In this document: positions 1-64,000 of the stretch, in pieces
Layout of the letters: each line of letters opens with the position of its first letter
Position numbering within the stretch: the stretch's first letter is position 1
Source: CAYFZR01 sp046760505 [NCBI: Candidatus Hydrothermarchaeota archaeon]
GTDB taxonomy: Archaea > CAYFZR01
NCBI GenBank assembly: GCA_046760505.1
Contig: JBHIEG010000011.1
Coordinates: forward strand, 1 to 64,000
Direction: 5' to 3'
DNA length: 64,000 bases
Notes under the pieces: generated by a model
What the model saw: only the letters and a program-made list of their open reading frames with translations
What the model was told of the DNA's origin: nothing
Databases searched by the model: none
Made by a program: the position numbers and the translations under genes

Positions 1-749
1 CTGCATGCTCTGTATGCCATTACGTCCTTTTTTCTCCTTTCTCTTATCCATTTCCACGCTGATACCGCGTTATGAATACCATTACCGGTCGGCAAGCCAA
101 ACCTTGATTTTGATACGAGAACGCATCTCATGGCATGGCTTGCTCCTTCTCCAAAAGGAGTAACTGCTGTATCAATTAATATTTTCGAGAAACATTCTCT
201 TCCTACATTTAAGAGTCCTTCTTTTAAGATGCCCGCGCCATTTTCTAGCAGGTTTATTTTTCCTCTAACGGAAGAATCCATTGGATTAAAGGCGAGTAGA
301 ATGGAGGATTCTATATCTGATTCTTTAAGTGTATTAATCTCTTCTTCGTTCATGCTTACCGAGAGGGAATTGTATATAACCTTATCCACGAGACCAATCT
401 CCTCCGAGTATTTTATACCGTGCAATCTTACCTTATATTCTGTTGAATCAACCAAAATAGGTCTATCAAATCTTGAAACAAAATCAAGATATCTTTCAAT
501 TGCAGAATTACTTAATGCAAATACCTGGATCATGCATGGATTTCCAGTGATATCGGATAGTCCCAACATCTCATTGATCAATTCATCTGCTTTATTTTCA
601 TCGAATATTCCTTTTTCTTGGTTTTCTACAATTTTATGCCCTTCATAAAATATAGTTCCAACTAGCACAGTTGGATTCTCTCCAATCTGACCTCCTATCT
701 TTGTGTCTCCGATATTTATTACTTCTTGTTCTCTATCAATCTTAAACAA
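1..749 (-). CDS. mtrH: Tetrahydromethanopterin S-methyltransferase subunit H (partial, C-terminus off window)
   Basis: MtrH transfers the methyl group of methyl-tetrahydromethanopterin to the corrinoid carried by MtrA. About 249 residues are visible before the left edge. The translation begins FKIDREQEV.NIGDTKIGGQ and carries the family segments PTVLVGTIFYEGHKIV, GIFDENKADELINEM and IYNSLS. Later come LLAFNPMDSSVRGK and LIDTAV, then GLPTGNGIHNAVSAWKW. I chose the TTG at 749: it lies 1 nt after the upstream stop, is preceded by AGGTG at normal spacing, and gives the MFK-type N-terminus usual for MtrH. A GTG at 758 would overlap the upstream stop codon. It is the last gene of the mtrB-mtrA cluster. 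Family identity is secure; the start is an inference. Confidence 0.9.
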   Translation of the reverse strand, partial: MFKIDREQEVINIGDTKIGGQIGENPTVLVGTIFYEGHKIVENQEKGIFDENKADELINEMLGLSDITGNPCMIQVFALSNSAIERYLDFVSRFDRPILVDSTEYKVRLHGIKYSEEIGLVDKVIYNSLSVSMNEEEINTLKESDIESSILLAFNPMDSSVRGKINLLENGAGILKEGLLNVGRECFSKILIDTAVTPFGEGASHAMRCVLVSKSRFGLPTGNGIHNAVSAWKWIRERRKKDVMAYRAC

Positions 750-750
750 T

Positions 751-888
751 TTAAGCACCTTTTATAATGAGTAGCAGAAAAAATAAAAGAGTTCCAGCGA
801 TGATTCCGGTGATGAATCCATGCCTTCTTCCTCTCATCATGAGATAAACCTCAATTCTATCAATAAGATATGCCTCTGGATTCTTCAT
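751..888 (-). CDS. Small Mtr membrane subunit (MtrF/MtrG-like, 45 aa)
   Basis: A 45-residue ORF between mtrA and mtrH. It begins MKNPEAYLIDRIEVYLMMRG, has a basic stretch RGRRHG, and ends in one hydrophobic helix of about 20 residues. Its start overlaps the preceding stop (ATGA) and its stop lies 1 nt before the mtrH start, so it sits in the operon slot of MtrF and MtrG. The pattern of an amphipathic N-terminus, a basic turn and a C-terminal helix resembles MtrF, but it is shorter than the usual roughly 65-75 residues. Assignment rests on position and topology, not on a strong motif. MtrF and MtrG are the small membrane anchors of the Mtr complex. Confidence 0.6.
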   Translation of the reverse strand: MKNPEAYLIDRIEVYLMMRGRRHGFITGIIAGTLLFFLLLIIKGA

Positions 889-992
889 ATTATTACTCCT
901 GATATTATTCCTAAAACAAGTCCTAAGAAAAAGAACCTCCAGTCTATCTCTTTTTTTCTGCTTATTTTTAACCAGTAGTTTATTTCTTTCAT
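885..992 (-). CDS. Small Mtr membrane subunit (MtrG/MtrF-like, 35 aa)
   Basis: A 35-residue ORF (MKEINYWLKISRKKEIDWRF followed by one hydrophobic helix). Its ATG overlaps the mtrA stop and its TGA overlaps the next ATG, so it is translationally coupled on both sides. The RKKEIDW..FLGLVLG arrangement recalls the GRDIGILYG-type C-terminus of MtrG, but the long N-terminal helix of known MtrG proteins is absent. With the 45-aa neighbour it fills the mtrF/mtrG positions of a methyltransferase operon. It could be a minimal MtrG or a lineage-specific anchor. Confidence 0.55.
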   Translation of the reverse strand: MKEINYWLKISRKKEIDWRFFFLGLVLGIISGVII

Positions 993-1648
993 AAAAACCA
1001 CCCGTAGAGGGCTGAAAGTAAGATCAAAGACAAAACCATACCTTGTACAAAGCCTTTAAACCATTCGTGTTCATAGTTCTTTAGAAATGCATAGAGCATG
1101 GCCCTCTCATGGACTCTTTCAACAGGTAATTCTTCTTCGTCTTTTTTTGAAATTCTTTTCTCAACCTTAATAATTTCCTTCTTTTCCTCGATTATATAAG
1201 GAGGTTCATCAAAAGGGCCTGGATTTCTCTCTAAACATTTCTTTATGACTTCATATATCTTTTTTCTATCAGTTATCCCCACCATATCCAAGAATTCTAC
1301 TTGCCTGCGGAATCTTTCTATCGCTTCTCTTGGTATGTTCTCTATGTATGGTATCGCGCCTTCTGCATTGATTATCTTTCCCCTTTCATCGATGCCGTTT
1401 TCGTACAAAGCCTTGAAGGTGATCCCCGGCTTATGGCCCTGAACTTCTTCTCCACATACAATTAAGAACCTGATGTTTGGATTTGAAATCACGTTTGCTA
1501 TTACCTTCTCTATGCCTATATTCTCGGTTTTCAAGGGTCCTATTATTGCAACATCATCAAAATCAAAATCAGATGAGAGAGTTACGACTGCTATGGGATC
1601 TCTAGAATCCTTCACCTTATAGTCCCCAGAAACGACCGGCCAATCCAT
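989..1648 (-). CDS. mtrA: Tetrahydromethanopterin S-methyltransferase subunit A
   Basis: MtrA is the corrinoid-carrying subunit that receives the methyl group from MtrH and passes it to coenzyme M. The 219-residue protein opens with WPVVSGDYKV and carries the cobalamin-domain segment IVCGEEVQGHKPGITFKALY. His72 of that segment is the expected lower cobalt ligand. It continues with GAIPYIENIPREAIERFRRQ and VEFLDMVGITD, then a charged linker and one C-terminal membrane helix at about 198-219. The length is close to the family norm. It starts 4 nt after mtrB, and its stop overlaps the next small gene. Confidence 0.95.
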   Translation of the reverse strand: MDWPVVSGDYKVKDSRDPIAVVTLSSDFDFDDVAIIGPLKTENIGIEKVIANVISNPNIRFLIVCGEEVQGHKPGITFKALYENGIDERGKIINAEGAIPYIENIPREAIERFRRQVEFLDMVGITDRKKIYEVIKKCLERNPGPFDEPPYIIEEKKEIIKVEKRISKKDEEELPVERVHERAMLYAFLKNYEHEWFKGFVQGMVLSLILLSALYGWFL

Positions 1649-1652
1649 CTTT

Positions 1653-1874
1653 TCACCTCAAGAATCTAACCATCAAAAAACCTAGTATGAAGCCTGTAAC
1701 TATCGCTTTCTTGCCCCAGAACCAGTCTTCAGAGTTGATCAAAAAAAGGTCTATGATTGAGAATTCATCCTTTATATCGAATTCGATTTCGGCTTTTCTC
1801 TCCTCTAAGGTTGTTATCAAGCCATCCTCAGTTATAATCAACCCGTATTCAGGGGATAGATGAATAGCACGCAT
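1653..1874 (-). CDS. mtrB: Tetrahydromethanopterin S-methyltransferase subunit B-like
   Basis: A 73-residue protein directly upstream of mtrA, the usual place of mtrB. The N-terminus (HLSPEYGLIITEDGLITTLE) matches the MtrB pattern of a short beta segment with a PE-G-I motif, and a single membrane helix lies at the C-terminus (about 55-71). It is shorter than the typical roughly 100-residue MtrB. It is the first gene of the visible operon: upstream lie a promoter-like region and a divergent gene, so mtrE, mtrD and mtrC are not here. GAGAGG precedes the ATG. Identity is supported by position and weak sequence pattern. Confidence 0.65.
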   Translation of the reverse strand: MRAIHLSPEYGLIITEDGLITTLEERKAEIEFDIKDEFSIIDLFLINSEDWFWGKKAIVTGFILGFLMVRFLR

Positions 1875-1896
1875 ATTAACCTCTCAGGTCATAAAA

Positions 1897-1905
1897 CTAT
1901 TTAAG
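1897..1905 (-). promoter_or_regulatory. TATA-like box of the mtr operon
   Basis: CTTAAATAG on the minus strand is centred about 27 nt before the mtrB ATG, the spacing expected between an archaeal TATA box and a transcription start at or near the start codon. A GAGAGG ribosome-binding site also lies in between, so a slightly longer leader is possible. Confidence 0.4.
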
Positions 1906-2061
1906 TTTAAGTCTAATATGAATAACTGCCAAACTTTACGTTTCAATCCCTAAAATCATAGATTTAAATTGTTAAGTATTTATTTTCAAATTACTAATAT
2001 TTTTGAGAATCTGTTGGCTGGAGAAAAATTATTTGTAGTGTAATGGGATATAACTTCAATT

Positions 2062-2478
2062 ATGTGGTCCAGTATAAAAAAGACAATAGAATGGATCTTT
2101 ATCCTACTGATTCTTTTTACGCTCATCTTTGATATCCTTGTATTCACCCACACCGAAGTAGTAGATGTACAACCACCCAACCTTCTCAATGTAAAGGCCA
2201 GATCCACATTCATAGACCAAGAAATACTGATTCAAAATCCAAAGGATTATCCAATAAGCGCAGTGGTAAGCGTTGAGGCACCTAAGTACTGGATCTTGAT
2301 CGGTTTGGTATCTTGGGAACCCAAGACTCTTTCTGGTGTATTAGAGATACCTTACTTCGAAATTATACCTTCAGGAAGATATTACATAATTAACATTTAT
2401 CTACAAGGAAACAACGCGATAAAACCCGGAGAAACGAAGAGGTTTACAGTCCAGTACGGTATAGGTCGGGAAATTTAA
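2062..2478 (+). CDS. Membrane-anchored protein of unknown function
   Basis: 138 residues. One N-terminal membrane helix (about 9-28) is followed by a predicted all-beta extracytoplasmic domain with the segments ARSTFIDQEILIQNPKDYPI and SGRYYIINIYLQG and a short KPGETKRFTVQYG stretch. The IQNP/KPGETKRF pattern resembles immunoglobulin-like domains that pack non-specific polar strands, but no family is recognised. It is divergent from the mtr operon and convergent with the gene at 2507-2902. No catalytic motif is seen. Confidence 0.7.
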   Translation: MWSSIKKTIEWIFILLILFTLIFDILVFTHTEVVDVQPPNLLNVKARSTFIDQEILIQNPKDYPISAVVSVEAPKYWILIGLVSWEPKTLSGVLEIPYFEIIPSGRYYIINIYLQGNNAIKPGETKRFTVQYGIGREI

Positions 2479-2506
2479 CATTAAAGTAAAATTATCAATT
2501 ATGAAA

Positions 2507-2902
2507 CTAAGCTTCCCTCGTTACGCTCACATCCACACAACTCAGCAAGGATTGAACGCGTTCAAAACTCCTGTTCAATAACTCTCTAACAAGTTCTGGT
2601 TGCAATCTTTTGTTTAAGTTGTAAAAGGTCTTTACAGAATCTAAAACTTCTTTATCTCCTGTAGAAACGGTGGCAATACCATTGAGCTTTGCTTTGAAGA
2701 AATATTCGGTCTCTTCTTTGTCCAATGCCTCAGGAGGGTGGGCGTATTCTAGCACGAAGAAAAATTTTAATTCGTTATCTTCTTCCTCATAGCCCTCAAA
2801 TTTTAGTCTTGTTCCTCCTTTACCCTTTGTCTCTTTGTAGTCCCATTCTCTCTTAACATAAGCTTCGGTAAAGAATACACCAAACGTAATTGGTTTCTCC
2901 AT
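2507..2902 (-). CDS. Conserved-looking cytosolic protein of unknown function
   Basis: 131 residues with no signal peptide or membrane helix. Predicted beta strands (ITFGVFFTEAYVKREW, LKFFFVLEYA, GIATVSTGD) are followed by a C-terminal helix (VRELLNRSFERVQSLL). The ATG directly follows the TAA of the RNase J gene with GAGGTGA before it, so the two are translationally coupled. The strand-rich body with a terminal helix recalls SecB-like folds, but that is only an impression. Context suggests a link to RNA turnover. Confidence 0.7.
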   Translation of the reverse strand: MEKPITFGVFFTEAYVKREWDYKETKGKGGTRLKFEGYEEEDNELKFFFVLEYAHPPEALDKEETEYFFKAKLNGIATVSTGDKEVLDSVKTFYNLNKRLQPELVRELLNRSFERVQSLLSCVDVSVTREA

Positions 2903-4150
2903 TTATCTCACCTCGAAAAAATCTCCAAGTTCTGGTGCAGTAGCAGGAATACCTGTCTCGCTGTATATTTCCTCAGCAAATTTCAATGTAACGTCTCTTT
3001 CTCCATGAACAACAAATATCCTTTCCAAATCTTTTTGTTTTTTAATTATATCTATCAGTTCTCTCTTACCCACGTGGGCAGAAAAGTCTAGATAATGAAC
3101 ATTGCAGTTAACCTTCACCTCGATTCCATTTAGGTTAGCTATCCCCTCATCCAAGATTCTTCTTCCCGGAGTTCCTTCTATTTGGTATCCTGTAAATATC
3201 AGGGAACTCTTACTGTCTTTGTATATGTTCTTTAGGTAAAAGACTGCTGGTCCGCCTTGAAGCATCCCAGCGGTAGATAGAATTGCACAAGGCTCTTCAA
3301 TAATATTTTTCCTTCCCCTTCTATTTAGTACCCAAGCGACGTGTCTCATAGCTTTTTTTAAGTGCTTTGGACTTTTTATATACCTTAGATGATTGTTTAA
3401 AATCTTTGTTACCTCTTGGGCCATTCCATCTAGATATGCGGGAAATATGCCATATCTTTCCAAAACTTGCATTATTTCCTGAGACCTTCCTATTGCAAAT
3501 GCTGGGATGAGTGCTATTCCGCTTCTGCTTAATGTTTCCTCTACTATATCAACAAATGTCCTCTCTACTTCTTCCCTTGGAGGATGATCTATGTTTGCAT
3601 ACGTACTTTCAATGATTAAGATGTTGGCATCTCTTGGAATTTCGGCTCCACGCTGAAGTCTGGTCTCTATAGTGTTGATGTCCCCGGTATAGACTATCTT
3701 CTTACCATCGTAATTCAAGGATATCATGGAACTCCCAGGGATGTGGCCAGCATCGCTGTACTCTACTTCAAACTCTTGGACGAAAAAGGTTTTTCCATAC
3801 TCAACTTCTTTAACGAGGGGCATACATCCCATGACGTCTTCTCTTCCAAAGAAATGATATTTTTTGATCTTCAACGAATCTGAATAAAGCAGATCAATGA
3901 GTTCTTTTGTTGGAGGAGTCATGTATACATTTTTCCTGTAACCATATTTGTAAAGAATAGGTATGGATCCCGAATGGTCAAGATGAGCATGGGATAGGAG
4001 TACTGCATTCGCATCATTTTCCCTTATCGGAAGTTGAGGAGGATTAAACATTAAACCATAATCTAGGAGTATGCTGGTTTTTTCTCCCTCTATTTTTATT
4101 GCAGACCTTCCAACTTCTCTTGTACCGCCGAGAAATCTAATTTTTAACAT
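2903..4150 (-). CDS. Archaeal ribonuclease J / beta-CASP metallo-beta-lactamase RNase
   Basis: A 5'-3' exoribonuclease of the beta-CASP family, expected to act in RNA turnover. From the start at 4150 (415 aa) the protein opens MLKIRFLGGTREVGRSAI and has the metal site SHAHLDH (His54, His56, Asp58, His59). DAGHIPGSSM, YTGDI and the beta-CASP segments PAFAIGRSQEIM, STAGMLQGGP and HYLDFSAHVG follow, with a final VHGE. No KH domain precedes the catalytic core, which favours aRNase J over aCPSF1. The reading frame is open to 4342, but the extra residues overlap the DUF1405 gene and have no family match. Confidence 0.9.
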   Translation of the reverse strand: MLKIRFLGGTREVGRSAIKIEGEKTSILLDYGLMFNPPQLPIRENDANAVLLSHAHLDHSGSIPILYKYGYRKNVYMTPPTKELIDLLYSDSLKIKKYHFFGREDVMGCMPLVKEVEYGKTFFVQEFEVEYSDAGHIPGSSMISLNYDGKKIVYTGDINTIETRLQRGAEIPRDANILIIESTYANIDHPPREEVERTFVDIVEETLSRSGIALIPAFAIGRSQEIMQVLERYGIFPAYLDGMAQEVTKILNNHLRYIKSPKHLKKAMRHVAWVLNRRGRKNIIEEPCAILSTAGMLQGGPAVFYLKNIYKDSKSSLIFTGYQIEGTPGRRILDEGIANLNGIEVKVNCNVHYLDFSAHVGKRELIDIIKKQKDLERIFVVHGERDVTLKFAEEIYSETGIPATAPELGDFFEVR

Positions 4151-4169
4151 TTGGGGAAAGTTTCTATCA

Positions 4170-4790
4170 CTACGATTTAAGTTTTTTGGTCTCCTTATCA
4201 TACTTGCTCCTCCAATAAAAAAGCCTGAGCAGGAGCAGAGAGAGAAAAACCGTGAAAAATAAACTCTGGACCAGCAAATAGTTGATATGGGCATTTGACG
4301 GTAGGTAGGGCAAAGTTCCAAATGCATAATCAGATGTATCATTGATCAGAAACCATGAAAATACCAGGGCGATAGTTTTCTTAGAGGGATTTAATATTGG
4401 ATACAAAACCAAAGATTCCAGAGCCATGCCTATGTGAGCAAAAAACAAAATTGAATATAAACTAAAATTCTGAGACAAAAAATAGTCAGAATACAATGCT
4501 ATTGCTGAAACAGTCCATGATCCATATTTTATAAGACCGACGAAGGTTAAAATATTCAAAAATTCAAACAATCTATTCTTAACCAAGAATATAATCAGAA
4601 TAATTGAAAAAAGAAGGGTGTAAAGTGGACAATCGGGTATAAAAATCCAAGAATAGACGGGGCTCGTTCTAAACTGATATTCGTAATAATAAAAACCGAA
4701 GGCTGTACCTAAGAGGTTCAAAACCAATACTATAACCAACAAAAGCTTTCTATCAAAAACTGCTTTTGACAAACGATCAATGGAGTTCAT
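4170..4790 (-). CDS. DUF1405 family membrane protein
   Basis: 206 residues with about six membrane helices. The segment SWIFIPDCPLYTLLF after the first helix and the later HIGMALESLVLYP and NDTSDYAFGTLPYLP are characteristic of DUF1405 (the YpjA-like family). The function is unknown. It is 19 nt upstream of the RNase J start and 58 nt downstream of the acyltransferase gene, so it is probably in the same transcript. The C-terminus is lysine-rich. Confidence 0.85.
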   Translation of the reverse strand: MNSIDRLSKAVFDRKLLLVIVLVLNLLGTAFGFYYYEYQFRTSPVYSWIFIPDCPLYTLLFSIILIIFLVKNRLFEFLNILTFVGLIKYGSWTVSAIALYSDYFLSQNFSLYSILFFAHIGMALESLVLYPILNPSKKTIALVFSWFLINDTSDYAFGTLPYLPSNAHINYLLVQSLFFTVFLSLLLLRLFYWRSKYDKETKKLKS

Positions 4791-4848
4791 TTTAATTTTA
4801 CTAACCTTGTTTTTATATTTTCTGCTTATCCTCTCTATTTTTTCTATT

Positions 4849-5346
4849 TTATCGTCCTTGTCTCATCGTCTTATATATAGGCTTTACAGGAATGCCTCCG
4901 ACAAATGAATCCTTTTGTACATTTTTATTTACCAATGAAAAAGCAGATACGGTTGCATTATCTCCAACTTCCACCCCTGGCAGTATTAAACAGTTTGCGC
5001 CAATCATAACTGACTTCCCTATCTTCACAGGACCCTTTCTCCATTCGTTAATCAGAAATTCGTGAGTTAATATAGTTGTATTGTAACCAATTAAGGAGTT
5101 ATCCCCTATTTCTATAAGTTCTGGGAAGAATATGTCAAATATTACGCCTAATCCAACTGAAACATTCCTTCCTAACTTTATTCCAATTGCCCTGTATAGA
5201 AAATTTTTAACCCTCAGCGAAGGAAGGTATCTACAAGTGTATATGATCAAAAAGTTTAATATCACGCGAAATGGATTTTTTATCCTGTACCATTGACATA
5301 AAGAATTTCCAACGCCTTTATATTCGTTTACGATAAGTTTTCTCAT
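4849..5346 (-). CDS. Left-handed beta-helix (hexapeptide) acyltransferase
   Basis: 165 residues. After an N-terminal helical region (CRYLPSLRVKNFLYRAIGI) comes a hexapeptide-repeat beta helix: IGDNSLIGYNTTI, VKIGKSVMIGANCLILPGVEVGD and VGGIPVKPI. TILTHEF holds the likely catalytic histidine. This is the layout of the maltose/galactoside O-acetyltransferase superfamily; the acceptor cannot be told from sequence. It is the first gene of a probable minus-strand operon ending at 2507 and is divergent from polC across about 115 nt. Confidence 0.85.
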   Translation of the reverse strand: MRKLIVNEYKGVGNSLCQWYRIKNPFRVILNFLIIYTCRYLPSLRVKNFLYRAIGIKLGRNVSVGLGVIFDIFFPELIEIGDNSLIGYNTTILTHEFLINEWRKGPVKIGKSVMIGANCLILPGVEVGDNATVSAFSLVNKNVQKDSFVGGIPVKPIYKTMRQGR

Positions 5347-5462
5347 TTCTTATAACTTATGGCAATTATCTAAAAAAATATTTTGGTGGTTAGATCTTCG
5401 AATTGTCGTGTTCATAGGTTTAATGGAAAGTATCATAAAGAATCGAGTAAAACAATAAAAAC

Positions 5463-8400
5463 ATGGATATTAATGAGTACTTTGACTCACTGAACAAAGA
5501 AGTAAGCTTTCTTTACGATATCGCAAAATTAGCAAGATCAAGAGGAGTAGATCCAGAAACAGAGCCTGAGATACATCTTGCTGGAGATCTTGCAGCAAGA
5601 GTTGAAGGTTTAACAAAAATACCAGTTTCAAAAAGACTCCGAGAATTGAAGGAAAAGGTGGAGAACAGAGAAGAACTAGCCTTTATCTTAGCGAAAGAAA
5701 TGGTGGAAAATAAGATAGTCAATTATTCAAGCATAGAAGAAGCCTGCGAAAACGCCCTGAGAGTTTCCCTAGCCATATTAACTGAAGGAGTCGTGGCTGC
5801 TCCCCTGGAAGGCATCGCAAAGGTAAAGGTAAAGGATAATCCAGATGGAACAAAATACCTAGCAATTTATTTTGCAGGACCGATAAGATCCGCTGGAGGT
5901 ACCGCTCAAGCATTAGCGGTTCTGATAGCCGATTACATAAGAAGAGTAGTTGGATTGGATAGATACAAACCATCTGAACAGGAAATCGAGAGATTTGTGG
6001 AAGAAATCGAGCTGTATCAAAGCGAAGTAACAAATCTGCAGTATTCTCCCAGTCAAGAAGAGGTCCGCTTTTCCCTGAGCAACATACCTGTGGAAATAAC
6101 AGGGGATCCTACTGACAGATACGAAGTATCTGGATACAGAAACCTGAAAAGAATAGAAACAAACCAGATTAGGGGTGGAGCAATACTGGCTCTGACCGAA
6201 GGTGTCTTACAAAAGGCGAACAAGCTTCGAATGTATGTTGAAAGATTAAATCTAGACGGATGGGACTGGATAGAAAAAATAAAGAAAGAATCAGACGAAA
6301 AAGAGGATAAAAATAAAAAACTGGTCTACATGGATGATATAATCGGTGGTAGACCTGTTATCGCGCATCCTTCCGCAAAAGGAGGATTCAGACTCAGATA
6401 CGGAAGATCAAGAAACAGTGGTCTAGCCGCAGTTGGAATACATCCTGCATGCATGGTATTGCTGGACAATTTCATAGTCACAGGAACTCAGATCAAGATT
6501 GAAAGGCCAGGAAAGGCAGGTTCAGTTGTGCCTTGCTCTTCTATTGAAGGCCCCCTGGTGAGACTAAAGAACGGAAGCGTAATCAAGGTAAACGATGTTG
6601 AACTTGCTGAAAAAATAAAGGAAGATTTAGACGCTATCTTAGACCTTGGAGAAATACTTATAGCCTTCGGAGAGTTTCTGAGGAACAATCACAGATTGTT
6701 ACCGGGAGCTTACTGTCATGAATGGTGGGTAAAAGAAGTAGAAAAGGTTTTGGGTCCAAATTTTAAATACGAAGAACTGAGCGAGAGAGAACTAGTGGAA
6801 CTCTCTGAAAAATACGGAATACCTCTACATCCTAAGTATACATACTTCTGGCACGAAATTAAGGAATCTGATTACATCTTTCTTTCTGAATATGTACATT
6901 CAAATGGATTATTTAGGGATGGTGAACTAATTCTAGCAATGAATAGCCTTGTTAAAAAAATATTAGAAGATTTGGGAGTAGAACATTATGTGGAAAAAGA
7001 TATAATAGTTAAAGAAGGTTCATATGCTTTATTGAAGTCTTTAGGTCTTTACTTTGATAGAGAAATAAGAAAAAAATACGATAAAATTAGTCCACTGGGG
7101 AAGCCAGACTCACTGGAGTTGGCAGTAAAAATTTCGGGTCTTTTAATAAGAAAAAAGGCTCCTACAAGGATTGGATGTAGAATGGGAAGGCCAGAAAAGG
7201 CCGATGTTCGAAAAATGCGCCCCGCTCCCCACGTTTTATTTCCTGTTGGCCAAGCAGGAGGCAGAATAAGATCTCTAAACAACGCAATGAAAGAAGAAAA
7301 AATAGAGGTAGAAATCGTAAATAGGATATGCGAGAACTGTAACAGGGTAACTTTCTTAAATAAGTGTGTGTGCGGAGGAAGGACCCAAATAAGTTTTGCA
7401 TGTCCTAAATGCGGTAGAAAGAATTCCAATTACTGTGGATCCTGCAATATCTCAGTAAAAGGATTTGGCAAACAAAAGATTCCAATAAGGGAATTGTTAG
7501 AAGGGGCATCTAAAAACATCTCAATCAAGTTACCAGAAACAATTAAGGGAGTTATAGGACTTACATCTAAAAATAAGGTTCCTGAGCCTCTGGAAAAAGG
7601 TATAATTCGTGCATTCTATGATTTACCAGTTTTTAAGGACGGAACCATAAGAGTGGACATGACAGACTTACCTTTAACCCATTTTAAACCATCAGAAATA
7701 GGTACTTCCATAGAAACGCTTAAAAAACTTGGCTACACGGAAGATTATCAGGGAAATCCTCTGGAAAACGAAGAACAGATAATTGAACTGAAGATTCAGG
7801 ATCTCGTATTATCAAAGAGTTGTGCAGACTATTTGGTTAGGACCGCTAAATACATCGACACCCTTCTAGAGAAATTCTACAAGATAGATCCATATTACAG
7901 GGTAGAGGATCCATCTGATTTGATAGGACATCTGGTAGTTGGTATAGCCCCCCATACATCGTGCGGAGTTGTAGGAAGAGTTATCGGATACACAGACGCT
8001 AGCGCATGTCTCGCGCATCCATATTTCCATGCCGCAAAAAGAAGGAACTGTGATGGAGATGAGGATGCTGTAATTTTATTGTTAGATGCTCTGATAAACT
8101 TTTCCTGCAGTTATCTCCCAGAGAAAAGAGGGGGAAAAATGGATGCGCCTCTGGTTCTCACTACCCACATAGATCCACGAGAAATAGACGATGAGGTTCA
8201 TAACTTAGACTGCATGATTTCATATCCAATTGAAATGTATGAATCCTCTCTCAAAAATGAGCACCCCTCTAAAGTGGATCCTCTCATAGATAATGTGAAA
8301 AAAAGGATAAACAATGAAAAAGAATATGAAGGCATTGGTTTTACCCATAATACAGATATAAACCTAGGTCCAAAGAAGAGCGCGTATAAAACTCTTGCAA

Positions 8401-8798
8401 CAATGCTTGAGAAGGTTGATGCACAGTTATCCATAGCAAATAAAGTAAAGGCGGTAGATGCAAGAGACGTTGCAGAAAGAGTTGTAAATACCCACTTCCT
8501 ACCAGATCTTTATGGAAATCTTCGTGCATTTTCGAGACAAAAGTTCAGATGCGTCAGTTGTAATACAAAGCATAGAAGAGTTCCTTTATCTGGTAAATGT
8601 TCCAAATGTAATGGGAAACTTGTTCTCACAGTATCTCATGGCTCAGTAGAGAAATATCTTGAGATAACTAGAAAGTTGATAAGGAACTATGAACTTGGAA
8701 GTTATTTAAATCAGAGGTTAAGTCTACTGGAAGATACAATGAACTCTTTGTTCGTGAATGAAAAGGCGATGCAATCTAGCCTCATAGACTTTGTCTAG
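5463..8798 (+). CDS. polC: DNA polymerase II (family D) large subunit DP2
   Basis: Catalytic subunit of the replicative polymerase D of Euryarchaeota, working with the DP1 exonuclease subunit. It is 1111 residues, full length and free of inteins. It opens YFDSLNKEVSFLYDIAKLAR and has LAIYFAGPIRSAGGTAQALAVL. A cysteine cluster near 625-665 (CENCNRVTF, CPKCGRK, CGSC) is followed by the active-site NCDGD at 862-866 and KRGGKMDAPL. The C-terminus has a second zinc site (CVSCNTKHRR...CSKCNG) and ends in a PCNA-interacting-type tail. The last 4 nt overlap the convergent zinc-ribbon gene. DP1 is not in the window. Confidence 0.98.
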   Translation: MDINEYFDSLNKEVSFLYDIAKLARSRGVDPETEPEIHLAGDLAARVEGLTKIPVSKRLRELKEKVENREELAFILAKEMVENKIVNYSSIEEACENALRVSLAILTEGVVAAPLEGIAKVKVKDNPDGTKYLAIYFAGPIRSAGGTAQALAVLIADYIRRVVGLDRYKPSEQEIERFVEEIELYQSEVTNLQYSPSQEEVRFSLSNIPVEITGDPTDRYEVSGYRNLKRIETNQIRGGAILALTEGVLQKANKLRMYVERLNLDGWDWIEKIKKESDEKEDKNKKLVYMDDIIGGRPVIAHPSAKGGFRLRYGRSRNSGLAAVGIHPACMVLLDNFIVTGTQIKIERPGKAGSVVPCSSIEGPLVRLKNGSVIKVNDVELAEKIKEDLDAILDLGEILIAFGEFLRNNHRLLPGAYCHEWWVKEVEKVLGPNFKYEELSERELVELSEKYGIPLHPKYTYFWHEIKESDYIFLSEYVHSNGLFRDGELILAMNSLVKKILEDLGVEHYVEKDIIVKEGSYALLKSLGLYFDREIRKKYDKISPLGKPDSLELAVKISGLLIRKKAPTRIGCRMGRPEKADVRKMRPAPHVLFPVGQAGGRIRSLNNAMKEEKIEVEIVNRICENCNRVTFLNKCVCGGRTQISFACPKCGRKNSNYCGSCNISVKGFGKQKIPIRELLEGASKNISIKLPETIKGVIGLTSKNKVPEPLEKGIIRAFYDLPVFKDGTIRVDMTDLPLTHFKPSEIGTSIETLKKLGYTEDYQGNPLENEEQIIELKIQDLVLSKSCADYLVRTAKYIDTLLEKFYKIDPYYRVEDPSDLIGHLVVGIAPHTSCGVVGRVIGYTDASACLAHPYFHAAKRRNCDGDEDAVILLLDALINFSCSYLPEKRGGKMDAPLVLTTHIDPREIDDEVHNLDCMISYPIEMYESSLKNEHPSKVDPLIDNVKKRINNEKEYEGIGFTHNTDINLGPKKSAYKTLATMLEKVDAQLSIANKVKAVDARDVAERVVNTHFLPDLYGNLRAFSRQKFRCVSCNTKHRRVPLSGKCSKCNGKLVLTVSHGSVEKYLEITRKLIRNYELGSYLNQRLSLLEDTMNSLFVNEKAMQSSLIDFV

Positions 8799-8980
8799 TG
8801 CGTGAGTTGAAGGATAAAGAGAAATATAACAAAGAAGAGAAAGGTCCATAGGATGATTGAAATCACCCTGTTTCTCCTTCTATGTTTCTCGTATATATCC
8901 TTACACTGAGGGGAGCAAAAAGTTTCTTCCAGAGGTATGGGCTTTGCGCATACATAGCAGTGTTTGTGCATCCTTTCCAT
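8795..8980 (-). CDS. DUF2116-type zinc-ribbon membrane protein
   Basis: 61 residues. A small zinc ribbon (CYVCAKPI...CSPQCKDIY) is followed by a basic stretch (KHRRRNR) and one C-terminal membrane helix, the layout of DUF2116 proteins common in archaea. It starts 2 nt after the pyrH stop, so it is co-transcribed with pyrH. A second ATG three codons in is an alternative start. The function is unknown. Confidence 0.85.
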   Translation of the reverse strand: MERMHKHCYVCAKPIPLEETFCSPQCKDIYEKHRRRNRVISIILWTFLFFVIFLFILQLTH

Positions 8981-8982
8981 TT

Positions 8983-9669
8983 TTAATCTTCCTTATCTGG
9001 TATGATGATCGTGCCCCTGAATTTCTTTTTTGTTAGACATTTAAAAAGGTTATCTATATCGCTTCCGTCTAATATCACTGTCTTTATATTGGATCTTTCT
9101 ATGATCTTTGCAGCAAGGGGATCGACAACACCTATGTAGCCGGCTCTCATATCAGAGTTCATTGAAATTCCAACTAAATCAGAAGCCTTTAAAGTTTCAT
9201 ATCTCTCCGCATCTGGATATTTTTTTGGATCTTTTGAGTATACCCCATCTACAGAAGTAGCAATCACGATAAGATCAGCCTTTATGTAGTCTCCAAGCAT
9301 GGCGGCTACCGCGTCTGTTGTATGACCAGGATGCGTTCCGCCCATGACTACTATATTTTTTTCAACGGAATAAAGATATGCCTCTTTAAAGTTTAAAGCA
9401 GGCTCTGGGTGTGTGAGATCCCCGAGTGAAGATATCAAGAGCCTTGCATTGACCCTAGAGATATCTATCCCTATCTCATCACAATATGTATCTGGGGCAT
9501 TGAGTTGACGAGCAGCATTTATATAATCTCTTGCTACCTTTCCCCCACCCACCACAATCCAAAATCGGTGGTCTAGCTTAATGATCATATCGCATAAATT
9601 CCTGATTAACTCCAAGTTAGGCTTATCAGGTACCAGAACAGATCCACCATATGAAATTACCACCTTCAT
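8983..9669 (-). CDS. pyrH: Uridylate kinase (UMP kinase, archaeal type)
   Basis: Phosphorylates UMP to UDP in pyrimidine nucleotide synthesis. The 228-residue protein has the amino-acid-kinase features: VISYGGSVLV with the phosphate-binding glycines, WIVVGGGKVARDYINAARQL, GGTHPGHTTDAVAAML, IATSVDGVYSKDPKKYPDA and GYIGVVDPLAAKIIERS. GGTGA lies 4 nt before the ATG. The start abuts that of the plus-strand MBL gene, so promoters and ribosome sites of the two divergent genes overlap. Confidence 0.95.
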   Translation of the reverse strand: MKVVISYGGSVLVPDKPNLELIRNLCDMIIKLDHRFWIVVGGGKVARDYINAARQLNAPDTYCDEIGIDISRVNARLLISSLGDLTHPEPALNFKEAYLYSVEKNIVVMGGTHPGHTTDAVAAMLGDYIKADLIVIATSVDGVYSKDPKKYPDAERYETLKASDLVGISMNSDMRAGYIGVVDPLAAKIIERSNIKTVILDGSDIDNLFKCLTKKKFRGTIIIPDKED

Positions 9670-9690
9670 ATGCTCACCGAGAGGATGTTT

Positions 9691-10266
9691 ATGATAGACG
9701 TGATCAAAGAGGGGATACTGATAAGGGATTCTGCAGGTAGCATACTTGAGGCAAGGTCTACGATTACTTTAATTAGAGATGATGTACTTGTAGATTGTGG
9801 TTTCTATGGAGACGATGAATTACTCCTTAAAGGACTCAAAAAAAGAGGAATCCTCCCAAAAGACATTGAAACCGTGATATTTACCCATCTCCATGACGAT
9901 CATACTGCCAATTGTTTTTTGTTTAAGGAATCGAAATTCATCGCCCATAGGTATGAGGAGATCATCCCAGAAGTCATGGATATAGACTTTATATGGTTGG
10001 AAAAGGATCAAAGTATCGATGAAGAAATAAGAGTGATACATACACCCGGACATACGAGAGGCAGCATTTCAATAATAGTCGATAAAACAGCCATAGTGGG
10101 AGATGCGATTCCAACGGAGAACAATTATATTAAATGGGTCCCACCAGGAGTTAACTACAATCATGAAGTCGCTTTATCAAGCATGGAGAAAATAATAAGG
10201 GAAGCAGAATTTATCGTTCCGGGTCATGACAAACCTTTTAGGGTAAGGAAAAAAAATGGATTCTAA
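9691..10266 (+). CDS. Metallo-beta-lactamase fold hydrolase
   Basis: 191 residues from the preferred ATG at 9691, which has GAGAGG 6 nt before it. The frame is open to an ATG at 9670 next to the pyrH start, so up to seven more residues are possible. The zinc site FTHLHDDHT, the loop HTPGHTRGSIS, the metal-bridging IVGDAIP and the final PGHDKPF are all present, so the enzyme should be active. The substrate is unknown. Its end overlaps the start of prf1 by 11 nt, which suggests co-expression with the release factor. Confidence 0.88.
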   Translation: MIDVIKEGILIRDSAGSILEARSTITLIRDDVLVDCGFYGDDELLLKGLKKRGILPKDIETVIFTHLHDDHTANCFLFKESKFIAHRYEEIIPEVMDIDFIWLEKDQSIDEEIRVIHTPGHTRGSISIIVDKTAIVGDAIPTENNYIKWVPPGVNYNHEVALSSMEKIIREAEFIVPGHDKPFRVRKKNGF

Positions 10267-11464
10267 AGAAAAATATGCATTTAAAAGGAAAATAGAAGAA
10301 TTAGAGAAGAAAAGCGGTAAAGGTACCGAACTAATAAGCCTTTACATACCTCCTGGCAGGGCTATAAGCGATGTGACCACTCAACTCAAGCAAGAACATT
10401 CTCAGGCTGCAAACATAAAGTCAAAAAGAACAAGAAAAAACGTTCAAAGCGCATTAGAAACAATATCCCAGAGGTTGAAGATGTTGGATAAAATACCAGA
10501 GAACGGTCTGGTTATATTTTGCGGTACCGTGACCAAGGGAATATCAGAAGACATGGAAATACACTTGATAGTTCCTATAGAGCCATTGCAGATACAGACG
10601 TATAGATGCGATTCAAAGTTTTTCCTAGATCCTCTTAAAGATATGATTGAAGAAAAAGATACATACGGGCTAATCGTATTGGATAGGAGGGAGGCGACCA
10701 TAGGAATTTTAAAGGGAAAAAGGATAGAGATAATGAGCAAACAGACGTCCGGCGTTCCGGGAAAATTTAGGGCAGGCGGACAATCTGCTCCTAGATTCGA
10801 GAGGCTTAGGGAATGGGCTGCCCACGAATTCTTTGTAAGGATTGGTGAGAGGGCTAGCGAAATACTATTGCAGATACCGGACTTAAAAGGAGTTTTGATT
10901 GGAGGACCCGGGCCAACAAAAGAAGAATTCTTTAAGGGAGACTATCTGCACTACGAAATAAAGCAAAAGGTAATAGATATTTTAGACGTAGGATATACAG
11001 GGGAATACGGAATACACGAACTTGTGGATAAAGCGGAAGAAATTTTCTCGGATTTGGAGATTGTGAGAGAAAAAAAACTTGTTCAAAGATTTTTTAGAGA
11101 GTTGGTGAAAGAAGAGGGGCTTGCCGTTTATGGACTAGAAGATGTAAAAAAATATCTGGAAATGGGTGCTGTGGATACCCTCATTTTATCTGAAGGCTTG
11201 CGAATGAAAAAGGTTCTGTATGAGTGTCCATCCTGCGGGGGAAGGCTAGAGAAGATAATATCAAATACAAAAGAGGAATTGAAATGTGAATGTAACTCGA
11301 TACCTGAAATAAAAGATGAAATAGATGTTGTTGAAGAATTAACCAGAATATCTGAGGAAGTAGGGACAAAGGTATATTTTGTATCCACCGACACTGAAGA
11401 AGGCTCTCAGATAGCCAATGCCTTCAAGGGAATTGCTGCAATCCTTAGATACAAACCAACTTAG
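10256..11464 (+). CDS. prf1: Peptide chain release factor aRF1
   Basis: Recognises all three stop codons and releases the peptide on archaeal ribosomes. It is 402 residues, the usual length. N-terminal features are LISLYIPPGR and the TxNIKS-type decoding loop, here ANIKSKRTRKNVQSAL. The catalytic GGQ is at about 174-176 within RAGGQSAPRFERLREWAAHEF. A C-terminal Cys pair set (CPSCGG...CEC) forms the mini-domain zinc site. A GGTAAGG run precedes the ATG, which lies inside the MBL gene. Confidence 0.97.
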   Translation: MDSKEKYAFKRKIEELEKKSGKGTELISLYIPPGRAISDVTTQLKQEHSQAANIKSKRTRKNVQSALETISQRLKMLDKIPENGLVIFCGTVTKGISEDMEIHLIVPIEPLQIQTYRCDSKFFLDPLKDMIEEKDTYGLIVLDRREATIGILKGKRIEIMSKQTSGVPGKFRAGGQSAPRFERLREWAAHEFFVRIGERASEILLQIPDLKGVLIGGPGPTKEEFFKGDYLHYEIKQKVIDILDVGYTGEYGIHELVDKAEEIFSDLEIVREKKLVQRFFRELVKEEGLAVYGLEDVKKYLEMGAVDTLILSEGLRMKKVLYECPSCGGRLEKIISNTKEELKCECNSIPEIKDEIDVVEELTRISEEVGTKVYFVSTDTEEGSQIANAFKGIAAILRYKPT

Positions 11465-11477
11465 AAAGGTGAATATA

Positions 11478-13169
11478 TTGGATCCCCTAAAACCCTTTTT
11501 CAAAGAAGCAAAAGAAATGTTCAGTAAATACGACTCTGAAATTTCTTTTTCCGAACCTCCAGACAAAAAATTAGGAGATATATCAACTACTCTCTGTTTT
11601 GAACTTGCAAAAAGGTATAGAAAATCCCCTGATGAACTTGCAGAAGAAATCGTAGATTCTATAGATCTCGAATCTTTTGATTATATATCTGAGGTAAGAG
11701 CGGTGAATGGGTACATTAATCTTTTTTTCGATTCTAGGTCTCTAATGGAACTTACCATGAGAACCGTTTATGAGTATGGAGATAGATACGGAAAAACGAA
11801 GGAGAGATCTGGATACGTTATACTGGAACATACCAGCGCCAATCCAAATGGGCCGCTTCACCTAGGACATGCCAGGAATACCATTATAGGTGATACTTTG
11901 GCAAGACTTCTTTCCTCAGTTGGATATAAACTGGAGAGACAGTTCTACGTGAACGACATGGGGAGACAAATAGCTGTTTTAGTTTGGTACTGCCTGAAAG
12001 AAGGCATTCCTGAAACAGATGAAAAGTTTGACCATGTGATAGCAAGCTTGTATGTAAAGGCTAACGAGGAATTAGAAAAGAATCCCGATCGAGAGAAAGA
12101 AATAATTAATATCATGAGAAAATATGAAAAAAAAGATCCAGAGATAGACGCAATTTTCAAAAAAATTGTTGACTCATGCTTAAAATCTCAAAAAGAGACT
12201 CTTGAGAAAATTAAAGTATTCCATGATAACTTTGTCTGGGAGAGTAAATTCGTGTGGAACAGTGACGTGAAAAAAATACTCGAAAGACTTAAAGAAAGCC
12301 GTTATGCTAAGTTCGATCGCTCTTTCTCGTTGGATCTTCATGAATTTGGAATAGAAAAAGATTTAATCCTCCTGAGAGAAGATGGCACAACCTTGTATCC
12401 ATTGAGGGATATAGCCTATCATCTCTGGAAGTTGGAGAAATCCGATTTAGCAATCGATATACTTGGCTCTGATCATAAACTTCCTTTTAAACAGTTGATT
12501 CAGGCAATAAAAATTTTAGGATTTGAGAAAACCCCGGAAGCAGTCTTTTATGAGTTCATTTCTTTACCTGAAGGATCCATGTCCACCAGGAGGGGCATTT
12601 ACATATCCTTAGACGATTTGATAGATGAGACAATTAAAAGGGCATATGCAGAGGTTAAAAAGAGAAGACCAGACTTAAGTGAAGAGGAAATGAAAAAGAT
12701 ATCTGAAATTGTTGGTATCGGCGCGATTAGGTATAACATAATAAGAATTGCCCCAGAAAAACCTATCACCTTTAAGTGGGAAGAGGCCTTAGATTTTGAG
12801 AGGCAAGGATCGCCATTCATCCAGTACGCTCATGCAAGGGCATGCAAAATACTCGAAAAAGACTTCATACCCGACCTAGAAGAGGTAGACGTTTCTCTAT
12901 TGAAAGATGACCATGAAATCCACCTAATAAAACAAATATCGAAATTTCCACGCATTGTCTTGGAAAGTGCGCTTGAATTCAAGCCTCATTTACTTGCTAA
13001 CTACGCACAGGAACTTGCAACGTTATTTAACAGATTTTACAAGTATTTACCAGTTTTGAAAGCAGAAACAGACCTTAAGAAAGCGAGATTAGCTCTGGTA
13101 TATTGCTCTAAGGTAACCTTAAAAAATTCATTGAATATTTTGGGAATCGAATCACCAAGATCTATGTAG
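11478..13169 (+). CDS. argS: Arginyl-tRNA synthetase
   Basis: Class I synthetase charging tRNA-Arg, 563 residues from the TTG at 11478. That start is preceded by AAAGGTGA at normal spacing and sits 13 nt after the prf1 stop. An ATG at 11418 in the same frame lies inside prf1 and adds residues unlike the family. The HIGH motif reads PLHLGHARNT, the KMSKS-like loop reads GSMSTRRG, and the C-terminal anticodon-binding domain has HARACKIL and ELATLFNRFY. The N-terminal tRNA-contacting domain is complete. Confidence 0.96.
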   Translation: MDPLKPFFKEAKEMFSKYDSEISFSEPPDKKLGDISTTLCFELAKRYRKSPDELAEEIVDSIDLESFDYISEVRAVNGYINLFFDSRSLMELTMRTVYEYGDRYGKTKERSGYVILEHTSANPNGPLHLGHARNTIIGDTLARLLSSVGYKLERQFYVNDMGRQIAVLVWYCLKEGIPETDEKFDHVIASLYVKANEELEKNPDREKEIINIMRKYEKKDPEIDAIFKKIVDSCLKSQKETLEKIKVFHDNFVWESKFVWNSDVKKILERLKESRYAKFDRSFSLDLHEFGIEKDLILLREDGTTLYPLRDIAYHLWKLEKSDLAIDILGSDHKLPFKQLIQAIKILGFEKTPEAVFYEFISLPEGSMSTRRGIYISLDDLIDETIKRAYAEVKKRRPDLSEEEMKKISEIVGIGAIRYNIIRIAPEKPITFKWEEALDFERQGSPFIQYAHARACKILEKDFIPDLEEVDVSLLKDDHEIHLIKQISKFPRIVLESALEFKPHLLANYAQELATLFNRFYKYLPVLKAETDLKKARLALVYCSKVTLKNSLNILGIESPRSM

Positions 13170-13644
13170 TTGCCTCTTCCTGAACGTCTTGGATAACGTG
13201 GTCCGCGGCATTTTTTAGAGCAGTACTAAATCCTGGTTCCGCTCCGTAAACCACCGTTTCCATTCCATTTTCCTTTGCTTTCATCAGCAAAGGAAGGAAA
13301 TCTGCGTCCCTAGTTATTAAGGCCAGCATGTCTACATGAGGATTGTATACTATTTCCATCGCCTCCACTGTTAGGTAAACGTCGACGTCTCCCGTGGTTA
13401 CCACAGGCATGAAGCCTTGGTTCATTATGGCTTCGACCAATTTTTCGGATGCATATTGGTTTAAAAACACTTTTGCAATCTTTATATCACCGTATTGCTC
13501 TATGATCTTTTTTACTTTCTCTAGATTAATGTTGAACTCCTTCCTGAGCATGTTCGGACCATCAACTAATATGGCTATACGTTTCCCACCCATCCTTCTA
13601 CCAATGATATCCTTAACTCTACTTATTCTTTCTAACGCCATCAT
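13162..13644 (-). CDS. NYN-domain (PIN-like, LabA/DUF88) protein
   Basis: 160 residues from an ATG at 13644 with GGAG 5 nt before it. An ATG at 13680 overlapping the tatD stop is an alternative that adds 12 residues. The NYN nuclease-like fold is clear: AILVDGPNMLRKEF with the first acidic residue, GDVDVYLTVEAMEIVY, and ALITRDADFLPLLMKAKENGM with the second acidic pair. It belongs to the archaeal TIGR00288-type group. A role in RNA processing is likely but unproven. It is convergent with argS, overlapping by 8 nt. Confidence 0.88.
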   Translation of the reverse strand: MMALERISRVKDIIGRRMGGKRIAILVDGPNMLRKEFNINLEKVKKIIEQYGDIKIAKVFLNQYASEKLVEAIMNQGFMPVVTTGDVDVYLTVEAMEIVYNPHVDMLALITRDADFLPLLMKAKENGMETVVYGAEPGFSTALKNAADHVIQDVQEEATT

Positions 13645-13676
13645 TACAACTCCAAAGTTAAGGTACACTAACGCCT

Positions 13677-14450
13677 TCATAAACCCTTTGTATAAACAAT
13701 GTTGTATGCCTGTATAGTGTTCTCTTCGGTTATTTCAGAAATTTTTTCAAAGGGTATTTCAAGCAATTCTGCCACCTTTTTAACTGCTTCTTTTAAAAAT
13801 ACGGGTTCATTTCTCCTTATATTTCTAAAAGGAGACAAACAAGGACTATCTGTTTCTAAAATAAGATTTTCAAGAGGAATGTTTTTTACCAAGTCCTGAT
13901 AGTGTCTAACGTAGCAAACCAGAGTTGGTATGGATAAAAAAAATCCTGATTCCGAGATTTCTCTTGCTGTTTTTTCATCTCCACTAAAGCAATGGAATAT
14001 AACATTGACATTGGAGTTTTTTACAACATTTAATGCCTCCCTCTCAGATTCTCTTGCATGCACTACCAATGGGAGGTTCAATTCTTCAGCAAGATTGAGA
14101 AAGTCTGCCAGAACCTTCAACTGCTTTCCTCTACCCTTCTCATCCCTTATCCTATGAAAGTCTGGTCCGATTTCTCCTATCGCTACTATTTCTTTCTTTA
14201 ACTCAATTATATGGTTGATATGTTCTTCTAATTCTCTCTCGCCAATATTGGCGGTATGAGCAGGATATATTCCAGCAGTTACGTGGATAAAATCCGGATA
14301 ATCTTTTCTTAATTCTAAAGATTTTAATAACCCTTCAATGGATACTGCTGAAGTTACTATACCATTTATCTCTTTTTTAGCCCTCTTGATAACTTCAGTT
14401 ATGTCTTTGCTGAATTTTGGAGAGTTCAAATGACAGTGAGCGTCCATCAT
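13677..14450 (-). CDS. TatD-family metal-dependent hydrolase (DNase-like)
   Basis: 257 residues from the ATG at 14450; the frame is open to 14513, but the family begins at MDAHCHLN. Metal-binding features are DAHCHLNSPKF, AIGEIGPDFHRI, LPLVVHARESE, NVIFHCFSGD and LILETDSPCLSP. TatD proteins are TIM-barrel nucleases or deacylases; the substrate here is unknown. It lies just upstream of the NYN gene, so two putative nucleases are co-transcribed. Confidence 0.92.
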   Translation of the reverse strand: MMDAHCHLNSPKFSKDITEVIKRAKKEINGIVTSAVSIEGLLKSLELRKDYPDFIHVTAGIYPAHTANIGERELEEHINHIIELKKEIVAIGEIGPDFHRIRDEKGRGKQLKVLADFLNLAEELNLPLVVHARESEREALNVVKNSNVNVIFHCFSGDEKTAREISESGFFLSIPTLVCYVRHYQDLVKNIPLENLILETDSPCLSPFRNIRRNEPVFLKEAVKKVAELLEIPFEKISEITEENTIQAYNIVYTKGL

Positions 14451-14516
14451 AATATCACGCAGGACATTAAGATTTCCAGTTTCAACCTTTATTACTTTTA
14501 TTAGTATAACCACGGA

Positions 14517-15455
14517 TCAACTCATAAATAATATCGAGAAAAACATACCTAGAATAGCAGAAATCCCCGGAGTTAGGGCCCACCAGCCGAAAACTCGATA
14601 TGTTGTTTGAAGATTTATTGTTCCTATGCCTTTTAGAAGCCCAATTCCAAGTACGCTCCCTACAACTGCTTGAGTGAGAGATATCGGAATTCCTACCTGC
14701 GTGAATACGTGTACAATGAATGCTGAAGAAAACTGTACGACAACAGCCGTAAATGGATCTAAATTAACTATATCCCCTCCAACAGTCTTTAAGACTCCAA
14801 AACTGAAAAACAATGCCCCTATACCTGTTGATGTGCCTGCAAGAACGTTTGATAAATTTCCTGAACTTGTGCTTATCTCCCCCAAAAGTCCAACCGTGTT
14901 TGCTCCTAGACTATAGCCCAGATAAGCACCACTTAAAACAAGTAACCATCTAAATATATGGTCCCATTCAACGAACGTAAGTTTAATTATGATTCTATTT
15001 AGAAAATAACAGAGTAAATATGAAAAAACTGCCGTTACAAGAGGAGTTATAAACCACGTAGCTATTATAATCGAAAGAAATCCCCATTTGATCGCAGTGC
15101 CTAAGACGAATGAAGAACCAACCAAGCCACCCATGATGGTTTGGGATGTGGATATTGGATATCTTTTTAATGTGGCTAATGAGGCGGGAATCAGTGCAGA
15201 AAACAAAGCCAAAAAAACTACAAGGGGATTTATTGCCTCTACGATTTTTAAGGCGCTAGACATTTTGCTTCCTTCTAGAAAAGCCCCTAAAACTATAAAA
15301 AAAGCCACCAGAACTGTACCATACCTTAGGGAAATTGTTCTAGATTCTACTGCTGGAGCTATGCAGTTCGCTGTATCATTTGCTCCTATGATTAAACCCA
15401 GGAAAATTAGGAAAAAAAGATCAATCAAGCCCCATGCCTCACTGCTATCATGCAA
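14517..15455 (-). CDS. PiT-family inorganic phosphate transporter
   Basis: Sodium- or proton-coupled phosphate permease of 312 residues with about ten membrane helices. The PiT signature is seen twice, as the inverted-repeat halves: IIGANDTANCIAPAV near residue 23 and LAGTSTGIGALFFSFG in the middle. RYPISTSQTIMGGLVGSS and GIPISLTQAVVGSVLGIG are the matching ST-S/T-Q motifs. The gene start overlaps the end of the DUF47 gene by 31 nt, so both are translated from one message. Confidence 0.93.
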   Translation of the reverse strand: MHDSSEAWGLIDLFFLIFLGLIIGANDTANCIAPAVESRTISLRYGTVLVAFFIVLGAFLEGSKMSSALKIVEAINPLVVFLALFSALIPASLATLKRYPISTSQTIMGGLVGSSFVLGTAIKWGFLSIIIATWFITPLVTAVFSYLLCYFLNRIIIKLTFVEWDHIFRWLLVLSGAYLGYSLGANTVGLLGEISTSSGNLSNVLAGTSTGIGALFFSFGVLKTVGGDIVNLDPFTAVVVQFSSAFIVHVFTQVGIPISLTQAVVGSVLGIGLLKGIGTINLQTTYRVFGWWALTPGISAILGMFFSILFMS

Positions 15456-16135
15456 ATTATGTCTGAAGCGTCTTCGGCTCTATCTGCCACATCACCTATT
15501 AAAGATATGATCTCTCGGAGCTGTATTATAGAAAGAACATCCAATTCTCCCTCTGCATGGAACAAATACTTTAACGTTTGATGTTCGATTTCATCAGATT
15601 CTTCCTCTCTCTGATCGACTTCTCTTGCTTTAATCGCGGCCTTTTTCATATCGGAGTTCAAAAGATGTATACTTTCTTTCAAGGTATCTACTGTTTTAAC
15701 CACAGACCCTGTCAACACCAACAGTTTATCCTTTAGTTCTTGAGATATTTCTACACATTTTTCAGAGAACACAAGACACATAGAATGAAAACTCTTCTCT
15801 CTTAACTGAAACATCTTTACCGCTGCTTCGGCCGCATCTGCTATTTCATCCACCCTCTCAACCAATCTATGAAGGTTTTCCCTGCTTACAGGTAAGAAAG
15901 CTCCTTCGTGGAGTCTCGATTCAATTTCTCTCCTCAAATCATCGGCTATTTTTTCCTTATTGGATACTTCTTCAATCAATTCATTCATTCTATCAAAATC
16001 TTCCTCGCAAAAAGCATTAACAACCTTCTTCAATCCATCAACAGTTTCAACGATTAGATCGATGTGTTTTTCCAGATTTTCAACAACTTCTTTTTCTTCC
16101 TTCCTCCCAAAAAATGGCAACATTCTCCAAGCCAT
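15425..16135 (-). CDS. PhoU-like DUF47 phosphate transport regulator
   Basis: 236 residues, all-helical, with the DUF47 (TIGR00153-type) features FFGRKEEKEVVENLEKHIDL, SNKEKIADDLRREIESRLHEG and LVERVDEIADAAE. The acidic metal-binding motifs are EESDEIEHQTLKYLF and DVADRAEDASDII. These proteins pair with PiT permeases and probably control them. A TATA-like TTATATATAA at 16166-16175 lies about 35 nt upstream, giving a short leader. Confidence 0.92.
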   Translation of the reverse strand: MAWRMLPFFGRKEEKEVVENLEKHIDLIVETVDGLKKVVNAFCEEDFDRMNELIEEVSNKEKIADDLRREIESRLHEGAFLPVSRENLHRLVERVDEIADAAEAAVKMFQLREKSFHSMCLVFSEKCVEISQELKDKLLVLTGSVVKTVDTLKESIHLLNSDMKKAAIKAREVDQREEESDEIEHQTLKYLFHAEGELDVLSIIQLREIISLIGDVADRAEDASDIICMIAVRHGA

Positions 16136-16177
16136 AGAAATCCCAATAATATCTCCTAAATCTCCTTATATATAATT

Positions 16178-16512
16178 ATGATGAAAAAACGAGGTAATCG
16201 TTTAAATCATAGTTTCCTACATTTTTCTTGGATAGCTTTTTCTATGAGGGAAAATAACCTTTCAATGGAAGAAATTCCTCCAAAAATAGCGAAGAAATTA
16301 TGTATGCTGAACAAATTTTTAAAGATCTCACACGATTACCCTTTAAACTTAACACCCCTGAGGATTGGAAACAATGGCTCGAAAAGGCAGGTTTAATAGA
16401 TGTTCAAATATATGAAAATAAAGGACACACAAGGGTAAAGGGAATAATTAGAGCATATGATGGTTTTGGAAAAATCTTTAAATTGATCAAAGAATTTCAA
16501 TTCGATCATTAG
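16178..16512 (+). pseudogene. Remnant of a SAM-dependent methyltransferase (C-terminal fragment)
   Basis: From about 16300 the translation MYAEQIFKDLTRLPFKLNTP then EDWKQWLEKAGLIDVQIYE matches the C-terminal end of class I SAM methyltransferases, where a PxxWxxLLxxAGF segment precedes the last strand. There is no SAM-binding motif: upstream the same frame is broken by TAG and TAA, and the similar-looking text continues in the neighbouring frame (SMRENNLSMEEIPPKIAKKL). I read this as a frameshifted, 5'-deleted gene. The last codons run into the hairpin repeat patch at 16504. Confidence 0.45.
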
Positions 16513-16850
16513 GTAGCATCCACCTTTTATAAAGGTGGATCAAAGGCACCTCCACCACCTTTAATAAAGGTGGGCCAAAGGCACTACCTCCTTCGGAGAT
16601 AGAACATCTCCCATACATTTTGCTTTGCTTTTTTCGAGGTAGATCATTATGCTTTGGTTTTAATATCTTTGTTTTTCCTAATGAGATGTTGAATTCGCGT
16701 TAGCGAATTCGACCTAATGATCCCCCTCGACCTTCAAAAAGTCGATCATTTGGTAGCACTTCACAGTGCAACATCTCAAATAGAAAATGGCCCCCAGCAC
16801 CTTTCATAAAGGTGGGACAAAAGTACCTCCTCAACCTTTCAGAAGGTCGT
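16504..16850. repeat. Hairpin repeat patch beside the RNase P RNA gene
   Basis: Non-coding stretch with several inverted repeats. Three copies of a unit close to CACCTTT-NAT-AAAGGTG followed by CAAAGGCACCTCC lie at 16518-16540 (10-bp stem), 16555-16573 (8-bp stem) and 16798-16814 (7-bp stem). Other hairpins are GAATTCGC-GTTA-GCGAATTC at 16691-16710, TCGAC...GTCGA at 16727-16745 and GCACT...AGTGC at 16756-16769. GATCATT recurs at 16504, 16642 and 16744, and inverted at 16716. No transposase is present. It could be a decayed non-autonomous element or a structured transcript downstream of RNase P RNA. Confidence 0.6.
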
Positions 16851-17173
16851 GGTGGGTAGGCTATAGTCCATCTTCTGTAATTTCGGTGGCATTCGGCTAA
16901 GCGGACTACCTTCGCCTCAGACCAACAACTCATCGGCGACATTTGTCCTTGCACCCTACGGGGGGCTCGTCTCACCGGTCCCATTGATGTCGTCACCAAG
17001 TTAACTCGGAGACGATTGCTCGTCTCCTTCGTTGGATCATACCCATGAATCAATGGACGTGTCGTTTCTGCACCCTAACCCAGCCTTTCGACTACCTCTT
17101 CATAGAGGCGTAGTGTTGGTCAGGTGGATGGAACTTCCTCCGGAGTACCCGGGGAGCCACCAGCCTACCCACC
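16851..17173 (-). ncRNA. rnpB: RNase P RNA (archaeal type)
   Basis: Catalytic RNA that trims the 5' ends of pre-tRNAs. The two ends form an 11-bp P1 helix: GGTGGGTAGGC at the 5' end (17173) pairs with GCCTACCCACC at the 3' end (16851). Just inside the 5' end is GGAGGAAGTTCCATCC (the GAGGAAAGUC-type CR-I). Near the 3' end is GAAATTACAGAAGATGG (CR-V, the AUUACAGAA element of P4), and CAGAAACGAC lies in the middle. The length of about 323 nt fits. A CTTATATCA box lies about 25 nt upstream. A 117-codon ORF inside it is spurious. Confidence 0.93.
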
Positions 17174-17193
17174 ATCTTTTACTATAGAGTTAT

Positions 17194-17202
17194 TGATATA
17201 AG
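17194..17202 (-). promoter_or_regulatory. TATA box of the RNase P RNA gene
   Basis: CTTATATCA on the minus strand, centred about 25 nt upstream of the predicted 5' end of the RNase P RNA at 17173, the expected archaeal spacing. Confidence 0.55.
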
Positions 17203-17213
17203 AACTTTAAAGT

Positions 17214-18215
17214 TTAAGTGACTATGTTTAACTCTCTTCCACAAAACTTACAATTCTTATCTTCTATGTTTTCTTTTCCTATGCTAAATCCATGCCTTTC
17301 AATCAAAAGATTTTTGCAGTTGGGACAGTATGTATTCTCTCCGGGATGCCCTGGAACATTTCCCAAATAAACATATGAGAGACCCATCTCAATAGCCTTT
17401 TCTCTGAGAGTTTCTAAGGTTTTCACTGGAGTGGGTGGTATTCTATTCATTTTGTAGTGGGGATGAAATCTCGTCACGTGCAAAGGAACTTCTTCACTCA
17501 ATTCTTTCAGGATCCATTCGATTAACTGTTTAAAATCCTCTATAGAATCGTTATATCCTGGAATAACGAGATTGGTTATTTCTACATGTATATTATTCTC
17601 AAACATAAATTTTGTAGCATTTAATACTTCTTCCCACCTTGGTATACCTGCTACCGTTTTATAAAATTTATCAGAAAATCCTTTTATGTCTACGTTGGCA
17701 GCATCTAACACCGGAGCAATCTTTTCTAGAGGATCTAAACAAATATATCCGTTTGTGACGTATACTGTATAGAAATCTTCTTTTTTTGCTATTTTTGCTG
17801 TTTCATAGGTATACTCAAACCATATAGTGGGTTCATTGTACGTCCATGCAATTCCTTGGCATCCATATGCTGGAATCATTTCAACTGCTTTCTCAGGACT
17901 TATTTCGTGTAAGCGGATATCTTCAAATTTACACTGACTTATTGTCCAGTTCTGGCAATGCTTACACCTGAAATTACATCCTACGGTTCCAAAGGATAAA
18001 ACATATGATTTCGGATAAAAATGGAACAATGGCTTCTTTTCTATAGGGTCAGGATGTACGGAAGATACTTTTCCGTATATTAGGCTGTTGAGGACTCCAT
18101 CATTGTTTTCTCTAACTCCACAGAAACCTCTTTTTCCCGATGCTATCTTGCATCTCCAAGGGCAGAGAAAGCATCTTACCTTAGAGTTTTCTGTTAAATA
18201 GAACATTGCCTCCAT
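17214..18215 (-). CDS. amrS: AmrS-type radical SAM enzyme (AmmeMemoRadiSam family), copy 1
   Basis: 333 residues. An N-terminal four-cysteine zinc motif (CFLCPWRCKI...GFCGVREN) precedes the radical SAM cluster CNFRCKHC at about residue 80. Conserved AmrS segments are NSLIYGKVSSVHPDPIEKKP, AWTYNEPTIWFEY, ANVDIKGF and RFHPHYKMN. Two C-terminal Cys pairs (CPNCKN, CKFCG) close the protein. The usual partners AMMECR1 and Memo are not nearby. A second, more divergent copy lies at 59478. A TATA-like box 26 nt before the ATG suggests a leaderless message. Confidence 0.9.
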   Translation of the reverse strand: MEAMFYLTENSKVRCFLCPWRCKIASGKRGFCGVRENNDGVLNSLIYGKVSSVHPDPIEKKPLFHFYPKSYVLSFGTVGCNFRCKHCQNWTISQCKFEDIRLHEISPEKAVEMIPAYGCQGIAWTYNEPTIWFEYTYETAKIAKKEDFYTVYVTNGYICLDPLEKIAPVLDAANVDIKGFSDKFYKTVAGIPRWEEVLNATKFMFENNIHVEITNLVIPGYNDSIEDFKQLIEWILKELSEEVPLHVTRFHPHYKMNRIPPTPVKTLETLREKAIEMGLSYVYLGNVPGHPGENTYCPNCKNLLIERHGFSIGKENIEDKNCKFCGRELNIVT

Positions 18216-18235
18216 GAAATTTCATTGAGGTTATA

Positions 18236-18245
18236 GGTATAAAAA
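18236..18245 (-). promoter_or_regulatory. TATA box of the amrS copy 1 gene
   Basis: TTTTTATACC on the minus strand is centred about 26 nt upstream of the ATG at 18215, with no clear ribosome-binding site between them. This arrangement fits a leaderless transcript. Confidence 0.5.
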
Positions 18246-18251
18246 TATGTC

Positions 18252-19214
18252 TTATTTATCAAAAAAATGCTCAAAACCTCTTGGAACTATTTCTTTGCCA
18301 TCTAACAGTATTTTTTCATCTGCTACTGCTTTACCGATAACAGTTGCATTACAGGAAGATGATATCAGTTCCAAAACCTTTTCAGTGTTCTCCTCGGGTA
18401 CAGTAAATAATAATTCAAAATCCCCTCCTGTATTCACTACCAGATCTCTCCAATCGATATTGATTTCCTCCGAAATAACCTTAACATCCTTTGTTACAGG
18501 TAATTTATCGGAGTAGATCTCAAATCCGCATCTGTTTATGTCCATCATTTCTTTAAGCGCAAAACTCAAGCTATCGCTCAAATCTATACATCCGCGGGCA
18601 AGTTTTGACTTTGCTATCCTTATCCCTTCCTCTATCCTAGGTGTGGGTTCTAAAAGCCTCTTGATGAGGTGATCGTATCCTGATATTCCTCTTAAAAGAA
18701 TCTCCAATCCTGCTCCAGCTCCTCCTATCTCTCCTGTAACTATGAGATTATCACCAGGAATGGCTTTTCTTAAAAGAATCTCTTCTTTGGTTGTAACCCC
18801 TATCGCAGTACCGGTCAAGGTTAGTTCATCAGACTCAGAGATATCTCCTCCCAGCACCGGGGCACTAAACTTTTTACAAGCATGCTCTATCCCGGTACAA
18901 ATTTTTTGAATGTACTCCAACTCGGTTTCTTTAGGAATTCCCATTGCAATGAGAATTCCTCTTGGAACAGCTCCCATAGCAGCAATATCGCTTAAAGTGA
19001 TGGCGACTAAGCTCAATCCTATTTGAAAGGGGGTCATTTCTCTAGGAATATCGGTTTTTTTAGTTATAAGATCGGTAGTTATAACCAATAACTCTTCTCC
19101 TATCTTTATAGCTGAAGAATCATCCCCTATGCCCACTTCTACCCATTCTGCCTTAGAAAATTGGCTTGATATTATTTCTATTAGTCTTTTCTCACCGATC
19201 TCAGAGACACGCAT
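18252..19214 (-). CDS. thiL: Thiamine-monophosphate kinase
   Basis: Phosphorylates thiamine monophosphate to thiamine diphosphate. The 320-residue protein shows the PurM/ThiL-fold motifs: VGIGDDSSAI with the first metal aspartates, VITTDLI, LSDIAAMGAVPRGILI, LGGDISESDELTLTGTAIG, GCIDLSDSL and NTGGDFELLFTV. It is about the family length. It lies upstream of amrS on the same strand with 36 nt between, but each gene has its own TATA-like box. Confidence 0.95.
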   Translation of the reverse strand: MRVSEIGEKRLIEIISSQFSKAEWVEVGIGDDSSAIKIGEELLVITTDLITKKTDIPREMTPFQIGLSLVAITLSDIAAMGAVPRGILIAMGIPKETELEYIQKICTGIEHACKKFSAPVLGGDISESDELTLTGTAIGVTTKEEILLRKAIPGDNLIVTGEIGGAGAGLEILLRGISGYDHLIKRLLEPTPRIEEGIRIAKSKLARGCIDLSDSLSFALKEMMDINRCGFEIYSDKLPVTKDVKVISEEINIDWRDLVVNTGGDFELLFTVPEENTEKVLELISSSCNATVIGKAVADEKILLDGKEIVPRGFEHFFDK

Positions 19215-19233
19215 AAACTAAAATTCAGTCCTT

Positions 19234-19243
19234 CATATAAAAA
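19234..19243 (-). promoter_or_regulatory. TATA box of thiL
   Basis: TTTTTATATG on the minus strand, centred about 24-25 nt before the thiL ATG with no ribosome-binding site between, as for a leaderless transcript. Confidence 0.5.
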
Positions 19244-19296
19244 ATAATATCATGAGAAAAAGAGTTAAGATAAATAAGAATTTGGACTGATCCGAG

Positions 19297-19761
19297 ATGA
19301 GGGTTTACTTCAAAAAAATACCATTGTCAGAATCGAGGGAATTAGTAGATATGGGCATAACTCTAATAGATGCAAACACAGTTCTAGATCCCCTACAGGT
19401 AGAATTTGCTATAGAGCACGCAAAGAGAGCATTCGATGAAAAAAGGAATATTTCCAGATCTCTTTCTTTGGAAATACTAATTAGATTTTCAGGAACAAGA
19501 CAGATAGAGAAGGCGATCCAGAACTTTGGAGTAAAAGACGAAGAAGTCTGTATAATATCAGATAATGAGGATAACGAGAAACTGATAGAAAAATATCCAG
19601 ATTTTGATTTAAAAATAACAGAGGAAAAACTGATTAAAATTCTAAAATTGTATGAAATACCATTAAAAGAAGTATTAATGCTAGGAAAAAACTTTGAATC
19701 AAGAAAAAAAGTAGCATTAAAGCTCATATTAGAAAAGATTTCTTTACTTACGTTTGAATAG
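19297..19761 (+). CDS. cgi121: KEOPS complex subunit Cgi121
   Basis: Cgi121 binds tRNA within the KEOPS complex that makes the universal t6A37 modification. The 154-residue protein carries the family motif SLEILIRFSGTRQIEKAIQN followed by FGVKDEE and VCIIS near residue 85. The remaining sequence has the lysine/glutamate-rich helices normal for the family. It stands alone between divergent thiL and a polyferredoxin gene; the other KEOPS genes are not in the window. Confidence 0.9.
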   Translation: MRVYFKKIPLSESRELVDMGITLIDANTVLDPLQVEFAIEHAKRAFDEKRNISRSLSLEILIRFSGTRQIEKAIQNFGVKDEEVCIISDNEDNEKLIEKYPDFDLKITEEKLIKILKLYEIPLKEVLMLGKNFESRKKVALKLILEKISLLTFE

Positions 19762-19832
19762 AGTATAAACCCTCCTCAAGATAATTTTTTACTCCAAATC
19801 CTTTATATAACAAAAAGTTTGAACTCCAATTT

Positions 19833-20654
19833 ATGCGTTTAAAAAACCTTAGGTTTTTCTCGCAGTTTGTATTTTTCATATTATCTCACCTAGGTTATTT
19901 TTTTGGGATGACGATCATAATCTATCCGTACCTTAATTGTTACGCAAGTGAATTGCTCTGGGGAGCAGACGCGATATGTCCTATCGGTATATTTCAAAAC
20001 TCGGTTATAAACAATCTAATTCCATTTTATTTAATTGGTTTCACGATAGTTGTTGGAGTATTTTTCGGAAGAACATTCTGCGGTTGGGCATGCCCGATTG
20101 GATTTGTTCAAGATATTATCACAAAAATTAAGGAAAAAGGTCTTTCAAATGTAAATCCCGGAAAAAAAATTTCCATGCGAGAAGAATTACACAGAAAAAT
20201 GATTCATGTTAAATTTTTACTACTGTTTTTAACGATTATTGTTGCCTACATATTCAGGGATACCATATTCTGTAAAATCTGTCCTGCTGCAACTTTTGAG
20301 GCTGCAATACCTCACAAAATAACATACGGAACCGAATGGACGATGATAATAGTTACAAGAACGGTTGTTCTGATTTCATTGATTGGAGCGGTAATATTGA
20401 TATCTAGATTTTGGTGCAGGTATCTCTGCCCATTCGGAGCAATGATAGCCCCGTTCAATAGGCTAGCTTATCTGCAAATCTATTTTGATTCCGAGAAATG
20501 CAATGAATGCGGGGTATGTCTCGAGGATTGTCCAATGAACATAAAGTTTCTTGAAGACAAACCAAAATATTTATATGACTTTGAGTGCATCAGATGCGGC
20601 ATCTGTGTGGATGCCTGTAGGAAAGGAGCAATTAAGTTTGTCACCAAGACATAA
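19833..20654 (+). CDS. Membrane polyferredoxin (NapH/CcoG-like 4Fe-4S protein)
   Basis: 273 residues with about four or five membrane helices and repeated Fe-S motifs. The NapH-type signature GRTFCGWACPIGFVQDI lies near 75-90, CRYLCPFGAMI lies around 195, and the C-terminus carries two ferredoxin motifs (CNECGVCLEDCP and CIRCGICVDACRKGA). Such proteins pass electrons across or along the membrane to a partner oxidoreductase. No partner gene is adjacent, so its redox couple is unknown. Confidence 0.9.
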   Translation: MRLKNLRFFSQFVFFILSHLGYFFGMTIIIYPYLNCYASELLWGADAICPIGIFQNSVINNLIPFYLIGFTIVVGVFFGRTFCGWACPIGFVQDIITKIKEKGLSNVNPGKKISMREELHRKMIHVKFLLLFLTIIVAYIFRDTIFCKICPAATFEAAIPHKITYGTEWTMIIVTRTVVLISLIGAVILISRFWCRYLCPFGAMIAPFNRLAYLQIYFDSEKCNECGVCLEDCPMNIKFLEDKPKYLYDFECIRCGICVDACRKGAIKFVTKT

Positions 20655-20727
20655 TTATACCAGAAATAAACATTTTTGTATACGGAAATCTTAATAAGTC
20701 GAGAGTGGTTCATTAATCTGGGGATAT

Positions 20728-21513
20728 ATGATGACTGCGATGGAAGAAGAAATAATGATGAACCTCCCAAAAGGAATTCCATATAAAGTGGATCTGAGTA
20801 CAAAGGATCAGAGGTTGACTGAGATTTTCGGGGAACTTAGCAGGTTAAAGCACAACGGCTGCATGAGAATATACGCTGATAAGGAAAAAAAGTCATTGTT
20901 AAGCGAATTATTATTTGAAGACGGTAATATAGTGGCTGCAGTATTGAAAAAGCCGAAAAGCGAGACATATATTACAAGAGACCAAGCATTGGAGTTACTG
21001 GAGGAGATCTATCCTGATATTGACGGTGTAATGGATATATATTTACTTAGGTCCTCTCAAGTAAAAGAAGGTCTCAGGCTAAACGCGAAGTACGCTGTGA
21101 TAGAGTATGCACCGGAGATCCCTAAGGTGGAGCCTGTAGCGATAGAAGAAAAATATCTCCCCCTGCGAAAGATCATTAAGTTTTTCACGTACTTCTTTAC
21201 AACCTTGGGTATAGTCATGCTAATATTCTCAACATTTGGTTTCCCCACGGTGGACATAGGAATAACGCTTATCATAACGGGATTTCTGTATACCTTAGCA
21301 TTGGGCTGGATAAAGGAACTGGTCCTTGTAGATAAGTTCATAAGCTTTATTGTCATACTGCTAGCTTTTTTAGGTGCCTTCTACGTGATGACTCCGTTGC
21401 TCGCATTCTTAAACGTTACAGTAAAATATGGTTTCCAAAATGGAGTCATATTCCTGAGTTGTTCTTTCCTGTTTATGGTCTCATATAAAGTTTTAGAAAG
21501 GGCAAAGACATGA
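20728..21513 (+). CDS. DUF2226-like protein with membrane domain
   Basis: 261 residues. The N-terminal domain (to about 125) has the pattern LSRLKHNGCMRIYADKE.. LLFEDGNIVAAVL, typical of DUF2226/DUF4388-like sensory or scaffold domains. Next comes a membrane domain of about four helices (about 152-256). It overlaps the following gene by 4 nt (ATGA), and both share the N-terminal domain type, so they probably act together. The function is unknown; such domains in bacteria are linked to signalling or motility control. Confidence 0.75.
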   Translation: MMTAMEEEIMMNLPKGIPYKVDLSTKDQRLTEIFGELSRLKHNGCMRIYADKEKKSLLSELLFEDGNIVAAVLKKPKSETYITRDQALELLEEIYPDIDGVMDIYLLRSSQVKEGLRLNAKYAVIEYAPEIPKVEPVAIEEKYLPLRKIIKFFTYFFTTLGIVMLIFSTFGFPTVDIGITLIITGFLYTLALGWIKELVLVDKFISFIVILLAFLGAFYVMTPLLAFLNVTVKYGFQNGVIFLSCSFLFMVSYKVLERAKT

Positions 21514-22781
21514 AACTATCAAGCATTTACGACGAAATAGTTGAAAATTCTAAAGAAGGTATCCCGGTAGAAGGGGAACTTATTCAACCCCACGAAATAA
21601 CCGATTTAATAAAAAAAACAGGTCTCGATTGTGTCTTGACTATTAAATCAGAGAAGAGTTTTGGCCTTATCTTTTTCAAAAACGGTACACCACAATTTTC
21701 TGTTTATGAGGAAAAGGAAAACATAGTGATAAGTTCGGACGCAATATACAACATCTTTGAAGAAATAAAAAAGAGTGATATAGAGAAAAAAATCTGGATA
21801 GTAGAGAATTTCCACACTCTAGAACCTTATATCAGCAGGATAAAATCCCTTAAACTAGAGGGGATCCTACATATACCTGCTGGGAGGCCCTATCAGGTCG
21901 GACTGAAACTACCAGAAACGAAGATTACGGAGATACTCGATACCCTCTGGCACTGGAGTTTTACAGGTTACATCCAGATATCTTCCAAGACCCATTACGG
22001 CACTGAGGTAGGGAAGATCATCCTCCATAAGGGAGACATCGCACTTGCTTCTTTTGAGTCACCTGTTCTATTCACACCACTGAAAGGAGAATACGCATTA
22101 CCCCTAATATTTTCAAGAGCGGAGGAAAAAAAAGGTATAATGGATATTTTTTCCCTATCACCAACCCAAGTAAGAGATCTGTTAATAAAAAATAAGGATT
22201 TCATGATAGAAGTCGTAGAATGGAAGCCAGAAGAAGAGATACCAATTAATTTAGATGAGGAATTCGATGTTTCTGATGAATTTTTAGAGGACATGAAGGC
22301 ATGGAGAGAGAAAATGTTTGAAAGGGGTTATCTTATTCCAAAAGACATTGAAAAAGCAATGCAAGAATTGAAGGCTCATCTCCACTCGGTAGGGTATGCG
22401 TACAATGGATCTGGAGAAGAGGCCATAGATAGATTGATAAAAAGCGATATCCTCCCTCAAATCAGAAAGGAAGAAATGGATAAGATAATGAAAAATGTTG
22501 GATTTGATACCATAAAGATAAGCAGCGACTGGCTCTCCAGCCTGTCTCATTTCATTGTGAAAAAAGAGAAAGATCGCAACATATTCTTTGCAGTGATAGA
22601 TAAATTGATTGGAACCGATACTTCAGTTGTTGCTCCGATTGAATCAAGAACAGGCGAGGAAATCAATACCTTTGAGAGAATAGGCTACCTCAAAAAGTTA
22701 ATTGAAGGCGACTTGTCTGTTTATGAGTTAACAAGAAGCGGAAAAAATGCACTACGAAAGGTATCCTCTTTACCCAAATGA
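21510..22781 (+). CDS. Cytosolic DUF2226-like protein with two related domains
   Basis: 423 residues without membrane helices. Two copies of a DUF2226/DUF4388-like unit can be seen. One (about 20-90) has DCVLTIKSEKSFGLIFFKNG; the second (about 130-230) has SFTGYIQISSKTHYGTEVGKIILHKGDIALASFES, close to the domain of the upstream gene. The C-terminal third (about 255-423) is helical and charged. It is translationally coupled to the membrane protein at 20728. No catalytic motif is seen. Confidence 0.75.
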   Translation: MKLSSIYDEIVENSKEGIPVEGELIQPHEITDLIKKTGLDCVLTIKSEKSFGLIFFKNGTPQFSVYEEKENIVISSDAIYNIFEEIKKSDIEKKIWIVENFHTLEPYISRIKSLKLEGILHIPAGRPYQVGLKLPETKITEILDTLWHWSFTGYIQISSKTHYGTEVGKIILHKGDIALASFESPVLFTPLKGEYALPLIFSRAEEKKGIMDIFSLSPTQVRDLLIKNKDFMIEVVEWKPEEEIPINLDEEFDVSDEFLEDMKAWREKMFERGYLIPKDIEKAMQELKAHLHSVGYAYNGSGEEAIDRLIKSDILPQIRKEEMDKIMKNVGFDTIKISSDWLSSLSHFIVKKEKDRNIFFAVIDKLIGTDTSVVAPIESRTGEEINTFERIGYLKKLIEGDLSVYELTRSGKNALRKVSSLPK

Positions 22782-22853
22782 TCAAAAATGAACATGAGTA
22801 GTGAAAAAATTTATTTACCTTTATGATTTTTTAGTGTAAGCGTTGGGTTTCGT

Positions 22854-24266
22854 ATGAAATATGCAGTATTGGGATGCGGGACGGTAGGCTATATAGTGGC
22901 GAGTTCGCTTCAGGAGAGAGGTGGAGAGGTTTTCGTTATAGATCACGACGAAACAAGGGTAGAGGCTCTGAAGGAGAGAGGCCTTAATGTCTATCACTGC
23001 GATATGTGCGATCCAGAGTTGTTAAAGAGGGAAGAAATACAGAACGCAGAGGTAATACTGATACTCACTGGGGATGAAAACTTAAACCATAAGGTCTTAA
23101 AGGCCATTAGAAAGAAAAACCCTGAAGCTTATACGATTGTTAGAGCTACAGAAGTTGCATCAAGGGAAGAATTCCTTAAAAGTGGCGCAGATACCGTAAT
23201 ATATCCAAAAGACGTGATTGCCCAGGCAATAATCGATAAATTGAAGGAGGCAGGTTTAGGTAGGAAGTTAAAAAAATTAGGAAAAATAATCTCGGGTGCC
23301 AATGAAAAGGGCGTGCTAATTGTTCTGCAAGACAATCCTGATCCAGATGGAATATCAAGCGCATATGGACTTAGAAGAATCGTTGAGTACTACGATAAGA
23401 GGGCTGATATTGCCTACGGAGGGGAAATTGGACACCAAGAGAATAAAGCCCTAGTTAACCTGCTGGGCGTAGACATGATACATATGCCAGAGATAGATTT
23501 GAAGGAATACCAAGTTATTGCAATGGTTGATTGTTCGATACCTGGATCCAACAATTCTCTCCCAAAGAAAACAAAGGTGGACATAGTGATAGATCATCAT
23601 CCGGTGGAACCGAGCAATGTAGAGGCCAGTTACATAGACCTCAGACCTTCAATTGGGGCTACTGCAAGTATAATCACTGAATACTTACGTTACAAGAAGA
23701 TTTCTATAGATTCTGAGCTTGCGACAGCACTGTTACATGGAATAAAGACGGATACACAAGGATTCAAAAGAGGTACCGACCCCCTTGACTTGGAGGCATT
23801 CATGTTTCTCTATCCTCTAGCCGATCAAGAGCAACTTAGAAGAATAGAGACGCCAGATTTGTCTGGTGAGACTCTAGAAGTACTTGGAGAAGCAATAAAG
23901 AATAAAAAAGTTAAGGGAAGCATCCTGATATCTAATGTGGGGATCATAAGAAACAGAGATGCTCTACCTCAGGCAGCGGATTTCTTGCTCAACCTAGAGG
24001 GAATATCTACCGTTCTCGTATTTGGAATCGTTGAGGGAGAAGCCCACATATCTGGGAGGAGCAGGGATGTTAGAGTGCATATGGGCCAGACACTCAACGC
24101 TGCATTTGGAAGCAGCGGATCAGCTGGGGGACATGCCACTGCAGGGGCAGCAAAAATACCGCTGGGTTTGTTTGGCAACGTCAAGGACAAGACAACCCTG
24201 TTAAAACTTGTGGATGAGGCCATTACGAAAAGATTCTACGAGGTTGTGGGGGTAAAGGAGGAGTAA
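22854..24266 (+). CDS. RCK (TrkA-N) - DHH/DHHA1 phosphoesterase fusion
   Basis: 470 residues. The N-terminal Rossmann nucleotide-binding domain begins YAVLGCGTVGYIVASSLQER and resembles TrkA-N/RCK sensors. From about residue 155 a DHH phosphoesterase follows, with DNPDPDGISSAYGL, MVDCSIPG, the diagnostic DHHPVE, and a C-terminal DHHA1 part with GSSGSAGGHATAGAAKI. Archaeal fusions of this layout are known. DHH enzymes cleave nanoRNA, pAp or cyclic dinucleotides, so coupling to nucleotide sensing is plausible; the substrate is not determined. A TTTATTTA-type box lies upstream. Confidence 0.88.
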   Translation: MKYAVLGCGTVGYIVASSLQERGGEVFVIDHDETRVEALKERGLNVYHCDMCDPELLKREEIQNAEVILILTGDENLNHKVLKAIRKKNPEAYTIVRATEVASREEFLKSGADTVIYPKDVIAQAIIDKLKEAGLGRKLKKLGKIISGANEKGVLIVLQDNPDPDGISSAYGLRRIVEYYDKRADIAYGGEIGHQENKALVNLLGVDMIHMPEIDLKEYQVIAMVDCSIPGSNNSLPKKTKVDIVIDHHPVEPSNVEASYIDLRPSIGATASIITEYLRYKKISIDSELATALLHGIKTDTQGFKRGTDPLDLEAFMFLYPLADQEQLRRIETPDLSGETLEVLGEAIKNKKVKGSILISNVGIIRNRDALPQAADFLLNLEGISTVLVFGIVEGEAHISGRSRDVRVHMGQTLNAAFGSSGSAGGHATAGAAKIPLGLFGNVKDKTTLLKLVDEAITKRFYEVVGVKEE

Positions 24267-24268
24267 TT

Positions 24269-24376
24269 TTATTCTTCTTCATCTATATTTTCCTTCAATG
24301 CCTTCTTAGTGAGGGTTAGTTCCCATTTCTCTGATTTTTCTGCCCCTTTTCTCTCTTTTTTTCTCTTTTCATACAC
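24269..24376 (-). CDS. Possible small basic/acidic protein (35 aa)
   Basis: A GTG-started ORF that shares one base with the TAG stop of the PRC-barrel gene and ends 2 nt from the convergent DHH gene, so it exactly fills the gap. The product is highly charged: MYEKRKKERKGAEKSEKWEL then TLTKKALKENIDEEE. The overlap and neat fit favour a real gene, but low-complexity charge could arise by chance. Confidence 0.4.
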   Translation of the reverse strand: MYEKRKKERKGAEKSEKWELTLTKKALKENIDEEE

Positions 24377-24639
24377 TAAAATTCCCCTCTCTCCGAAGAG
24401 ATTCTCTCCAGTCGGGGGTGTCTTTTTACTATAACGATATCCCCTACAGCAAGAACTACATCGTAGGGTATTTTAACACCTTTCTCTTCTTCCTCGGTCA
24501 AAACTTGAACGGCAAGGCTATGTACTTTGCCTTTTTTTTCTCCCTCAACAATAACTTCTACTTCCTTTACCTTGCCTATGTACACGGCGGAATCAGTAAA
24601 TACATCAAGTCCATACAGCATTGAGACCCTAAAATCCAT
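24376..24639 (-). CDS. PRC-barrel domain protein
   Basis: 87 residues from the ATG at 24639 (AGGGAT upstream). The PRC-barrel pattern is clear: LYGLDVFTDSAVYIGKVKEV followed by a strand-turn-strand body and VVLAVGDIVIV. In archaea such small single-domain PRC-barrels occur near cell-division (CdpB-type) or ribosomal maturation functions. The reading frame is open upstream to 24756, but that extension overlaps the divergent riboflavin gene and has no family match. Confidence 0.85.
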   Translation of the reverse strand: MDFRVSMLYGLDVFTDSAVYIGKVKEVEVIVEGEKKGKVHSLAVQVLTEEEEKGVKIPYDVVLAVGDIVIVKRHPRLERISSERGEF

Positions 24640-24738
24640 TTTTATCCCTGACAGATTCCTTCTACCTCCTATGCTTAAATACATTTCGATAGAACATATA
24701 TTTATTAAAGATAAGATACTCCAAGCCGAGGTCAGTTC

Positions 24739-25380
24739 ATGAAACCATACGTTCATCTTAACGCAGCAATGAGCATCAATGGAAAGATTGCGCTAACAGA
24801 TAAAAGTATTGAAATATCACAAAAGGAAGATAAAATAAGAGTGCATGAGTTAAGAGCAAAGTATGATTCGATAATGGTTGGAATAAATACTATCCTAAAG
24901 GATAATCCTCACCTAACGGTCAAATACGCAAAAGGTAAGAATCCAATCAGAATCGTAATAGATAGCAGAGGAAGAACGCCTCTTAATGCTAGAGTTTTGA
25001 ATAATCAGGCGAAGACTATAATAGTTGTGGGAAATAGAGCTCCAAAAGAAAGAATTGATTTACTGAAAAAACATGCTGAAATCATCTTTTGTGGGGAAAA
25101 CGAAGTAGATCTGCATGAATTAATGAAAATACTCTGGAATAGAGGCATAAAAAGTATTCTCCTAGAGGGTGGAGGTACATTAAACTGGAGTATGTTAAAA
25201 GGAAGATTGGTAGACTACATCTCCGTTTACATAGGTAGCACAGTATTTGGTGGTAAAAATGCCCCCACCCTCGTAAATGGAGAAGGATTTAAGGACATTC
25301 AGGAGTGCATTAAACTAAGATTGGTGAAGAATTATTTTTTAAACAATGGAATTGTACTGGAATACGAAGTAATAAAATAG
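24739..25380 (+). CDS. 2,5-diamino-6-ribosylamino-4(3H)-pyrimidinone 5'-phosphate reductase
   Basis: NADPH-dependent reductase of archaeal/fungal riboflavin and F420 precursor synthesis, related to the C-terminal domain of RibD. The 213-residue protein opens VHLNAAMSINGKIAL and has KYDSIMVGINTILKDNPHLTV, IRIVIDSRGRTPL, LLEGGGTLNWSML and GSTVFGGKNAPTLV, all RibD-C hallmarks. It lies divergent from the PRC-barrel gene. No other riboflavin gene is adjacent. Confidence 0.93.
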   Translation: MKPYVHLNAAMSINGKIALTDKSIEISQKEDKIRVHELRAKYDSIMVGINTILKDNPHLTVKYAKGKNPIRIVIDSRGRTPLNARVLNNQAKTIIVVGNRAPKERIDLLKKHAEIIFCGENEVDLHELMKILWNRGIKSILLEGGGTLNWSMLKGRLVDYISVYIGSTVFGGKNAPTLVNGEGFKDIQECIKLRLVKNYFLNNGIVLEYEVIK

Positions 25381-25435
25381 AAACAGAAATATAACAATAT
25401 AGGTAAATTAAAGATCATTTGTTAAGTGGATTAAA

Positions 25436-26560
25436 ATGATAGAGTTTGTAGGCACAGCTCATGTTTCAGGGAAGAGTGTTAGGGAAGTTAGGGAAAAAAT
25501 ATTAACTCTAAAACCTGAAATAATCGCTGTAGAGTTATGTCTGAATAGATACAACGCTCTGGTTCATAAAAAAAGAGCAATAGAAATTAGAAACCTCTTG
25601 AAGGGGGAGAACCTCTATCTTTTCTTAACGAATCTTTTCTTGGCCCTTATTCAAAAGAAAATAGGGAAGGAAGTAGGGATAGAACCCGGAAAAGATATGA
25701 TTTCAGCCATAGAAACAGCCAAAGAAGTAAATGCAGAGGTAATCCTTATTGATAGGGATATTAGAATCACATTAAGAAGATTATTGAGCAAGCTATCATT
25801 TTTCGAGAAAATTAAGATTCTTAAAGAACTGCTGTTCGGATACTGTATAAGCCTGAGTGAGGAAGAAATAGACAACATGTTAAATGAAGATGTTGTAGCG
25901 ATGATCCTTGAGGAACTCAAGGAAATATCTCCAACCGCGCACGAAGTCCTTGTGGATGAAAGAGATGCATACATGGCACTTCAACTCAAGAAATTTGGAG
26001 AAAAAAAAGTTCTCGCCGTAGTTGGAGCAGGACACATTCCCGGCATAAAACATTACCTGGAAAATCCCCCAGCATTAAGGGTTGAAGATCTCGAATTCAT
26101 ACCTAAGAAAAGATTCTCAGCAAAAAAATTCCTTGCAATTCTTGTTCCCGGTGTATTCATTTTTTTGTTTGGATACTCCTTATACAAAGGGATAAACATA
26201 ATACCAGAAGTTAACAAATGGATATTCATACACATGATACTGGCTTCACTAGGCGTTGTAGTTGCAAGAGGTTCAATTTTATCAGCAGTTGTAGCGGGTC
26301 TGGCGTCTCCATTCACTTCATTAAACCCAATGCTAGCAGCAGGATGGTTTGCTGGAATAACAGAGGCATGGATAAGGAAAATAAGTCTTAATGACTTCGA
26401 AAATATGGTTAAAAGTGAAAGTCTCAGTGACCTACTCGAAAACGACTTCTTTAGGGTTTTATTGGTGGCTGCACTAGCTAATCTAGGGAGTCTAGCCGGA
26501 ACAGTTATATCATTCCCAGTGGTACTGAAACCATTAATAGAAAAATTGGTTACCACGTAA
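25436..26560 (+). CDS. traB: TraB/PrgY family protein
   Basis: 374 residues. The soluble N-terminal TraB domain (about 1-205) has FVGTAHVSGKSVREVR, IIAVELCLNRYNAL and LAVVGAGHIPGIKHYL, the conserved GTAH, ELC-RY and GxGH motifs of the TraB/GumN superfamily. The C-terminal third holds about four membrane helices with the conserved SPFTSLNPMLAAGWFAGITEA. Bacterial relatives shut down pheromone signals; the archaeal role is unknown. The next gene follows after a 46-nt spacer made largely of a tandem repeat. Confidence 0.92.
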   Translation: MIEFVGTAHVSGKSVREVREKILTLKPEIIAVELCLNRYNALVHKKRAIEIRNLLKGENLYLFLTNLFLALIQKKIGKEVGIEPGKDMISAIETAKEVNAEVILIDRDIRITLRRLLSKLSFFEKIKILKELLFGYCISLSEEEIDNMLNEDVVAMILEELKEISPTAHEVLVDERDAYMALQLKKFGEKKVLAVVGAGHIPGIKHYLENPPALRVEDLEFIPKKRFSAKKFLAILVPGVFIFLFGYSLYKGINIIPEVNKWIFIHMILASLGVVVARGSILSAVVAGLASPFTSLNPMLAAGWFAGITEAWIRKISLNDFENMVKSESLSDLLENDFFRVLLVAALANLGSLAGTVISFPVVLKPLIEKLVTT

Positions 26561-26567
26561 TAACATA

Positions 26568-26597
26568 GGGGATAACATAAAAGGGGATAACATAAAA
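26568..26597 (+). repeat. Tandem 15-bp repeat before the site-2 protease gene
   Basis: GGGGATAACATAAAA occurs twice in direct tandem, with a partial copy (TAACATA) before it. It fills the spacer between traB and the protease gene and abuts the ribosome-binding site AAAGGTG. It looks like a recent local duplication of a leader segment. Confidence 0.8.
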
Positions 26598-26606
26598 GGT
26601 GTCAGA

Positions 26607-27209
26607 ATGCGATCTTCGTGGACAGAAATCAAACACATAACTATATCCATAGTGGTTTTGGCATTTGCATTTACACTTATATTCGTTCAAAGATGGTCGA
26701 TCAGCAATATAATTCAGAAGTTCCCTTTAATGCTATTCTTGGTAGTTCTTTCTTTTTTATTCCACGAATTGGCGCATAAATTTACTGCTCAAAGATTTGG
26801 TTGTTGGGCTGAGTTCAGGAAATGGGATCTGGGTTTGTTGCTTGCTTTAGTGCTCGTCATAGTTACTGGAGGCAATTTACTTTTCGCGGCTCCGGGGGCG
26901 GTCGTCATATATAGCGAATGGCTCTCCATTAGAGAAAACGGGTTGATATCACTCTCAGGACCACTGACAAACATAATTCTCATGGTATTATTCATCATTG
27001 TTGGACTTGCCTTTCCCATTCTAAAGTACACGCACGGAGAGCTCATTTTTTATGGAGCCTACATCAATGGAATCTTGGCGTGGTTTAACCTGTTTCCGGT
27101 ATGGCAATTGGATGGTACAGATATTTTTTACTGGAACAAAATGATTTGGATATTCCTGTTTGGATTTTCTTTCCTATTCGTTTTTATTTTTATTCCTCTT
27201 CTTTTTTAA
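26607..27209 (+). CDS. Site-2 protease (M50 family) membrane peptidase
   Basis: 200 residues with about six membrane helices. The zinc-protease motif HELAH lies near residue 55 (FLFHELAHKFTAQRFG), and the second metal-ligand region near 165 reads FNLFPVWQLDGTDIF, a variant of the NPxDG motif. LSGPLTNIILMV is the usual central segment. Such proteases cut within membrane-spanning substrates. AAAGGTG lies 5-6 nt before the ATG. Confidence 0.9.
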   Translation: MRSSWTEIKHITISIVVLAFAFTLIFVQRWSISNIIQKFPLMLFLVVLSFLFHELAHKFTAQRFGCWAEFRKWDLGLLLALVLVIVTGGNLLFAAPGAVVIYSEWLSIRENGLISLSGPLTNIILMVLFIIVGLAFPILKYTHGELIFYGAYINGILAWFNLFPVWQLDGTDIFYWNKMIWIFLFGFSFLFVFIFIPLLF

Positions 27210-27229
27210 TATTAAAATCATACAAAAAA

Positions 27230-28012
27230 TTATGCTAAATCTATCCTTTCTATATTATCTAGGTTTGCTGTGCCTAGTCCTCTCTGATCTGCTGTTTTCA
27301 GATATTTTATACTTAAAGGATCCTTCCCAAGGATATCTGCTCCTATTGCGTCGGCGGCTACCGGATCTTTAGAAAAAATCATCAAGCCAAATTTTTTTAC
27401 TCTTCCTCCCAGTTCACCATCTATATTTCCCATTCTTCCATCTACTATCGCTAGATTGGGGAGTTTGTATGTGTTTATATCAACTATACTCTCATTTATT
27501 CCAAATCTATGGAATCTGCCTTTATCAGATCCTATACTTGCGCCTAACATGTTTTTCATCGACAAAGTAACCCCGGTAAAAGAATGAATTTTTAAAACTG
27601 CAGCTGAAATAAGATAAGATCCTTCTAGTGTCAAAGGGAATTCGAATTTCTTTAAAACAATTGCATTGGGATTTTTCTTGACTAAAAATTCGTCTCTGTT
27701 AAGGTCTACTAGTTTTAAATCATATTTTTCCCTCAGGGTGAGATATCCCAGACCTTCGTATGCTCTAAAGGTATTACACCACCCTGATCCTTCAGCAATA
27801 ATTATTTCCTTTCCAAATTTTTTGAAGTACTTTACAATGGCTTCAACAGTTTCTGCTGAAGTTGTGACTGGATAGGGTCTGTTATCTATTAAATTAGGCT
27901 TTATAACGATTTTATCCTCATCTGGTTCTACTTCCAGATAATCTAAGCCTCTTTTAACCATTTTTTCAGGGTCTTCTCCCCTAACAACCACGACTTTAGA
28001 CATTTTATCCAT
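27230..28012 (-). CDS. DUF362 family protein
   Basis: 260 residues (a second ATG is three codons in). DUF362 features are KIVIKPNLIDNRPYPVTTSA, EIIIAEGSGWCNTF, AVLKIHSFTGVTLSMKNMLG and DPVAADAIGADILGKDPL. There is no signal peptide and no appended ferredoxin domain. The biochemical role of DUF362 is not established; family members often sit near Fe-S or cofactor genes. A Tat-exported paralogue is at 47688. It is convergent with the site-2 protease gene. Confidence 0.88.
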   Translation of the reverse strand: MDKMSKVVVVRGEDPEKMVKRGLDYLEVEPDEDKIVIKPNLIDNRPYPVTTSAETVEAIVKYFKKFGKEIIIAEGSGWCNTFRAYEGLGYLTLREKYDLKLVDLNRDEFLVKKNPNAIVLKKFEFPLTLEGSYLISAAVLKIHSFTGVTLSMKNMLGASIGSDKGRFHRFGINESIVDINTYKLPNLAIVDGRMGNIDGELGGRVKKFGLMIFSKDPVAADAIGADILGKDPLSIKYLKTADQRGLGTANLDNIERIDLA

Positions 28013-28126
28013 TATTTTTTAACCTTTAACGAGTTTAATTTAAACTCAATGCTACTGAAACTTTTCCGGTAAGAGGGGAAGAAAGAATTTTTAAGCAAAA
28101 TTAGTTTTTTCTTGCTGTCCTCTGAA

Positions 28127-29047
28127 TTAATCTCTATTCTTGGTAACTTCCACAAAAACATCTTCAAGGCCAGGTTTGTTTATCCAAATATCAAGTATTC
28201 TGCATGAATTTCTATTTATCAATGAGGTCAAATCCGTGAGATAGGATTCGTCTCTAATGGAGAGATGTAATATACCATCATTTATGCTCAAAGAACTGGC
28301 ATATCCAGATTCTCTAATTTCTTTCAAGAGATTATCTGGATATCGATCGAGTTTTAATCCTAAATCCACTTTAATCTTTATTTTTTCTATCAGTTTATTT
28401 GGTGATCCCACTGCTACCAGCTTTCCATTGTTGAATATTCCTATGCGATCGCATAATTTCTCTGCCTCGTCCATGTAATGAGTGCAGAGAATTATTGTTT
28501 TACCTCTCTCCTTTTGCTTTTTTATCAGTTCTCTAATAGATATTGCGCTGGCAGGATCCAAACCCGTTGTTGGCTCATCGAGAATCAATATTGGGGGGTC
28601 ATGTACCATTGCCCTTGCTATTGAGAGTCTTTGCTTCATCCCCTTAGAAAGATCGCCTATTTTATCGTTCCTTCTGTCATAAAGTTCCATTATACTCAAG
28701 ATTTCTTTTATTCTAATGTCCAAATCCTCTTTTTTAACTCCGTATAGTTCTCCAAAGTACTTAAGAATCTGGTATGGAGTCAGTTTTTCGTAAAGACTTG
28801 GATTCTCTGGTAAATAGCCTATCACCTGCCTTACCTCGTTTGGTTGTTTTTCTATATCATAACCCATGACGCTTGCTGTACCTTTACTAGGTTTGAGGAT
28901 GCAACAAAGCATTCTTATCATCGTGGTTTTTCCTGCACCATTTGGACCTATGAAACCAAATATTTCATTCTCAGCGATTTTCACTGATGCGTTATCAACA
29001 GCAACGATGTTCCCAAATTTTTTTGTTAGCCCAAAAGTCTCTATCAT
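28127..29047 (-). CDS. ABC-2 type transporter ATP-binding protein without adjacent permease
   Basis: 306 residues from the ATG at 29047 (the frame opens at 29071). It has Walker A GPNGAGKTT, signature LSKGMKQRLSIARAM, Walker B ILILDEPTTGLD and the switch histidine in LCTHYMDEAEK. The C-terminal extension is that of drug/ABC-2 exporters. No ABC-2 membrane gene lies next to it; the next gene downstream is DUF362. A TTTATTTA-like box about 25 nt upstream of 29047 supports that start and a leaderless message. Confidence 0.9.
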   Translation of the reverse strand: MIETFGLTKKFGNIVAVDNASVKIAENEIFGFIGPNGAGKTTMIRMLCCILKPSKGTASVMGYDIEKQPNEVRQVIGYLPENPSLYEKLTPYQILKYFGELYGVKKEDLDIRIKEILSIMELYDRRNDKIGDLSKGMKQRLSIARAMVHDPPILILDEPTTGLDPASAISIRELIKKQKERGKTIILCTHYMDEAEKLCDRIGIFNNGKLVAVGSPNKLIEKIKIKVDLGLKLDRYPDNLLKEIRESGYASSLSINDGILHLSIRDESYLTDLTSLINRNSCRILDIWINKPGLEDVFVEVTKNRD

Positions 29048-29173
29048 GCTGGTATTTTTGTATTGCCACATAAATAAAATTTGTTAAAATTCAATTATAT
29101 CCTTTTCCAGTATTGAAGCCAAGCCTAAGAGTTATATTATAGAGTATATCCCAATGAATCTTGGGTGAAATTC

Positions 29174-30133
29174 ATGGATAAATGTATGCTTGATGTACAG
29201 GGCACAAGGCCTCCAGTAGCAATCCATCTATCAAGGGTTGGGGTTACAAACGTGAAAAAACTCGTGGAGGTAAACAGAGGTGAGAAAAGACCAATTATAC
29301 TCATAGCAGAGTTTGATGCATACGTTGACCTCCCATACGACCAGAAAGGCGTCCACATGTCTAGGAATCCTGAGGTAATCAACGAAGTTTTGGAAGAAGC
29401 CACAAAAGATCAGATTTATGAAGTGGAATCCCTATGTGCAGAAATGGCCAAAAGACTGCTTGAAAGGCATTTATACGCAAACAAGGCGGAAATTAGAATG
29501 AACAGCGAATTAATGATTAGGAGGAAACCTCCAATAAGTAAATCGAGTACGCAGGAAATCGTAAAATTGCTTGCCCAAGCAGTTGCGTGCAGGGAAGGGA
29601 AAGATATTACCATAAGGAAAATGGTTGGAGCAGAAGTTACTGGAATGACTGCATGTCCTTGCGCTCAGGAAATAATAAGGGAAAATATTAAAGAGAGGCT
29701 TGTAAAAATTGGTTTGAAAAAAAATGAAATAGATAGCGTCCTTGAATCCATACCAATGCCAACCCACAACCAAAGGGGGGTCGGCACCATAATGATCGAG
29801 GTGCCTGAAGGATACGACATCAGAGTGGAGACCCTATTCGAAATCATTGAAAAATCCATGAGCTCCTCGGTTTATGAACTGCTCAAAAGAGAGGACGAGG
29901 CAAAGGTAGTTGAGATAGCCCATATGAATCCCATGTTTGTAGAAGACTGTGTGAGGATGATGATAGAGAGGATAGTTAATCGCTTCACTGACCTGCCAGA
30001 TGATACGCAGGTAACCGTAAGGCAAATTAACGAAGAAAGTATCCACAGGCACAACGCCTTGGCAGAAAGAATTGCATCTCTGGGAGAATTGAGAAACGAA
30101 ATAAACGACCAAAAGGCATTTAAAACTGATTGA
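29174..30133 (+). CDS. mptA: GTP cyclohydrolase MptA (type IV)
   Basis: First enzyme of tetrahydromethanopterin synthesis, converting GTP to dihydroneopterin 2',3'-cyclic phosphate with Fe(II). It is 319 residues from the ATG at 29174, which has GGGTG at good spacing; a GTG at 29165 is an alternative. Diagnostic parts are LDVQGTRPPVAIHLSRVGV, GVHMSRNPEVINEVLEEA, GAEVTGMTACPCAQEIIREN with the metal cysteine, and MPTHNQRGVGTIMIEVP. It supports a methanopterin-using organism, in line with the mtr genes. Confidence 0.96.
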   Translation: MDKCMLDVQGTRPPVAIHLSRVGVTNVKKLVEVNRGEKRPIILIAEFDAYVDLPYDQKGVHMSRNPEVINEVLEEATKDQIYEVESLCAEMAKRLLERHLYANKAEIRMNSELMIRRKPPISKSSTQEIVKLLAQAVACREGKDITIRKMVGAEVTGMTACPCAQEIIRENIKERLVKIGLKKNEIDSVLESIPMPTHNQRGVGTIMIEVPEGYDIRVETLFEIIEKSMSSSVYELLKREDEAKVVEIAHMNPMFVEDCVRMMIERIVNRFTDLPDDTQVTVRQINEESIHRHNALAERIASLGELRNEINDQKAFKTD

Positions 30134-30146
30134 TCAATAAACTTTT

Positions 30147-31154
30147 ATGCAAAAAAAGGACGAATTTACAATATCCCACATCTTGGAGGACAAATTCAGG
30201 CGTGAGGCAAGAGAAAGACTCCGTGCGATAAAAAAGGCGTCCGTGGATGCATCAAACTACACCATAAAACTAAAAGAGATCCTAGACGAGGTAAATTTTG
30301 AGATTAATGATTTCTTGAAGGGTATCGAAAGGATTAGATTGGAAAAAAGAAAAGAATACCTTCGCCTCCTTTTTGATAAACTCATCGACATTCTTCCATG
30401 GGAAGATGTCGATATTCAGCTTGTAAATTCTGAGATAGAAAAAAAGAAGATGATGGCAGAGAAATTTTGTGATGATGAGTTGGTGTGTGAAGAACATGCT
30501 CTAGCATCAGTTGTCGCCGAATTGTATGTAGATTGTGCAAGGGAAGTTGTACAAAACGTTGAATCTCTTGAAAACAGACTATACGAACTCACACAAAATA
30601 TTGTTTCTTTTGAAGACGCAAACCCCTTACTCACTGATAGTATAAAACTGATAAACCTCTCTATTTATAAAAAGGTACTTTTAGAAACGTTCACCGATGA
30701 AGAAATTAAAGAGATATATGCTTCTATAATTGGTGTCCATTATCTCGATTCTATCTCAGAAGACTTCATTCCCCATGCCTACGATCGCATATCTAATATT
30801 ATTCTAGAGGAAGCATACATTTACATTGAAAGAGGCAAAGATCTATATGATTATACGGTTATGGATCTATTATCCTCTGCTATAATGAGAAACCACCTAG
30901 AAAAAATTGCAAGTGAGCACCTTAAACGAAGCACCATAAGACCAGCAAAAGACGTGGTAGATGAACTAATCCAGACCTACATAGATAAAATGATGCAGAT
31001 GAAGAAAGATTCCTCTATAATCCAAAAAATCTTTGTCAGAAAGCAATCAGACATCCTAAAAAGAGCCGAAAAAAGCTTTTTAAAGGAGTTAGATAACGAA
31101 ACAAAAGAACAGAGAAAAAGGTTCAAAAGATTAGAAAAAAAGAGGAAACCATAA
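30147..31154 (+). CDS. Helical protein of unknown function (335 aa)
   Basis: Almost wholly alpha-helical and charged, with no membrane helix and coiled-coil-like stretches at both ends (about 1-75 and 290-335). Short features include FCDDELVCEEHALASVVAEL and ALLETFTDEE-like regions with no known catalytic signature. It starts 13 nt after mptA and is followed 36 nt later by another helical protein, so the three may form an operon. The lysine-rich C-terminus (KRFKRLEKKRKP) suggests nucleic-acid or ribosome binding, but this is a guess. Confidence 0.7.
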   Translation: MQKKDEFTISHILEDKFRREARERLRAIKKASVDASNYTIKLKEILDEVNFEINDFLKGIERIRLEKRKEYLRLLFDKLIDILPWEDVDIQLVNSEIEKKKMMAEKFCDDELVCEEHALASVVAELYVDCAREVVQNVESLENRLYELTQNIVSFEDANPLLTDSIKLINLSIYKKVLLETFTDEEIKEIYASIIGVHYLDSISEDFIPHAYDRISNIILEEAYIYIERGKDLYDYTVMDLLSSAIMRNHLEKIASEHLKRSTIRPAKDVVDELIQTYIDKMMQMKKDSSIIQKIFVRKQSDILKRAEKSFLKELDNETKEQRKRFKRLEKKRKP

Positions 31155-31190
31155 CATTTAAAATTACCTCAACACAAATGAGTGGTTTGG

Positions 31191-31940
31191 ATGGTAAAGG
31201 TGGAGTTGAGCAAAGTTGACCAAGAGTTGGTAGAAGAATTCGCAAATTGTAATGATGTAATCAACAACATGCCTCAGTTTCTTTACGCCAGATATGAACT
31301 AGGAGATCTGAAAGAAGTTACAAAACAACTAGAAAAGGATCTCAAGCACCATCTCTCCAAGAATAGAAAATTAGAGGAAATAGATCAGATAATATCGGAT
31401 ACGGTTAAAGAAATCAAAAAAAGAAGAGAAGATTTTGGTAGATATGAAGTTGTTCCTTATTTCAGGAGAAAAGAAATAAATTTTCTCATGAAACTTCACA
31501 AACAAACTCTAGATGTGGCAATACTAACCGTATTGTGTAGAGAAGGCGTAATAAATATTCCAAAAGAAAAAGAAGAGGAAATTAAAAATAGAATATGGCT
31601 TGGTTTAGAGTTAAGGATGTATGCAATGCTTGGAGGCATTCAGATACCGGAAGAATCTACTTTTTCGGATGAGCTCATCGAAAAAATATCCAAAGAATGT
31701 GTAGAAATTTTGTACTCGAAGATCAAAGAAGAGAGAGAAAAATACCTGAGGCACATATTAAGCGTTCTTGATTTTAAACATAAGGTTTCATTGTACAATT
31801 TAGATTCAGATTTGTGGCGTTTCTTCACCGTTATAGAGGCAGTTAGATTACTTAATGTTAGCGGAGAATTTGTACACGATCTAATAGAGCTGTCTGAATT
31901 ACTTAAGAAGATGGAGGAGGTTGAGAGGGAAATCAAATAA
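31191..31940 (+). CDS. Helical protein of unknown function (249 aa)
   Basis: No signal, membrane helix or recognised motif. The sequence is helical, with EVTKQLEKDLKHHLSKNRKL, a middle segment VAILTVLCREGVINIPKEK and a C-terminal LIELSELLKKMEEVE coil. A GTG nine bases upstream (31182) is an alternative start. It may be distantly related to the 335-aa neighbour in composition, but I see no alignable repeat. The following synthase gene starts 14 nt after its stop. Confidence 0.7.
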   Translation: MVKVELSKVDQELVEEFANCNDVINNMPQFLYARYELGDLKEVTKQLEKDLKHHLSKNRKLEEIDQIISDTVKEIKKRREDFGRYEVVPYFRRKEINFLMKLHKQTLDVAILTVLCREGVINIPKEKEEEIKNRIWLGLELRMYAMLGGIQIPEESTFSDELIEKISKECVEILYSKIKEEREKYLRHILSVLDFKHKVSLYNLDSDLWRFFTVIEAVRLLNVSGEFVHDLIELSELLKKMEEVEREIK

Positions 31941-31953
31941 ATCGGTGATCCTT

Positions 31954-33219
31954 ATGAGATCATATGAGGAAGTTCCAAAGATAAAGTTGCCGAGCGGTGT
32001 AGAACCAAAGATCAGTGATAGCACGATAAGAGATGGCTCCCAGATGCCTGGCTTGATAATGTCAAAGAAGCAAAAACTCACTATATTTGAATACCTCCAC
32101 AAGATAGGGATAGAAAAACTCGAATGTTTCCTCTACAATGAAAGAGATAGGGATGTAGCCAGAGAAATGTTGGACAGGGGTTACGAATGCCCAGAGGTAA
32201 CGGGTTGGTCTAGAGCTTCTCCTCAAGATATAGATTTAATTCTATCCATGGATGGAATCGAAGAGACCGGAATCCTGATGTCTGTATCTGATGTTCACAT
32301 ATTCGACAAGATTGGTTTCAAAAGCAAGGAGGAGGCGAGAGAAAAATATCTTAATGCATTACAGTATGCGGTGGACCACGGACTGAGAACAAGATGCCAT
32401 TTGGAGGACAACACCAGAGCGGACATAAAGAATTTTGTACTTCCTCTGGTAAAGGATATCCTAGAAATAGACAAAAACACCATCATCAGGGTATGCGACA
32501 CGGTGGGGATGGGAATACCTTTTCCAGAGTCTGATCTACCCTTTAGCATACCCAAAATCATTAAAGAATTGAAAAATATAGGCGTAAAGGAGATCGAGAC
32601 CCATATACATGACGATTTTGGACTTGGAACTCCAAATTCTCTCGCAGGTTATTGGTACGGAGCAAATTGGTCTAGTCTAACTTTTTTAGGGATAGGTGAA
32701 AGAGCAGGAAATACTGAACTTGAAAAGGTACTAATTTTCCTAGCCTTACGTGTAGAAGGTTTCGAAAAGTATGATCTATCTTCAATAACGGAATTCGCGA
32801 ATTTCATGGAGGAAGAACTCCACCTCCATGTACCAAGGAACAAAGCGGTAGTTGGAAAGAACATATTTACTCATGAAAGCGGAATTCATACGGCAGGAAT
32901 ATTGAAGAATCCATTTACCTATGAACCATTTCCACCAGAAGTTGTAGGCGGTACAAGACAATTGTTGATAGGAGACACATCCGGTACGGATGTAATCAGA
33001 CACAAGGTTGAGGAGTTATTAGGGGAAATGATGCATATAGAGGTAAAAATTGATAAGAAAGATCACAGAATCAAAGCAATCCACAGGGAGATCAATAAAC
33101 TCTACGACGAAGAGGGTAGACGCTCTTGCATCTCAGACGACGAGATGAAAGAATACATAAGAAAGTACTTCGGTGTGAGTGAAAAAATAGAGGGACCAGA
33201 GGAAAAAAATTACACCTAA
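31954..33219 (+). CDS. DRE-TIM acyltransferase: isopropylmalate / homocitrate / Re-citrate synthase family
   Basis: 421 residues from the ATG at 31954, preceded by CGGTGAT. The catalytic loop reads DSTIRDGSQMPGLIMSKKQK in place of the usual D-T-L-R-D-G-E-Q. The metal histidines are in ETHIHDDFGLGTPNSLA, and FTHESGIHTAGILKNP is the C-terminal catalytic helix region. The LeuA regulatory domain is missing. The STIRDG..MPG variant and FLYNERDRDVA segment recall the group that includes Re-citrate synthase, so a citrate-forming role is possible alongside isopropylmalate or homocitrate synthesis. No leu genes are adjacent. Confidence 0.85.
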   Translation: MRSYEEVPKIKLPSGVEPKISDSTIRDGSQMPGLIMSKKQKLTIFEYLHKIGIEKLECFLYNERDRDVAREMLDRGYECPEVTGWSRASPQDIDLILSMDGIEETGILMSVSDVHIFDKIGFKSKEEAREKYLNALQYAVDHGLRTRCHLEDNTRADIKNFVLPLVKDILEIDKNTIIRVCDTVGMGIPFPESDLPFSIPKIIKELKNIGVKEIETHIHDDFGLGTPNSLAGYWYGANWSSLTFLGIGERAGNTELEKVLIFLALRVEGFEKYDLSSITEFANFMEEELHLHVPRNKAVVGKNIFTHESGIHTAGILKNPFTYEPFPPEVVGGTRQLLIGDTSGTDVIRHKVEELLGEMMHIEVKIDKKDHRIKAIHREINKLYDEEGRRSCISDDEMKEYIRKYFGVSEKIEGPEEKNYT

Positions 33220-33337
33220 ACTGTAACAAAAGACTCTTTTGAATTTATTTCTGTCAGACAACAGAATTATCCAAAAATATTTTAGTATTAGTAATCAATT
33301 AGTTTACTGTACTCTATAGTAACTTGTAGGAGATCAC

Positions 33338-35005
33338 ATGAGGATTATAACGTTTCTCTCGGGGAAAGGAGGCGTGGGCAAAACAACGGTAGCATGCAAT
33401 CTAGCTATTTCACTGGCTAAACTCAAGAAAAAGGTCATTATAATAGATGCAGACTGGGCAATGGCGAACCTAGATATATTATTTGGGCTGAAAAATACCC
33501 CATATACCCTCTTAGATGTTATAGATGGGAAAGATCTTGATTTAGCAATCTACGATGCTCCTTTTGGTGTCAAGGTAATTCCTGCAGGCTTTACACTGGA
33601 CTGGGAACGTCCATTAGGGGATGAAATAATAGATGTGATAGAAAAATTATCTGAGAGATTTGATTATATTCTAATTGATGCTCCACCTGGAAAAGATGCT
33701 TCATCAATATTCTTTAAGGGATTTGAGTTCGTCGTGGTTACAATTCCAGAAACCTCTGCCATATCTGATGCTCTAAAGACTAAGGCAGTTGCAGAAAGAT
33801 ACGGCATGCATTTTTTAGGAGTCATAGTTAATCGAGCAACAGGATCTCTTGAAGAAATATCCAAGCGAGAAATAGAATCTGCTTTTGAATCCGAGATTTT
33901 AGGCTGGATACCAGAAGAAATTCTGATGAAAAAAGCAGTTGCATTGGAAAAACCAATTACTTCTTTATTTTTGGACAGTGAAGTTAACAAAATATTTGAA
34001 AACATAGCAAAGAGGATAAACGATCAATCTCCATCCAAGATTGGAGTAATGATCGAAGAACTGAAAAAAGCAAAAGAAAAGGGTAAAAAATCCATTGAGA
34101 ATTTATATTTTAAAATAGAAGAAGGGTCTCCTAGAGATGTAAAGGAGAAAAATTTCATAGAAGATATTTCATTTAATACATTTTCATTCAATATACTAGA
34201 ACCCGAGGAAAAAACTGTTTATTATTCCATATTCGATGTAGAAAAAGAATTTTCAAGAGATATTTCTTTTAAAATTGAAGAGAAAAAAGATAAAAAACTG
34301 ATCCAATCCGTCTTTGAAGTTGAGGAATTAGAGCAAGAACCAAATCTAAAGATTATTGAAAAAGAAGACAAACATGAGATAAAAGAATTCACTCCAAAAG
34401 TTGAGGGACTGGAATTTTTGGATGAAGTTAGAAAAATAAATAGAAGAGTAGACCATCTATTCGTTAGAGAAGTTGCCATAGATCTAAAAAATCTGGTAGA
34501 ATTAATAGACAAATATAGAAAGGTGATCGGTAAGGATCGCAAAATGAGTGAGGAATACGAAGATCTACTAAAGGAGAGAGAAAAGAAACTCAAACCATAC
34601 CTGCCATTTAAAGAATTTGATTTCTATACATTTCAGAAATGGCAATCAGAAATTGAAAAAATTGAAAAAATGTCATTAAAAGATTATAGGTGGTATATGG
34701 TTTTAGGAATATTTGCATCTCTGCTCGTTGCTTTAATAGTCTTCTCAATGGATCCCTATCTTTCAGCATTGCTTTTCTTGATTTCAGCTGCTTCTCTGGG
34801 ATCCTTTCTATATTTAGATTTAAGCCGGAGCATCTCTAATAGATATAAAAGATTGAATCAAGAAATACTAGATTATCTAATAAACATAGTAAAAGAGGCG
34901 AACATAAACCCAAGTGAATTCATATTGAACCTTTCACACAAAGATTACAGAGGAGTGAAGTATGAGAAATTAAATAAAGGGTACAAAGCCACCTTGATCT
35001 TGTAG
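33338..35005 (+). CDS. ParA/MinD-type ATPase with long linker and membrane domain
   Basis: 555 residues. The first 230 are a MinD/ParA ATPase: LSGKGGVGKTTVACNLAI (deviant Walker A), IIDADWAMANLDILFG and LIDAPPGKDASS. Then comes a charged region (about 235-365) with repeated short SxFxVE-like motifs (YYSIFDVEKE, QSVFEVEELE) and a coiled coil to about 440. Two membrane helices follow (about 450-495) and a short cytosolic tail. MinD proteins usually end with an amphipathic helix, so this fixed membrane anchoring is unusual. AGGAGATCAC precedes the ATG. Confidence 0.88.
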   Translation: MRIITFLSGKGGVGKTTVACNLAISLAKLKKKVIIIDADWAMANLDILFGLKNTPYTLLDVIDGKDLDLAIYDAPFGVKVIPAGFTLDWERPLGDEIIDVIEKLSERFDYILIDAPPGKDASSIFFKGFEFVVVTIPETSAISDALKTKAVAERYGMHFLGVIVNRATGSLEEISKREIESAFESEILGWIPEEILMKKAVALEKPITSLFLDSEVNKIFENIAKRINDQSPSKIGVMIEELKKAKEKGKKSIENLYFKIEEGSPRDVKEKNFIEDISFNTFSFNILEPEEKTVYYSIFDVEKEFSRDISFKIEEKKDKKLIQSVFEVEELEQEPNLKIIEKEDKHEIKEFTPKVEGLEFLDEVRKINRRVDHLFVREVAIDLKNLVELIDKYRKVIGKDRKMSEEYEDLLKEREKKLKPYLPFKEFDFYTFQKWQSEIEKIEKMSLKDYRWYMVLGIFASLLVALIVFSMDPYLSALLFLISAASLGSFLYLDLSRSISNRYKRLNQEILDYLINIVKEANINPSEFILNLSHKDYRGVKYEKLNKGYKATLIL

Positions 35006-35058
35006 CCCTCAACTAGAATTCATACCTTTTGATTTTTAGGCTCAGACAAAGAATTCCA

Positions 35059-35436
35059 TCAATACTTAAAAATGATCCATATAAGAGGAAGTATAACTAT
35101 CATGCTCAAGAATATGTAGGCAGGATGATGAATTAATCTCTTTTCAAAGAGATTCATTTTTTCCAGCCTTTTTTCAGATTCTAATATCATTTCAGGATCT
35201 GCGTCAATCCCTTTTTTCTTCAAGTACTCCGCGCATTTCTCAGGTGTGAATTCATGTGGGTAAAGATAGATGTAATGGTATACCTCCAAATCTAATGGGG
35301 ATAGGTTTTTTGGATTGTACTCTTCAACTGTCCAGTACTCATAAAACGAGAAACCCTTTAGATACCAATCATAGATCGGATAAAAAAATAAAAAAAGAAC
35401 AATTATGATTATCGTTAATTTAAGCCTGTTTCTCAA
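35059..35436 (-). CDS. Small membrane protein with two terminal helices
   Basis: 125 residues: an N-terminal membrane helix (about 6-23), an extracytoplasmic helical domain of about 75 residues (LSPLDLEVYHYIYLYPHEFT, then EKCAEYLKKKGI), and a C-terminal membrane helix (about 105-123). The central part resembles a small winged-helix-like unit, but no family is recognised. It lies 9 nt downstream of the thioredoxin-like lipoprotein gene on the same strand and is probably co-expressed with it. Confidence 0.7.
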   Translation of the reverse strand: MRNRLKLTIIIIVLFLFFYPIYDWYLKGFSFYEYWTVEEYNPKNLSPLDLEVYHYIYLYPHEFTPEKCAEYLKKKGIDADPEMILESEKRLEKMNLFEKRLIHHPAYIFLSMIVILPLIWIIFKY

Positions 35437-35445
35437 ATCCAGACC

Positions 35446-35976
35446 TCATATTTTGTATTTTTTTCTGGAAACCAGCTCTAGTTTCTTACCTTGGTTCCTT
35501 ACCTCATATATCTCTATTGTCTTTTCAGTAGTTGTATCCTCTTTTTTTAACCGATCATTTTGAAGTATGGACCAAATGAACATTTTTTTGTAATTATCCT
35601 TATTCTCTACTTTAGGTCCGTGAAGCAACTCAAGATTGGAAAATCTCACTATCGGCAGGGCTTGAACGCCGCCGTACTCAGATAGCACACCGAGAGCACT
35701 GAGATAAGAATTCACGTCTTCTACATTATCGACAGAATAGGTCATTATATTGACATAAATTCCGAGAGATTCTGCCTCTTCTTTAACCTCGGCCATCGCG
35801 GCTTTAGCAGGTTTACAAGGTTCGCAAAACTTGCTCGTAACAAATATGACATCGACGGTCTTAAGATTTAATCTCTTTAAATCTGATATCTCCACTGTTT
35901 GCCAGTCTTTTTTTTCTTCACCGGAGATACATCCAATGAAGGCCAATAGCACAATTAAAGTTAGCAATCTTCTCAA
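35446..35976 (-). CDS. Thioredoxin-like lipoprotein
   Basis: 176 residues. The N-terminus is a lipoprotein signal ending LLAFIGC (Cys16). The thioredoxin-like domain has the redox motif CEPC (Cys51, Cys54) in VTSKFCEPCKPAK and a cis-proline segment QALPIVRF. It should act outside the cytoplasmic membrane as a disulfide reductase or isomerase. A second secreted thioredoxin-like protein is encoded divergently at 36926, and a small Cys-Cys membrane protein lies just upstream. Confidence 0.85.
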   Translation of the reverse strand: MRRLLTLIVLLAFIGCISGEEKKDWQTVEISDLKRLNLKTVDVIFVTSKFCEPCKPAKAAMAEVKEEAESLGIYVNIMTYSVDNVEDVNSYLSALGVLSEYGGVQALPIVRFSNLELLHGPKVENKDNYKKMFIWSILQNDRLKKEDTTTEKTIEIYEVRNQGKKLELVSRKKYKI

Positions 35977-35985
35977 TAAATCACC

Positions 35986-36123
35986 TCATGCTATACCCAG
36001 ACATGATAGACAGGGTAGGCTTGCAATCGTCCTTGACCAGTAGTGCTGCTTATATATAATTCCCGCTATCATCAGGGAAACACCTATAAGCAATATAAGT
36101 AATATAATCCACCTATTTTCCAT
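35986..36123 (-). CDS. Small membrane protein with C-terminal CLSC motif
   Basis: 45 residues from the ATG at 36123. One membrane helix (about 5-22) is followed by YKQHYWSRTIASLPCLSCLG and IA at the end. The CxxC after a membrane anchor, directly upstream of a thioredoxin-like lipoprotein gene (10 nt gap), suggests a redox or metal role. The frame is open to 36207, but the extra residues would overlap the divergent gene. No family is recognised. Confidence 0.6.
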   Translation of the reverse strand: MENRWIILLILLIGVSLMIAGIIYKQHYWSRTIASLPCLSCLGIA

Positions 36124-36168
36124 GAAGATCCATAGATCAGAAACGATAAAAAAGTTTCCGGTGGTAAG

Positions 36169-36441
36169 ATGCTGCCAGCGATAATGATTATGCTTATATT
36201 CTCTCATTCGTCACTTGCAGATATTCAACAAGAATACTTTGATCTCGTAAAAAAGATTGATAGTGAAACAACAGAGTTAAATAATCTTGATTCAGCTGTT
36301 AAAACCACACAGGAAATAATTGAAAGCTACGAAGCTCTTAACAATTCATTAAAAACCAGAATAATTTTGTTTTCCATGTTAGACATTGGCTTAGTTGCAT
36401 CATCCATCATTTTATGGAGGAGATTCATATCTGGCTCCTAG
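36169..36441 (+). CDS. Small secreted coiled-coil protein with membrane anchor
   Basis: 90 residues: a signal-like N-terminus (LPAIMIMLIFSHSSLA), a coiled-coil stretch (about 20-65, IDSETTELNNLDSAVKTTQE) and a C-terminal membrane helix ending WRRF. CCGGTGGT precedes the ATG. It overlaps the next gene by 28 nt. It is the first of three plus-strand genes for secreted or membrane proteins divergent from the thioredoxin-lipoprotein operon. No family is recognised. Confidence 0.65.
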   Translation: MLPAIMIMLIFSHSSLADIQQEYFDLVKKIDSETTELNNLDSAVKTTQEIIESYEALNNSLKTRIILFSMLDIGLVASSIILWRRFISGS

Positions 36442-36965
36442 CAATTTTGCTGATAAACGTATCCTTCTCAAATTCAGTTAATGTTACTTTGTACAATCCT
36501 AATTCCACAGTAATATACAATCCAACCGTTGAATGCGACGGTAAGAGATACTTTTTACCAAATTTAGAAGAAGGAGAGTCTTATTCTGTTTATCTTTTGC
36601 CTGAGAAGAGTTTTACCCTTAAGGTTGTTTACGAGTGGATTGAATGTAATGAGACTTATTGTCCAGTCTTGCCGAATAGAATTTCCACCTGGAAGAAACA
36701 TTATACATGGAGTGGAATTGGGTACATAGATGTTGAGAGACTTAAGAATAGAAATATCAAAAAGAAAGCTGAGTTAATTGAACTAGAAGGAAAGAAAGAA
36801 ATATTGAAAACTGAGTTAAAGACGTTAAACGAATATAAAAGAAATTTAAAAAAATACTATGAAAAACTCGCTTACTTGGAAAGGATGATTAGATATGCAT
36901 CTATTGGATTGGCAGGGGTTTTCGTATGCCTAATTTTATATACAGCAACAAGGTTCATCTTTTAA
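36414..36965 (+). CDS. Membrane protein: beta domain, coiled coil, C-terminal helix
   Basis: 183 residues. An N-terminal signal or helix (WLLAILLINVSFS) is followed by a beta domain (about 20-100) with NVTLYNPNSTVIYNPTVECD and three more cysteines in ECDGK, ECNETYC. A coiled coil (about 105-155) and a C-terminal membrane helix complete it, the same ground plan as the 90-aa neighbour. The ATG at 36414 has no ribosome-binding site of its own; GGAGG right after it could serve an in-frame ATC at 36429. No family is recognised. Confidence 0.65.
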   Translation: MEEIHIWLLAILLINVSFSNSVNVTLYNPNSTVIYNPTVECDGKRYFLPNLEEGESYSVYLLPEKSFTLKVVYEWIECNETYCPVLPNRISTWKKHYTWSGIGYIDVERLKNRNIKKKAELIELEGKKEILKTELKTLNEYKRNLKKYYEKLAYLERMIRYASIGLAGVFVCLILYTATRFIF

Positions 36966-37687
36966 TTCTTTTTTCTTTAATTTTTTGTTCAATAATACCT
37001 GTTTCTTCTTTTGAGGTTGAAATTTATACAGATAAAAAAAGTTATGAGCCAAATGAGGTTATAACAGTGTTTATAACAACAAAGGATAATGGCATGCCAT
37101 TTGATGTGTCTTTTGTAAATGTAACCGTAGAATCTCCATACGGAGTTATTGAGGTCAAACATCGAAGCACGAGATACGTTGGATGTATTGTAAGAACCTT
37201 TCGCCCATCGAAAAAAGGACTTTACACCATAAATGCGGAATTCAAAGAACTATCTGTATCCAGAAACATAGTCGTATCCAGTAGAGATACCTTCTTTGAT
37301 GATCTAAAAAAATTAAAAAAGCCGGTTGAAATCATCATTTTTTCCAGAGAAAAATGTGCTGAGTGTCCTCTGGCAAATAAGATTGTTGAAAATGCCAAAA
37401 TAATCAACTCTGAAAAAATAAATGTACGCGGTCTTGACATAGATATGTCAAAAGAAGCAGTTGAACTCGGAATATCTACTTCGCCCACTGTTCTCATAAA
37501 CAGAGAAAAGAAGATCGTCGGATGGCATGGTTACAAGGAATTCAGGGAAGAATTAAGGCAAAAGATCTTGGAGGAGGGAGGAATAGAAAAGGGAAAGAAA
37601 CCTGTTTTTTTATTGATGATACCTGTTTTTCTAGCCGGATTTGTTATTCTCTTGCTTTTCCTTGCATCTTTATTAAAGAAAGGATGA
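36926..37687 (+). CDS. Secreted Ig-like plus thioredoxin/glutaredoxin-like membrane protein
   Basis: 253 residues. A signal peptide (to about 29) is followed by an immunoglobulin-like or MG2-like domain (about 30-118, EIYTDKKSYEPNEVITVFIT). A thioredoxin-like domain (about 130-215) follows, with CAEC (Cys144, Cys147), the cis-proline STSPTVLINREKKIVGWHGY and a helix, then a C-terminal membrane helix (about 228-249). It should face the outside of the cell. The start overlaps the previous gene by 40 nt; a shorter start near the signal peptide is possible. Confidence 0.8.
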   Translation: MPNFIYSNKVHLLILFSLIFCSIIPVSSFEVEIYTDKKSYEPNEVITVFITTKDNGMPFDVSFVNVTVESPYGVIEVKHRSTRYVGCIVRTFRPSKKGLYTINAEFKELSVSRNIVVSSRDTFFDDLKKLKKPVEIIIFSREKCAECPLANKIVENAKIINSEKINVRGLDIDMSKEAVELGISTSPTVLINREKKIVGWHGYKEFREELRQKILEEGGIEKGKKPVFLLMIPVFLAGFVILLLFLASLLKKG

Positions 37688-37695
37688 ACTAAAAA

Positions 37696-39228
37696 TTAAC
37701 TTATTAACTCCCCCGCTTCTTCAAATTTTATCTCTTCCTTCAAAAGGTTTCTCAAAATATCTTTCAACTCATTTGCCTTCACTCTAATTTGTTTCATTGT
37801 ATCTCTATCTCTTATGGTCACTGTATCATCTCTCAAGGTTTGATAATCAACTGTTACGCAGAAAGGACAGCCTATTTCGTCTGCTCTTGCATATCTCCTT
37901 CCAATCGATCCTCTATCATCATACAATACATCAAACCCACTAATTTTCAGTTCCTTGTATATTTCCCATGCACGCGTATCTAATCCATTTCTTTTCATGA
38001 GAGGATATACCTCTACCTCTATTGGTGCTATTATTCTAGGAAATTGGAACCAGCTCCAGTCCCTGTCGTAGCCCTTGTCCCTGAAGCAATGTTCAAGCAC
38101 ACAGTATATACTCCTCTCCACGCCAAAAGAGGGTTCCACAACGTGGGCTATTAGTTTTTTACCGTTGTCCTCAATGCTGAGGTCTACGCCGCTATGCTTT
38201 CCGTGATTGCCTAAATCGTAGTCTCTCCGGTAGGCGTTGCCCACTATCTCTATAACCCCTCCTTCCAACTCCACTTCAAGATCCCAGTTTCCTCCACTGT
38301 AATGAGGAGTTTCTTCGGGTAGCATATGCCTGAATCTAAATTTTTCCCATGGTATACCAATTTTTGTGTAGAATATTGTCTCTAGTGCGAGATAATAAGC
38401 CATGAATTTGTTCGGCAATATTCTTTTTTCAAATGCTTCCTTTGCGGTTATCTCCAATATTTTCGGGTCATCTTTCTTCTGCTCTTCTCTTGTCAAAAGT
38501 CTTAATTTTACATTTTCTTTATCCTTAAAGCCTGGATGCTCATTAATCTTATCTGGGTTTACGAACATCTCTATTTCCATCTGTGCAAACTCTCTCAGTC
38601 TAATAAGACCTTTTCTTGGGGAGACTTCGTTTCTCATGGATTTTCCTACCTGCGCTATACCAAATGGAAGTTTTTGACGCATGGAAGTAGCAGTTCTCTT
38701 GAAGTCTAGGAACATTATCTGGGCTGTTTCAGGTCTCATGTATGCTACGCTTCCCTTGCTGCCTACCTTCGTCCCCAGCATTAAATTAAAGACCTTTACA
38801 TCTCCCAATTCTCCACCGCAACTTGGACAGTTTATGGAGTTATCCCTAATTATCTGTGTTAACTCTTCTTCACTTAATCCCTCCACAAATTGCCCAGTTT
38901 CCTCTTCTATAAGGTGGTCCGCTCTGACTTCTTCCTTACATTCCTTACACTCGACTACAGGATCTACGAAATGATCTACATGCCCAGACGCCTTTAAAAC
39001 TGGAAATGGCAGTACTATTGCTCCATCTACCATGAATACCGGAGGCTCAATTTCGCTTTTTACGAACATATCTGTCCATAGTTTGACGATTTTATCTTTG
39101 AGGAGAGAACCTATGGGTCCAAAGTCATATACACCAGCGAATCCACCGTATATTTCAGCCGTAGGAAAGACAAAACCCCTTCTGATTGAAACTTCCATAA
39201 CCTTATCCAGTTTTGTTCTTTTAGCCAT
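37696..39228 (-). CDS. glyS: Glycyl-tRNA synthetase (archaeal/eukaryotic type)
   Basis: Class II dimeric synthetase for tRNA-Gly, 510 residues, a little shorter than many archaeal members. It opens with MEVSIRRGFVFPTAEIYGGF and AGVYDFGPIG. KASGHVDHF lies next to the zinc-like CKECKE...CPSCGG insert. Motif 2 is RNEVSPRKGLIRLREFAQME and motif 3 is EPSFGVERSIYCVL. The anticodon-binding domain ends the protein. It is followed 5 nt upstream by the CBS-domain gene on the same strand. Confidence 0.96.
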   Translation of the reverse strand: MAKRTKLDKVMEVSIRRGFVFPTAEIYGGFAGVYDFGPIGSLLKDKIVKLWTDMFVKSEIEPPVFMVDGAIVLPFPVLKASGHVDHFVDPVVECKECKEEVRADHLIEEETGQFVEGLSEEELTQIIRDNSINCPSCGGELGDVKVFNLMLGTKVGSKGSVAYMRPETAQIMFLDFKRTATSMRQKLPFGIAQVGKSMRNEVSPRKGLIRLREFAQMEIEMFVNPDKINEHPGFKDKENVKLRLLTREEQKKDDPKILEITAKEAFEKRILPNKFMAYYLALETIFYTKIGIPWEKFRFRHMLPEETPHYSGGNWDLEVELEGGVIEIVGNAYRRDYDLGNHGKHSGVDLSIEDNGKKLIAHVVEPSFGVERSIYCVLEHCFRDKGYDRDWSWFQFPRIIAPIEVEVYPLMKRNGLDTRAWEIYKELKISGFDVLYDDRGSIGRRYARADEIGCPFCVTVDYQTLRDDTVTIRDRDTMKQIRVKANELKDILRNLLKEEIKFEEAGELIS

Positions 39229-39233
39229 TTAAA

Positions 39234-40088
39234 TCACTCCGAATAATCTAAAAATATTCTTACCAAGTCTGTATCTTTAACTACTCCCTCTATTCTTCCT
39301 TCAGCATCTATTACCGGTAGGATATCGATTTTTGACTTTTTCATTCTCCTAGCGCACTCCTGAATCGGAGTCTTCTTTGTTACCTTCAAAACTTCTTTGT
39401 TGGTTATGTTTTCAACAACCAAATCAGGCATCTTGAATTTTTCTTTTACCACGTAGTGTTTGTCTTTACTGTCAATCCTCTCCCAGGTCCATATATCGCC
39501 ATCAGATATGGTAGATAAATTCACAATGGTGTCCTCAGATTCTTCCTCTAAAACAGATACGAAATCTTTTTCTGAGACAACTCCCATGTATCTTCCATCG
39601 TTTTCGACGGCGACAAGGCTTCTCTCGCCTGAGAGCCTTAAAATCTCTAATGCAACAGAAAGAGGAGTTTTGGACCATACGAGGGTGCATTTTCTTGTCA
39701 TGATGTTCTCTGCCGTCTTTTTTATTCCTGTTTTTGGAATTACCTTGGTAACAATATCGTGGACCGATACCAGTCCGACTAAACTTTCACCATCTACAAC
39801 AGGGAGTCTCCTGAATCCTCTTTCCACCATGATTTTCGCTGCTTCTTTAATATCATCATGTGGAGATACGGTTACCGGATCTCTCACCATTACTAAAGCT
39901 AGTTGTTCTTCCTCTGGATTTCTGGCGAGGTCAGACCTTGTAACTATTCCCACAAGCCTATCCGTACCCTCTTTTACAACTGGAAGAGAAGATAAATTGT
40001 GTTTTTTCATTATCTCAATGGCTTCTATTGTGTTACTCGGTACCTTGACGGTTGTGGGGTTGGTAATCATTATCTCCTTTACAAGCAT
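39234..40088 (-). CDS. Protein with four CBS domains
   Basis: 284 residues made of four CBS units in two Bateman pairs: MITNPTTVKVPSNTIEAIEI, MVRDPVTVSPHDDIKEAAKI, IMTRKCTLVWSKTPLSVALE and ITNKEVLKVTKKTPIQECAR. CBS pairs bind adenine nucleotides or SAM and regulate partners. No enzymatic domain is attached. It lies 5 nt upstream of glyS, so it may be co-transcribed. GTTTATATATG at 40131-40141 is a good TATA box, and GGTGACTCC lies before the ATG. Confidence 0.92.
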   Translation of the reverse strand: MLVKEIMITNPTTVKVPSNTIEAIEIMKKHNLSSLPVVKEGTDRLVGIVTRSDLARNPEEEQLALVMVRDPVTVSPHDDIKEAAKIMVERGFRRLPVVDGESLVGLVSVHDIVTKVIPKTGIKKTAENIMTRKCTLVWSKTPLSVALEILRLSGERSLVAVENDGRYMGVVSEKDFVSVLEEESEDTIVNLSTISDGDIWTWERIDSKDKHYVVKEKFKMPDLVVENITNKEVLKVTKKTPIQECARRMKKSKIDILPVIDAEGRIEGVVKDTDLVRIFLDYSE

Positions 40089-40130
40089 CCGGAGTCACCA
40101 ACTTCGTGCCTCATTTTTAATTTTCGTCAT

Positions 40131-40141
40131 CATATATAAAC
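40131..40141 (-). promoter_or_regulatory. TATA box of the CBS-glyS transcript
   Basis: GTTTATATATG on the minus strand, about 48 nt upstream of the CBS gene ATG. It predicts a leader of about 22 nt that includes the GGTGACTCC ribosome-binding site. Confidence 0.5.
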
Positions 40142-40206
40142 TATGCTTGGTATATGGTTGGTACAATAGCATACGAGGTGTCATGCCGTTTTTTTACCGT
40201 GAAGAA

Positions 40207-41280
40207 TCACTTCCATATTAAAATTTTACCGTCTTTTACCACCTGATGAACGTGCTCACTCCTTCCTCTGGAAACAAAGGCCAACAATGGGTCTTTCGCC
40301 CATTTAAGTTCTTTTTCTGGGTTTATTATCACCAAATTTGCCCTTTTGCCCTCTTCAATAATGCCAAAGTCCAACTTTAATACTTCAGATGGATTTACAG
40401 TTATAGCCTTGAGAAAGATCTTTGGATCTATTGTATCCCTTGATATATTACTGTAAAGACGAAATGAAAACCGCATTTCTTCCAGTATGTCTGGTGTGTT
40501 AGCCATGGCATTGTCTGTTCCAAGGCAGATGTATTTTGAATTCAATATACTCGCAGAGGGTATTCCCAGTCGAAAGTATAGATTACTCCTCGGGCAAATT
40601 ACGATTGGTACTTCTTTCTTTATTGCATAATCAACCTCATACTCACTTGCTTTTGTTAGGTGGACCAGAAAATCAGGTTCATATTTCATGCATTCCAACA
40701 ATTCATCTGAGTATATCTCACATGCATGGATTCCCAGCAACTTTTTTCCTCTTCTATTGCTCATTTCTTCTAGTTCTCTTTCGTTGTAATCCCTTACGGA
40801 ACTAATTCCCCAGCCATCTGCGTATTCAATGGCATCGTAGTCTCCATTTGGTCTTCCGAGGATTATTCCCTTGATGGGATAATGCTTCAGCGCTTCTTTC
40901 AATAGAATTATGCCATTTTTCCCGCCTTCTCTGAAATCACAGAATGCTAGAGTTCCACAGGCGAGCATAATATCTAAAGAGCTTTTGATGCCATTTATTA
41001 TATCCTCATTGCTTTTTTTCCCGAGTAATTTATGTTTGAGCCCTTTTGGTCCGACACAATCCTCTAAACTCAAACTGTAACATTGTTCAACCAGACAAGA
41101 ATCTCCCAAATGGGTATGGGTGTTAATGAAAGATGGAAGCATCCATCTTCCTTTCATGTCTATTCCATAAAAATTGTACCCTTCACCTATTTCTGTTATT
41201 TCATCACCTTTTATTTTTAAATAACCAGAAATTGGAATTAAATCCTCGGAATAAAATATTAAAAGGTTTTTCAGTATCAT
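40207..41280 (-). CDS. Amidohydrolase (cytosine/adenosine deaminase-like superfamily)
   Basis: 357 residues. The metal-dependent TIM-barrel hydrolase motifs are complete: LPSFINTHTHLGD with the HxH pair, LLGIHACEIYS with the next histidine, a FLVHLTKA histidine and LGTDNAM with the catalytic aspartate. The small beta sandwich is formed by both ends (LKIKGDEITEIGEG; EEGKRANLVIINP). Family relatives deaminate nucleosides, SAH or guanine; the substrate is not clear from sequence. It is single-gene, with no obvious operon partner. Confidence 0.88.
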   Translation of the reverse strand: MILKNLLIFYSEDLIPISGYLKIKGDEITEIGEGYNFYGIDMKGRWMLPSFINTHTHLGDSCLVEQCYSLSLEDCVGPKGLKHKLLGKKSNEDIINGIKSSLDIMLACGTLAFCDFREGGKNGIILLKEALKHYPIKGIILGRPNGDYDAIEYADGWGISSVRDYNERELEEMSNRRGKKLLGIHACEIYSDELLECMKYEPDFLVHLTKASEYEVDYAIKKEVPIVICPRSNLYFRLGIPSASILNSKYICLGTDNAMANTPDILEEMRFSFRLYSNISRDTIDPKIFLKAITVNPSEVLKLDFGIIEEGKRANLVIINPEKELKWAKDPLLAFVSRGRSEHVHQVVKDGKILIWK

Positions 41281-41396
41281 CTTCAGCCCTTCAAATTTTT
41301 ATTTCTTAAATTCAAATCGTTCAGATTTCCAATGCATATTAAGGACAAGAGTTTTTATAGAATGAAGTCTTTTATAGATATTGCGATGGTGATCTT

Positions 41397-41570
41397 ATGG
41401 TGAGAGCAAGAGGCAAAAGAGAAAGAACCCAACTACCATCCTCGGCTGCTGGATTGGTCAGATACATGGACGTAGAAGAATCTAAAATTCACATAAGTCC
41501 AGAAGCGGTAATTGGACTCACCCTTGTCCTCGTAGGGGCTGAGATTGCCATCCACCTATTCGGCATCTAG
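41397..41570 (+). CDS. secG: Preprotein translocase subunit Sec61 beta (SecG)
   Basis: 57 residues. The archaeal Sec61 beta pattern is exact: MVRARGKRERTQLPSSAAGL, VRYMDVEE, then ISPEAVIGLTLVLVGAEIAI as the single membrane helix. It is the small stabilising subunit of the SecYE channel. GGTGAT lies 3 nt before the ATG, and TTTTTATAG boxes lie upstream at about 41352 and 41371. EngB follows 32 nt later on the same strand. Confidence 0.95.
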   Translation: MVRARGKRERTQLPSSAAGLVRYMDVEESKIHISPEAVIGLTLVLVGAEIAIHLFGI

Positions 41571-41602
41571 GCATATTTTCAAACCGAATAAAAGGAATTA
41601 CA

Positions 41603-42181
41603 ATGCAGGTTATTTTTGTTGGGAGATCAAACGTAGGGAAATCAAGCGTTCTAAGAATGATTACTGGAAAAAAAATTCCAGTGGGCAAAAAACCGGGAGT
41701 TACAAGGAGAATTAACAAGTATTTCCTAAATGATTTAGTTTTTGTGGACTTCCCTGGTTTCGGTTTTATGTACGGAGTTCCCGGGCGTGTTCAAGAAAGG
41801 GTTAAAAGAGACCTGATCAGATATATCGAGGAGAACAGGGAAGAAATTCTCTTCGGAGTTCAGATAATTGACGGTAAAAGTTTTATGGAGATAGTTGAAA
41901 GATGGGAAAGGAGGGGGCAGATACCAATAGATATAGAATTTTTTGAATTGCTAGAGGAATTAGATCTCAATCCCCTCTTGGTAGTGAATAAAATCGATAA
42001 AATAAGGAAAGAAAAGTTAGACGAAGTTTTAAATCAAATATGCGAAAAATTAGGACTCTTACCGCCTTGGAGACAGTGGCTGGATCGATTTATCCCTGTC
42101 TCTGCGAAAACTGGGGAAAACATTTTATTGTTGAAGAAGGTAATAAGGAGGAGAATAGGTGAGGTGGGCAAGGGTGTATAA
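41603..42181 (+). CDS. engB: EngB-type GTP-binding protein
   Basis: 192 residues with the full GTPase set: G1 GRSNVGKSS, the G2 threonine in PGVTRRINKY, G3 DFPGFGF, G4 NKIDK and G5 SAKTGENI. EngB/YihA GTPases assist assembly of the large ribosomal subunit. It directly follows secG and is followed by the rpa-radA operon, which has its own TATA-like TTTTATATCC and AAGGTG. Confidence 0.93.
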   Translation: MQVIFVGRSNVGKSSVLRMITGKKIPVGKKPGVTRRINKYFLNDLVFVDFPGFGFMYGVPGRVQERVKRDLIRYIEENREEILFGVQIIDGKSFMEIVERWERRGQIPIDIEFFELLEELDLNPLLVVNKIDKIRKEKLDEVLNQICEKLGLLPPWRQWLDRFIPVSAKTGENILLLKKVIRRRIGEVGKGV

Positions 42182-42287
42182 GAACATTCACTTTCACTTT
42201 TTGTATTCTTCCCAAAGGCTAGAAATTGACAGACATGATCTCACCTTTTATATCCTTCATGGGAAAGAGTTAGGTTAAGGTGTTAAC

Positions 42288-43637
42288 ATGGACAAAAAAC
42301 TAGATGAAATCGTAGAAGAAATCTCGAAAAGAACCAAAAAAGATAAAAATACAATTATAGAGTTGGTTCAAAAGAAACAACAGGAATTTGGAGGGTTAAT
42401 AACACCAGAAGGGGCTGCCCACGTCGTAGCAAAGGAAATGGGTATAAATTTGTTGGAACTGCCTGAAACTAAACCAATCAAAATCAACGAAATTAAGGCA
42501 AACATGAACAACCTCACATTGATCGGAAGAATTTCTCAGGTCTCAAAACCTAGAGAATTTGAAAGACAAGATGGCTCAAAAGGTAAGGTAGCAAACATAG
42601 AAATTTTAGACGAAACATCTAGCATTAGAGTGGTTTTGTGGGGAAAAGACGTAGATTATGTAAGGAAATTAAAAGAGGGTGACATAGTAAAGATAAAGGG
42701 TGCCTACTCAAAGGAAGGTTTAACCGGAGTAGAATGTCACTTGGGAAGATTTGGGTCGATAGAAGTGGATCCAGATATAGAGAAAGAACCGCCCCAAGTA
42801 GAAATTCCAAAAACTATTCCCATATCTGATGTCGAGGTTGGCATGGACAGTGTAAACATACAGGGAAAAGTAATCTGGACATCAGAAATAAGGGAATTCG
42901 AAAGAGAAGGCAGAACTGGAAGGGCTGTAACCCTGATAGTTGGAGATGAAACCGGTACCATTCCCATTACCCTATGGGACTCCGATGTCAAGTTGGTGGA
43001 AGACGGATACATCGACGAAGGAAGTGTGATAAAGGTATTCGACGCATACTCAAGGGAAGGTCTAAGGGGTCCTGAACTCCACTTAGGCTGGCGGGGAAGG
43101 ATTTTTGTCGAGGAAGAGAAAGATTTGGAAGAGGTAGAAATAGTTGAGAGAGAAATCCAAAGAGTTTCCATAAATGACATTACCCAAGAAGGATTCTATG
43201 AGATCAGAGGTATGTTGATTCATCTGTACGATAGAAAACCTTTATACCATGCTTGTCCTATATGCAAGAGAGGGGCTCGTCAAGAAGATGGAGAGTTTGT
43301 ATGTGAAAACTGCGGCAAAATAGAGCCAGAGCCAAGATTGGTTATAAGTGGCATGATTGATGATGGAACCGCCAACATTAAGGTTGTTTTCTTTGGGAAA
43401 GTCGCTGAGGACTTGTTGAAAATAAAAGCAGAAGAACTTGAAGACTCCATTAAAAAAGATTCTGAAATTTTCGAGATTAAAAAAGAAGAAATACTAGGAA
43501 AGGAATATATACTATCTGGGAAAACAAATATTGATGATTTTACAGGGCAGTTGGAATTTAGAGTTGGAAAAATAAGTGACGTAAATCCCTTAGAAGAGGC
43601 AAAGGTATTGGTAGAGGAGTTAGATTTGGATGGTTAA
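42288..43637 (+). CDS. rpa: Replication protein A (single-stranded DNA-binding, OB folds and zinc finger)
   Basis: 449 residues. A helical N-terminus (about 1-60) is followed by at least two clear OB folds (about 70-165, [20 protein letters not shown]; about 183-285, [20 protein letters not shown]) with near-identical internal motifs. A third OB part follows, interrupted by a zinc finger CPICKRG...CENCG (about 322-343). It coats ssDNA in replication and repair. It overlaps radA by 8 nt, so the two are co-expressed. Confidence 0.94.
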
Positions 43638-44583
43638 AGAGGCAGAAAGAATTAAGAGTTTAGAGGAGCTCCCAGGAGTTGGTCCTGCAATTGCAGAGAA
43701 GTTAAAAGAGGCTGGTTATCTTTCCCTAGAATCAATCGCAGTTGCGACCGCCCTAGAGCTAAAGGAAGTAGCAGATATAGGTGAGAGCACTGCGATAAAA
43801 ATTATAAATTCAGCCAGAAACGCCTGTGACATGGGATTTTTTAGAGGAGACGAAATTCTCGAGAAAAGGAAGCAAATAGGAAGAATTACTACTAACAGCA
43901 AGAATTTCGATCACCTTCTCGGAGGAGGAATAGAAACTCAAGCAATAACAGAACTTTTCGGAGAATTTGGATCAGGTAAAACCCAAGTAGCTCACCAAGT
44001 CGCAGTAACCGTTCAGTTGCCCAAGGAGCAAGGTGGATTAGAAAGAGGAGCAATATATGTGGATACTGAAAATACCTTCCGTCCCGAAAGAATTCAGCAA
44101 ATGTCGGAAGCATTAGGTTTGGATCCTGCAGAAACCCTGAAAAACATTCATGTTGCTAGGGCATATAATAGTGATCATCAAATGCTCCTCGTTGAAAAGG
44201 CAGAAGACATAACTAAAGAAGAAGACGTTGGTGTTATAATAGTAGACTCTTTGACAAGCCATTTTAGAGCAGAATACGTTGGAAGAGGTACGTTGGCTCC
44301 GAGACAGCAAAAGTTAAACAGGCACCTACACACCCTTCAAAAACTCGCTGATCTCTACAATCTCTCTGTTTTGGTCACCAACCAAGTAATGGCAAGACCA
44401 GACATGTTCTTCGGTGACCCAACCCAGGCGGTGGGGGGTCATGTTGTAGGTCATCAGGCTACATTCAGACTGTACCTCAGGAAGAGCAAAGGTGGAAAGA
44501 GGATAGCAAGATTGGTAGATTCACCAAACATGCCAGAAGGAGAATGTGTATTCAGAATAGTTGAAGCAGGAGTAAGGGATTAA
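43630..44583 (+). CDS. radA: DNA repair and recombination protein RadA
   Basis: Archaeal RecA/Rad51 recombinase, 317 residues, no intein. The N-terminal HhH domain has [20 protein letters not shown]. Walker A is GEFGSGKTQ, followed by [13 protein letters not shown] and Walker [16 protein letters not shown]. The L2/C-terminal part is [16 protein letters not shown] and [23 protein letters not shown] precedes the ATG inside rpa. Confidence 0.97.
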
Positions 44584-44601
44584 CCCTTAACATTCTCCCT
44601 A

Positions 44602-45063
44602 CTATTTCGTACTTCCCCTATTCTGTAAGACCGTCCCAAAATCTAAAATCCGATTGTCTTTTATTCTGAGTCCCTCAAACTCTAAAAGTCTTTTCTTTTT
44701 TTCTATTCCCTCATGATAGCCTCCGATACTACCATTAGACATGACAACTCTGTGACAGGGTATTCTTACGGGAAAAGGATTTTTTCCCAAAATTCTCCCA
44801 ACTTCCCTTGGATTCATTTCGCATCTATCTGCTAACTTTTTATACGTGGTCAATCTTCCTTTTGGAACTTTCAACAGTTCTCTGTAAACAGTCTCTTGTT
44901 TCTCTGAGAAATCCCTCCAATTTATGCTTGCATTGTTCAATAGTTCGAGAAACAGTTTACTCCCGATTCTTTTTCCTGATTGAGCGAACCTTACTTCTCT
45001 CAGTAGGCCTCCTTCAATTTTACATGAGATGAAAAGTCCATTGATCGATGTCCATACAATCAT
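44602..45063 (-). CDS. ogt: Methylated-DNA-protein-cysteine methyltransferase
   Basis: Suicide repair enzyme that takes the alkyl group from O6-alkylguanine. It is 153 residues from the ATG at 45063; a TTG at 45078 is an alternative. The active site PVRIPCHRVVMSNGSIGGY with the acceptor cysteine and the DNA-binding helix TTYKKLADRCEMNPREVGRI are present. It is convergent with radA and divergent from the XPD-like helicase across about 50 nt, forming a small DNA-repair neighbourhood. Confidence 0.94.
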   Translation of the reverse strand: MIVWTSINGLFISCKIEGGLLREVRFAQSGKRIGSKLFLELLNNASINWRDFSEKQETVYRELLKVPKGRLTTYKKLADRCEMNPREVGRILGKNPFPVRIPCHRVVMSNGSIGGYHEGIEKKKRLLEFEGLRIKDNRILDFGTVLQNRGSTK

Positions 45064-45112
45064 AGTCTCAGCAAACAAACACTTTTTCTACTTTAATTAA
45101 TTTTCTACTCAT

Positions 45113-46981
45113 ATGCTCGATGTCAAATTTTTCCCTTATGAACCATGGGAGAATCAGGTTGAAACCATAGAATTCATCCAGAAAAGTCTCAGAAATAAAG
45201 ATGTTTGTTTAAATGCCATTACAGGATTCGGAAAAACCCCTGTAATTCTTGCAGCACTATTGCCTTTAGCCTTAAAGCAGGAAAAACATATAATCTGGGC
45301 TGTTCGAACCGGCAATGAAACTGACAGACCTATAGAAGAATTGAAAATCATAAATTCTTTTCTTGGGGAAGATATACTTGGCATATCCTATCGCGGGAAG
45401 AAGGATATGTGTTTGCTGCTTCATGAGCTCAAGATGGATAAACAGGTAGATTGGCAGGATGTCTCTCTTTTTTGTAAAACCAAGCAAAAAGACTGCAAAT
45501 ACAAAAAGAACTATGATTCATCTGATTTAATCGAAAAAATCAGTGAACCCATGCTTTACTCGGAGATAATTGATTTCTGCTCTTATGAAGAGATATGTCC
45601 GTACAAAGCGCAATCAGATTTGCTTCCGTACTCAACGGTTATAGGTCTCAACTATAATTACATCATAGATGAAAAAATAAGCTGGGGAATTAGATCAAAG
45701 ATCAGCTTTAAGAACTCTTTTTTAGTTGTAGATGAAGCCCATAATTTACAGAATGCTTTTTCAAACTTAAATTCTCATAAGATTACATTAGGCTCAATAT
45801 GGAATGCTATGAAAGAACTAAAACAATATGAGGAATGGAAAGGATTTGAAGAAGTAAAGGAAAATCTTGAAATAATGGCAAAAGGTCTAAGAGAATTAAA
45901 TATTGAAGAAGAAACCGAATTCGATGCTAAATGTTTTCTAAAATTATTTGACCAAGATTTTGAAGAATCTCTCAAGAATATGCAAAGATTCGGAAATCAT
46001 ACGAGAAAGAAGAAGTTAAGGGAAGGAAAAAGACCAAGATCAAGCCTCTATCATCTAGGCACTTTTTGGAGATTTTTGATAGAAGCCATTGATATTGATG
46101 GAATCGCATTTATTGCGAAGAAAGAGAGAAGAAATGTAAGCATTGAAATATGGGATATGCGCGCCAAAGAGATCCTAAAGGACAGGTGGAAAATCTTTAG
46201 TAGATGTATATTTTGCTCTGGAACCTTGAATCCAATAAATGCCTTTGCTGAGACCATTGGATTAGATAACTATGCTGGCAACTCTGTTCCCGCTTCTTAT
46301 AACCAGAAGAATGTAAAATCGCTGGTTATTAAAGGTGTCTCAACAAAAGGTGAAGAATTGAGCGATGAAATGAAAAGAAAATATGTTGAGTGTATATCAG
46401 ATTTCCTGGAACTGAATGCCAACTTAGCCATATTCTCCGCCAGCTACAGGATTCAAGAGGATTTGATTGATGCTGGCCTAAAAGATGTAATATCTAGCCA
46501 TGGAAGAAGATTGTTTATGGAAAGACAGGGTATGAGCGGAAAAGAGAGCAGAAAAACGTTGGATGACTTTAAAAAATGTGCCAACAAAAATGTTAAGGGG
46601 GTGCTCTGTGCTACCCAAACAGGGAGATTTGCAGAAGGGGCTGATTTCCCAGGAAAGGAGTTGGAAGGAATTTTCCTTGTAGGCATTCCTTTCGAGAAGA
46701 TGACGGTGAAAACCAGACTGTATCTTGATTACTATAACAGGCTATACGGAAAAGAAAAAGGAACTTACTACGCTTACATCGTCCCTGCTTTAAGAAGAGC
46801 CTCCCAATCATTGGGTAGAGCCTTAAGATCAGAGTACGATAGAGCAGTATTCATTTTGGGAGATGAAAGATACAAAGAAGAAAGGTTCTTTAGACTATTG
46901 CCAGATTTCGTTCAAAATTTTGAACTGATAGGTGAAAAAGAAATCAAACAGCACATAGGTCATTTCTTTGAGCAAAGCTAA
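45113..46981 (+). CDS. XPD/Rad3-like Fe-S DNA helicase
   Basis: 622 residues, superfamily 2. Motif I is NAITGFGKTPVILAAL. An Fe-S cluster domain follows with cysteines in LFCKTKQKDCKYKK and CSYEEICPYK (about 122-165). Motif II is LVVDEAHNL (about 206). The C-terminal RecA lobe has motif V GRFAEGADFPGKELEGI and motif VI QSLGRALRSEYDRAVFILGD. It unwinds DNA 5'-3' in repair. The usual RAD motif order is intact, so it should be active. It overlaps the convergent HAD gene by 4 nt. Confidence 0.93.
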   Translation: MLDVKFFPYEPWENQVETIEFIQKSLRNKDVCLNAITGFGKTPVILAALLPLALKQEKHIIWAVRTGNETDRPIEELKIINSFLGEDILGISYRGKKDMCLLLHELKMDKQVDWQDVSLFCKTKQKDCKYKKNYDSSDLIEKISEPMLYSEIIDFCSYEEICPYKAQSDLLPYSTVIGLNYNYIIDEKISWGIRSKISFKNSFLVVDEAHNLQNAFSNLNSHKITLGSIWNAMKELKQYEEWKGFEEVKENLEIMAKGLRELNIEEETEFDAKCFLKLFDQDFEESLKNMQRFGNHTRKKKLREGKRPRSSLYHLGTFWRFLIEAIDIDGIAFIAKKERRNVSIEIWDMRAKEILKDRWKIFSRCIFCSGTLNPINAFAETIGLDNYAGNSVPASYNQKNVKSLVIKGVSTKGEELSDEMKRKYVECISDFLELNANLAIFSASYRIQEDLIDAGLKDVISSHGRRLFMERQGMSGKESRKTLDDFKKCANKNVKGVLCATQTGRFAEGADFPGKELEGIFLVGIPFEKMTVKTRLYLDYYNRLYGKEKGTYYAYIVPALRRASQSLGRALRSEYDRAVFILGDERYKEERFFRLLPDFVQNFELIGEKEIKQHIGHFFEQS

Positions 46982-47604
46982 ATTAAATTCTTCAACTCAC
47001 TTAAATCGGTGATCACATCGTCGCCAGATTTTCTACTACTCCTGTCTAGGTAATAAGCATTGATGCCAAGTTCTTTTGGAACCAGATAGTCATATTCCCA
47101 CTGATCTCCAACATGAACCATCTCTGAAGGTTCAATTTTTAAAATCTGACATATTTTGGAATAAAAATTAGCAGACTTCCTGACCTGATTGAAATCAGAG
47201 ATAGAAGAGAAAATTTTGGAAAAATAATCTTTAAGTCCTTCTAACTCGACATCTAGGAATTCCTTGGTTGCGTTGGATGAAATCACAAGAACGTATTTCT
47301 TGTATAGATAGTTCAGCACATCAGTAACTTCAGGGTATACCCTTATTTTATCCCTGAAATTTCTCAGAACTTCATCATAATCTCTATTTAGACCAAAATG
47401 TCGCAGCCAGTAATCCAAATCATACCACTCTATTTTGTCCTTCCCAATTTTCGCATATTCCTTCAGTACATATTTCTTTGCTTGATCAAAGTCGATTCCT
47501 TCTTTTTCCGCATACAGTTCAGGTATCCCCTGATTCCAAACTAAATCAGCGAATACAGGATCTATAAGCGTGCCATCAACATCGAATGATACTACCCGAA
47601 TCAC
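46978..47604 (-). CDS. HAD-superfamily hydrolase
   Basis: 208 residues. Motif I is SFDVDGTLIDP with the nucleophilic aspartate, motif II is VISSNATKEFL, a lysine lies in RKSANFYSK, and motif III/IV is VHVGDQWEYDYLVPKELG. The helical cap follows motif I (class I). It is a phosphatase of small substrates, specificity unknown. It is convergent with the XPD-like gene. Confidence 0.9.
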   Translation of the reverse strand: MIRVVSFDVDGTLIDPVFADLVWNQGIPELYAEKEGIDFDQAKKYVLKEYAKIGKDKIEWYDLDYWLRHFGLNRDYDEVLRNFRDKIRVYPEVTDVLNYLYKKYVLVISSNATKEFLDVELEGLKDYFSKIFSSISDFNQVRKSANFYSKICQILKIEPSEMVHVGDQWEYDYLVPKELGINAYYLDRSSRKSGDDVITDLSELKNLI

Positions 47605-47687
47605 AGAAATCTTGGGTTAAACTTCATTTATCAATGTTTTTATAGGAAGTACAACAACGATTTAAACCTTTAGTAAAGGTGGTTCTG

Positions 47688-48713
47688 ATGAAATTATCCC
47701 GCCGCAAATTTATCGCAACTGCTTTAGGAGGCTTAAGCGCTCTGTTAGGTAGTTATTTTCTTGCTATGAGTGGAAGGAGGATGGAACCAATAGAAACTCC
47801 AAGCAAGAGTGCAGATGTTTTTTTGATTAAGACCTCAGACAGGAATTTTGGCGTGAGAAGTTTACTGAGGAGATTCAACCTCAGCGAGTACACGGGAAAA
47901 AGAGTTGCAATAAAGGCTAATTTTAACAGCGCAGATCCATTCCCCGCTACAACGCACATAAATACCCTTGAGAACATTGTGAAGGAATTAAAGAAAGCTG
48001 GAGCAAGTGATATTACGCTGGCAGAAAGAAGTGGAATGGGTAACACCCGAAAAGTTCTTGAAAAAATGGGCGTTTATTCGCTATCAAAAGATTTGGACTT
48101 CAATGTAATTGTACTAGACGAAGAAAGCAAAGATGGCTGGAAAAAAATCGAACCAGACGGAACCCACTGGCTAAATGGCTTTTATATCTCAAAGGTCTTC
48201 CTGAATGCTGACAAAGTGGTACAAACCTGTTGCCTTAAAACTCATAGATTTGGCGGGCACTTCACCATGTCCCTTAAGAATTCAATAGGCTTGGTAGCGA
48301 AAAAAATTCCCGGAGAGTTCTACGATTATATGCTAGAACTGCATGCGTCACCCTATCAAAGGCTCATGATAGCAGAGGTCAACCGATTCTATACCAATGA
48401 TCTAGTATTGATGGATGCCATAAAGGCTTTTGTGAATGAAGGTCCTGAAAGAGGCAAATTGGTAAAGCCCGATCTGATGCTCGCCAGTAAAGATAGAGTC
48501 GCTATAGATGCGGTCGGAGTTGCAATTCTCAGGCGATACGGGTCTACTAAGGAGGTAATGAATGGAAGAATCTTCGAACTTGATCAAATAAAGAGAGCAT
48601 CTGAAATAGGTATAGGTGTGAGATCAGCATCGGATATAAGGCTGATTCCCTTAAACGATGAAAGTATTGAGGATGCAGAGGAGATAGATAACATACTGAA
48701 AACCCAAGGATAA
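47688..48713 (+). CDS. Tat-exported DUF362 family protein
   Basis: 341 residues from the ATG at 47688 (AAAGGTGG upstream; a GTG nine bases earlier is out of place for a signal). The N-terminus is a twin-arginine signal: KLSRRKFIATALGGLSALLG. The DUF362 body has RVAIKANFNSADPFPATTHI, DITLAERSGMGNTRKVLEKM, TCCLKTHRFGGHFTMSLKNS and RVAIDAVGVAILRRYG. Export by Tat implies a folded, probably metal- or cluster-bearing protein outside the membrane. A cytosolic paralogue lies at 27230. Confidence 0.9.
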   Translation: MKLSRRKFIATALGGLSALLGSYFLAMSGRRMEPIETPSKSADVFLIKTSDRNFGVRSLLRRFNLSEYTGKRVAIKANFNSADPFPATTHINTLENIVKELKKAGASDITLAERSGMGNTRKVLEKMGVYSLSKDLDFNVIVLDEESKDGWKKIEPDGTHWLNGFYISKVFLNADKVVQTCCLKTHRFGGHFTMSLKNSIGLVAKKIPGEFYDYMLELHASPYQRLMIAEVNRFYTNDLVLMDAIKAFVNEGPERGKLVKPDLMLASKDRVAIDAVGVAILRRYGSTKEVMNGRIFELDQIKRASEIGIGVRSASDIRLIPLNDESIEDAEEIDNILKTQG

Positions 48714-48723
48714 AAATTCAAAT

Positions 48724-50454
48724 TCAGTTGAATGATAGCCTACTTTTGACAAAATTACTCATGGTTTCAAAGGCCCTTTCATCCGCATCAATAGGCTCAG
48801 AACAGAATTCGTTTGCACAAACATACAACTTTGGCTCCTCATGAACTGGATAATTTAGTTTTGATATCCTTTTTTCATGCTTCTCGGGATTTAAAATCTC
48901 AATTATTTTGTTTGGTTCAAAAAATCTTAGAACTTCTTTGTGAAGATTAATTGTGCCCTCGTCACGCTCTGGGCCTACTATAACCAAATTTACAGGATAC
49001 AGGTACATATCTACCGCGTCTGCATACGCACATGCAAATATTCCGTATCTTTGATAGAGTTCAGAGAAGGCTAAGAGGGTTTTTTCAGCTATCTCTATAT
49101 AATCTTTCTTGCTTAAAAGATAATGAAGTTTAATAAAAACTTGCGCTGCTATAACATTCTCTTGAATTCCCTTATTTCTCATCTTTAAATTCCCTATAGC
49201 CCCTTTATCTTCCATGATATCAAAAAATCCCCCTGAGTTATCATAAAAATTTTTTAGGATAAAATCTGCTATATCTTTTGAGTATTCGATGAAATTTCTT
49301 TTTCCTGTGGATTCATAAGCATCAATAAGTGCCTTTGAAAAATATATCTGATCTGATAAAATTTTGAGTTCGTTTGAGTAGTGATAGACTCCTTCTCCCT
49401 CTTCATAACTGTTTTTCAATAGGAATTCAATGGATTTTAAAGCATATTTTAAATATTTCTTTTCATCCAGAATGTTAAAAGCATGGAGATATGATGATAT
49501 GGCGATTGAATTCCAGTTCGTGAATTTTGTTTTATCTACTGGTGGTTCTTTCATAAATGCCCTTTCTTTCTCATCCAATCTATAAAATTCTTCATCCGCG
49601 GATTGACTTCCATAGAATCCTCCATTCTCTTTATCAAAAAGTCTAGAATCAATGTAATTCAATATTTTTATTGCTGTTTCCTTATATTTTAAATCAGAAG
49701 TTATTGCGTATGCATTCAAGTAAGTTTTCAGGAGATTTGCATTGTCCTCAAGCATCTTTTCAAAATGAGGAATGCTCCAGTCTCTAGTTGTTGAGTATCT
49801 GAAGAATCCTCCATAAACATGATCAAATATTACCCCAGAACTCATTTTATCAAGGGTTTTAAGGACTATATTTAGGTAATATTCATCTCCAGTTCTGTTA
49901 TACCATTTAAGAGATAGATTTAGGGCATCTGAGTGATGAAACTTTGGAGCGTTTCCAAATCCGCCAAAATCTGGGTCAAATGAATCCACTATATATCCAA
50001 TTACATCATGAATGATTTTTTGATTCAGTTTTCCTTCTCGTAGTTTTATCTCTTCTTCGATCAAATGTTCTGATTCTGATATCTTTGCATAAATCTCATC
50101 TCTGTGTTCTCTGTAGTAATTGCTGACACGTTCCAAAAGGAGTTTCAGCTTTTGAGGAGGAAAGTAAGTGCCTCCTGTCAAGATTTCACCTGTTGGGGTA
50201 AGGAAGACAGTTGTTGGCCAGCCACCCATGTTGTACCTTTGATTAATATCCGGCCTCCTATCGTTGTCGACGCTAATCGCTATAAAATGACTGTTCACGA
50301 GGTTTACTACGTCTTCGTCTCTGTAGGTTGTATCTTCCATTACATGGCACCAATGGCACCATTTCGCTCCAATTTTCAATAATATTGGTCTATCTAAATC
50401 TTTTGCAAGTTTAAAGGCTTTTTCTCCCCATTCATGCCATTTTATTTCTTTTAT
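48724..50454 (-). CDS. DUF255 thioredoxin-domain protein (YyaL/SPATA20-like)
   Basis: About 576 residues if started at 50454. The thioredoxin-like N-terminus has WHEWGEKAFKLAKDLDRPIL then LKIGAKWCHWCHVM, with the C-H-W-C motif. The rest is the (alpha/alpha)6 glycosidase-like domain (GGFGNAPKFHHSDALNL, STTRDWSIPHFEKMLEDNAN, NGGFYGSQSADEE). No AUG, GUG or UUG lies between the preceding in-frame stop and the Trx fold. The GGGAGGA ribosome site is followed after 7 nt by ATA, which is the best start. The only in-frame alternative, TTG at 50379, would remove the first strand. Confidence 0.85.
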   Translation of the reverse strand: MKEIKWHEWGEKAFKLAKDLDRPILLKIGAKWCHWCHVMEDTTYRDEDVVNLVNSHFIAISVDNDRRPDINQRYNMGGWPTTVFLTPTGEILTGGTYFPPQKLKLLLERVSNYYREHRDEIYAKISESEHLIEEEIKLREGKLNQKIIHDVIGYIVDSFDPDFGGFGNAPKFHHSDALNLSLKWYNRTGDEYYLNIVLKTLDKMSSGVIFDHVYGGFFRYSTTRDWSIPHFEKMLEDNANLLKTYLNAYAITSDLKYKETAIKILNYIDSRLFDKENGGFYGSQSADEEFYRLDEKERAFMKEPPVDKTKFTNWNSIAISSYLHAFNILDEKKYLKYALKSIEFLLKNSYEEGEGVYHYSNELKILSDQIYFSKALIDAYESTGKRNFIEYSKDIADFILKNFYDNSGGFFDIMEDKGAIGNLKMRNKGIQENVIAAQVFIKLHYLLSKKDYIEIAEKTLLAFSELYQRYGIFACAYADAVDMYLYPVNLVIVGPERDEGTINLHKEVLRFFEPNKIIEILNPEKHEKRISKLNYPVHEEPKLYVCANEFCSEPIDADERAFETMSNFVKSRLSFN

Positions 50455-50595
50455 TAGAATTCCTCCCGGATTTAAATTAAATGAGCAAAACTAATTTAAA
50501 GATTTCGGAAATGCCTAATGAGAACATAATTCAAAAAACTTAACACCGAGATATGCTGGAAAATGCCTTAAAGCTCTCTCGAGAATTTCTTTCTC

Positions 50596-51381
50596 TTATT
50601 TTAATTCAAATTCAGCGACCACTATTGTATGGTCAGACGGTCTTTCTTCGAGCCTCGGTTGTATATCTATGTAACAGTTTATAGATTTTTCAGCAAGAGG
50701 TGGAGAAGCAAGTATTAAATCAACTCTCCATCCGATTTTTCTCTCTACTGCATTTTTTACCCTGTAATCGAAAAAAGTGTACTGGTTAGCCTGAATATTA
50801 TGTTTTCTGAAGATATCAACAAACCCCATTGATCTTACCATTTCAAAAGCATATCTTGCCTTTTCGTGAAAACAAACATGATTCCTTAAATCTTTTGGAT
50901 TGTGAACATCGATTTCTTCAGGCGCTACATTCATGTCTCCGCACCAGATTACATATTCTTTCATATTCATGTTTCTTTCAAAGAATTTCCTCAATCTATT
51001 AAACCATTCCAGTTTGTATTCATATCTCGGGCTTTCTACCTTAAAACCTTGGGGCACGTATGTGTTTACAACTGTAAGATCTTGGAATTTTGCCTTAATC
51101 AGTCTATCTTTATCCTTTGGTTCTGCATCGAAACCAAATTTCACATCCCTTGGTTCTTCAAGAGATGCTATTGCAACGCCATTTCTCCCTTTAGATCCAC
51201 TGAAAGCGACATGATAGCCGATTCTTCGAAATTGGTTCACTGGAAACTTTCTGTCTTCCACCTTAGTTTCCTGCATGCAGAAAATATCTGGTCTATTTCT
51301 TTCAAGCCATGGTATTACGATGTGAAGGCGGGATCTTATGGAATTAACATTATAGGTAGCTATTTTAATGTTTTTTGCCAT
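50596..51381 (-). CDS. xth: Exodeoxyribonuclease III / AP endonuclease
   Basis: 261 residues of the DNase I-like exonuclease III family acting in base-excision repair. Catalytic features are KIATYNVNSIRSRL, FCMQETKVED with the metal glutamate, NTYVPQGFK, WCGDMNVAPEEIDVHNPKDL, WRVDLILASP and PSDHTIVVAEF with the final DH. The stop/start gap to the upstream methyltransferase gene is 3 nt. Confidence 0.95.
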   Translation of the reverse strand: MAKNIKIATYNVNSIRSRLHIVIPWLERNRPDIFCMQETKVEDRKFPVNQFRRIGYHVAFSGSKGRNGVAIASLEEPRDVKFGFDAEPKDKDRLIKAKFQDLTVVNTYVPQGFKVESPRYEYKLEWFNRLRKFFERNMNMKEYVIWCGDMNVAPEEIDVHNPKDLRNHVCFHEKARYAFEMVRSMGFVDIFRKHNIQANQYTFFDYRVKNAVERKIGWRVDLILASPPLAEKSINCYIDIQPRLEERPSDHTIVVAEFELK

Positions 51382-51384
51382 CTT

Positions 51385-52095
51385 CTAGCTCTCCGGGGCT
51401 TTTTTACGCACGATAACAACGTACCTAGATGTAAAAAAATTTAATGGAAACATCTTTCTCAAATACCTATGAATCTTTACCCACATACCAAACATATGCT
51501 TAGAAAGTCTCTGAGGAAAGTATTCGTGCCCAAGTCTTTTAATTTCATATTCAAATCCGAGTTCATTGAATATCTCTCTTATTTCTTTCTCAGAATACCA
51601 GAAATCGAATAAAGAACTGTTTTTCCCGAAAAAATTGAAAATTTTAAACAAATAGCCGTTAAAAGATTCTATTTTTGGAAAAGATATGATTACTAGATTA
51701 TTAGAGGCTCTTATCATCTCTCTTATCATCTTTGTCGATTTAAATACAGCGGTTAATCCTGCTGAGTTAACTACATCAAAACTATTATCTTTAAAGGGTA
51801 AGTATTCTGCATCTCCTCTAACGAGAAAGCATGAGGAGTTTACTTTGTTTAACATTTCCGCTGAAAAATCTAATCCACAAACAAAGTCTGATATTTTGGA
51901 TAATTCTCTTAGAAATCTTCCTGTTCCGCATCCAACATCTAATATGCGGTCCTTTTTAGAGACATTCATGATTTTTAAATGCTCATATAGACCCTCCTTT
52001 CTCACCTCCCCTAAAATAGATGGAGCATCGAGATCATGATATCTATTTGCTCTAAAATCATAGTACCGGAGGATCTTCTCCTTCAAGGAGGACAC
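51385..52095 (-). CDS. Class I SAM-dependent methyltransferase
   Basis: 236 residues. Motif I is ILDVGCGTGRFLREL, the acidic residue after strand 2 is in FVCGLDFSAEM, and FDVVNSAGLTAVF is motif IV. The C-terminal part has a basic, aromatic stretch (FPQRLSKHMFGMWVKIHRYL). The substrate is unknown; the layout is that of small-molecule or lipid methyltransferases. It overlaps the 98-aa gene upstream by 38 nt and is followed by xth. Confidence 0.9.
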   Translation of the reverse strand: MSSLKEKILRYYDFRANRYHDLDAPSILGEVRKEGLYEHLKIMNVSKKDRILDVGCGTGRFLRELSKISDFVCGLDFSAEMLNKVNSSCFLVRGDAEYLPFKDNSFDVVNSAGLTAVFKSTKMIREMIRASNNLVIISFPKIESFNGYLFKIFNFFGKNSSLFDFWYSEKEIREIFNELGFEYEIKRLGHEYFPQRLSKHMFGMWVKIHRYLRKMFPLNFFTSRYVVIVRKKAPES

Positions 52096-52354
52096 TCTTA
52101 ACCCCCCTGTAAAACTCAGGTCTTATCCTCACATAAGTCGTCTTCATTTCCCCTGATTTATATTCAAAGTCTTCAATGAGTTCCTCTAACTTTTCTGTCC
52201 TCTCTGCATTAAACTTATCCTTTAATAATTTGATTTCTCCTGCTGATCCGCCTCTATACCCGAAAAAGCATAGGATCAACAGGTAATTTTTTTCTTTCTG
52301 TTCTAGTTCAGAGATTTTTTTCCTTACATAAACTTCAATATCTTTGAGGACCAT
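52058..52354 (-). CDS. Small protein of unknown function, possibly winged-helix
   Basis: 98 residues: two helices (IEVYVRKKISELEQKEKNYL; the FFGYRGGSAGEIKLLKDKF region), a further helix and a beta-hairpin-like end (EMKTTYVRIRPEFYRGVKSV). The order fits a winged helix, but no family is recognised. It overlaps the methyltransferase start by 38 nt and is divergent from the FmdE gene across 17 nt. Confidence 0.6.
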   Translation of the reverse strand: MVLKDIEVYVRKKISELEQKEKNYLLILCFFGYRGGSAGEIKLLKDKFNAERTEKLEELIEDFEYKSGEMKTTYVRIRPEFYRGVKSVLLEGEDPPVL

Positions 52355-52371
52355 ATTACCACCGGGATAAT

Positions 52372-52968
52372 ATGAATTTCAAGGACTTTCACGGGCACAT
52401 CTGTCCAATGTCCATACTTGGTATCAAGATGTCTAACTATGCTCTAAAACTTTTGGATATCAACTCAAAAAAAGAGGGGATCATAGCGATTCCCGAAATA
52501 AGAAACTGCATGGTGGATGGAATACAGTGGACTATTGGCGCCACTTTCGGAAAGACAAATCTTATTTTTAGAGATATCGGGAAATATGCGTGTGTATTCA
52601 GCAGGGAGAAGGACGGAAGGTCTCTCAGGATAAAAATAAAAGATGATATAGTTGAAAAAAGTCTTGAATACGGAAAAGAAGCCCAAATGGTCCGTAAAAG
52701 ACTTTCTAAAATGGATGAAGAAGAAAAAAGATGGGAATTGGAACTGCTGTTCAGAAAGGGAAGGAACATAGTTGACTACATAGAAAAAAAGGACTATGAA
52801 GATCTCTTCGAGGTGAATGATGTAGAGCTGAATCTTAAGATAGAGGAAGATTCCCTTGATGTAAAAAGGTGTGATAAATGCGGAGAAATCACTTTGAAAG
52901 AAAAATTGACGGACAATTTATGCAAAGATTGCCTGGATCCTTTCTATTCTATAAAAACTATTCCATAA
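52372..52968 (+). CDS. FmdE-family protein with C-terminal zinc ribbon, copy 1
   Basis: 198 residues. The FmdE domain has the metal-binding DFHGHICPMSILGIKMSNYAL and the second conserved region NCMVDGIQWTIGATFGKTNL with IFRDIGKYACVF. A C-terminal zinc ribbon follows (CDKCGEIT...LCKDC). FmdE was named from formylmethanofuran dehydrogenase operons, but stand-alone members are thought to bind metal or act as cofactor chaperones. It is convergent with the degenerate AAA gene. A second copy is at 58057. Confidence 0.88.
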   Translation: MNFKDFHGHICPMSILGIKMSNYALKLLDINSKKEGIIAIPEIRNCMVDGIQWTIGATFGKTNLIFRDIGKYACVFSREKDGRSLRIKIKDDIVEKSLEYGKEAQMVRKRLSKMDEEEKRWELELLFRKGRNIVDYIEKKDYEDLFEVNDVELNLKIEEDSLDVKRCDKCGEITLKEKLTDNLCKDCLDPFYSIKTIP

Positions 52969-52988
52969 AGGATTATTAATCATCTATA

Positions 52989-53885
52989 TCAGAAGAAATA
53001 CTTGTGCATGCAATCATTTCTAAGTATCTCTTCGTACTTCTTTTTTATATTTTGAGTCATCCAGGGCTTTATTTCATGTACTGCGTCCAAGAAATCTTTC
53101 ATAGATATTTCATCAAATGAATCTCCTCTCTCCTTAATTGCATTTAAGGCTGCTCTCCTACATAATGCTTCAAGATCCCATCCAACAAAGTTTTCTGTTT
53201 TTCTGGCTATTTCCTCAAGATTAACATCTCTTGCAAGAGGATAATTCTTTGTATACATTTTTAGGATCTTCAATCTATCTTCTTGACTGGGAGGAGGAAC
53301 ATAGATCTTTTTCTCAAGTCTACCTCTCCTAAAAATCGCCATATCAACTACATCAAGTCTGTATCCCGATCCTACCACTAAAATATAGGAATCTTCTTTT
53401 AATGAATCTATGCCTTTGAATACTATCTCAGAGACTTCTTTGGATGCTATCTTATCTGGTTTTCCCCTCTCATCTCGATTTCCCCAATCGTAGGAACAAT
53501 TTCTTCTTGGAACAATCCAGTCCAGATCGCTGATATGCATAATGCATGGTTTATTTTCTCTGGCAAGCTTAAAAGCCTTAGAAACAGCCTCTGGAAGATC
53601 TGTTACCTCTCTTCCTCTGAGATAAACGTAGTTAACTCCGGCTTCACTTGCAGAGGCTTCTGCTAGAATAGCCTTTCCTGACCCAAGCGGACCCCATAAA
53701 AAAACACCAGTTGGAACCTTAAGATTTAATTTATTGAATGTTTTCATATGTTTTAAGGGAATGCAAATCATTTCCCTGATTTTTTCCTTTACCTCTTCGA
53801 GTCCAGCGATATCATCGAACGTTACCCTTGGCTTCCTCACATCGAGATAGGCGTTGTGATAGTGCATGGTCACACCAAAAGGCAT
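52989..53885 (-). CDS. Degenerate AAA protein (Cdc48/PAN-like fold, catalytic residues lost)
   Basis: 298 residues aligning with one Cdc48-type AAA module: FDDIAGLEEVKEKIREMICI, then GPLGSGKAILAEASASEAGV. The Walker A Thr/Ser is Ala72. The Walker B hhhDE reads IMHISDLD (D to Ser119, E to Asp120), the sensor-1 region ATNRPD is GSGYRLD, and the pore loop is replaced by GREVTDLPEAVSK. The arginine region FRRGRLEKKIYVPPP and the helical lid are kept. It therefore may bind but not hydrolyse ATP efficiently. It lies downstream of the class V aminotransferase gene on the same strand. Confidence 0.88.
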   Translation of the reverse strand: MPFGVTMHYHNAYLDVRKPRVTFDDIAGLEEVKEKIREMICIPLKHMKTFNKLNLKVPTGVFLWGPLGSGKAILAEASASEAGVNYVYLRGREVTDLPEAVSKAFKLARENKPCIMHISDLDWIVPRRNCSYDWGNRDERGKPDKIASKEVSEIVFKGIDSLKEDSYILVVGSGYRLDVVDMAIFRRGRLEKKIYVPPPSQEDRLKILKMYTKNYPLARDVNLEEIARKTENFVGWDLEALCRRAALNAIKERGDSFDEISMKDFLDAVHEIKPWMTQNIKKKYEEILRNDCMHKYFF

Positions 53886-53958
53886 CTTAATCTATTCTTA
53901 ATTTATACTGTTTCTATCCTCCATAACCTGTCTTCATTATTCTCCATTAACTACTTCC

Positions 53959-55059
53959 TTACCCTATGCTGTTCAATATATCCAGCAGTTTAGAAATGTC
54001 TTCCTCGCTGTTGTATATGTGGGGTGAAAACCTTATGTATTCTCGAAAAGATGCTATAACACCTTTATTTAAGAGATATTTTTCATTCAAATTATTTTTA
54101 ATTGAAATAATCCCTGATCTATTTTTTCTTTCAAAAGAACTCAATAATTCGAATTTTTCTAGTCCTTCTAAGAGCGATGTAGCCAGATCAAGTACTCTTT
54201 TTTGAATTTTCTTTAATCCTATTGAAAATATAAGTTCGAGAGCGGATTTCATCCCGATGATAGCCGAGATATCCATATTTCCTATCTCAAATCTGGATGC
54301 TGAATCTTTTAACTCATATCTGTAAATATTCATGGCTTTGTAATCTTTGACGGATAACCAGCCTAGAATAGGCGGATCGTCTATTAATTCTTCCTTTATA
54401 TAGAAAATTCCAGATCCTAACGGAGAAAGAAGCCATTTGTATCCGCCTGCTGATAAAAAATCAATATTGTAGCTCTTTACATCCATTTCAAAGACTCCAA
54501 GTGATTGGGTAGCATCCACGTGGAGTAAAACACCCTTTTCAACGCAGATCTTTCCTATCTCATTTAAATCTACTCTGAAGCCATTGCCGTACATCACTGA
54601 GCTTATTGAAACCAACTTTGTGTTATCATCGATTTCTCTCTCCAATTCTTCTGGCAGTAGTTTTCCACCTACGTTCCTCACGTACTTTATCTCTACCCCT
54701 TTTCTCCTAAGATTTAGGAAAGGATATATGTTTGCTGGAAAATCTAGGTCGCTTACGATCACGTTATCTCCCTTTTCCCAGTCTATTATTAAAGCCACAA
54801 GATTTACGCCCTCAGATGTATTCTTTACGAAGGCTATCTCAGATTCTTTAGCCCTGCAGATCTTTGCTGCCAGTTTCCTGCAATCTTCTACTTCCTGAGA
54901 CCACTTATCGAAGCATAAAGATCCATAAATTGCTCTCTCAAGTTCAAATTTTCTCATAGAATCGATGACCGGATAGCAGTAAGGAGAAAGAGATGCCGCA
55001 TTAAAGTAGAGGAACTTATTTACGATTGGAAAAAGATTTCTTAAAGATTCGAATTTCAT
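53959..55059 (-). CDS. Class V aminotransferase (cysteine desulfurase-like)
   Basis: 366 residues, PLP-dependent. It opens YFNAASLSPYCYPVIDSM, has VKNTSEGVNLVALI, LLHVDATQSLGVFEMDV with the cofactor aspartate and the PLP lysine in SAGGYKWLLSPLGSGIFY. The C-terminal domain is complete. Members of this fold-I group include SufS/IscS, kynureninase and isopenicillin-N epimerase types; the cysteine loop of true desulfurases is not evident. Its start overlaps the ABC ATPase gene by 44 nt, so it is part of the importer operon. Confidence 0.88.
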   Translation of the reverse strand: MKFESLRNLFPIVNKFLYFNAASLSPYCYPVIDSMRKFELERAIYGSLCFDKWSQEVEDCRKLAAKICRAKESEIAFVKNTSEGVNLVALIIDWEKGDNVIVSDLDFPANIYPFLNLRRKGVEIKYVRNVGGKLLPEELEREIDDNTKLVSISSVMYGNGFRVDLNEIGKICVEKGVLLHVDATQSLGVFEMDVKSYNIDFLSAGGYKWLLSPLGSGIFYIKEELIDDPPILGWLSVKDYKAMNIYRYELKDSASRFEIGNMDISAIIGMKSALELIFSIGLKKIQKRVLDLATSLLEGLEKFELLSSFERKNRSGIISIKNNLNEKYLLNKGVIASFREYIRFSPHIYNSEEDISKLLDILNSIG

Positions 55060-55846
55060 CGGATCTTCCCTCTAAACATGTCTCTTTATCTCTAACCTCT
55101 TTCTTTAATAGATCCCAAATCTCCTGCCTTATTTCCGGAAACTTGGGATTTGTTTTTGCCTCATCTCTGGGTCTTGAGAGTTCTATATCTATTATTTCTT
55201 TTATCCTAGCAGGTCTTGAAGACATTACCGCTACTCTATCAGATAAATAAATGGCTTCGTCAATGTTGTGCGTCACGTAGATTATCGTTTTTTTCGTCCT
55301 ATTCCAAATTCTCAGCAACTCTCTCTGTAGATTCTCACTGGTCAGAGCGTCTACCGAAGCGAATGGCTCGTCCATCAAGAGCACGTCAGGATCTGTTGAA
55401 AGTGCCCTTGCAAGAGCGGCTCTCTGCATCATTCCTCCAGAAAGATCCCTTGGATAAACATCTTCGAAGCCCTTTAGCCCAACCAGTTCTATGTAATATT
55501 TTGCGATTCTCTCCCTTTCCCTCTTCTTTATTCTTCTTATCTCTAGTCCCAACTCAACATTTTTCATCACGGTTCTCCAGGGTAATAAGGCATAGCCCTG
55601 AAAAAGCATGCCTCTATCAAGTCCGGGTCCTTTAATCTCCTTACCGTTGATTTTTACGATTCCATGCGTGGGTTCTTCTAATCCTGCTATTATATTCAGT
55701 AGAGTTGTTTTTCCGCACCCGCTTGGTCCAACAATACCTAAAAACTCGCCATCTCTTACATCTAAGGACAAATCTTTTAAAACTACCAAATCAGAGTTAT
55801 CTAAGCGAAATACCTTTGTTAAGTTTTCTATACTTATCTTTGCCAT
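55016..55846 (-). CDS. ABC importer ATPase (nitrate/sulfonate/taurine type, SsuB/NrtD-like)
   Basis: 276 residues. It has Walker A GPSGCGKTT, Q-loop LFQGYALLPWRTVM, signature LSGGMMQRAALARAL, Walker B VLLMDEPFASVDALT and the switch histidine in IIYVTHNIDEAIYL. The PWRTV segment is typical of the SsuB/TauB/NrtD group. Its membrane partner (58713) and binding protein (57099) are encoded nearby on other transcription units. It is the first gene of the minus-strand pair with the class V aminotransferase. Confidence 0.93.
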   Translation of the reverse strand: MAKISIENLTKVFRLDNSDLVVLKDLSLDVRDGEFLGIVGPSGCGKTTLLNIIAGLEEPTHGIVKINGKEIKGPGLDRGMLFQGYALLPWRTVMKNVELGLEIRRIKKRERERIAKYYIELVGLKGFEDVYPRDLSGGMMQRAALARALSTDPDVLLMDEPFASVDALTSENLQRELLRIWNRTKKTIIYVTHNIDEAIYLSDRVAVMSSRPARIKEIIDIELSRPRDEAKTNPKFPEIRQEIWDLLKKEVRDKETCLEGRSDEIRIFKKSFSNRK

Positions 55847-55963
55847 ATTTGATCTCCACGATAAAGTGTCTGGAATGCCATAAGAACCACTGTAATCTCT
55901 TATATTTTTACTCTTTCATTTGAGATAACATTTAAGAAATAAGATTTAGACTCATTAGAAATA

Positions 55964-57031
55964 ATGAATGTTGCGAGAAAAAAGATATTACTGCAGTCAA
56001 AAGGAGTCAGAATAGATTTTGATCTGGAAAATAAGTTGAAAAAAAGATTTTCTGGCGTAACTCAGGACTTCATGTCATTTTTCATGGATGAAATTCCTGT
56101 TGGAATACTCAATGGATATTTTACTGAAGAATCTCCCTTTGAAATAAGGCAAATTGGAAATGAGCAATTTGTATTCAAGAGCGATGAGTTATTCGCTAAG
56201 ATAAGATTCTTACCTCGGCCCGATTTCTTGAACAAAAGGACTTCTGAGGGAATAAAAATGGAAGACCTTTGTAACTATGTCGCACCTGGTTTTCTTATCA
56301 TATATCTGAGTCAGAGATGTGTCTACTGGAGAGTAAAAAAACAGTGTAAATTCTGCGTTACAGAATATGAGGATAAACTGGCTGAGAAAAATAAAGAACA
56401 GATTGTGGAGTTGGTAGAACAGGCATTAAAAGAGGGGTCAATAAAGACTCATGTAAATCTTACTACCGGAACTCTAAAAGGACCTGATAGGGGGATTAAG
56501 CCTTTAGCTGAGGTAACGAATGCGATAAAAGAGAGATTCGACGTTAAGGTAAGTGTAAATGGAGAACCGCCTAGAGATCTTAAATATTTGGATTTACTGG
56601 AAAACGCGGATTCTTTGTACATAAACATCGAGATTTTTGATGAGAAATACAGAAAAGAATTGATGCCTGGAAAAGGAATGATACCCATAGAACACTATGT
56701 TGAGGTATTTAAAAAGTCTTTAGAGATATTTGACGAAAATCAGGTGTGCTCAACCCTTCTAGCTGGTCTACAGAGGGATGAGAAACTGTTAGAGGGAGCA
56801 GAGTTCCTAGCTCAGTTAGGGGTGTTACCGGTCGTACTGCCCTTTTATCCTAGACCATTCACACCATTAGAAAATTTAAAGCCTCCAGATGCTGAGAGAA
56901 TGGAAAAGATCTATGCAGAGACATCAGAGATAATAAAAGACTATGGATTAGATCCATTTAAGACAAAAGCAGGGTTCATGAGGGGAGGCGCTATCTTTGC
57001 ACTGAAAGAGGTTTATGAATCTTTATGTTAA
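55964..57031 (+). CDS. Radical SAM protein with CX8CX2C cluster motif
   Basis: 355 residues. The cluster cysteines are in LSQRCVYWRVKKQCKFC (Cys119, Cys128, Cys131), a wider first spacing than the usual CX3CX2C. The rest fits a radical SAM barrel: HVNLTTGTLKGPDRGIKPL, VSVNGEPPRDLKYLDLL, YINIEIFDEKYRKELMPGKG and VLPFYPRPFTPLENL. The wide spacing with an aromatic YWR insert recalls a small group of radical SAM enzymes of unknown reaction. It is divergent from the importer ATPase and followed 67 nt later by the binding-protein gene. Confidence 0.88.
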   Translation: MNVARKKILLQSKGVRIDFDLENKLKKRFSGVTQDFMSFFMDEIPVGILNGYFTEESPFEIRQIGNEQFVFKSDELFAKIRFLPRPDFLNKRTSEGIKMEDLCNYVAPGFLIIYLSQRCVYWRVKKQCKFCVTEYEDKLAEKNKEQIVELVEQALKEGSIKTHVNLTTGTLKGPDRGIKPLAEVTNAIKERFDVKVSVNGEPPRDLKYLDLLENADSLYINIEIFDEKYRKELMPGKGMIPIEHYVEVFKKSLEIFDENQVCSTLLAGLQRDEKLLEGAEFLAQLGVLPVVLPFYPRPFTPLENLKPPDAERMEKIYAETSEIIKDYGLDPFKTKAGFMRGGAIFALKEVYESLC

Positions 57032-57098
57032 TTAATCCAAAGGTTGCATTAAAATATCGGAAACTTTTAAATATCCTCAACTTCTTTAACTTGCAAAT

Positions 57099-58064
57099 AT
57101 GTATATTACTAGGTTAACACTAATCATGATTATTGTAATGCTACTTTTGAGCGGTTGCATTTCAAGAGTTCCTGAAAGAGAACTCCCAATGAGGATAGGA
57201 CAACTCAGCGGCGTTGCCAACGAGGAATACTTCGCGATATATAACAATTACTTCGAAAAGGAAGGATTGAACATCACATGGGTTCCTTTCAGGGGAGGAT
57301 CCGGTGTAGTTCAAGCGGCAATTGCAAACCAGATAGATGGCGGCGTGATGGGATCTGTACCTGCGGTTATAAAAGCTGTTTCCAGAGGAGTACCATTGAA
57401 AATTGTTGCAGTGGGAGCATTAGAAACTAAGGAACATTCTGGAGACAGGCTAGTTGTTTTAAAAAAATCAGGAATAAAGGATATCAAGGATCTAAAGGGC
57501 AAAAAGATTGCAGTGCATAGATTCGGAACAACGCTGGACTTTATAGTCAGAAGAGTATTAAAAGAGAACGGCATAGATCCGGTTAAGGATGTCACACTGG
57601 TTCAAGTGCCAGTGCCTCAAATGGTCCCGGTGCTTCAGAGAGGAGAGGTAGATGCTGCTTTCATCTTCCCCTATTTCTATCCTTATGTAAAAGACAACGT
57701 GACAATTTTAATCACTCCAGGAGACGTGTATCCAGAGGGATTTCCAATTAGTGTGGTTTTTTTCAGGGAAGAATTTATACAAGAGCACCCAGAAAAAGTT
57801 GAAAAATTCGTTAGGGCTTATCTAAAGGGTATTGAATGGGGAGAAAACAACCCCGACAAGTTACCGGATCTCGTTGTAAAATACACAGATATACCAAGAG
57901 AAATAGCCACAGAAATCCCATGGCCTGCAAATAATCCCTCAGGCAGGGTAGATTCGAAAACATTCGATAAAATAATAAGTGATATAAAAGATTACGATCC
58001 TACGCTTTTAGAAAAGAATGTTACAGGGGAAGATTTATTAGATTATAGATTCTTGCCTACTTGA
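57099..58064 (+). CDS. ABC importer substrate-binding lipoprotein (NMT1/SsuA type)
   Basis: 321 residues. A lipoprotein signal ends MLLLSGC (Cys20). The mature part is the NMT1/THI5/SsuA fold: MRIGQLSGVANEEYFAIYNN, EGLNITWVPFRGGSGVVQAA, DGGVMGSVPAVIKAV, LKGKKIAVHRFGTTLDF and VLQRGEVDAAFIFPYF. Such proteins bring in nitrate, sulfonates, taurine or pyrimidine precursors. It overlaps the end of the convergent FmdE gene by 8 nt. The ligand cannot be told from sequence. Confidence 0.92.
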   Translation: MYITRLTLIMIIVMLLLSGCISRVPERELPMRIGQLSGVANEEYFAIYNNYFEKEGLNITWVPFRGGSGVVQAAIANQIDGGVMGSVPAVIKAVSRGVPLKIVAVGALETKEHSGDRLVVLKKSGIKDIKDLKGKKIAVHRFGTTLDFIVRRVLKENGIDPVKDVTLVQVPVPQMVPVLQRGEVDAAFIFPYFYPYVKDNVTILITPGDVYPEGFPISVVFFREEFIQEHPEKVEKFVRAYLKGIEWGENNPDKLPDLVVKYTDIPREIATEIPWPANNPSGRVDSKTFDKIISDIKDYDPTLLEKNVTGEDLLDYRFLPT

Positions 58065-58737
58065 TTTCCTTATAAATTCCCTCTCCTGCGCAGGGGCGAC
58101 AGTATCTCTTTCCATCTTTTTCTACTGTTTTTCTCTCTTCCACCAGATCATTGCATCGAGCGCATTTTATCGCATTCGTTATGTATTGAGTGTCCAGAGG
58201 ATACATCATGTCCTCTGGATTCACTTTGACCTCTGAAACTATGAACAGTTCATCATCTCCCATTTTGTTCCATTTCTCTAACAATCCGTCTTCAATATCA
58301 AATAATTCCTTTCTCCATTTCTCTGCTTCTTCATCAGAGAGATTATCTACCTTTTCGTAAAATTTTGCCAACTCAGATCCATACCTTATGTGCTCTTCAT
58401 CAACATCTTCTCTGCACCTTATTCTAATGGTCTTGCCAGTTCTTCGATCGCAAAATATGGCTGCGAACTTTCCATAATCCTTGAAGGTTAATCTGCCGCT
58501 TCCAAAAGAGCAATTCGTTGCGCTGGCTATTCCATCTGCTGCACAGGTTAGAACCTCCACTGTAGCGCATAAATCTCTTTTCCTTTTAATATCAAGTTTT
58601 TTTAGAGCTAACATACCCATTCTGGCCCCTAAATAAGAGGCCGTACAGACATGACCATGTACTCTTCTCACGGTTTCTAGTATCTCATCGAGAGTCATTT
58701 CCTTCAGTTCTTTTAGACTCTTATCTCTCTTCTCCAT
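58057..58737 (-). CDS. FmdE-family protein with C-terminal zinc ribbon, copy 2
   Basis: 226 residues. The FmdE domain has HGHVCTASYLGARMGMLALK, CAADGIASATNCSFGSGRLT and FKDYGKFAAIF. The zinc ribbon at the end is CARCNDLV...RYCRPC. The N-terminus has an extra 30 residues compared with copy 1. Its start overlaps the importer permease gene by 25 nt, so it belongs to that operon. A role as metal- or cofactor-binding partner of the imported compound is an inference. Confidence 0.88.
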   Translation of the reverse strand: MEKRDKSLKELKEMTLDEILETVRRVHGHVCTASYLGARMGMLALKKLDIKRKRDLCATVEVLTCAADGIASATNCSFGSGRLTFKDYGKFAAIFCDRRTGKTIRIRCREDVDEEHIRYGSELAKFYEKVDNLSDEEAEKWRKELFDIEDGLLEKWNKMGDDELFIVSEVKVNPEDMMYPLDTQYITNAIKCARCNDLVEERKTVEKDGKRYCRPCAGEGIYKEIK

Positions 58738-59477
58738 CTGGTCGTCCTCCTCTCTATTGCGAGCATAATTTCATTGAATATGAATCCTATCATGCCTATG
58801 GTAAATATTCCGGCGAACATCTTTTCGGTTTGAAATGCATATTCCGCATCCAATATCAAGAATCCCAAGCCTGCTCTAGCCCCAATCATTTCAGTTACAA
58901 TGAGCAGTATCAAAGAGACAGCAAGGGATAATCTTAGACCCGTGATTATAAATGGGGTCGCGCTAGGTAAGATTATCTTCGTAACTATTTGAAGGCGAGA
59001 AGCCTCGAACAATTTTGCCACGTTTACAAGGTTTAAATCCACGTGTCTCACTCCTGATATCGTGTTTAGAAGTATTGGAAAATAGCAGGCAAAAGCAATT
59101 ATCAGGATTTTTGAGGCATTTTCAATGCCCAACCATAAGATTGCGACAGGAATTAAAGCAGCAGCAGGTATAGGTCTAAACAACTCTACGATAGGATTAG
59201 AAATATCTTCAACAGTCCTAGACAAGGCTATCAGGATTCCATGGGGTATAGCGATAATCGCTGCTATGAAAAAACCGGAGAGCGCTCGATAGAGACTTAC
59301 CTTTACATGTGTAATCAATTCTCCGTTCATTATAAGCGTGATGAAGGTTAGAAGAACCTTAGAAGGTGCTGGAAGGAAAAGAGAACTCACTAAACCTAGA
59401 TCACAGAAAACTTCCCATAAAAAGAAAAATATCAAGAGAGAGCCAATTCTTAGAAGGTATCTCCGATTCAATTTCAT
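58713..59477 (-). CDS. ABC importer permease (SsuC/TauC-like)
   Basis: 254 residues with about six membrane helices. The permease signature lies in the segment SNPIVELFRPIPAAALIPVA and WLGIENASKIL; the EAA loop is LFEASRLQIVTKIILPSATP followed by FIITGLRLSLA. This is typical of the SsuC/TauC/NrtB group. The gene start abuts the stop of the AmrS copy 2 gene (0 nt gap) and its end overlaps FmdE copy 2. Confidence 0.93.
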   Translation of the reverse strand: MKLNRRYLLRIGSLLIFFFLWEVFCDLGLVSSLFLPAPSKVLLTFITLIMNGELITHVKVSLYRALSGFFIAAIIAIPHGILIALSRTVEDISNPIVELFRPIPAAALIPVAILWLGIENASKILIIAFACYFPILLNTISGVRHVDLNLVNVAKLFEASRLQIVTKIILPSATPFIITGLRLSLAVSLILLIVTEMIGARAGLGFLILDAEYAFQTEKMFAGIFTIGMIGFIFNEIMLAIERRTTRWRREIRV

Positions 59478-60467
59478 TTAAAACACCAGTGGTATTTCAT
59501 TTCCGCATTTACATTTTTTTTCCATTAATTTCCAATCAGTAATGTCGTATCCTTCCCTTTTTATAATTAGATTCTTGCATTTGGGACAGTATGTGTTTTT
59601 CCCAGGATGGGAATAAATGTTCTCCAAGTAAACGTATTCCAATCCGCTTTCATAAGCGAGATTTAACGCTGATTCCATCACATCTAAGGGAGTAGAACTT
59701 ATATTGTCCATCCTGTAACTCGGTATATATCGAAGAAAAATTAGCGGAGAGTTCAAAAGCCCCGCAAAATTAATTACTTCTCCCAAATTTTTTTGATAAT
59801 TAGGTATTAAGACATAAACGATTTCTAAATGAATTTTTTCCTCTTTTATAAATAAAGCAAGGTCTCTTATTTCATTCAAGACTTTTTTTCTTGAACTCCC
59901 ACAAACGTTTCTGTAGAATGAATCATCTCCTTTTAGAGAGATGATAACTGCATCCGTGTAATTAGATATGTGCTTAAAGGCATCTTTTGAAATTAATCCG
60001 TTTGTAGCAAATACATTTAATAATTTTTTTTCATCAGCGTCTTTCATTATTTCTGAATAGTACTCTAAGTTGAGAGTTGGTTCAGAATGAGTGTATACGA
60101 TGCCCTTACAATCGAGTTCTAAAGCTGCCCTAACAAGTTTCTTAGGCATCAAGAAGACGGTACTTATTTCTTCAAGCGGAACCTGAGTAATGTTCCAAGT
60201 TAAGCAAAATTCGCACCTGAGGTTGCATCCAGCACTTCCTATCATCAAAAAACGATTGTTTGGGTAGAAATGAAAGCATGGTGTTTTTTCTATAGGATCT
60301 ACGCTAAAACTGGTAAGTTTCCCGTAAATAAGATTGTATAATTTTCCTTTTCGGTTTTCTCTTACCCCGCAAAATCCTCTTCTTCCCTCTTCAATCGTGC
60401 ATTGAAAAATACAAAGCTTGCACCTTATCTTACCGTTATTTTTAGAGTAGAACATCGCCTCCTTCAT
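59478..60467 (-). CDS. AmrS-type radical SAM enzyme, copy 2 (divergent)
   Basis: 329 residues from the ATG at 60467; this start aligns with copy 1 (EAMFY after the Met) and has a TATA-like box 26 nt upstream. A longer start at 60503 overlaps the permease stop. N-terminal Cys motif CKLCIFQCTIEEGRRGFCGV, radical SAM CNLRCEFC, VYTHSEPTLNLEYY, FLRYIPSYRMD and Cys pairs CPKCKN...CKCG are present. Relative to copy 1 the HPHYK motif is PSYR, and NVDIKGF is AVIISLKGD. It sits inside the importer operon. Confidence 0.88.
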   Translation of the reverse strand: MKEAMFYSKNNGKIRCKLCIFQCTIEEGRRGFCGVRENRKGKLYNLIYGKLTSFSVDPIEKTPCFHFYPNNRFLMIGSAGCNLRCEFCLTWNITQVPLEEISTVFLMPKKLVRAALELDCKGIVYTHSEPTLNLEYYSEIMKDADEKKLLNVFATNGLISKDAFKHISNYTDAVIISLKGDDSFYRNVCGSSRKKVLNEIRDLALFIKEEKIHLEIVYVLIPNYQKNLGEVINFAGLLNSPLIFLRYIPSYRMDNISSTPLDVMESALNLAYESGLEYVYLENIYSHPGKNTYCPKCKNLIIKREGYDITDWKLMEKKCKCGNEIPLVF

Positions 60468-60488
60468 CAAAGAGCCTTTGGACAAGAT

Positions 60489-60498
60489 GATATAAAAA
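60489..60498 (-). promoter_or_regulatory. TATA-like box before AmrS copy 2
   Basis: TTTTTATATC on the minus strand, centred about 26 nt before the ATG at 60467. It would start a leaderless internal transcript for the AmrS copy 2 - importer permease - FmdE genes. Confidence 0.45.
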
Positions 60499-60499
60499 T

Positions 60500-61033
60500 T
60501 CATTCTTGAGATTCTTTGAATAACACCTCATCAAAGAAATCAGCCAAGAATCCAGATAATAAAGCACTAAGAAAAGTTGCAAAGGAGATTAAACAAACAA
60601 GTAATAATCCAAAGACAGGGTCATTTGGTTTAACAAAAGCAAAAAATGCATATGCCTGGGGGAAACTTAAAACAATTGATCTTGAAGCGGTAAGGGCGGT
60701 TACAGATCCTAACGTAGCGCCTTGTTTGAGGAGAGTCGATAGCAGGGGCAACCTAAACAGACCTTTAGGAGGAGTTATGGTACCGAGTAGCACACCATAT
60801 AGAAGTCCTTTCTTTCCTGCTTTCTTACCCAAGAGTTTAGAAACGATATTTTCAGGCATGAAGTTTTGAGTTAAGCCTGCTAACAACATTGCCACTATCA
60901 CAAGAGGTAGCACTTCGAAAAAAAGGTCTACCGTAAATGAAAGAGCCTCCTTAAATCTAGAGCTGTCCAGTGTAAAGAGGGCAAAATAAAAGGCGAGTAC
61001 TATATATAAGATCCATTGCTCACTTTTTCTCAC
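60500..61033 (-). CDS. Permease half-protein (DUF318/PF03773-like), C-terminal half
   Basis: 177 residues from a GTG at 61033, which overlaps the upstream stop (GTGA) and has GGGTGG upstream. About five membrane helices. It aligns with its neighbour: FMPENIVSKLLGKKAGKKGL, LYGVLLGTITPPKGLFRLPL, LSTLLKQGATLGSVTALTAS and FPQAYAFFAF. This is the layout of one half of the DUF318 permease family, which is normally a single chain of about 300-350 residues. The open frame to 61261 is a shadow of the upstream gene. The substrate is unknown. Confidence 0.85.
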   Translation of the reverse strand: MRKSEQWILYIVLAFYFALFTLDSSRFKEALSFTVDLFFEVLPLVIVAMLLAGLTQNFMPENIVSKLLGKKAGKKGLLYGVLLGTITPPKGLFRLPLLSTLLKQGATLGSVTALTASRSIVLSFPQAYAFFAFVKPNDPVFGLLLVCLISFATFLSALLSGFLADFFDEVLFKESQE

Positions 61034-61512
61034 AGAAAACCACCCATAAAACTCGCTATGATTCCAGCGAAAAATGCTCCGGTGATTATTGCAAGCGCCT
61101 GGATCTTCATTATGCGTGTATCCAGAAATGCATATGCTTGAGGCAGGTACAAGAGGGAAAAACTTGCAAGGAGTGCTGTAACAGCGCCAATTCCCGCTCC
61201 AAGTTGTAGTAAGGTCACAACAACTGGCAATCGAATGTAGGGTCCTCCTGGAAGTATACAACCTAGGGCAACGCCGAATAATATACTTCTATATCCATGC
61301 GAACCTCCCAAAAAAGTTATAACAAGATTTTCTGGCAGTACGGAATGAACTATACCTGCTAAGGCTATACCAGCGAGCAATAGGTAAAAGGTATTCAGAA
61401 AGGTATCGTATGAGTATCTCAGGCTCTTCCTAGTTTTTTCTTCATCTCTGTAGTAACAGAAAAGATACATCAAAATACAAAGCAAAATGAAGGTTACCTC
61501 TATGATTTCCAT
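61030..61512 (-). CDS. Permease half-protein (DUF318/PF03773-like), N-terminal half
   Basis: 160 residues, about five membrane helices. Shared motifs with the next gene are VLPENLVITFLGGSHGYRSI, LFGVALGCILPGGPYIRLPV, VTLLQLGAGIGAVTALLASF and LPQAYAFLD. The two genes overlap by 4 nt and so form a translationally coupled pair, probably assembling as a heterodimer in place of one fused permease. It is the first gene of the minus-strand operon that ends with FmdE copy 2. Confidence 0.85.
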   Translation of the reverse strand: MEIIEVTFILLCILMYLFCYYRDEEKTRKSLRYSYDTFLNTFYLLLAGIALAGIVHSVLPENLVITFLGGSHGYRSILFGVALGCILPGGPYIRLPVVVTLLQLGAGIGAVTALLASFSLLYLPQAYAFLDTRIMKIQALAIITGAFFAGIIASFMGGFL

Positions 61513-61574
61513 GATATGTTAAAATCCAAGGGAATATTAAAATTCTTTCGTAACAGAAGATTATAGGTGGAAGA

Positions 61575-62246
61575 ATGTACGACAAAGGCATTGTAATCTT
61601 TATATCATCAACTTTCATATTATTGCCCATAGTAAATCTTTTAGAAAATCCATTTGAAGTCCAGAGAGATCAAAATTTAGAGAATTTCTTAGCTTTAAAG
61701 CCCCTTTTTTATTTTGAAGGAAATTCCAGTTTAATAAGGGAGGCGACTAAATATGAGATCGAAAAGATAAAACTATTCTCGAATTTCGTTTCAATGAATC
61801 AATCTCAAAGAGAAACTTTGGATAAATTCCTCTCTGCCTACAATAAAACAATGGAAGACATTATACTGTGCTCGAATCTTGAGCATAAAATTAGAAGTGC
61901 ACCCTCTTATGAATTAGCATTAAGAATAGAGGAACAGTACAGAAAAATATTAAGGGATTATGAGTTAATGATTTCCTATTTGCTAGATCTAAGTGGTTTT
62001 ATGGAAGACTATCCAGACGATTTAGTCGTTAGAGAAAAATACGGCTACAAAATTACTGTTTATGATATTAAAAGAGAGGTAGAACTCTGTATGGAAAACA
62101 AAGATTCAATCGCAAAAGAAATAGAAAGAAGGAGTGAAATACTGCATAAAAATGATGTTGCGAAAAGGTTAATCTTAGAGCAATTTATTCTTCTATTGAT
62201 GGTGATTTCCGTGGTAATTTATGTATTCAGGAGGTATAGATCTTGA
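61575..62246 (+). CDS. Membrane protein with helical extracytoplasmic domain
   Basis: 223 residues: an N-terminal membrane or signal helix (about 6-22), a long helical domain (SLIREATKYEIEKIKLFSNF; ELALRIEEQYRKILRDYELM; VYDIKREVELCMENKDSIAK), and a C-terminal membrane helix (about 200-217) ending RRYRS. No family is recognised. It is coupled by a 4-nt overlap to the next gene and is divergent from the permease operon across 62 nt. Confidence 0.75.
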   Translation: MYDKGIVIFISSTFILLPIVNLLENPFEVQRDQNLENFLALKPLFYFEGNSSLIREATKYEIEKIKLFSNFVSMNQSQRETLDKFLSAYNKTMEDIILCSNLEHKIRSAPSYELALRIEEQYRKILRDYELMISYLLDLSGFMEDYPDDLVVREKYGYKITVYDIKREVELCMENKDSIAKEIERRSEILHKNDVAKRLILEQFILLLMVISVVIYVFRRYRS

Positions 62247-62707
62247 TTTTACTGTTGGTTTTATTCAACATATCCTCTATTTTATCCAGTTATCCTATTC
62301 CTTATGCAAACGAAAGTGCATTTATAGATGGTCCCTACCACGTTATGGACCATAAGTACTATGCGGTTACCTATAGCGATAAAGAAATTCAGGGGATATT
62401 CATTTTAAACTCTACCGGATACCTAGAACTGGACAAGTTAATATGGCAGGAGGTTCTCATGAAAAAATACAACCGTAGTCTTACCGCTTGGGACTACTAC
62501 ATAATAAGAAAGACAGAGAACAGAATTTTCAAGAGGATTCGTCTAGAAATAATGCTTGAATTAATAAAAAAGGGTATGAGACCTACAATGTTCTCATTGA
62601 TCCACGATCTTACGTCGGATATCATTCACGACAACCCGTTTTTATGGCGCATGAGAGTAAAAGAGCCTAAAACTTTCCTCAGATTACCAAGACGCTTGGA
62701 GGGATAA
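62243..62707 (+). CDS. Secreted protein with a DGPYY-type domain
   Basis: 154 residues, started at a TTG with GGAGG 8 nt upstream and overlapping the previous stop. A signal-like N-terminus (LILLLVLFNISSILS) is followed by NESAFIDGPYHVMDHKYYAV and TYSD..GIFILNSTGYLELD, a domain that recurs twice in the next gene. The C-terminal half is basic and helical (RIFKRIRLEIMLELIKKGMR). No family is recognised. It overlaps the start region of the next gene. Confidence 0.7.
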   Translation: MILLLVLFNISSILSSYPIPYANESAFIDGPYHVMDHKYYAVTYSDKEIQGIFILNSTGYLELDKLIWQEVLMKKYNRSLTAWDYYIIRKTENRIFKRIRLEIMLELIKKGMRPTMFSLIHDLTSDIIHDNPFLWRMRVKEPKTFLRLPRRLEG

Positions 62708-62709
62708 CG

Positions 62710-64000
62710 ATCAGAAAAGAATTCAAAGTTGTTCCACCTTTTATTCTATTAATTCTTATTCTACCATTTCTATTATTCATGCCGGCTTTTTGTGTTAAGG
62801 AAGAGATAAGAGAGAAGGCAAAAGAACTTGCTACTCCTCAAGAAGTAGTCATGATAGAGGGGCCAATATACTACAGGAATGATCCTTTTTATCTGGTAGA
62901 TTTCGTATCAAAAGGAGAAGTAAAAAATTCACTTGTTTACGATGCCAATGCAAACTTGGTTGAGAATTCAACCATAGAAAAGAAGATACTTGCTACATAC
63001 TCTTTTTATGAAGTAACAAGAGAAGATCCATTGTTTTATTCATTGGGAGATCCTTCTTTCTTGCCCAAGGCATTTGATTATGATGTAGAAAACGTAAAAA
63101 ATTTCATGGAGTACTGTTCGATTTCAGATCAGGAAAAGAAAATCGTTTTAAAGAGTTTACAAGATTATAAGGTTTTGGGTAAAGACATTGAAGCATGCAG
63201 TAGCTTAACCAATAAAATTTTGAACTGGAAAAATCCTTCCCGAATAGAGATTGATTTTAAAGAAGATATCCCTAAGGCAAGAATAACTATAGTAAATAGA
63301 ACAGGCAAGCTTTCATACGAAGATTGTATCAAACTAACTGAATTGTACGACAGGATTTATTCTGATTACATGGTCTTTGTATCAGATTTGGAGGCTTTTT
63401 CTTCTCTAATAACTGTTTTTCCAGAAGAAAAGCGCAGGCAGAAGTACAATTTAACTGTTACAGATAAAGACATATTAGACGAAGTAACCGCTCTTAAAGA
63501 AAACGGTAATGCAATGAAACTTGAGATAGATTCGAGAAAGAAAATAATGGGCATACAGGAAGTGCTCAGGGAGCCTCGATCTCCTTCATACAAAAACTAC
63601 AAGTTATTAGCGTTTGTCCTTATAATTCTCTTAGTTACAATTCTACGCCTGCGTGGAAAATTATTTTTCATGACTCTTATTCTGCTTCTCACCCTTTCTC
63701 TTGCAATAGAAACGCCTGAAGAAATAATGGAAAAACAGGTCATGGATCCGAGTAAAATGGATCTGAAGATATACGCTAAAGGGATTTCCGATTCTGAAGT
63801 GAGAAAAGTTTTAGAAGGTTATCCTTTCATGCTTAAAGGTGAAAAGGTCATAGTAGATGGTCCCTACTACTACGAAAGCCGAGCCTACTACATATTTGAT
63901 TTTAAGAAAGAGGGAGAGCCTCCAGGAAGTGTTCTGATAGTCGATGCGATACACAAAAGAAAGCTTCCGGCTCGTAAGATAATTGTTCGATTGTATAGAA
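62710..64000 (+). CDS. Membrane protein with two DGPYY-type domains (partial, C-terminus off window)
   Basis: Open from the TAA at 62668 to the right edge, about 430 residues. There is no ATG, GTG or TTG before the first membrane helix (VVPPFILLILILPFLLFM). GGAGG at 62698-62702 lies 7 nt before an ATC at 62710, and an ATA overlaps the previous stop at 62704. An ATG at 62779 would cut the helix. Domain copies are VMIEGPIYYRNDPFYLVDFV (about 48-68) and VIVDGPYYYESRAYYIFDFK near the end, separated by a central hydrophobic pair of helices (about 300-335). The function is unknown. Confidence 0.75.
   Translation, partial: MRKEFKVVPPFILLILILPFLLFMPAFCVKEEIREKAKELATPQEVVMIEGPIYYRNDPFYLVDFVSKGEVKNSLVYDANANLVENSTIEKKILATYSFYEVTREDPLFYSLGDPSFLPKAFDYDVENVKNFMEYCSISDQEKKIVLKSLQDYKVLGKDIEACSSLTNKILNWKNPSRIEIDFKEDIPKARITIVNRTGKLSYEDCIKLTELYDRIYSDYMVFVSDLEAFSSLITVFPEEKRRQKYNLTVTDKDILDEVTALKENGNAMKLEIDSRKKIMGIQEVLREPRSPSYKNYKLLAFVLIILLVTILRLRGKLFFMTLILLLTLSLAIETPEEIMEKQVMDPSKMDLKIYAKGISDSEVRKVLEGYPFMLKGEKVIVDGPYYYESRAYYIFDFKKEGEPPGSVLIVDAIHKRKLPARKIIVRLYR

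What the first reader, a model, noticed from the sequence alone, without database searches (positions are those of the whole stretch)
52372..61512. Candidate undescribed system: scattered sulfonate-type importer with FmdE pair, two radical SAM enzymes, aminotransferase, dead AAA protein and split permease
ATPase, binding protein and permease of one importer lie on three transcription units. Woven between are two FmdE proteins, a CX8CX2C radical SAM protein, an AmrS-like radical SAM enzyme, a class V aminotransferase and a degenerate AAA protein, often with overlapping genes. The mix suggests import of a small precursor or metal compound, its radical conversion and insertion or sulfur transfer with FmdE as carrier. 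No named pathway with this set is known to me.
Basis: partly seen in the sequence, partly recalled or inferred. Interest (0 to 1): 0.66.

Follow-up and report, generated by a model that had tools for sequence, protein, structure and literature searches.

The report
Conserved archaeal FmdE radical-SAM gene cluster
A set of about sixteen neighbouring archaeal genes, mixing metal-binding FmdE proteins, radical enzymes, methyltransferases and a small-molecule importer, recurs in part in a few other rare archaea, so it looks like a real but uncharacterised pathway, perhaps one that builds or modifies a small cofactor.

Summary
In an unnamed archaeal genome (G051), 12 of 15 window ORFs from 51385-63999 have their best hits in one 21-kb stretch. 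The block is larger than reported: a methyltransferase and a small protein upstream, three further genes downstream.

Orthologues of FmdE2 and the variant radical SAM protein occur in the same 6 of 23 genomes of one small archaeal phylum, scattered on its DP2 tree (Fitch 4 changes). FmdE2 orthologues were not found in 1,014 genomes of three other archaeal phyla. What recurs is the two FmdE proteins, methyltransferases, the variant radical SAM protein and an HgdB-like reductase. The importer's binding protein is in 2 of the 6, so import is optional.

The 'split permease' is two coupled half-size genes. The AAA protein's Walker B loss is shared by 6 of 6 homologues. MCR is in 0 of the 23.

Best reading: an accessory anaerobic pathway that modifies a sulfur- and/or metal-containing small molecule held by FmdE. 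Substrate and product are unknown; the function is inference.

The parts
51385..52095 (-).
   Evidence: Methyltransf_25/11; 42-43% to MTs beside FmdE1 in the 4 relatives aligned: G051, G054, G060, G062
52058..52354 (-). Small uncharacterised protein (c31 family), overlaps MT by 38 bp
   Evidence: No Pfam match; homologues (28-34%) beside FmdE1 in G050, G051, G060, G062 and beside AAA/rSAMv in G054
52372..52968 (+). FmdE1: FmdE core plus C-terminal zinc finger, HGHxC...C site
   Evidence: PF02663 108.8 bits; 101-131-bit hits in 5 of the 6 core genomes, best other hit 88.6 bits; ligands conserved
52989..53885 (-). Degenerate AAA protein, CDC48-like
   Evidence: AAA 62.7 bits; Walker A GPLGSGKA; Walker B Asp replaced in 6 of 6 aligned, C-terminal CxH in 6 of 6
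53959..55059 (-). Class V PLP enzyme (SufS fold without the catalytic-Cys loop)
   Evidence: PF00266; nearest solved 5b7s, Cys loop missing; 51% homologue beside AmrS2 in G054
55016..55846 (-). SsuB/TauB-type ATPase of the importer
   Evidence: Best NCBIfam SaoA 272.3 bits, below cut-off 360; 63% homologue stands apart from SsuAC in G051
55964..57031 (+). Variant radical SAM protein, CX8CX2C here, CX7CX2C in orthologues (rSAMv)
   Evidence: NF045502 above cut-off; 49-55% orthologues in 6 genomes; motif spacing
57099..58064 (+). SsuA/TauA-type binding protein, lipobox by eye
   Evidence: SsuA_fam 144.2 bits, cut-off 163.5; nearest solved TauA; orthologues in G050 and G051
58057..58737 (-). FmdE2: FmdE core plus zinc finger, HGHxC...C site
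   Evidence: PF02663 103.5 bits; 51-57% orthologues in 6 of 198 relatives
58713..59477 (-). SsuC/TauC-type permease of the importer
   Evidence: Best NCBIfam SaoP 179.1 bits, below cut-off 295; G051 homologue 374.7 bits beside SsuA
59478..60503 (-). AmrS-like radical SAM enzyme (AmrS2), CX3CX2C
   Evidence: TIGR04337 above cut-off; 53-55% homologues in FmdE2 operons of G051 and G054
60500..61033 (-). Half-size ArsP_1 permease, second gene; GTG start overlaps perm1 stop by 4 bp
   Evidence: ArsP_1 positions 2-104 of 294; start codon
61030..61512 (-). Half-size ArsP_1 permease, first gene
   Evidence: ArsP_1 positions 14-130 of 294; adjacent pairs in G050 L105 and in two genomes of the Hadarchaeota phylum, L212 and L213
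61575..62246 (+). Probable secreted/membrane protein (by eye) sharing a repeat with the 62779 gene
   Evidence: No Pfam match; best hit is the same G051 ORF as for 62779-63999 (59.9 bits)
62243..62707 (+). Short protein of the same group
   Evidence: Best hit is the same G051 ORF (54.6 bits)
62779..63999 (+). Probable secreted/membrane protein (by eye), runs off the window
   Evidence: 207.5 bits to G051 1166074-1168026; 667-aa homologue beside an FmdE paralogue in G050

Best explanation
This is an accessory anaerobic pathway of rare archaea that builds or modifies a small sulfur- and/or metal-containing molecule held by the two FmdE proteins.

Shown by sequence: two FmdE proteins with intact His-x-His-x-Cys...Cys sites plus zinc fingers; two radical SAM enzymes in the block (in some relatives a third, B12-type one); SAM methyltransferases; in relatives an HgdB-like, double-cubane-related reductase; a PLP enzyme; and an AAA protein with an altered nucleotide site. 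FmdE2 and rSAMv are co-inherited, and FmdE1 nearly so.

Inferred: the SsuABC importer, where present, brings in a sulfonate-like organosulfur precursor. The PLP enzyme and rSAMv carry out sulfur or amino-group chemistry. AmrS2, the reductase and the methyltransferases tailor the molecule. FmdE presents it bound to a metal and/or as a thioester. The AAA protein helps transfer it. The paired half permeases expel a product or by-product.
For: Conserved neighbourhood: 12 of 15 block ORFs map to one 21-kb stretch of G051. The remaining genes are found in relatives' loci: the PLP enzyme beside AmrS2 in G054, SsuB alone in G051, the half-permease pair near HgdB-like, AmrS-like and rSAMv paralogues in G050.

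Co-inheritance: FmdE2 and rSAMv in the same 6 of 23 phylum genomes, FmdE1 in 5 of those 6; patchy on the DP2 tree, Fitch 4 changes among 21 tips.

Operon logic in relatives: FmdE2-MT2 adjacent in all 6, HgdB-like next in 3 of 6, AmrS2 after it in G051 and G054, B12 radical SAM before FmdE2 in 4 of 6; c31, MT or both beside FmdE1 in the 5 genomes where it was read.

Carrier idea: the solved FmdE site binds Zn/Ni through His, His, Cys and Cys, and in one structure unexplained density lay 1.8 A from the fourth-ligand Cys (PMC2954224, sections 3.3 and 3.7 read). The same four residues are conserved in 6 FmdE1 and 7 FmdE2 sequences.

Sulfur link: distant relatives of rSAMv lie near HcyBio sulfur-incorporation genes in 3 of 3 Hadarchaeota loci read. 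Copies in L105 and L127 weakly match LipS2 (42.7 and 35.0 bits, cut-off 270). The binding protein is nearest to TauA/SsuA.
Against: No substrate, product or activity is known. The window's own rSAMv gives no LipS match. The Hadarchaeota relatives are only 37-40% identical to rSAMv, and the seven other loci of distant relatives that I read (L136-L142) show no HcyBio cluster. SsuA is absent in 4 of 6 core genomes, so import cannot be an obligate step. AmrS2 was seen in only 2 of the 6 (the loci read). HgdB-like, B12 radical SAM and PqqD-like genes were not found in the 64-kb window, and the rest of this genome is not held. In G060 the pieces are spread over about 46 kb, and in G062 over separate contigs. 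A solved FmdE relative lacks the metal site, and the authors also proposed regulatory roles.
Confidence: 0.38

Rival explanations
1. Sulfonate scavenging: taurine, coenzyme M or another sulfonate is imported and its C-S bond is cleaved reductively (HgdB-like reductase and radical SAM enzymes) to supply sulfur or methyl groups; in G051 MtaA-type methyltransferases about 3 kb away would take the methyl group.
For: The importer is of the TauA/SsuA type. The HgdB-like protein is related to double-cubane reductases. An MtaA-like protein, with what looks by eye like a corrinoid protein, lies beside the G051 locus.
Against: FmdE2 and rSAMv occur without SsuA in 4 of 6 genomes. FmdE, AAA, the methyltransferases and PqqD are not needed for desulfonation. 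The MtaA-like score is below family cut-offs.
Confidence: 0.2
2. Two or three independent modules (FmdE1-MT-small protein-AAA; FmdE2-AmrS2 pathway; SsuABC importer) lie together because accessory genes accumulate there.
For: The pieces are 17-46 kb apart in G060 and on separate contigs in G062, the importer is variable, and SsuB sits alone in G051.
Against: FmdE1 (5 of 6), FmdE2 and rSAMv co-occur across four changes on the tree, and the same pieces adjoin in the window and in G051.
Confidence: 0.2
3. An archaeal counterpart of the SAO (selenocysteine-assisted organometallic) system: ABC import of an organometal, processing, and efflux by an ArsP/SaoE-type permease.
For: SaoA and SaoP are the best NCBIfam matches of SsuB and SsuC, and SaoE a weak match of the permease.
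Against: All Sao scores are far below cut-offs (272.3 of 360, 179.1 of 295, SaoX 40.2 of 300, SaoE 16.8 of 325). No SaoL, SaoC, SaoT or SaoB among the listed matches of the ten proteins scanned (two of the ten lists were capped at 25). SaoX is a worse match than SsuA_fam.
Confidence: 0.08
4. Metal-responsive regulation: FmdE zinc-finger proteins and the small proteins sense a metal and control a transporter set.
For: FmdE zinc fingers were proposed as regulators, and most FmdE genes lie near metal-ion transporter genes (PMC2954224, section 3.7); a helix-turn-helix regulator follows rSAMv in G051.
Against: It does not explain radical SAM enzymes, methyltransferases and a dehydratase-type reductase in the same operons.
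Confidence: 0.07

Closest known systems
FmdE family (PF02663), including the fmdECB operon
   Same: Both proteins are clear members with the HxHxC...C metal site and a zinc finger
   Different: No formylmethanofuran dehydrogenase gene was recognised in the loci read; FmdE2 forms its own orthologue group; no MCR in the 23 phylum genomes
SAO organometallic system (Haft and Gwadz 2023; paper not held, known here through passages of the review PMC13188914)
   Same: Best NCBIfam names for SsuB and SsuC are SaoA and SaoP; both have an ABC importer plus an ArsP-like permease
   Different: Below every cut-off; no SaoL/SaoC/SaoT/SaoB match listed; has FmdE, AmrS2 and a variant radical SAM protein instead
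AmmeMemoRadiSam radical SAM enzyme (TIGR04337)
   Same: AmrS2 scores above the cut-off
   Different: Differs from the window's AmrS1 (the G051 homologue scores 391 against AmrS2 and 231 against AmrS1); partners in G051 and G054 are FmdE2, MT2 and HgdB-like
MSMEG_0568 / variant radical SAM family (TIGR04043, NF045502)
   Same: rSAMv passes NF045502 and is related to TIGR04043
   Different: Below the TIGR04043 cut-off (193.1 of 303.7)
2-hydroxyacyl-CoA dehydratase / double-cubane cluster proteins (PF06050)
   Same: The HgdB-like protein of the relatives' operons is nearest to 6eno/7yyl among solved structures
   Different: Far below equivalog cut-offs; embedded with FmdE2 and MT2; not seen in the window
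Taurine/sulfonate ABC importers (TauABC, SsuABC)
   Same: All three subunits fall in this group
   Different: Subunits scattered; below the SsuA_fam, taurine and SaoX cut-offs; substrate untested

Membership tests
FmdE (PF02663) | Profile match above gathering score | tested here: met
   108.8 and 103.5 bits, cut-off 22.9
FmdE (PF02663) | His, His, Cys and Cys metal ligands | tested here: met
   HGHxC and the later Cys conserved in 6 FmdE1 and 7 FmdE2 sequences; ligands from PMC2954224
Formylmethanofuran dehydrogenase operon | Adjacent catalytic-subunit genes | tested here: not met
   None among the ten window proteins scanned; relatives' loci judged partly by eye
SAO system | SaoA/SaoP/SaoX above equivalog cut-offs | tested here: not met
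   272.3/360, 179.1/295, 40.2/300 bits
SAO system | SaoL, SaoC, SaoT, SaoB proteins | tested here: inconclusive
   None listed for ten proteins at E 0.01, two lists capped; other proteins of the genome not scanned or not held
AmmeMemoRadiSam system | Radical SAM subunit above cut-off | tested here: met
   241.1 of 220 bits
AmmeMemoRadiSam system | Memo and AMMECR1 partners linked to this gene | tested here: inconclusive
   None among the neighbours scanned; rest of genome not searchable
Cysteine desulfurase (SufS) | Catalytic Cys loop | tested here: not met
   Loop missing against 5b7s; PLP Lys kept
Taurine/sulfonate importer | Curated subfamily cut-off for the binding protein | tested here: not met
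   SsuA_fam 144.2 bits, cut-off 163.5; yet nearest solved relative is TauA
Taurine/sulfonate importer | Binds a sulfonate | not testable with these tools
   No ligand data; single-sequence model too poor (mean pLDDT 46.5)
Active AAA+ ATPase | Walker A GxxxxGK[ST] and Walker B DE | tested here: not met
   Window GPLGSGKA and SD; Walker B Asp replaced in 6 of 6, Walker A intact in 3 of 6

The most novel reading that the evidence does not exclude
An undescribed biosynthetic system that assembles a new metal- and sulfur-containing small cofactor on FmdE proteins, using AmrS-type, B12-type and variant (CX7-8CX2C) radical SAM enzymes with a double-cubane-related reductase. This would give FmdE, AmrS-like and MSMEG_0568-like proteins a shared role.
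Probability: 0.25. Interest if true: 0.85.

Novelty: new variant of a known kind. Interest (0 to 1): 0.5.

Why it matters
FmdE, AmrS-like and MSMEG_0568-like radical SAM proteins are named families whose function is, to my knowledge, unsettled. A compact, partly co-inherited set that joins them to methyltransferases, a double-cubane-related reductase and an importer makes their roles testable together. It also places FmdE proteins outside methanogenesis, since none of the 23 phylum genomes has MCR (the window's own genome could not be tested).

Tried and rejected
Methanogenesis or alkane-oxidation role: unlikely, MCR alpha in 0 of 23 phylum genomes, while 2 of 14 control genomes rang. SAO membership: rejected on cut-offs. 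Broken permease: rejected, paired half genes recur. Cysteine desulfurase: rejected, Cys loop missing. Recent horizontal transfer between the window and G051: no sign, because system proteins are about as diverged as the housekeeping DP2 or more (rSAMv 53, FmdE2 54, AmrS2 55, SsuA 54, MT 43, FmdE1 41% against DP2 56%; SsuB 63%). Peptide (RiPP) product: a PqqD-like gene in relatives raises it, but I did not search systematically for a precursor gene.

Led nowhere: first genome scan with rSAMv, viral contigs, plasmids (distant FmdE only, 7 records), single-sequence structure models (mean pLDDT 65.3 and 46.5, not used for fold search), a tRNA scan.

Change after checking: the motif spacing was corrected.
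Full report
Observation. One detail changes: the three cysteines of the variant radical SAM protein are invariant in nine aligned sequences, but the CX8CX2C spacing holds in three of them (window, L105 copy, L127:7504), while the six orthologues have CX7CX2C. The second half permease starts at GTG 61033 and overlaps the stop of the first by four bases. The window is archaeal: an archaeal RNase P RNA lies at 16852-17172 and a D-family DNA polymerase large subunit (DP2) at 5463-8798. No whole genome is held for it.

Where the organism sits. In the phylum of G051 the best DP2 match is G051 itself (1318 bits, 56%). In the DP2 tree the window falls outside that phylum's clade, which has bootstrap support 99 without it; an earlier tree of 77 rows gave the window a long branch, so its place is unsure. 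The phylum holds 23 genomes here and includes L047 = G035, titled Hydrothermarchaeota, and L077 = G050, archaeon OS_PC_MetaG.mb.32. G051 is unnamed.

The neighbourhood is conserved. Of 66 non-overlapping window ORFs of 90 or more residues compared with 260 kb of G051, 15 lie between 51385 and 63999, and 12 of these have their best hit inside 1146677-1168026. They map to ten G051 ORFs, because the last three window ORFs all match one long G051 protein. They are MT, the small protein, FmdE1, AAA, rSAMv, SsuA, FmdE2, SsuC, AmrS2 and those three. Of the other 51 window ORFs, 7 have any hit in the 260 kb, one of them being AmrS1 to the AmrS2 homologue. perm1 was left out of the 66 by the overlap rule; perm1 and perm2 had no hit in that stretch. 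The block genes without an orthologue there are found in relatives' loci: the PLP enzyme next to AmrS2 in G054 (51%); SsuB, 63% identical, at a distant site in G051; the half-permease pair in G050 a few genes from HgdB-like, AmrS-like and rSAMv paralogues.

Organisation in relatives (families). G051: SsuA-SsuC-PqqD-like-B12 radical SAM-FmdE2-MT2-HgdB-like-AmrS2, divergent from rSAMv and a helix-turn-helix regulator; then AAA, two small proteins (c30, c31), FmdE1 and MT. G050 carries similar pieces on separate short contigs. G054: FmdE2-MT2-HgdB-like-AmrS2, then the PLP gene on the other strand. G060, G062 and G063: B12 radical SAM-FmdE2-MT2, with a PqqD-like gene seen in G060; c30-c31-FmdE1-MT elsewhere in G060 and G062; HgdB-like beside cbiL-cbiF in G060, and likewise in G062. 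In G060 rSAMv, FmdE1, HgdB-like and FmdE2 lie within about 46 kb. AmrS2 was seen only in G051 and G054, and SsuA only in G050 and G051.

Co-occurrence. rSAMv orthologues (49-55% to the window) were found in G050, G051, G054, G060, G062 and G063; the best hit in any other phylum genome was 35% (G057). FmdE2 orthologues (53-59%) were found in the same six; other FmdE hits to this part of the query were at 34% or less, apart from hits running across the joint of the query at 33-35%. FmdE1 gave 101-131 bits in five of the six (not G063, a draft), with 88.6 bits as the best other hit, a smaller gap. Both searches covered all 23 phylum genomes; at most five candidates a genome were scored. On the DP2 tree of 21 of them (two gave no DP2 hit) the pattern needs four changes, against a mean of 5.3 for six random tips: patchy, though somewhat clustered. 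Draft incompleteness could mimic absence.

Rarity. SsuA: 2 of 23 in the phylum at E 1e-25, 0 of 344 in the phylum of an Archaeoglobus MAG and 0 of 28 in the Hadarchaeota phylum, both at E 1e-40. FmdE2 at E 1e-28: 0 of 389, 0 of 227 and 0 of 398 in the phyla of a Thermoplasmata, a Jordarchaeum and a Culexmicrobium genome (two of the three were samples of larger groups). These calls have no positive control of their own; the same protein, as part of a joined query, rang. Bacterial genomes were not searched, apart from plasmids, which gave only distant FmdE proteins (7 records).

Anatomy and mechanism. Solved FmdE members bind Zn (and Ni) through His15, His17, Cys19 and Cys55 (Desulfitobacterium numbering), and in a Thermoplasma structure unexplained density at the last Cys suggested a thioester; a third member lacks the site (PMC2954224, section 3.3). 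Both window proteins and all aligned orthologues keep the four residues. A metal- and ligand-bearing carrier is therefore plausible; it is not shown. The HgdB-like protein of the relatives is nearest to solved 6eno/7yyl (labelled dehydratase family) and to the double-cubane reductase model (54.7 bits, cut-off 350). AmrS2 keeps CX3CX2C. The PLP enzyme keeps its Lys but lacks the catalytic-Cys loop of SufS. The AAA protein has lost the Walker B Asp in 6 of 6 sequences; Walker A is intact in 3 of 6; the C-terminal CxH is kept in 6 of 6. So 'dead' is fair for the window copy, while the family is altered rather than decayed.

Sulfur hint. In three Hadarchaeota loci (G008, G016, G081) relatives of rSAMv at 37-40% lie near HcyBio sulfur-incorporation genes, with FdhD in two, NadA in two and SufS-like enzymes in two (clusters; families confirmed on examples). 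Seven other loci of distant relatives (L136-L142) do not show this. Two copies match LipS2 weakly, the G051 orthologue at 22 bits and the window's protein not at all. The binding protein is nearest to TauA, then SsuA, and less near to nitrate and thiamine-pyrimidine binders.

Judgement. The system is real and conserved, and no listed paper's title or abstract describes it (the library holds open-licence papers only, and of the listed papers only PMC2954224 and PMC13188914 were opened). A carrier-bound assembly or modification pathway is the most likely reading (0.38), ahead of sulfonate scavenging (0.2), chance gathering of modules (0.2), an SAO-like organometal system (0.08) and metal-responsive regulation (0.07). 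Substrate and product remain unknown.

Noticed in passing
L212:8837-9922; L213:7941-9105; L105:1227-2308: Paired half-size ArsP_1-like permease genes recur in other archaea; in L212 and L213 (phylum of a Hadesarchaea genome) they lie near a short helix-turn-helix protein that resembles Tfx regulators (by eye, name recalled). The four halves tested all match the N-terminal half of the family, three of four above its cut-off.
   Followed up: partly
L133, L134, L135: Relatives of the variant radical SAM protein sit with HcyBio, NIL ferredoxin, FdhD, NadA and SufS-like genes in Hadarchaeota.
   Followed up: partly
L127:5261-10639, L128, L130, L132: A second cluster holds two NirJ/AhbD-related radical SAM proteins, another variant radical SAM protein, a methyltransferase and a deacetylase-like protein, all below curated cut-offs except NF045502 (on L127).
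   Followed up: partly
L225-L229, L232: DP2 genes of several phylum members carry long insertions near residue 865, consistent with inteins; the window's DP2 has none.
   Followed up: no
window 61575-63999: Three genes of a shared group, no Pfam match for the two scanned; their homologue lies near FmdE genes in G050 and G051.
   Followed up: partly
L208:749-4139: G050 has a further FmdE with a methyltransferase-like gene and a homologue of the window's 62779 protein.
   Followed up: no
L129:16531-19347: MtaA/CmuA-like methyltransferases (one scanned) and what looks like a corrinoid protein lie beside the G051 locus.
   Followed up: partly
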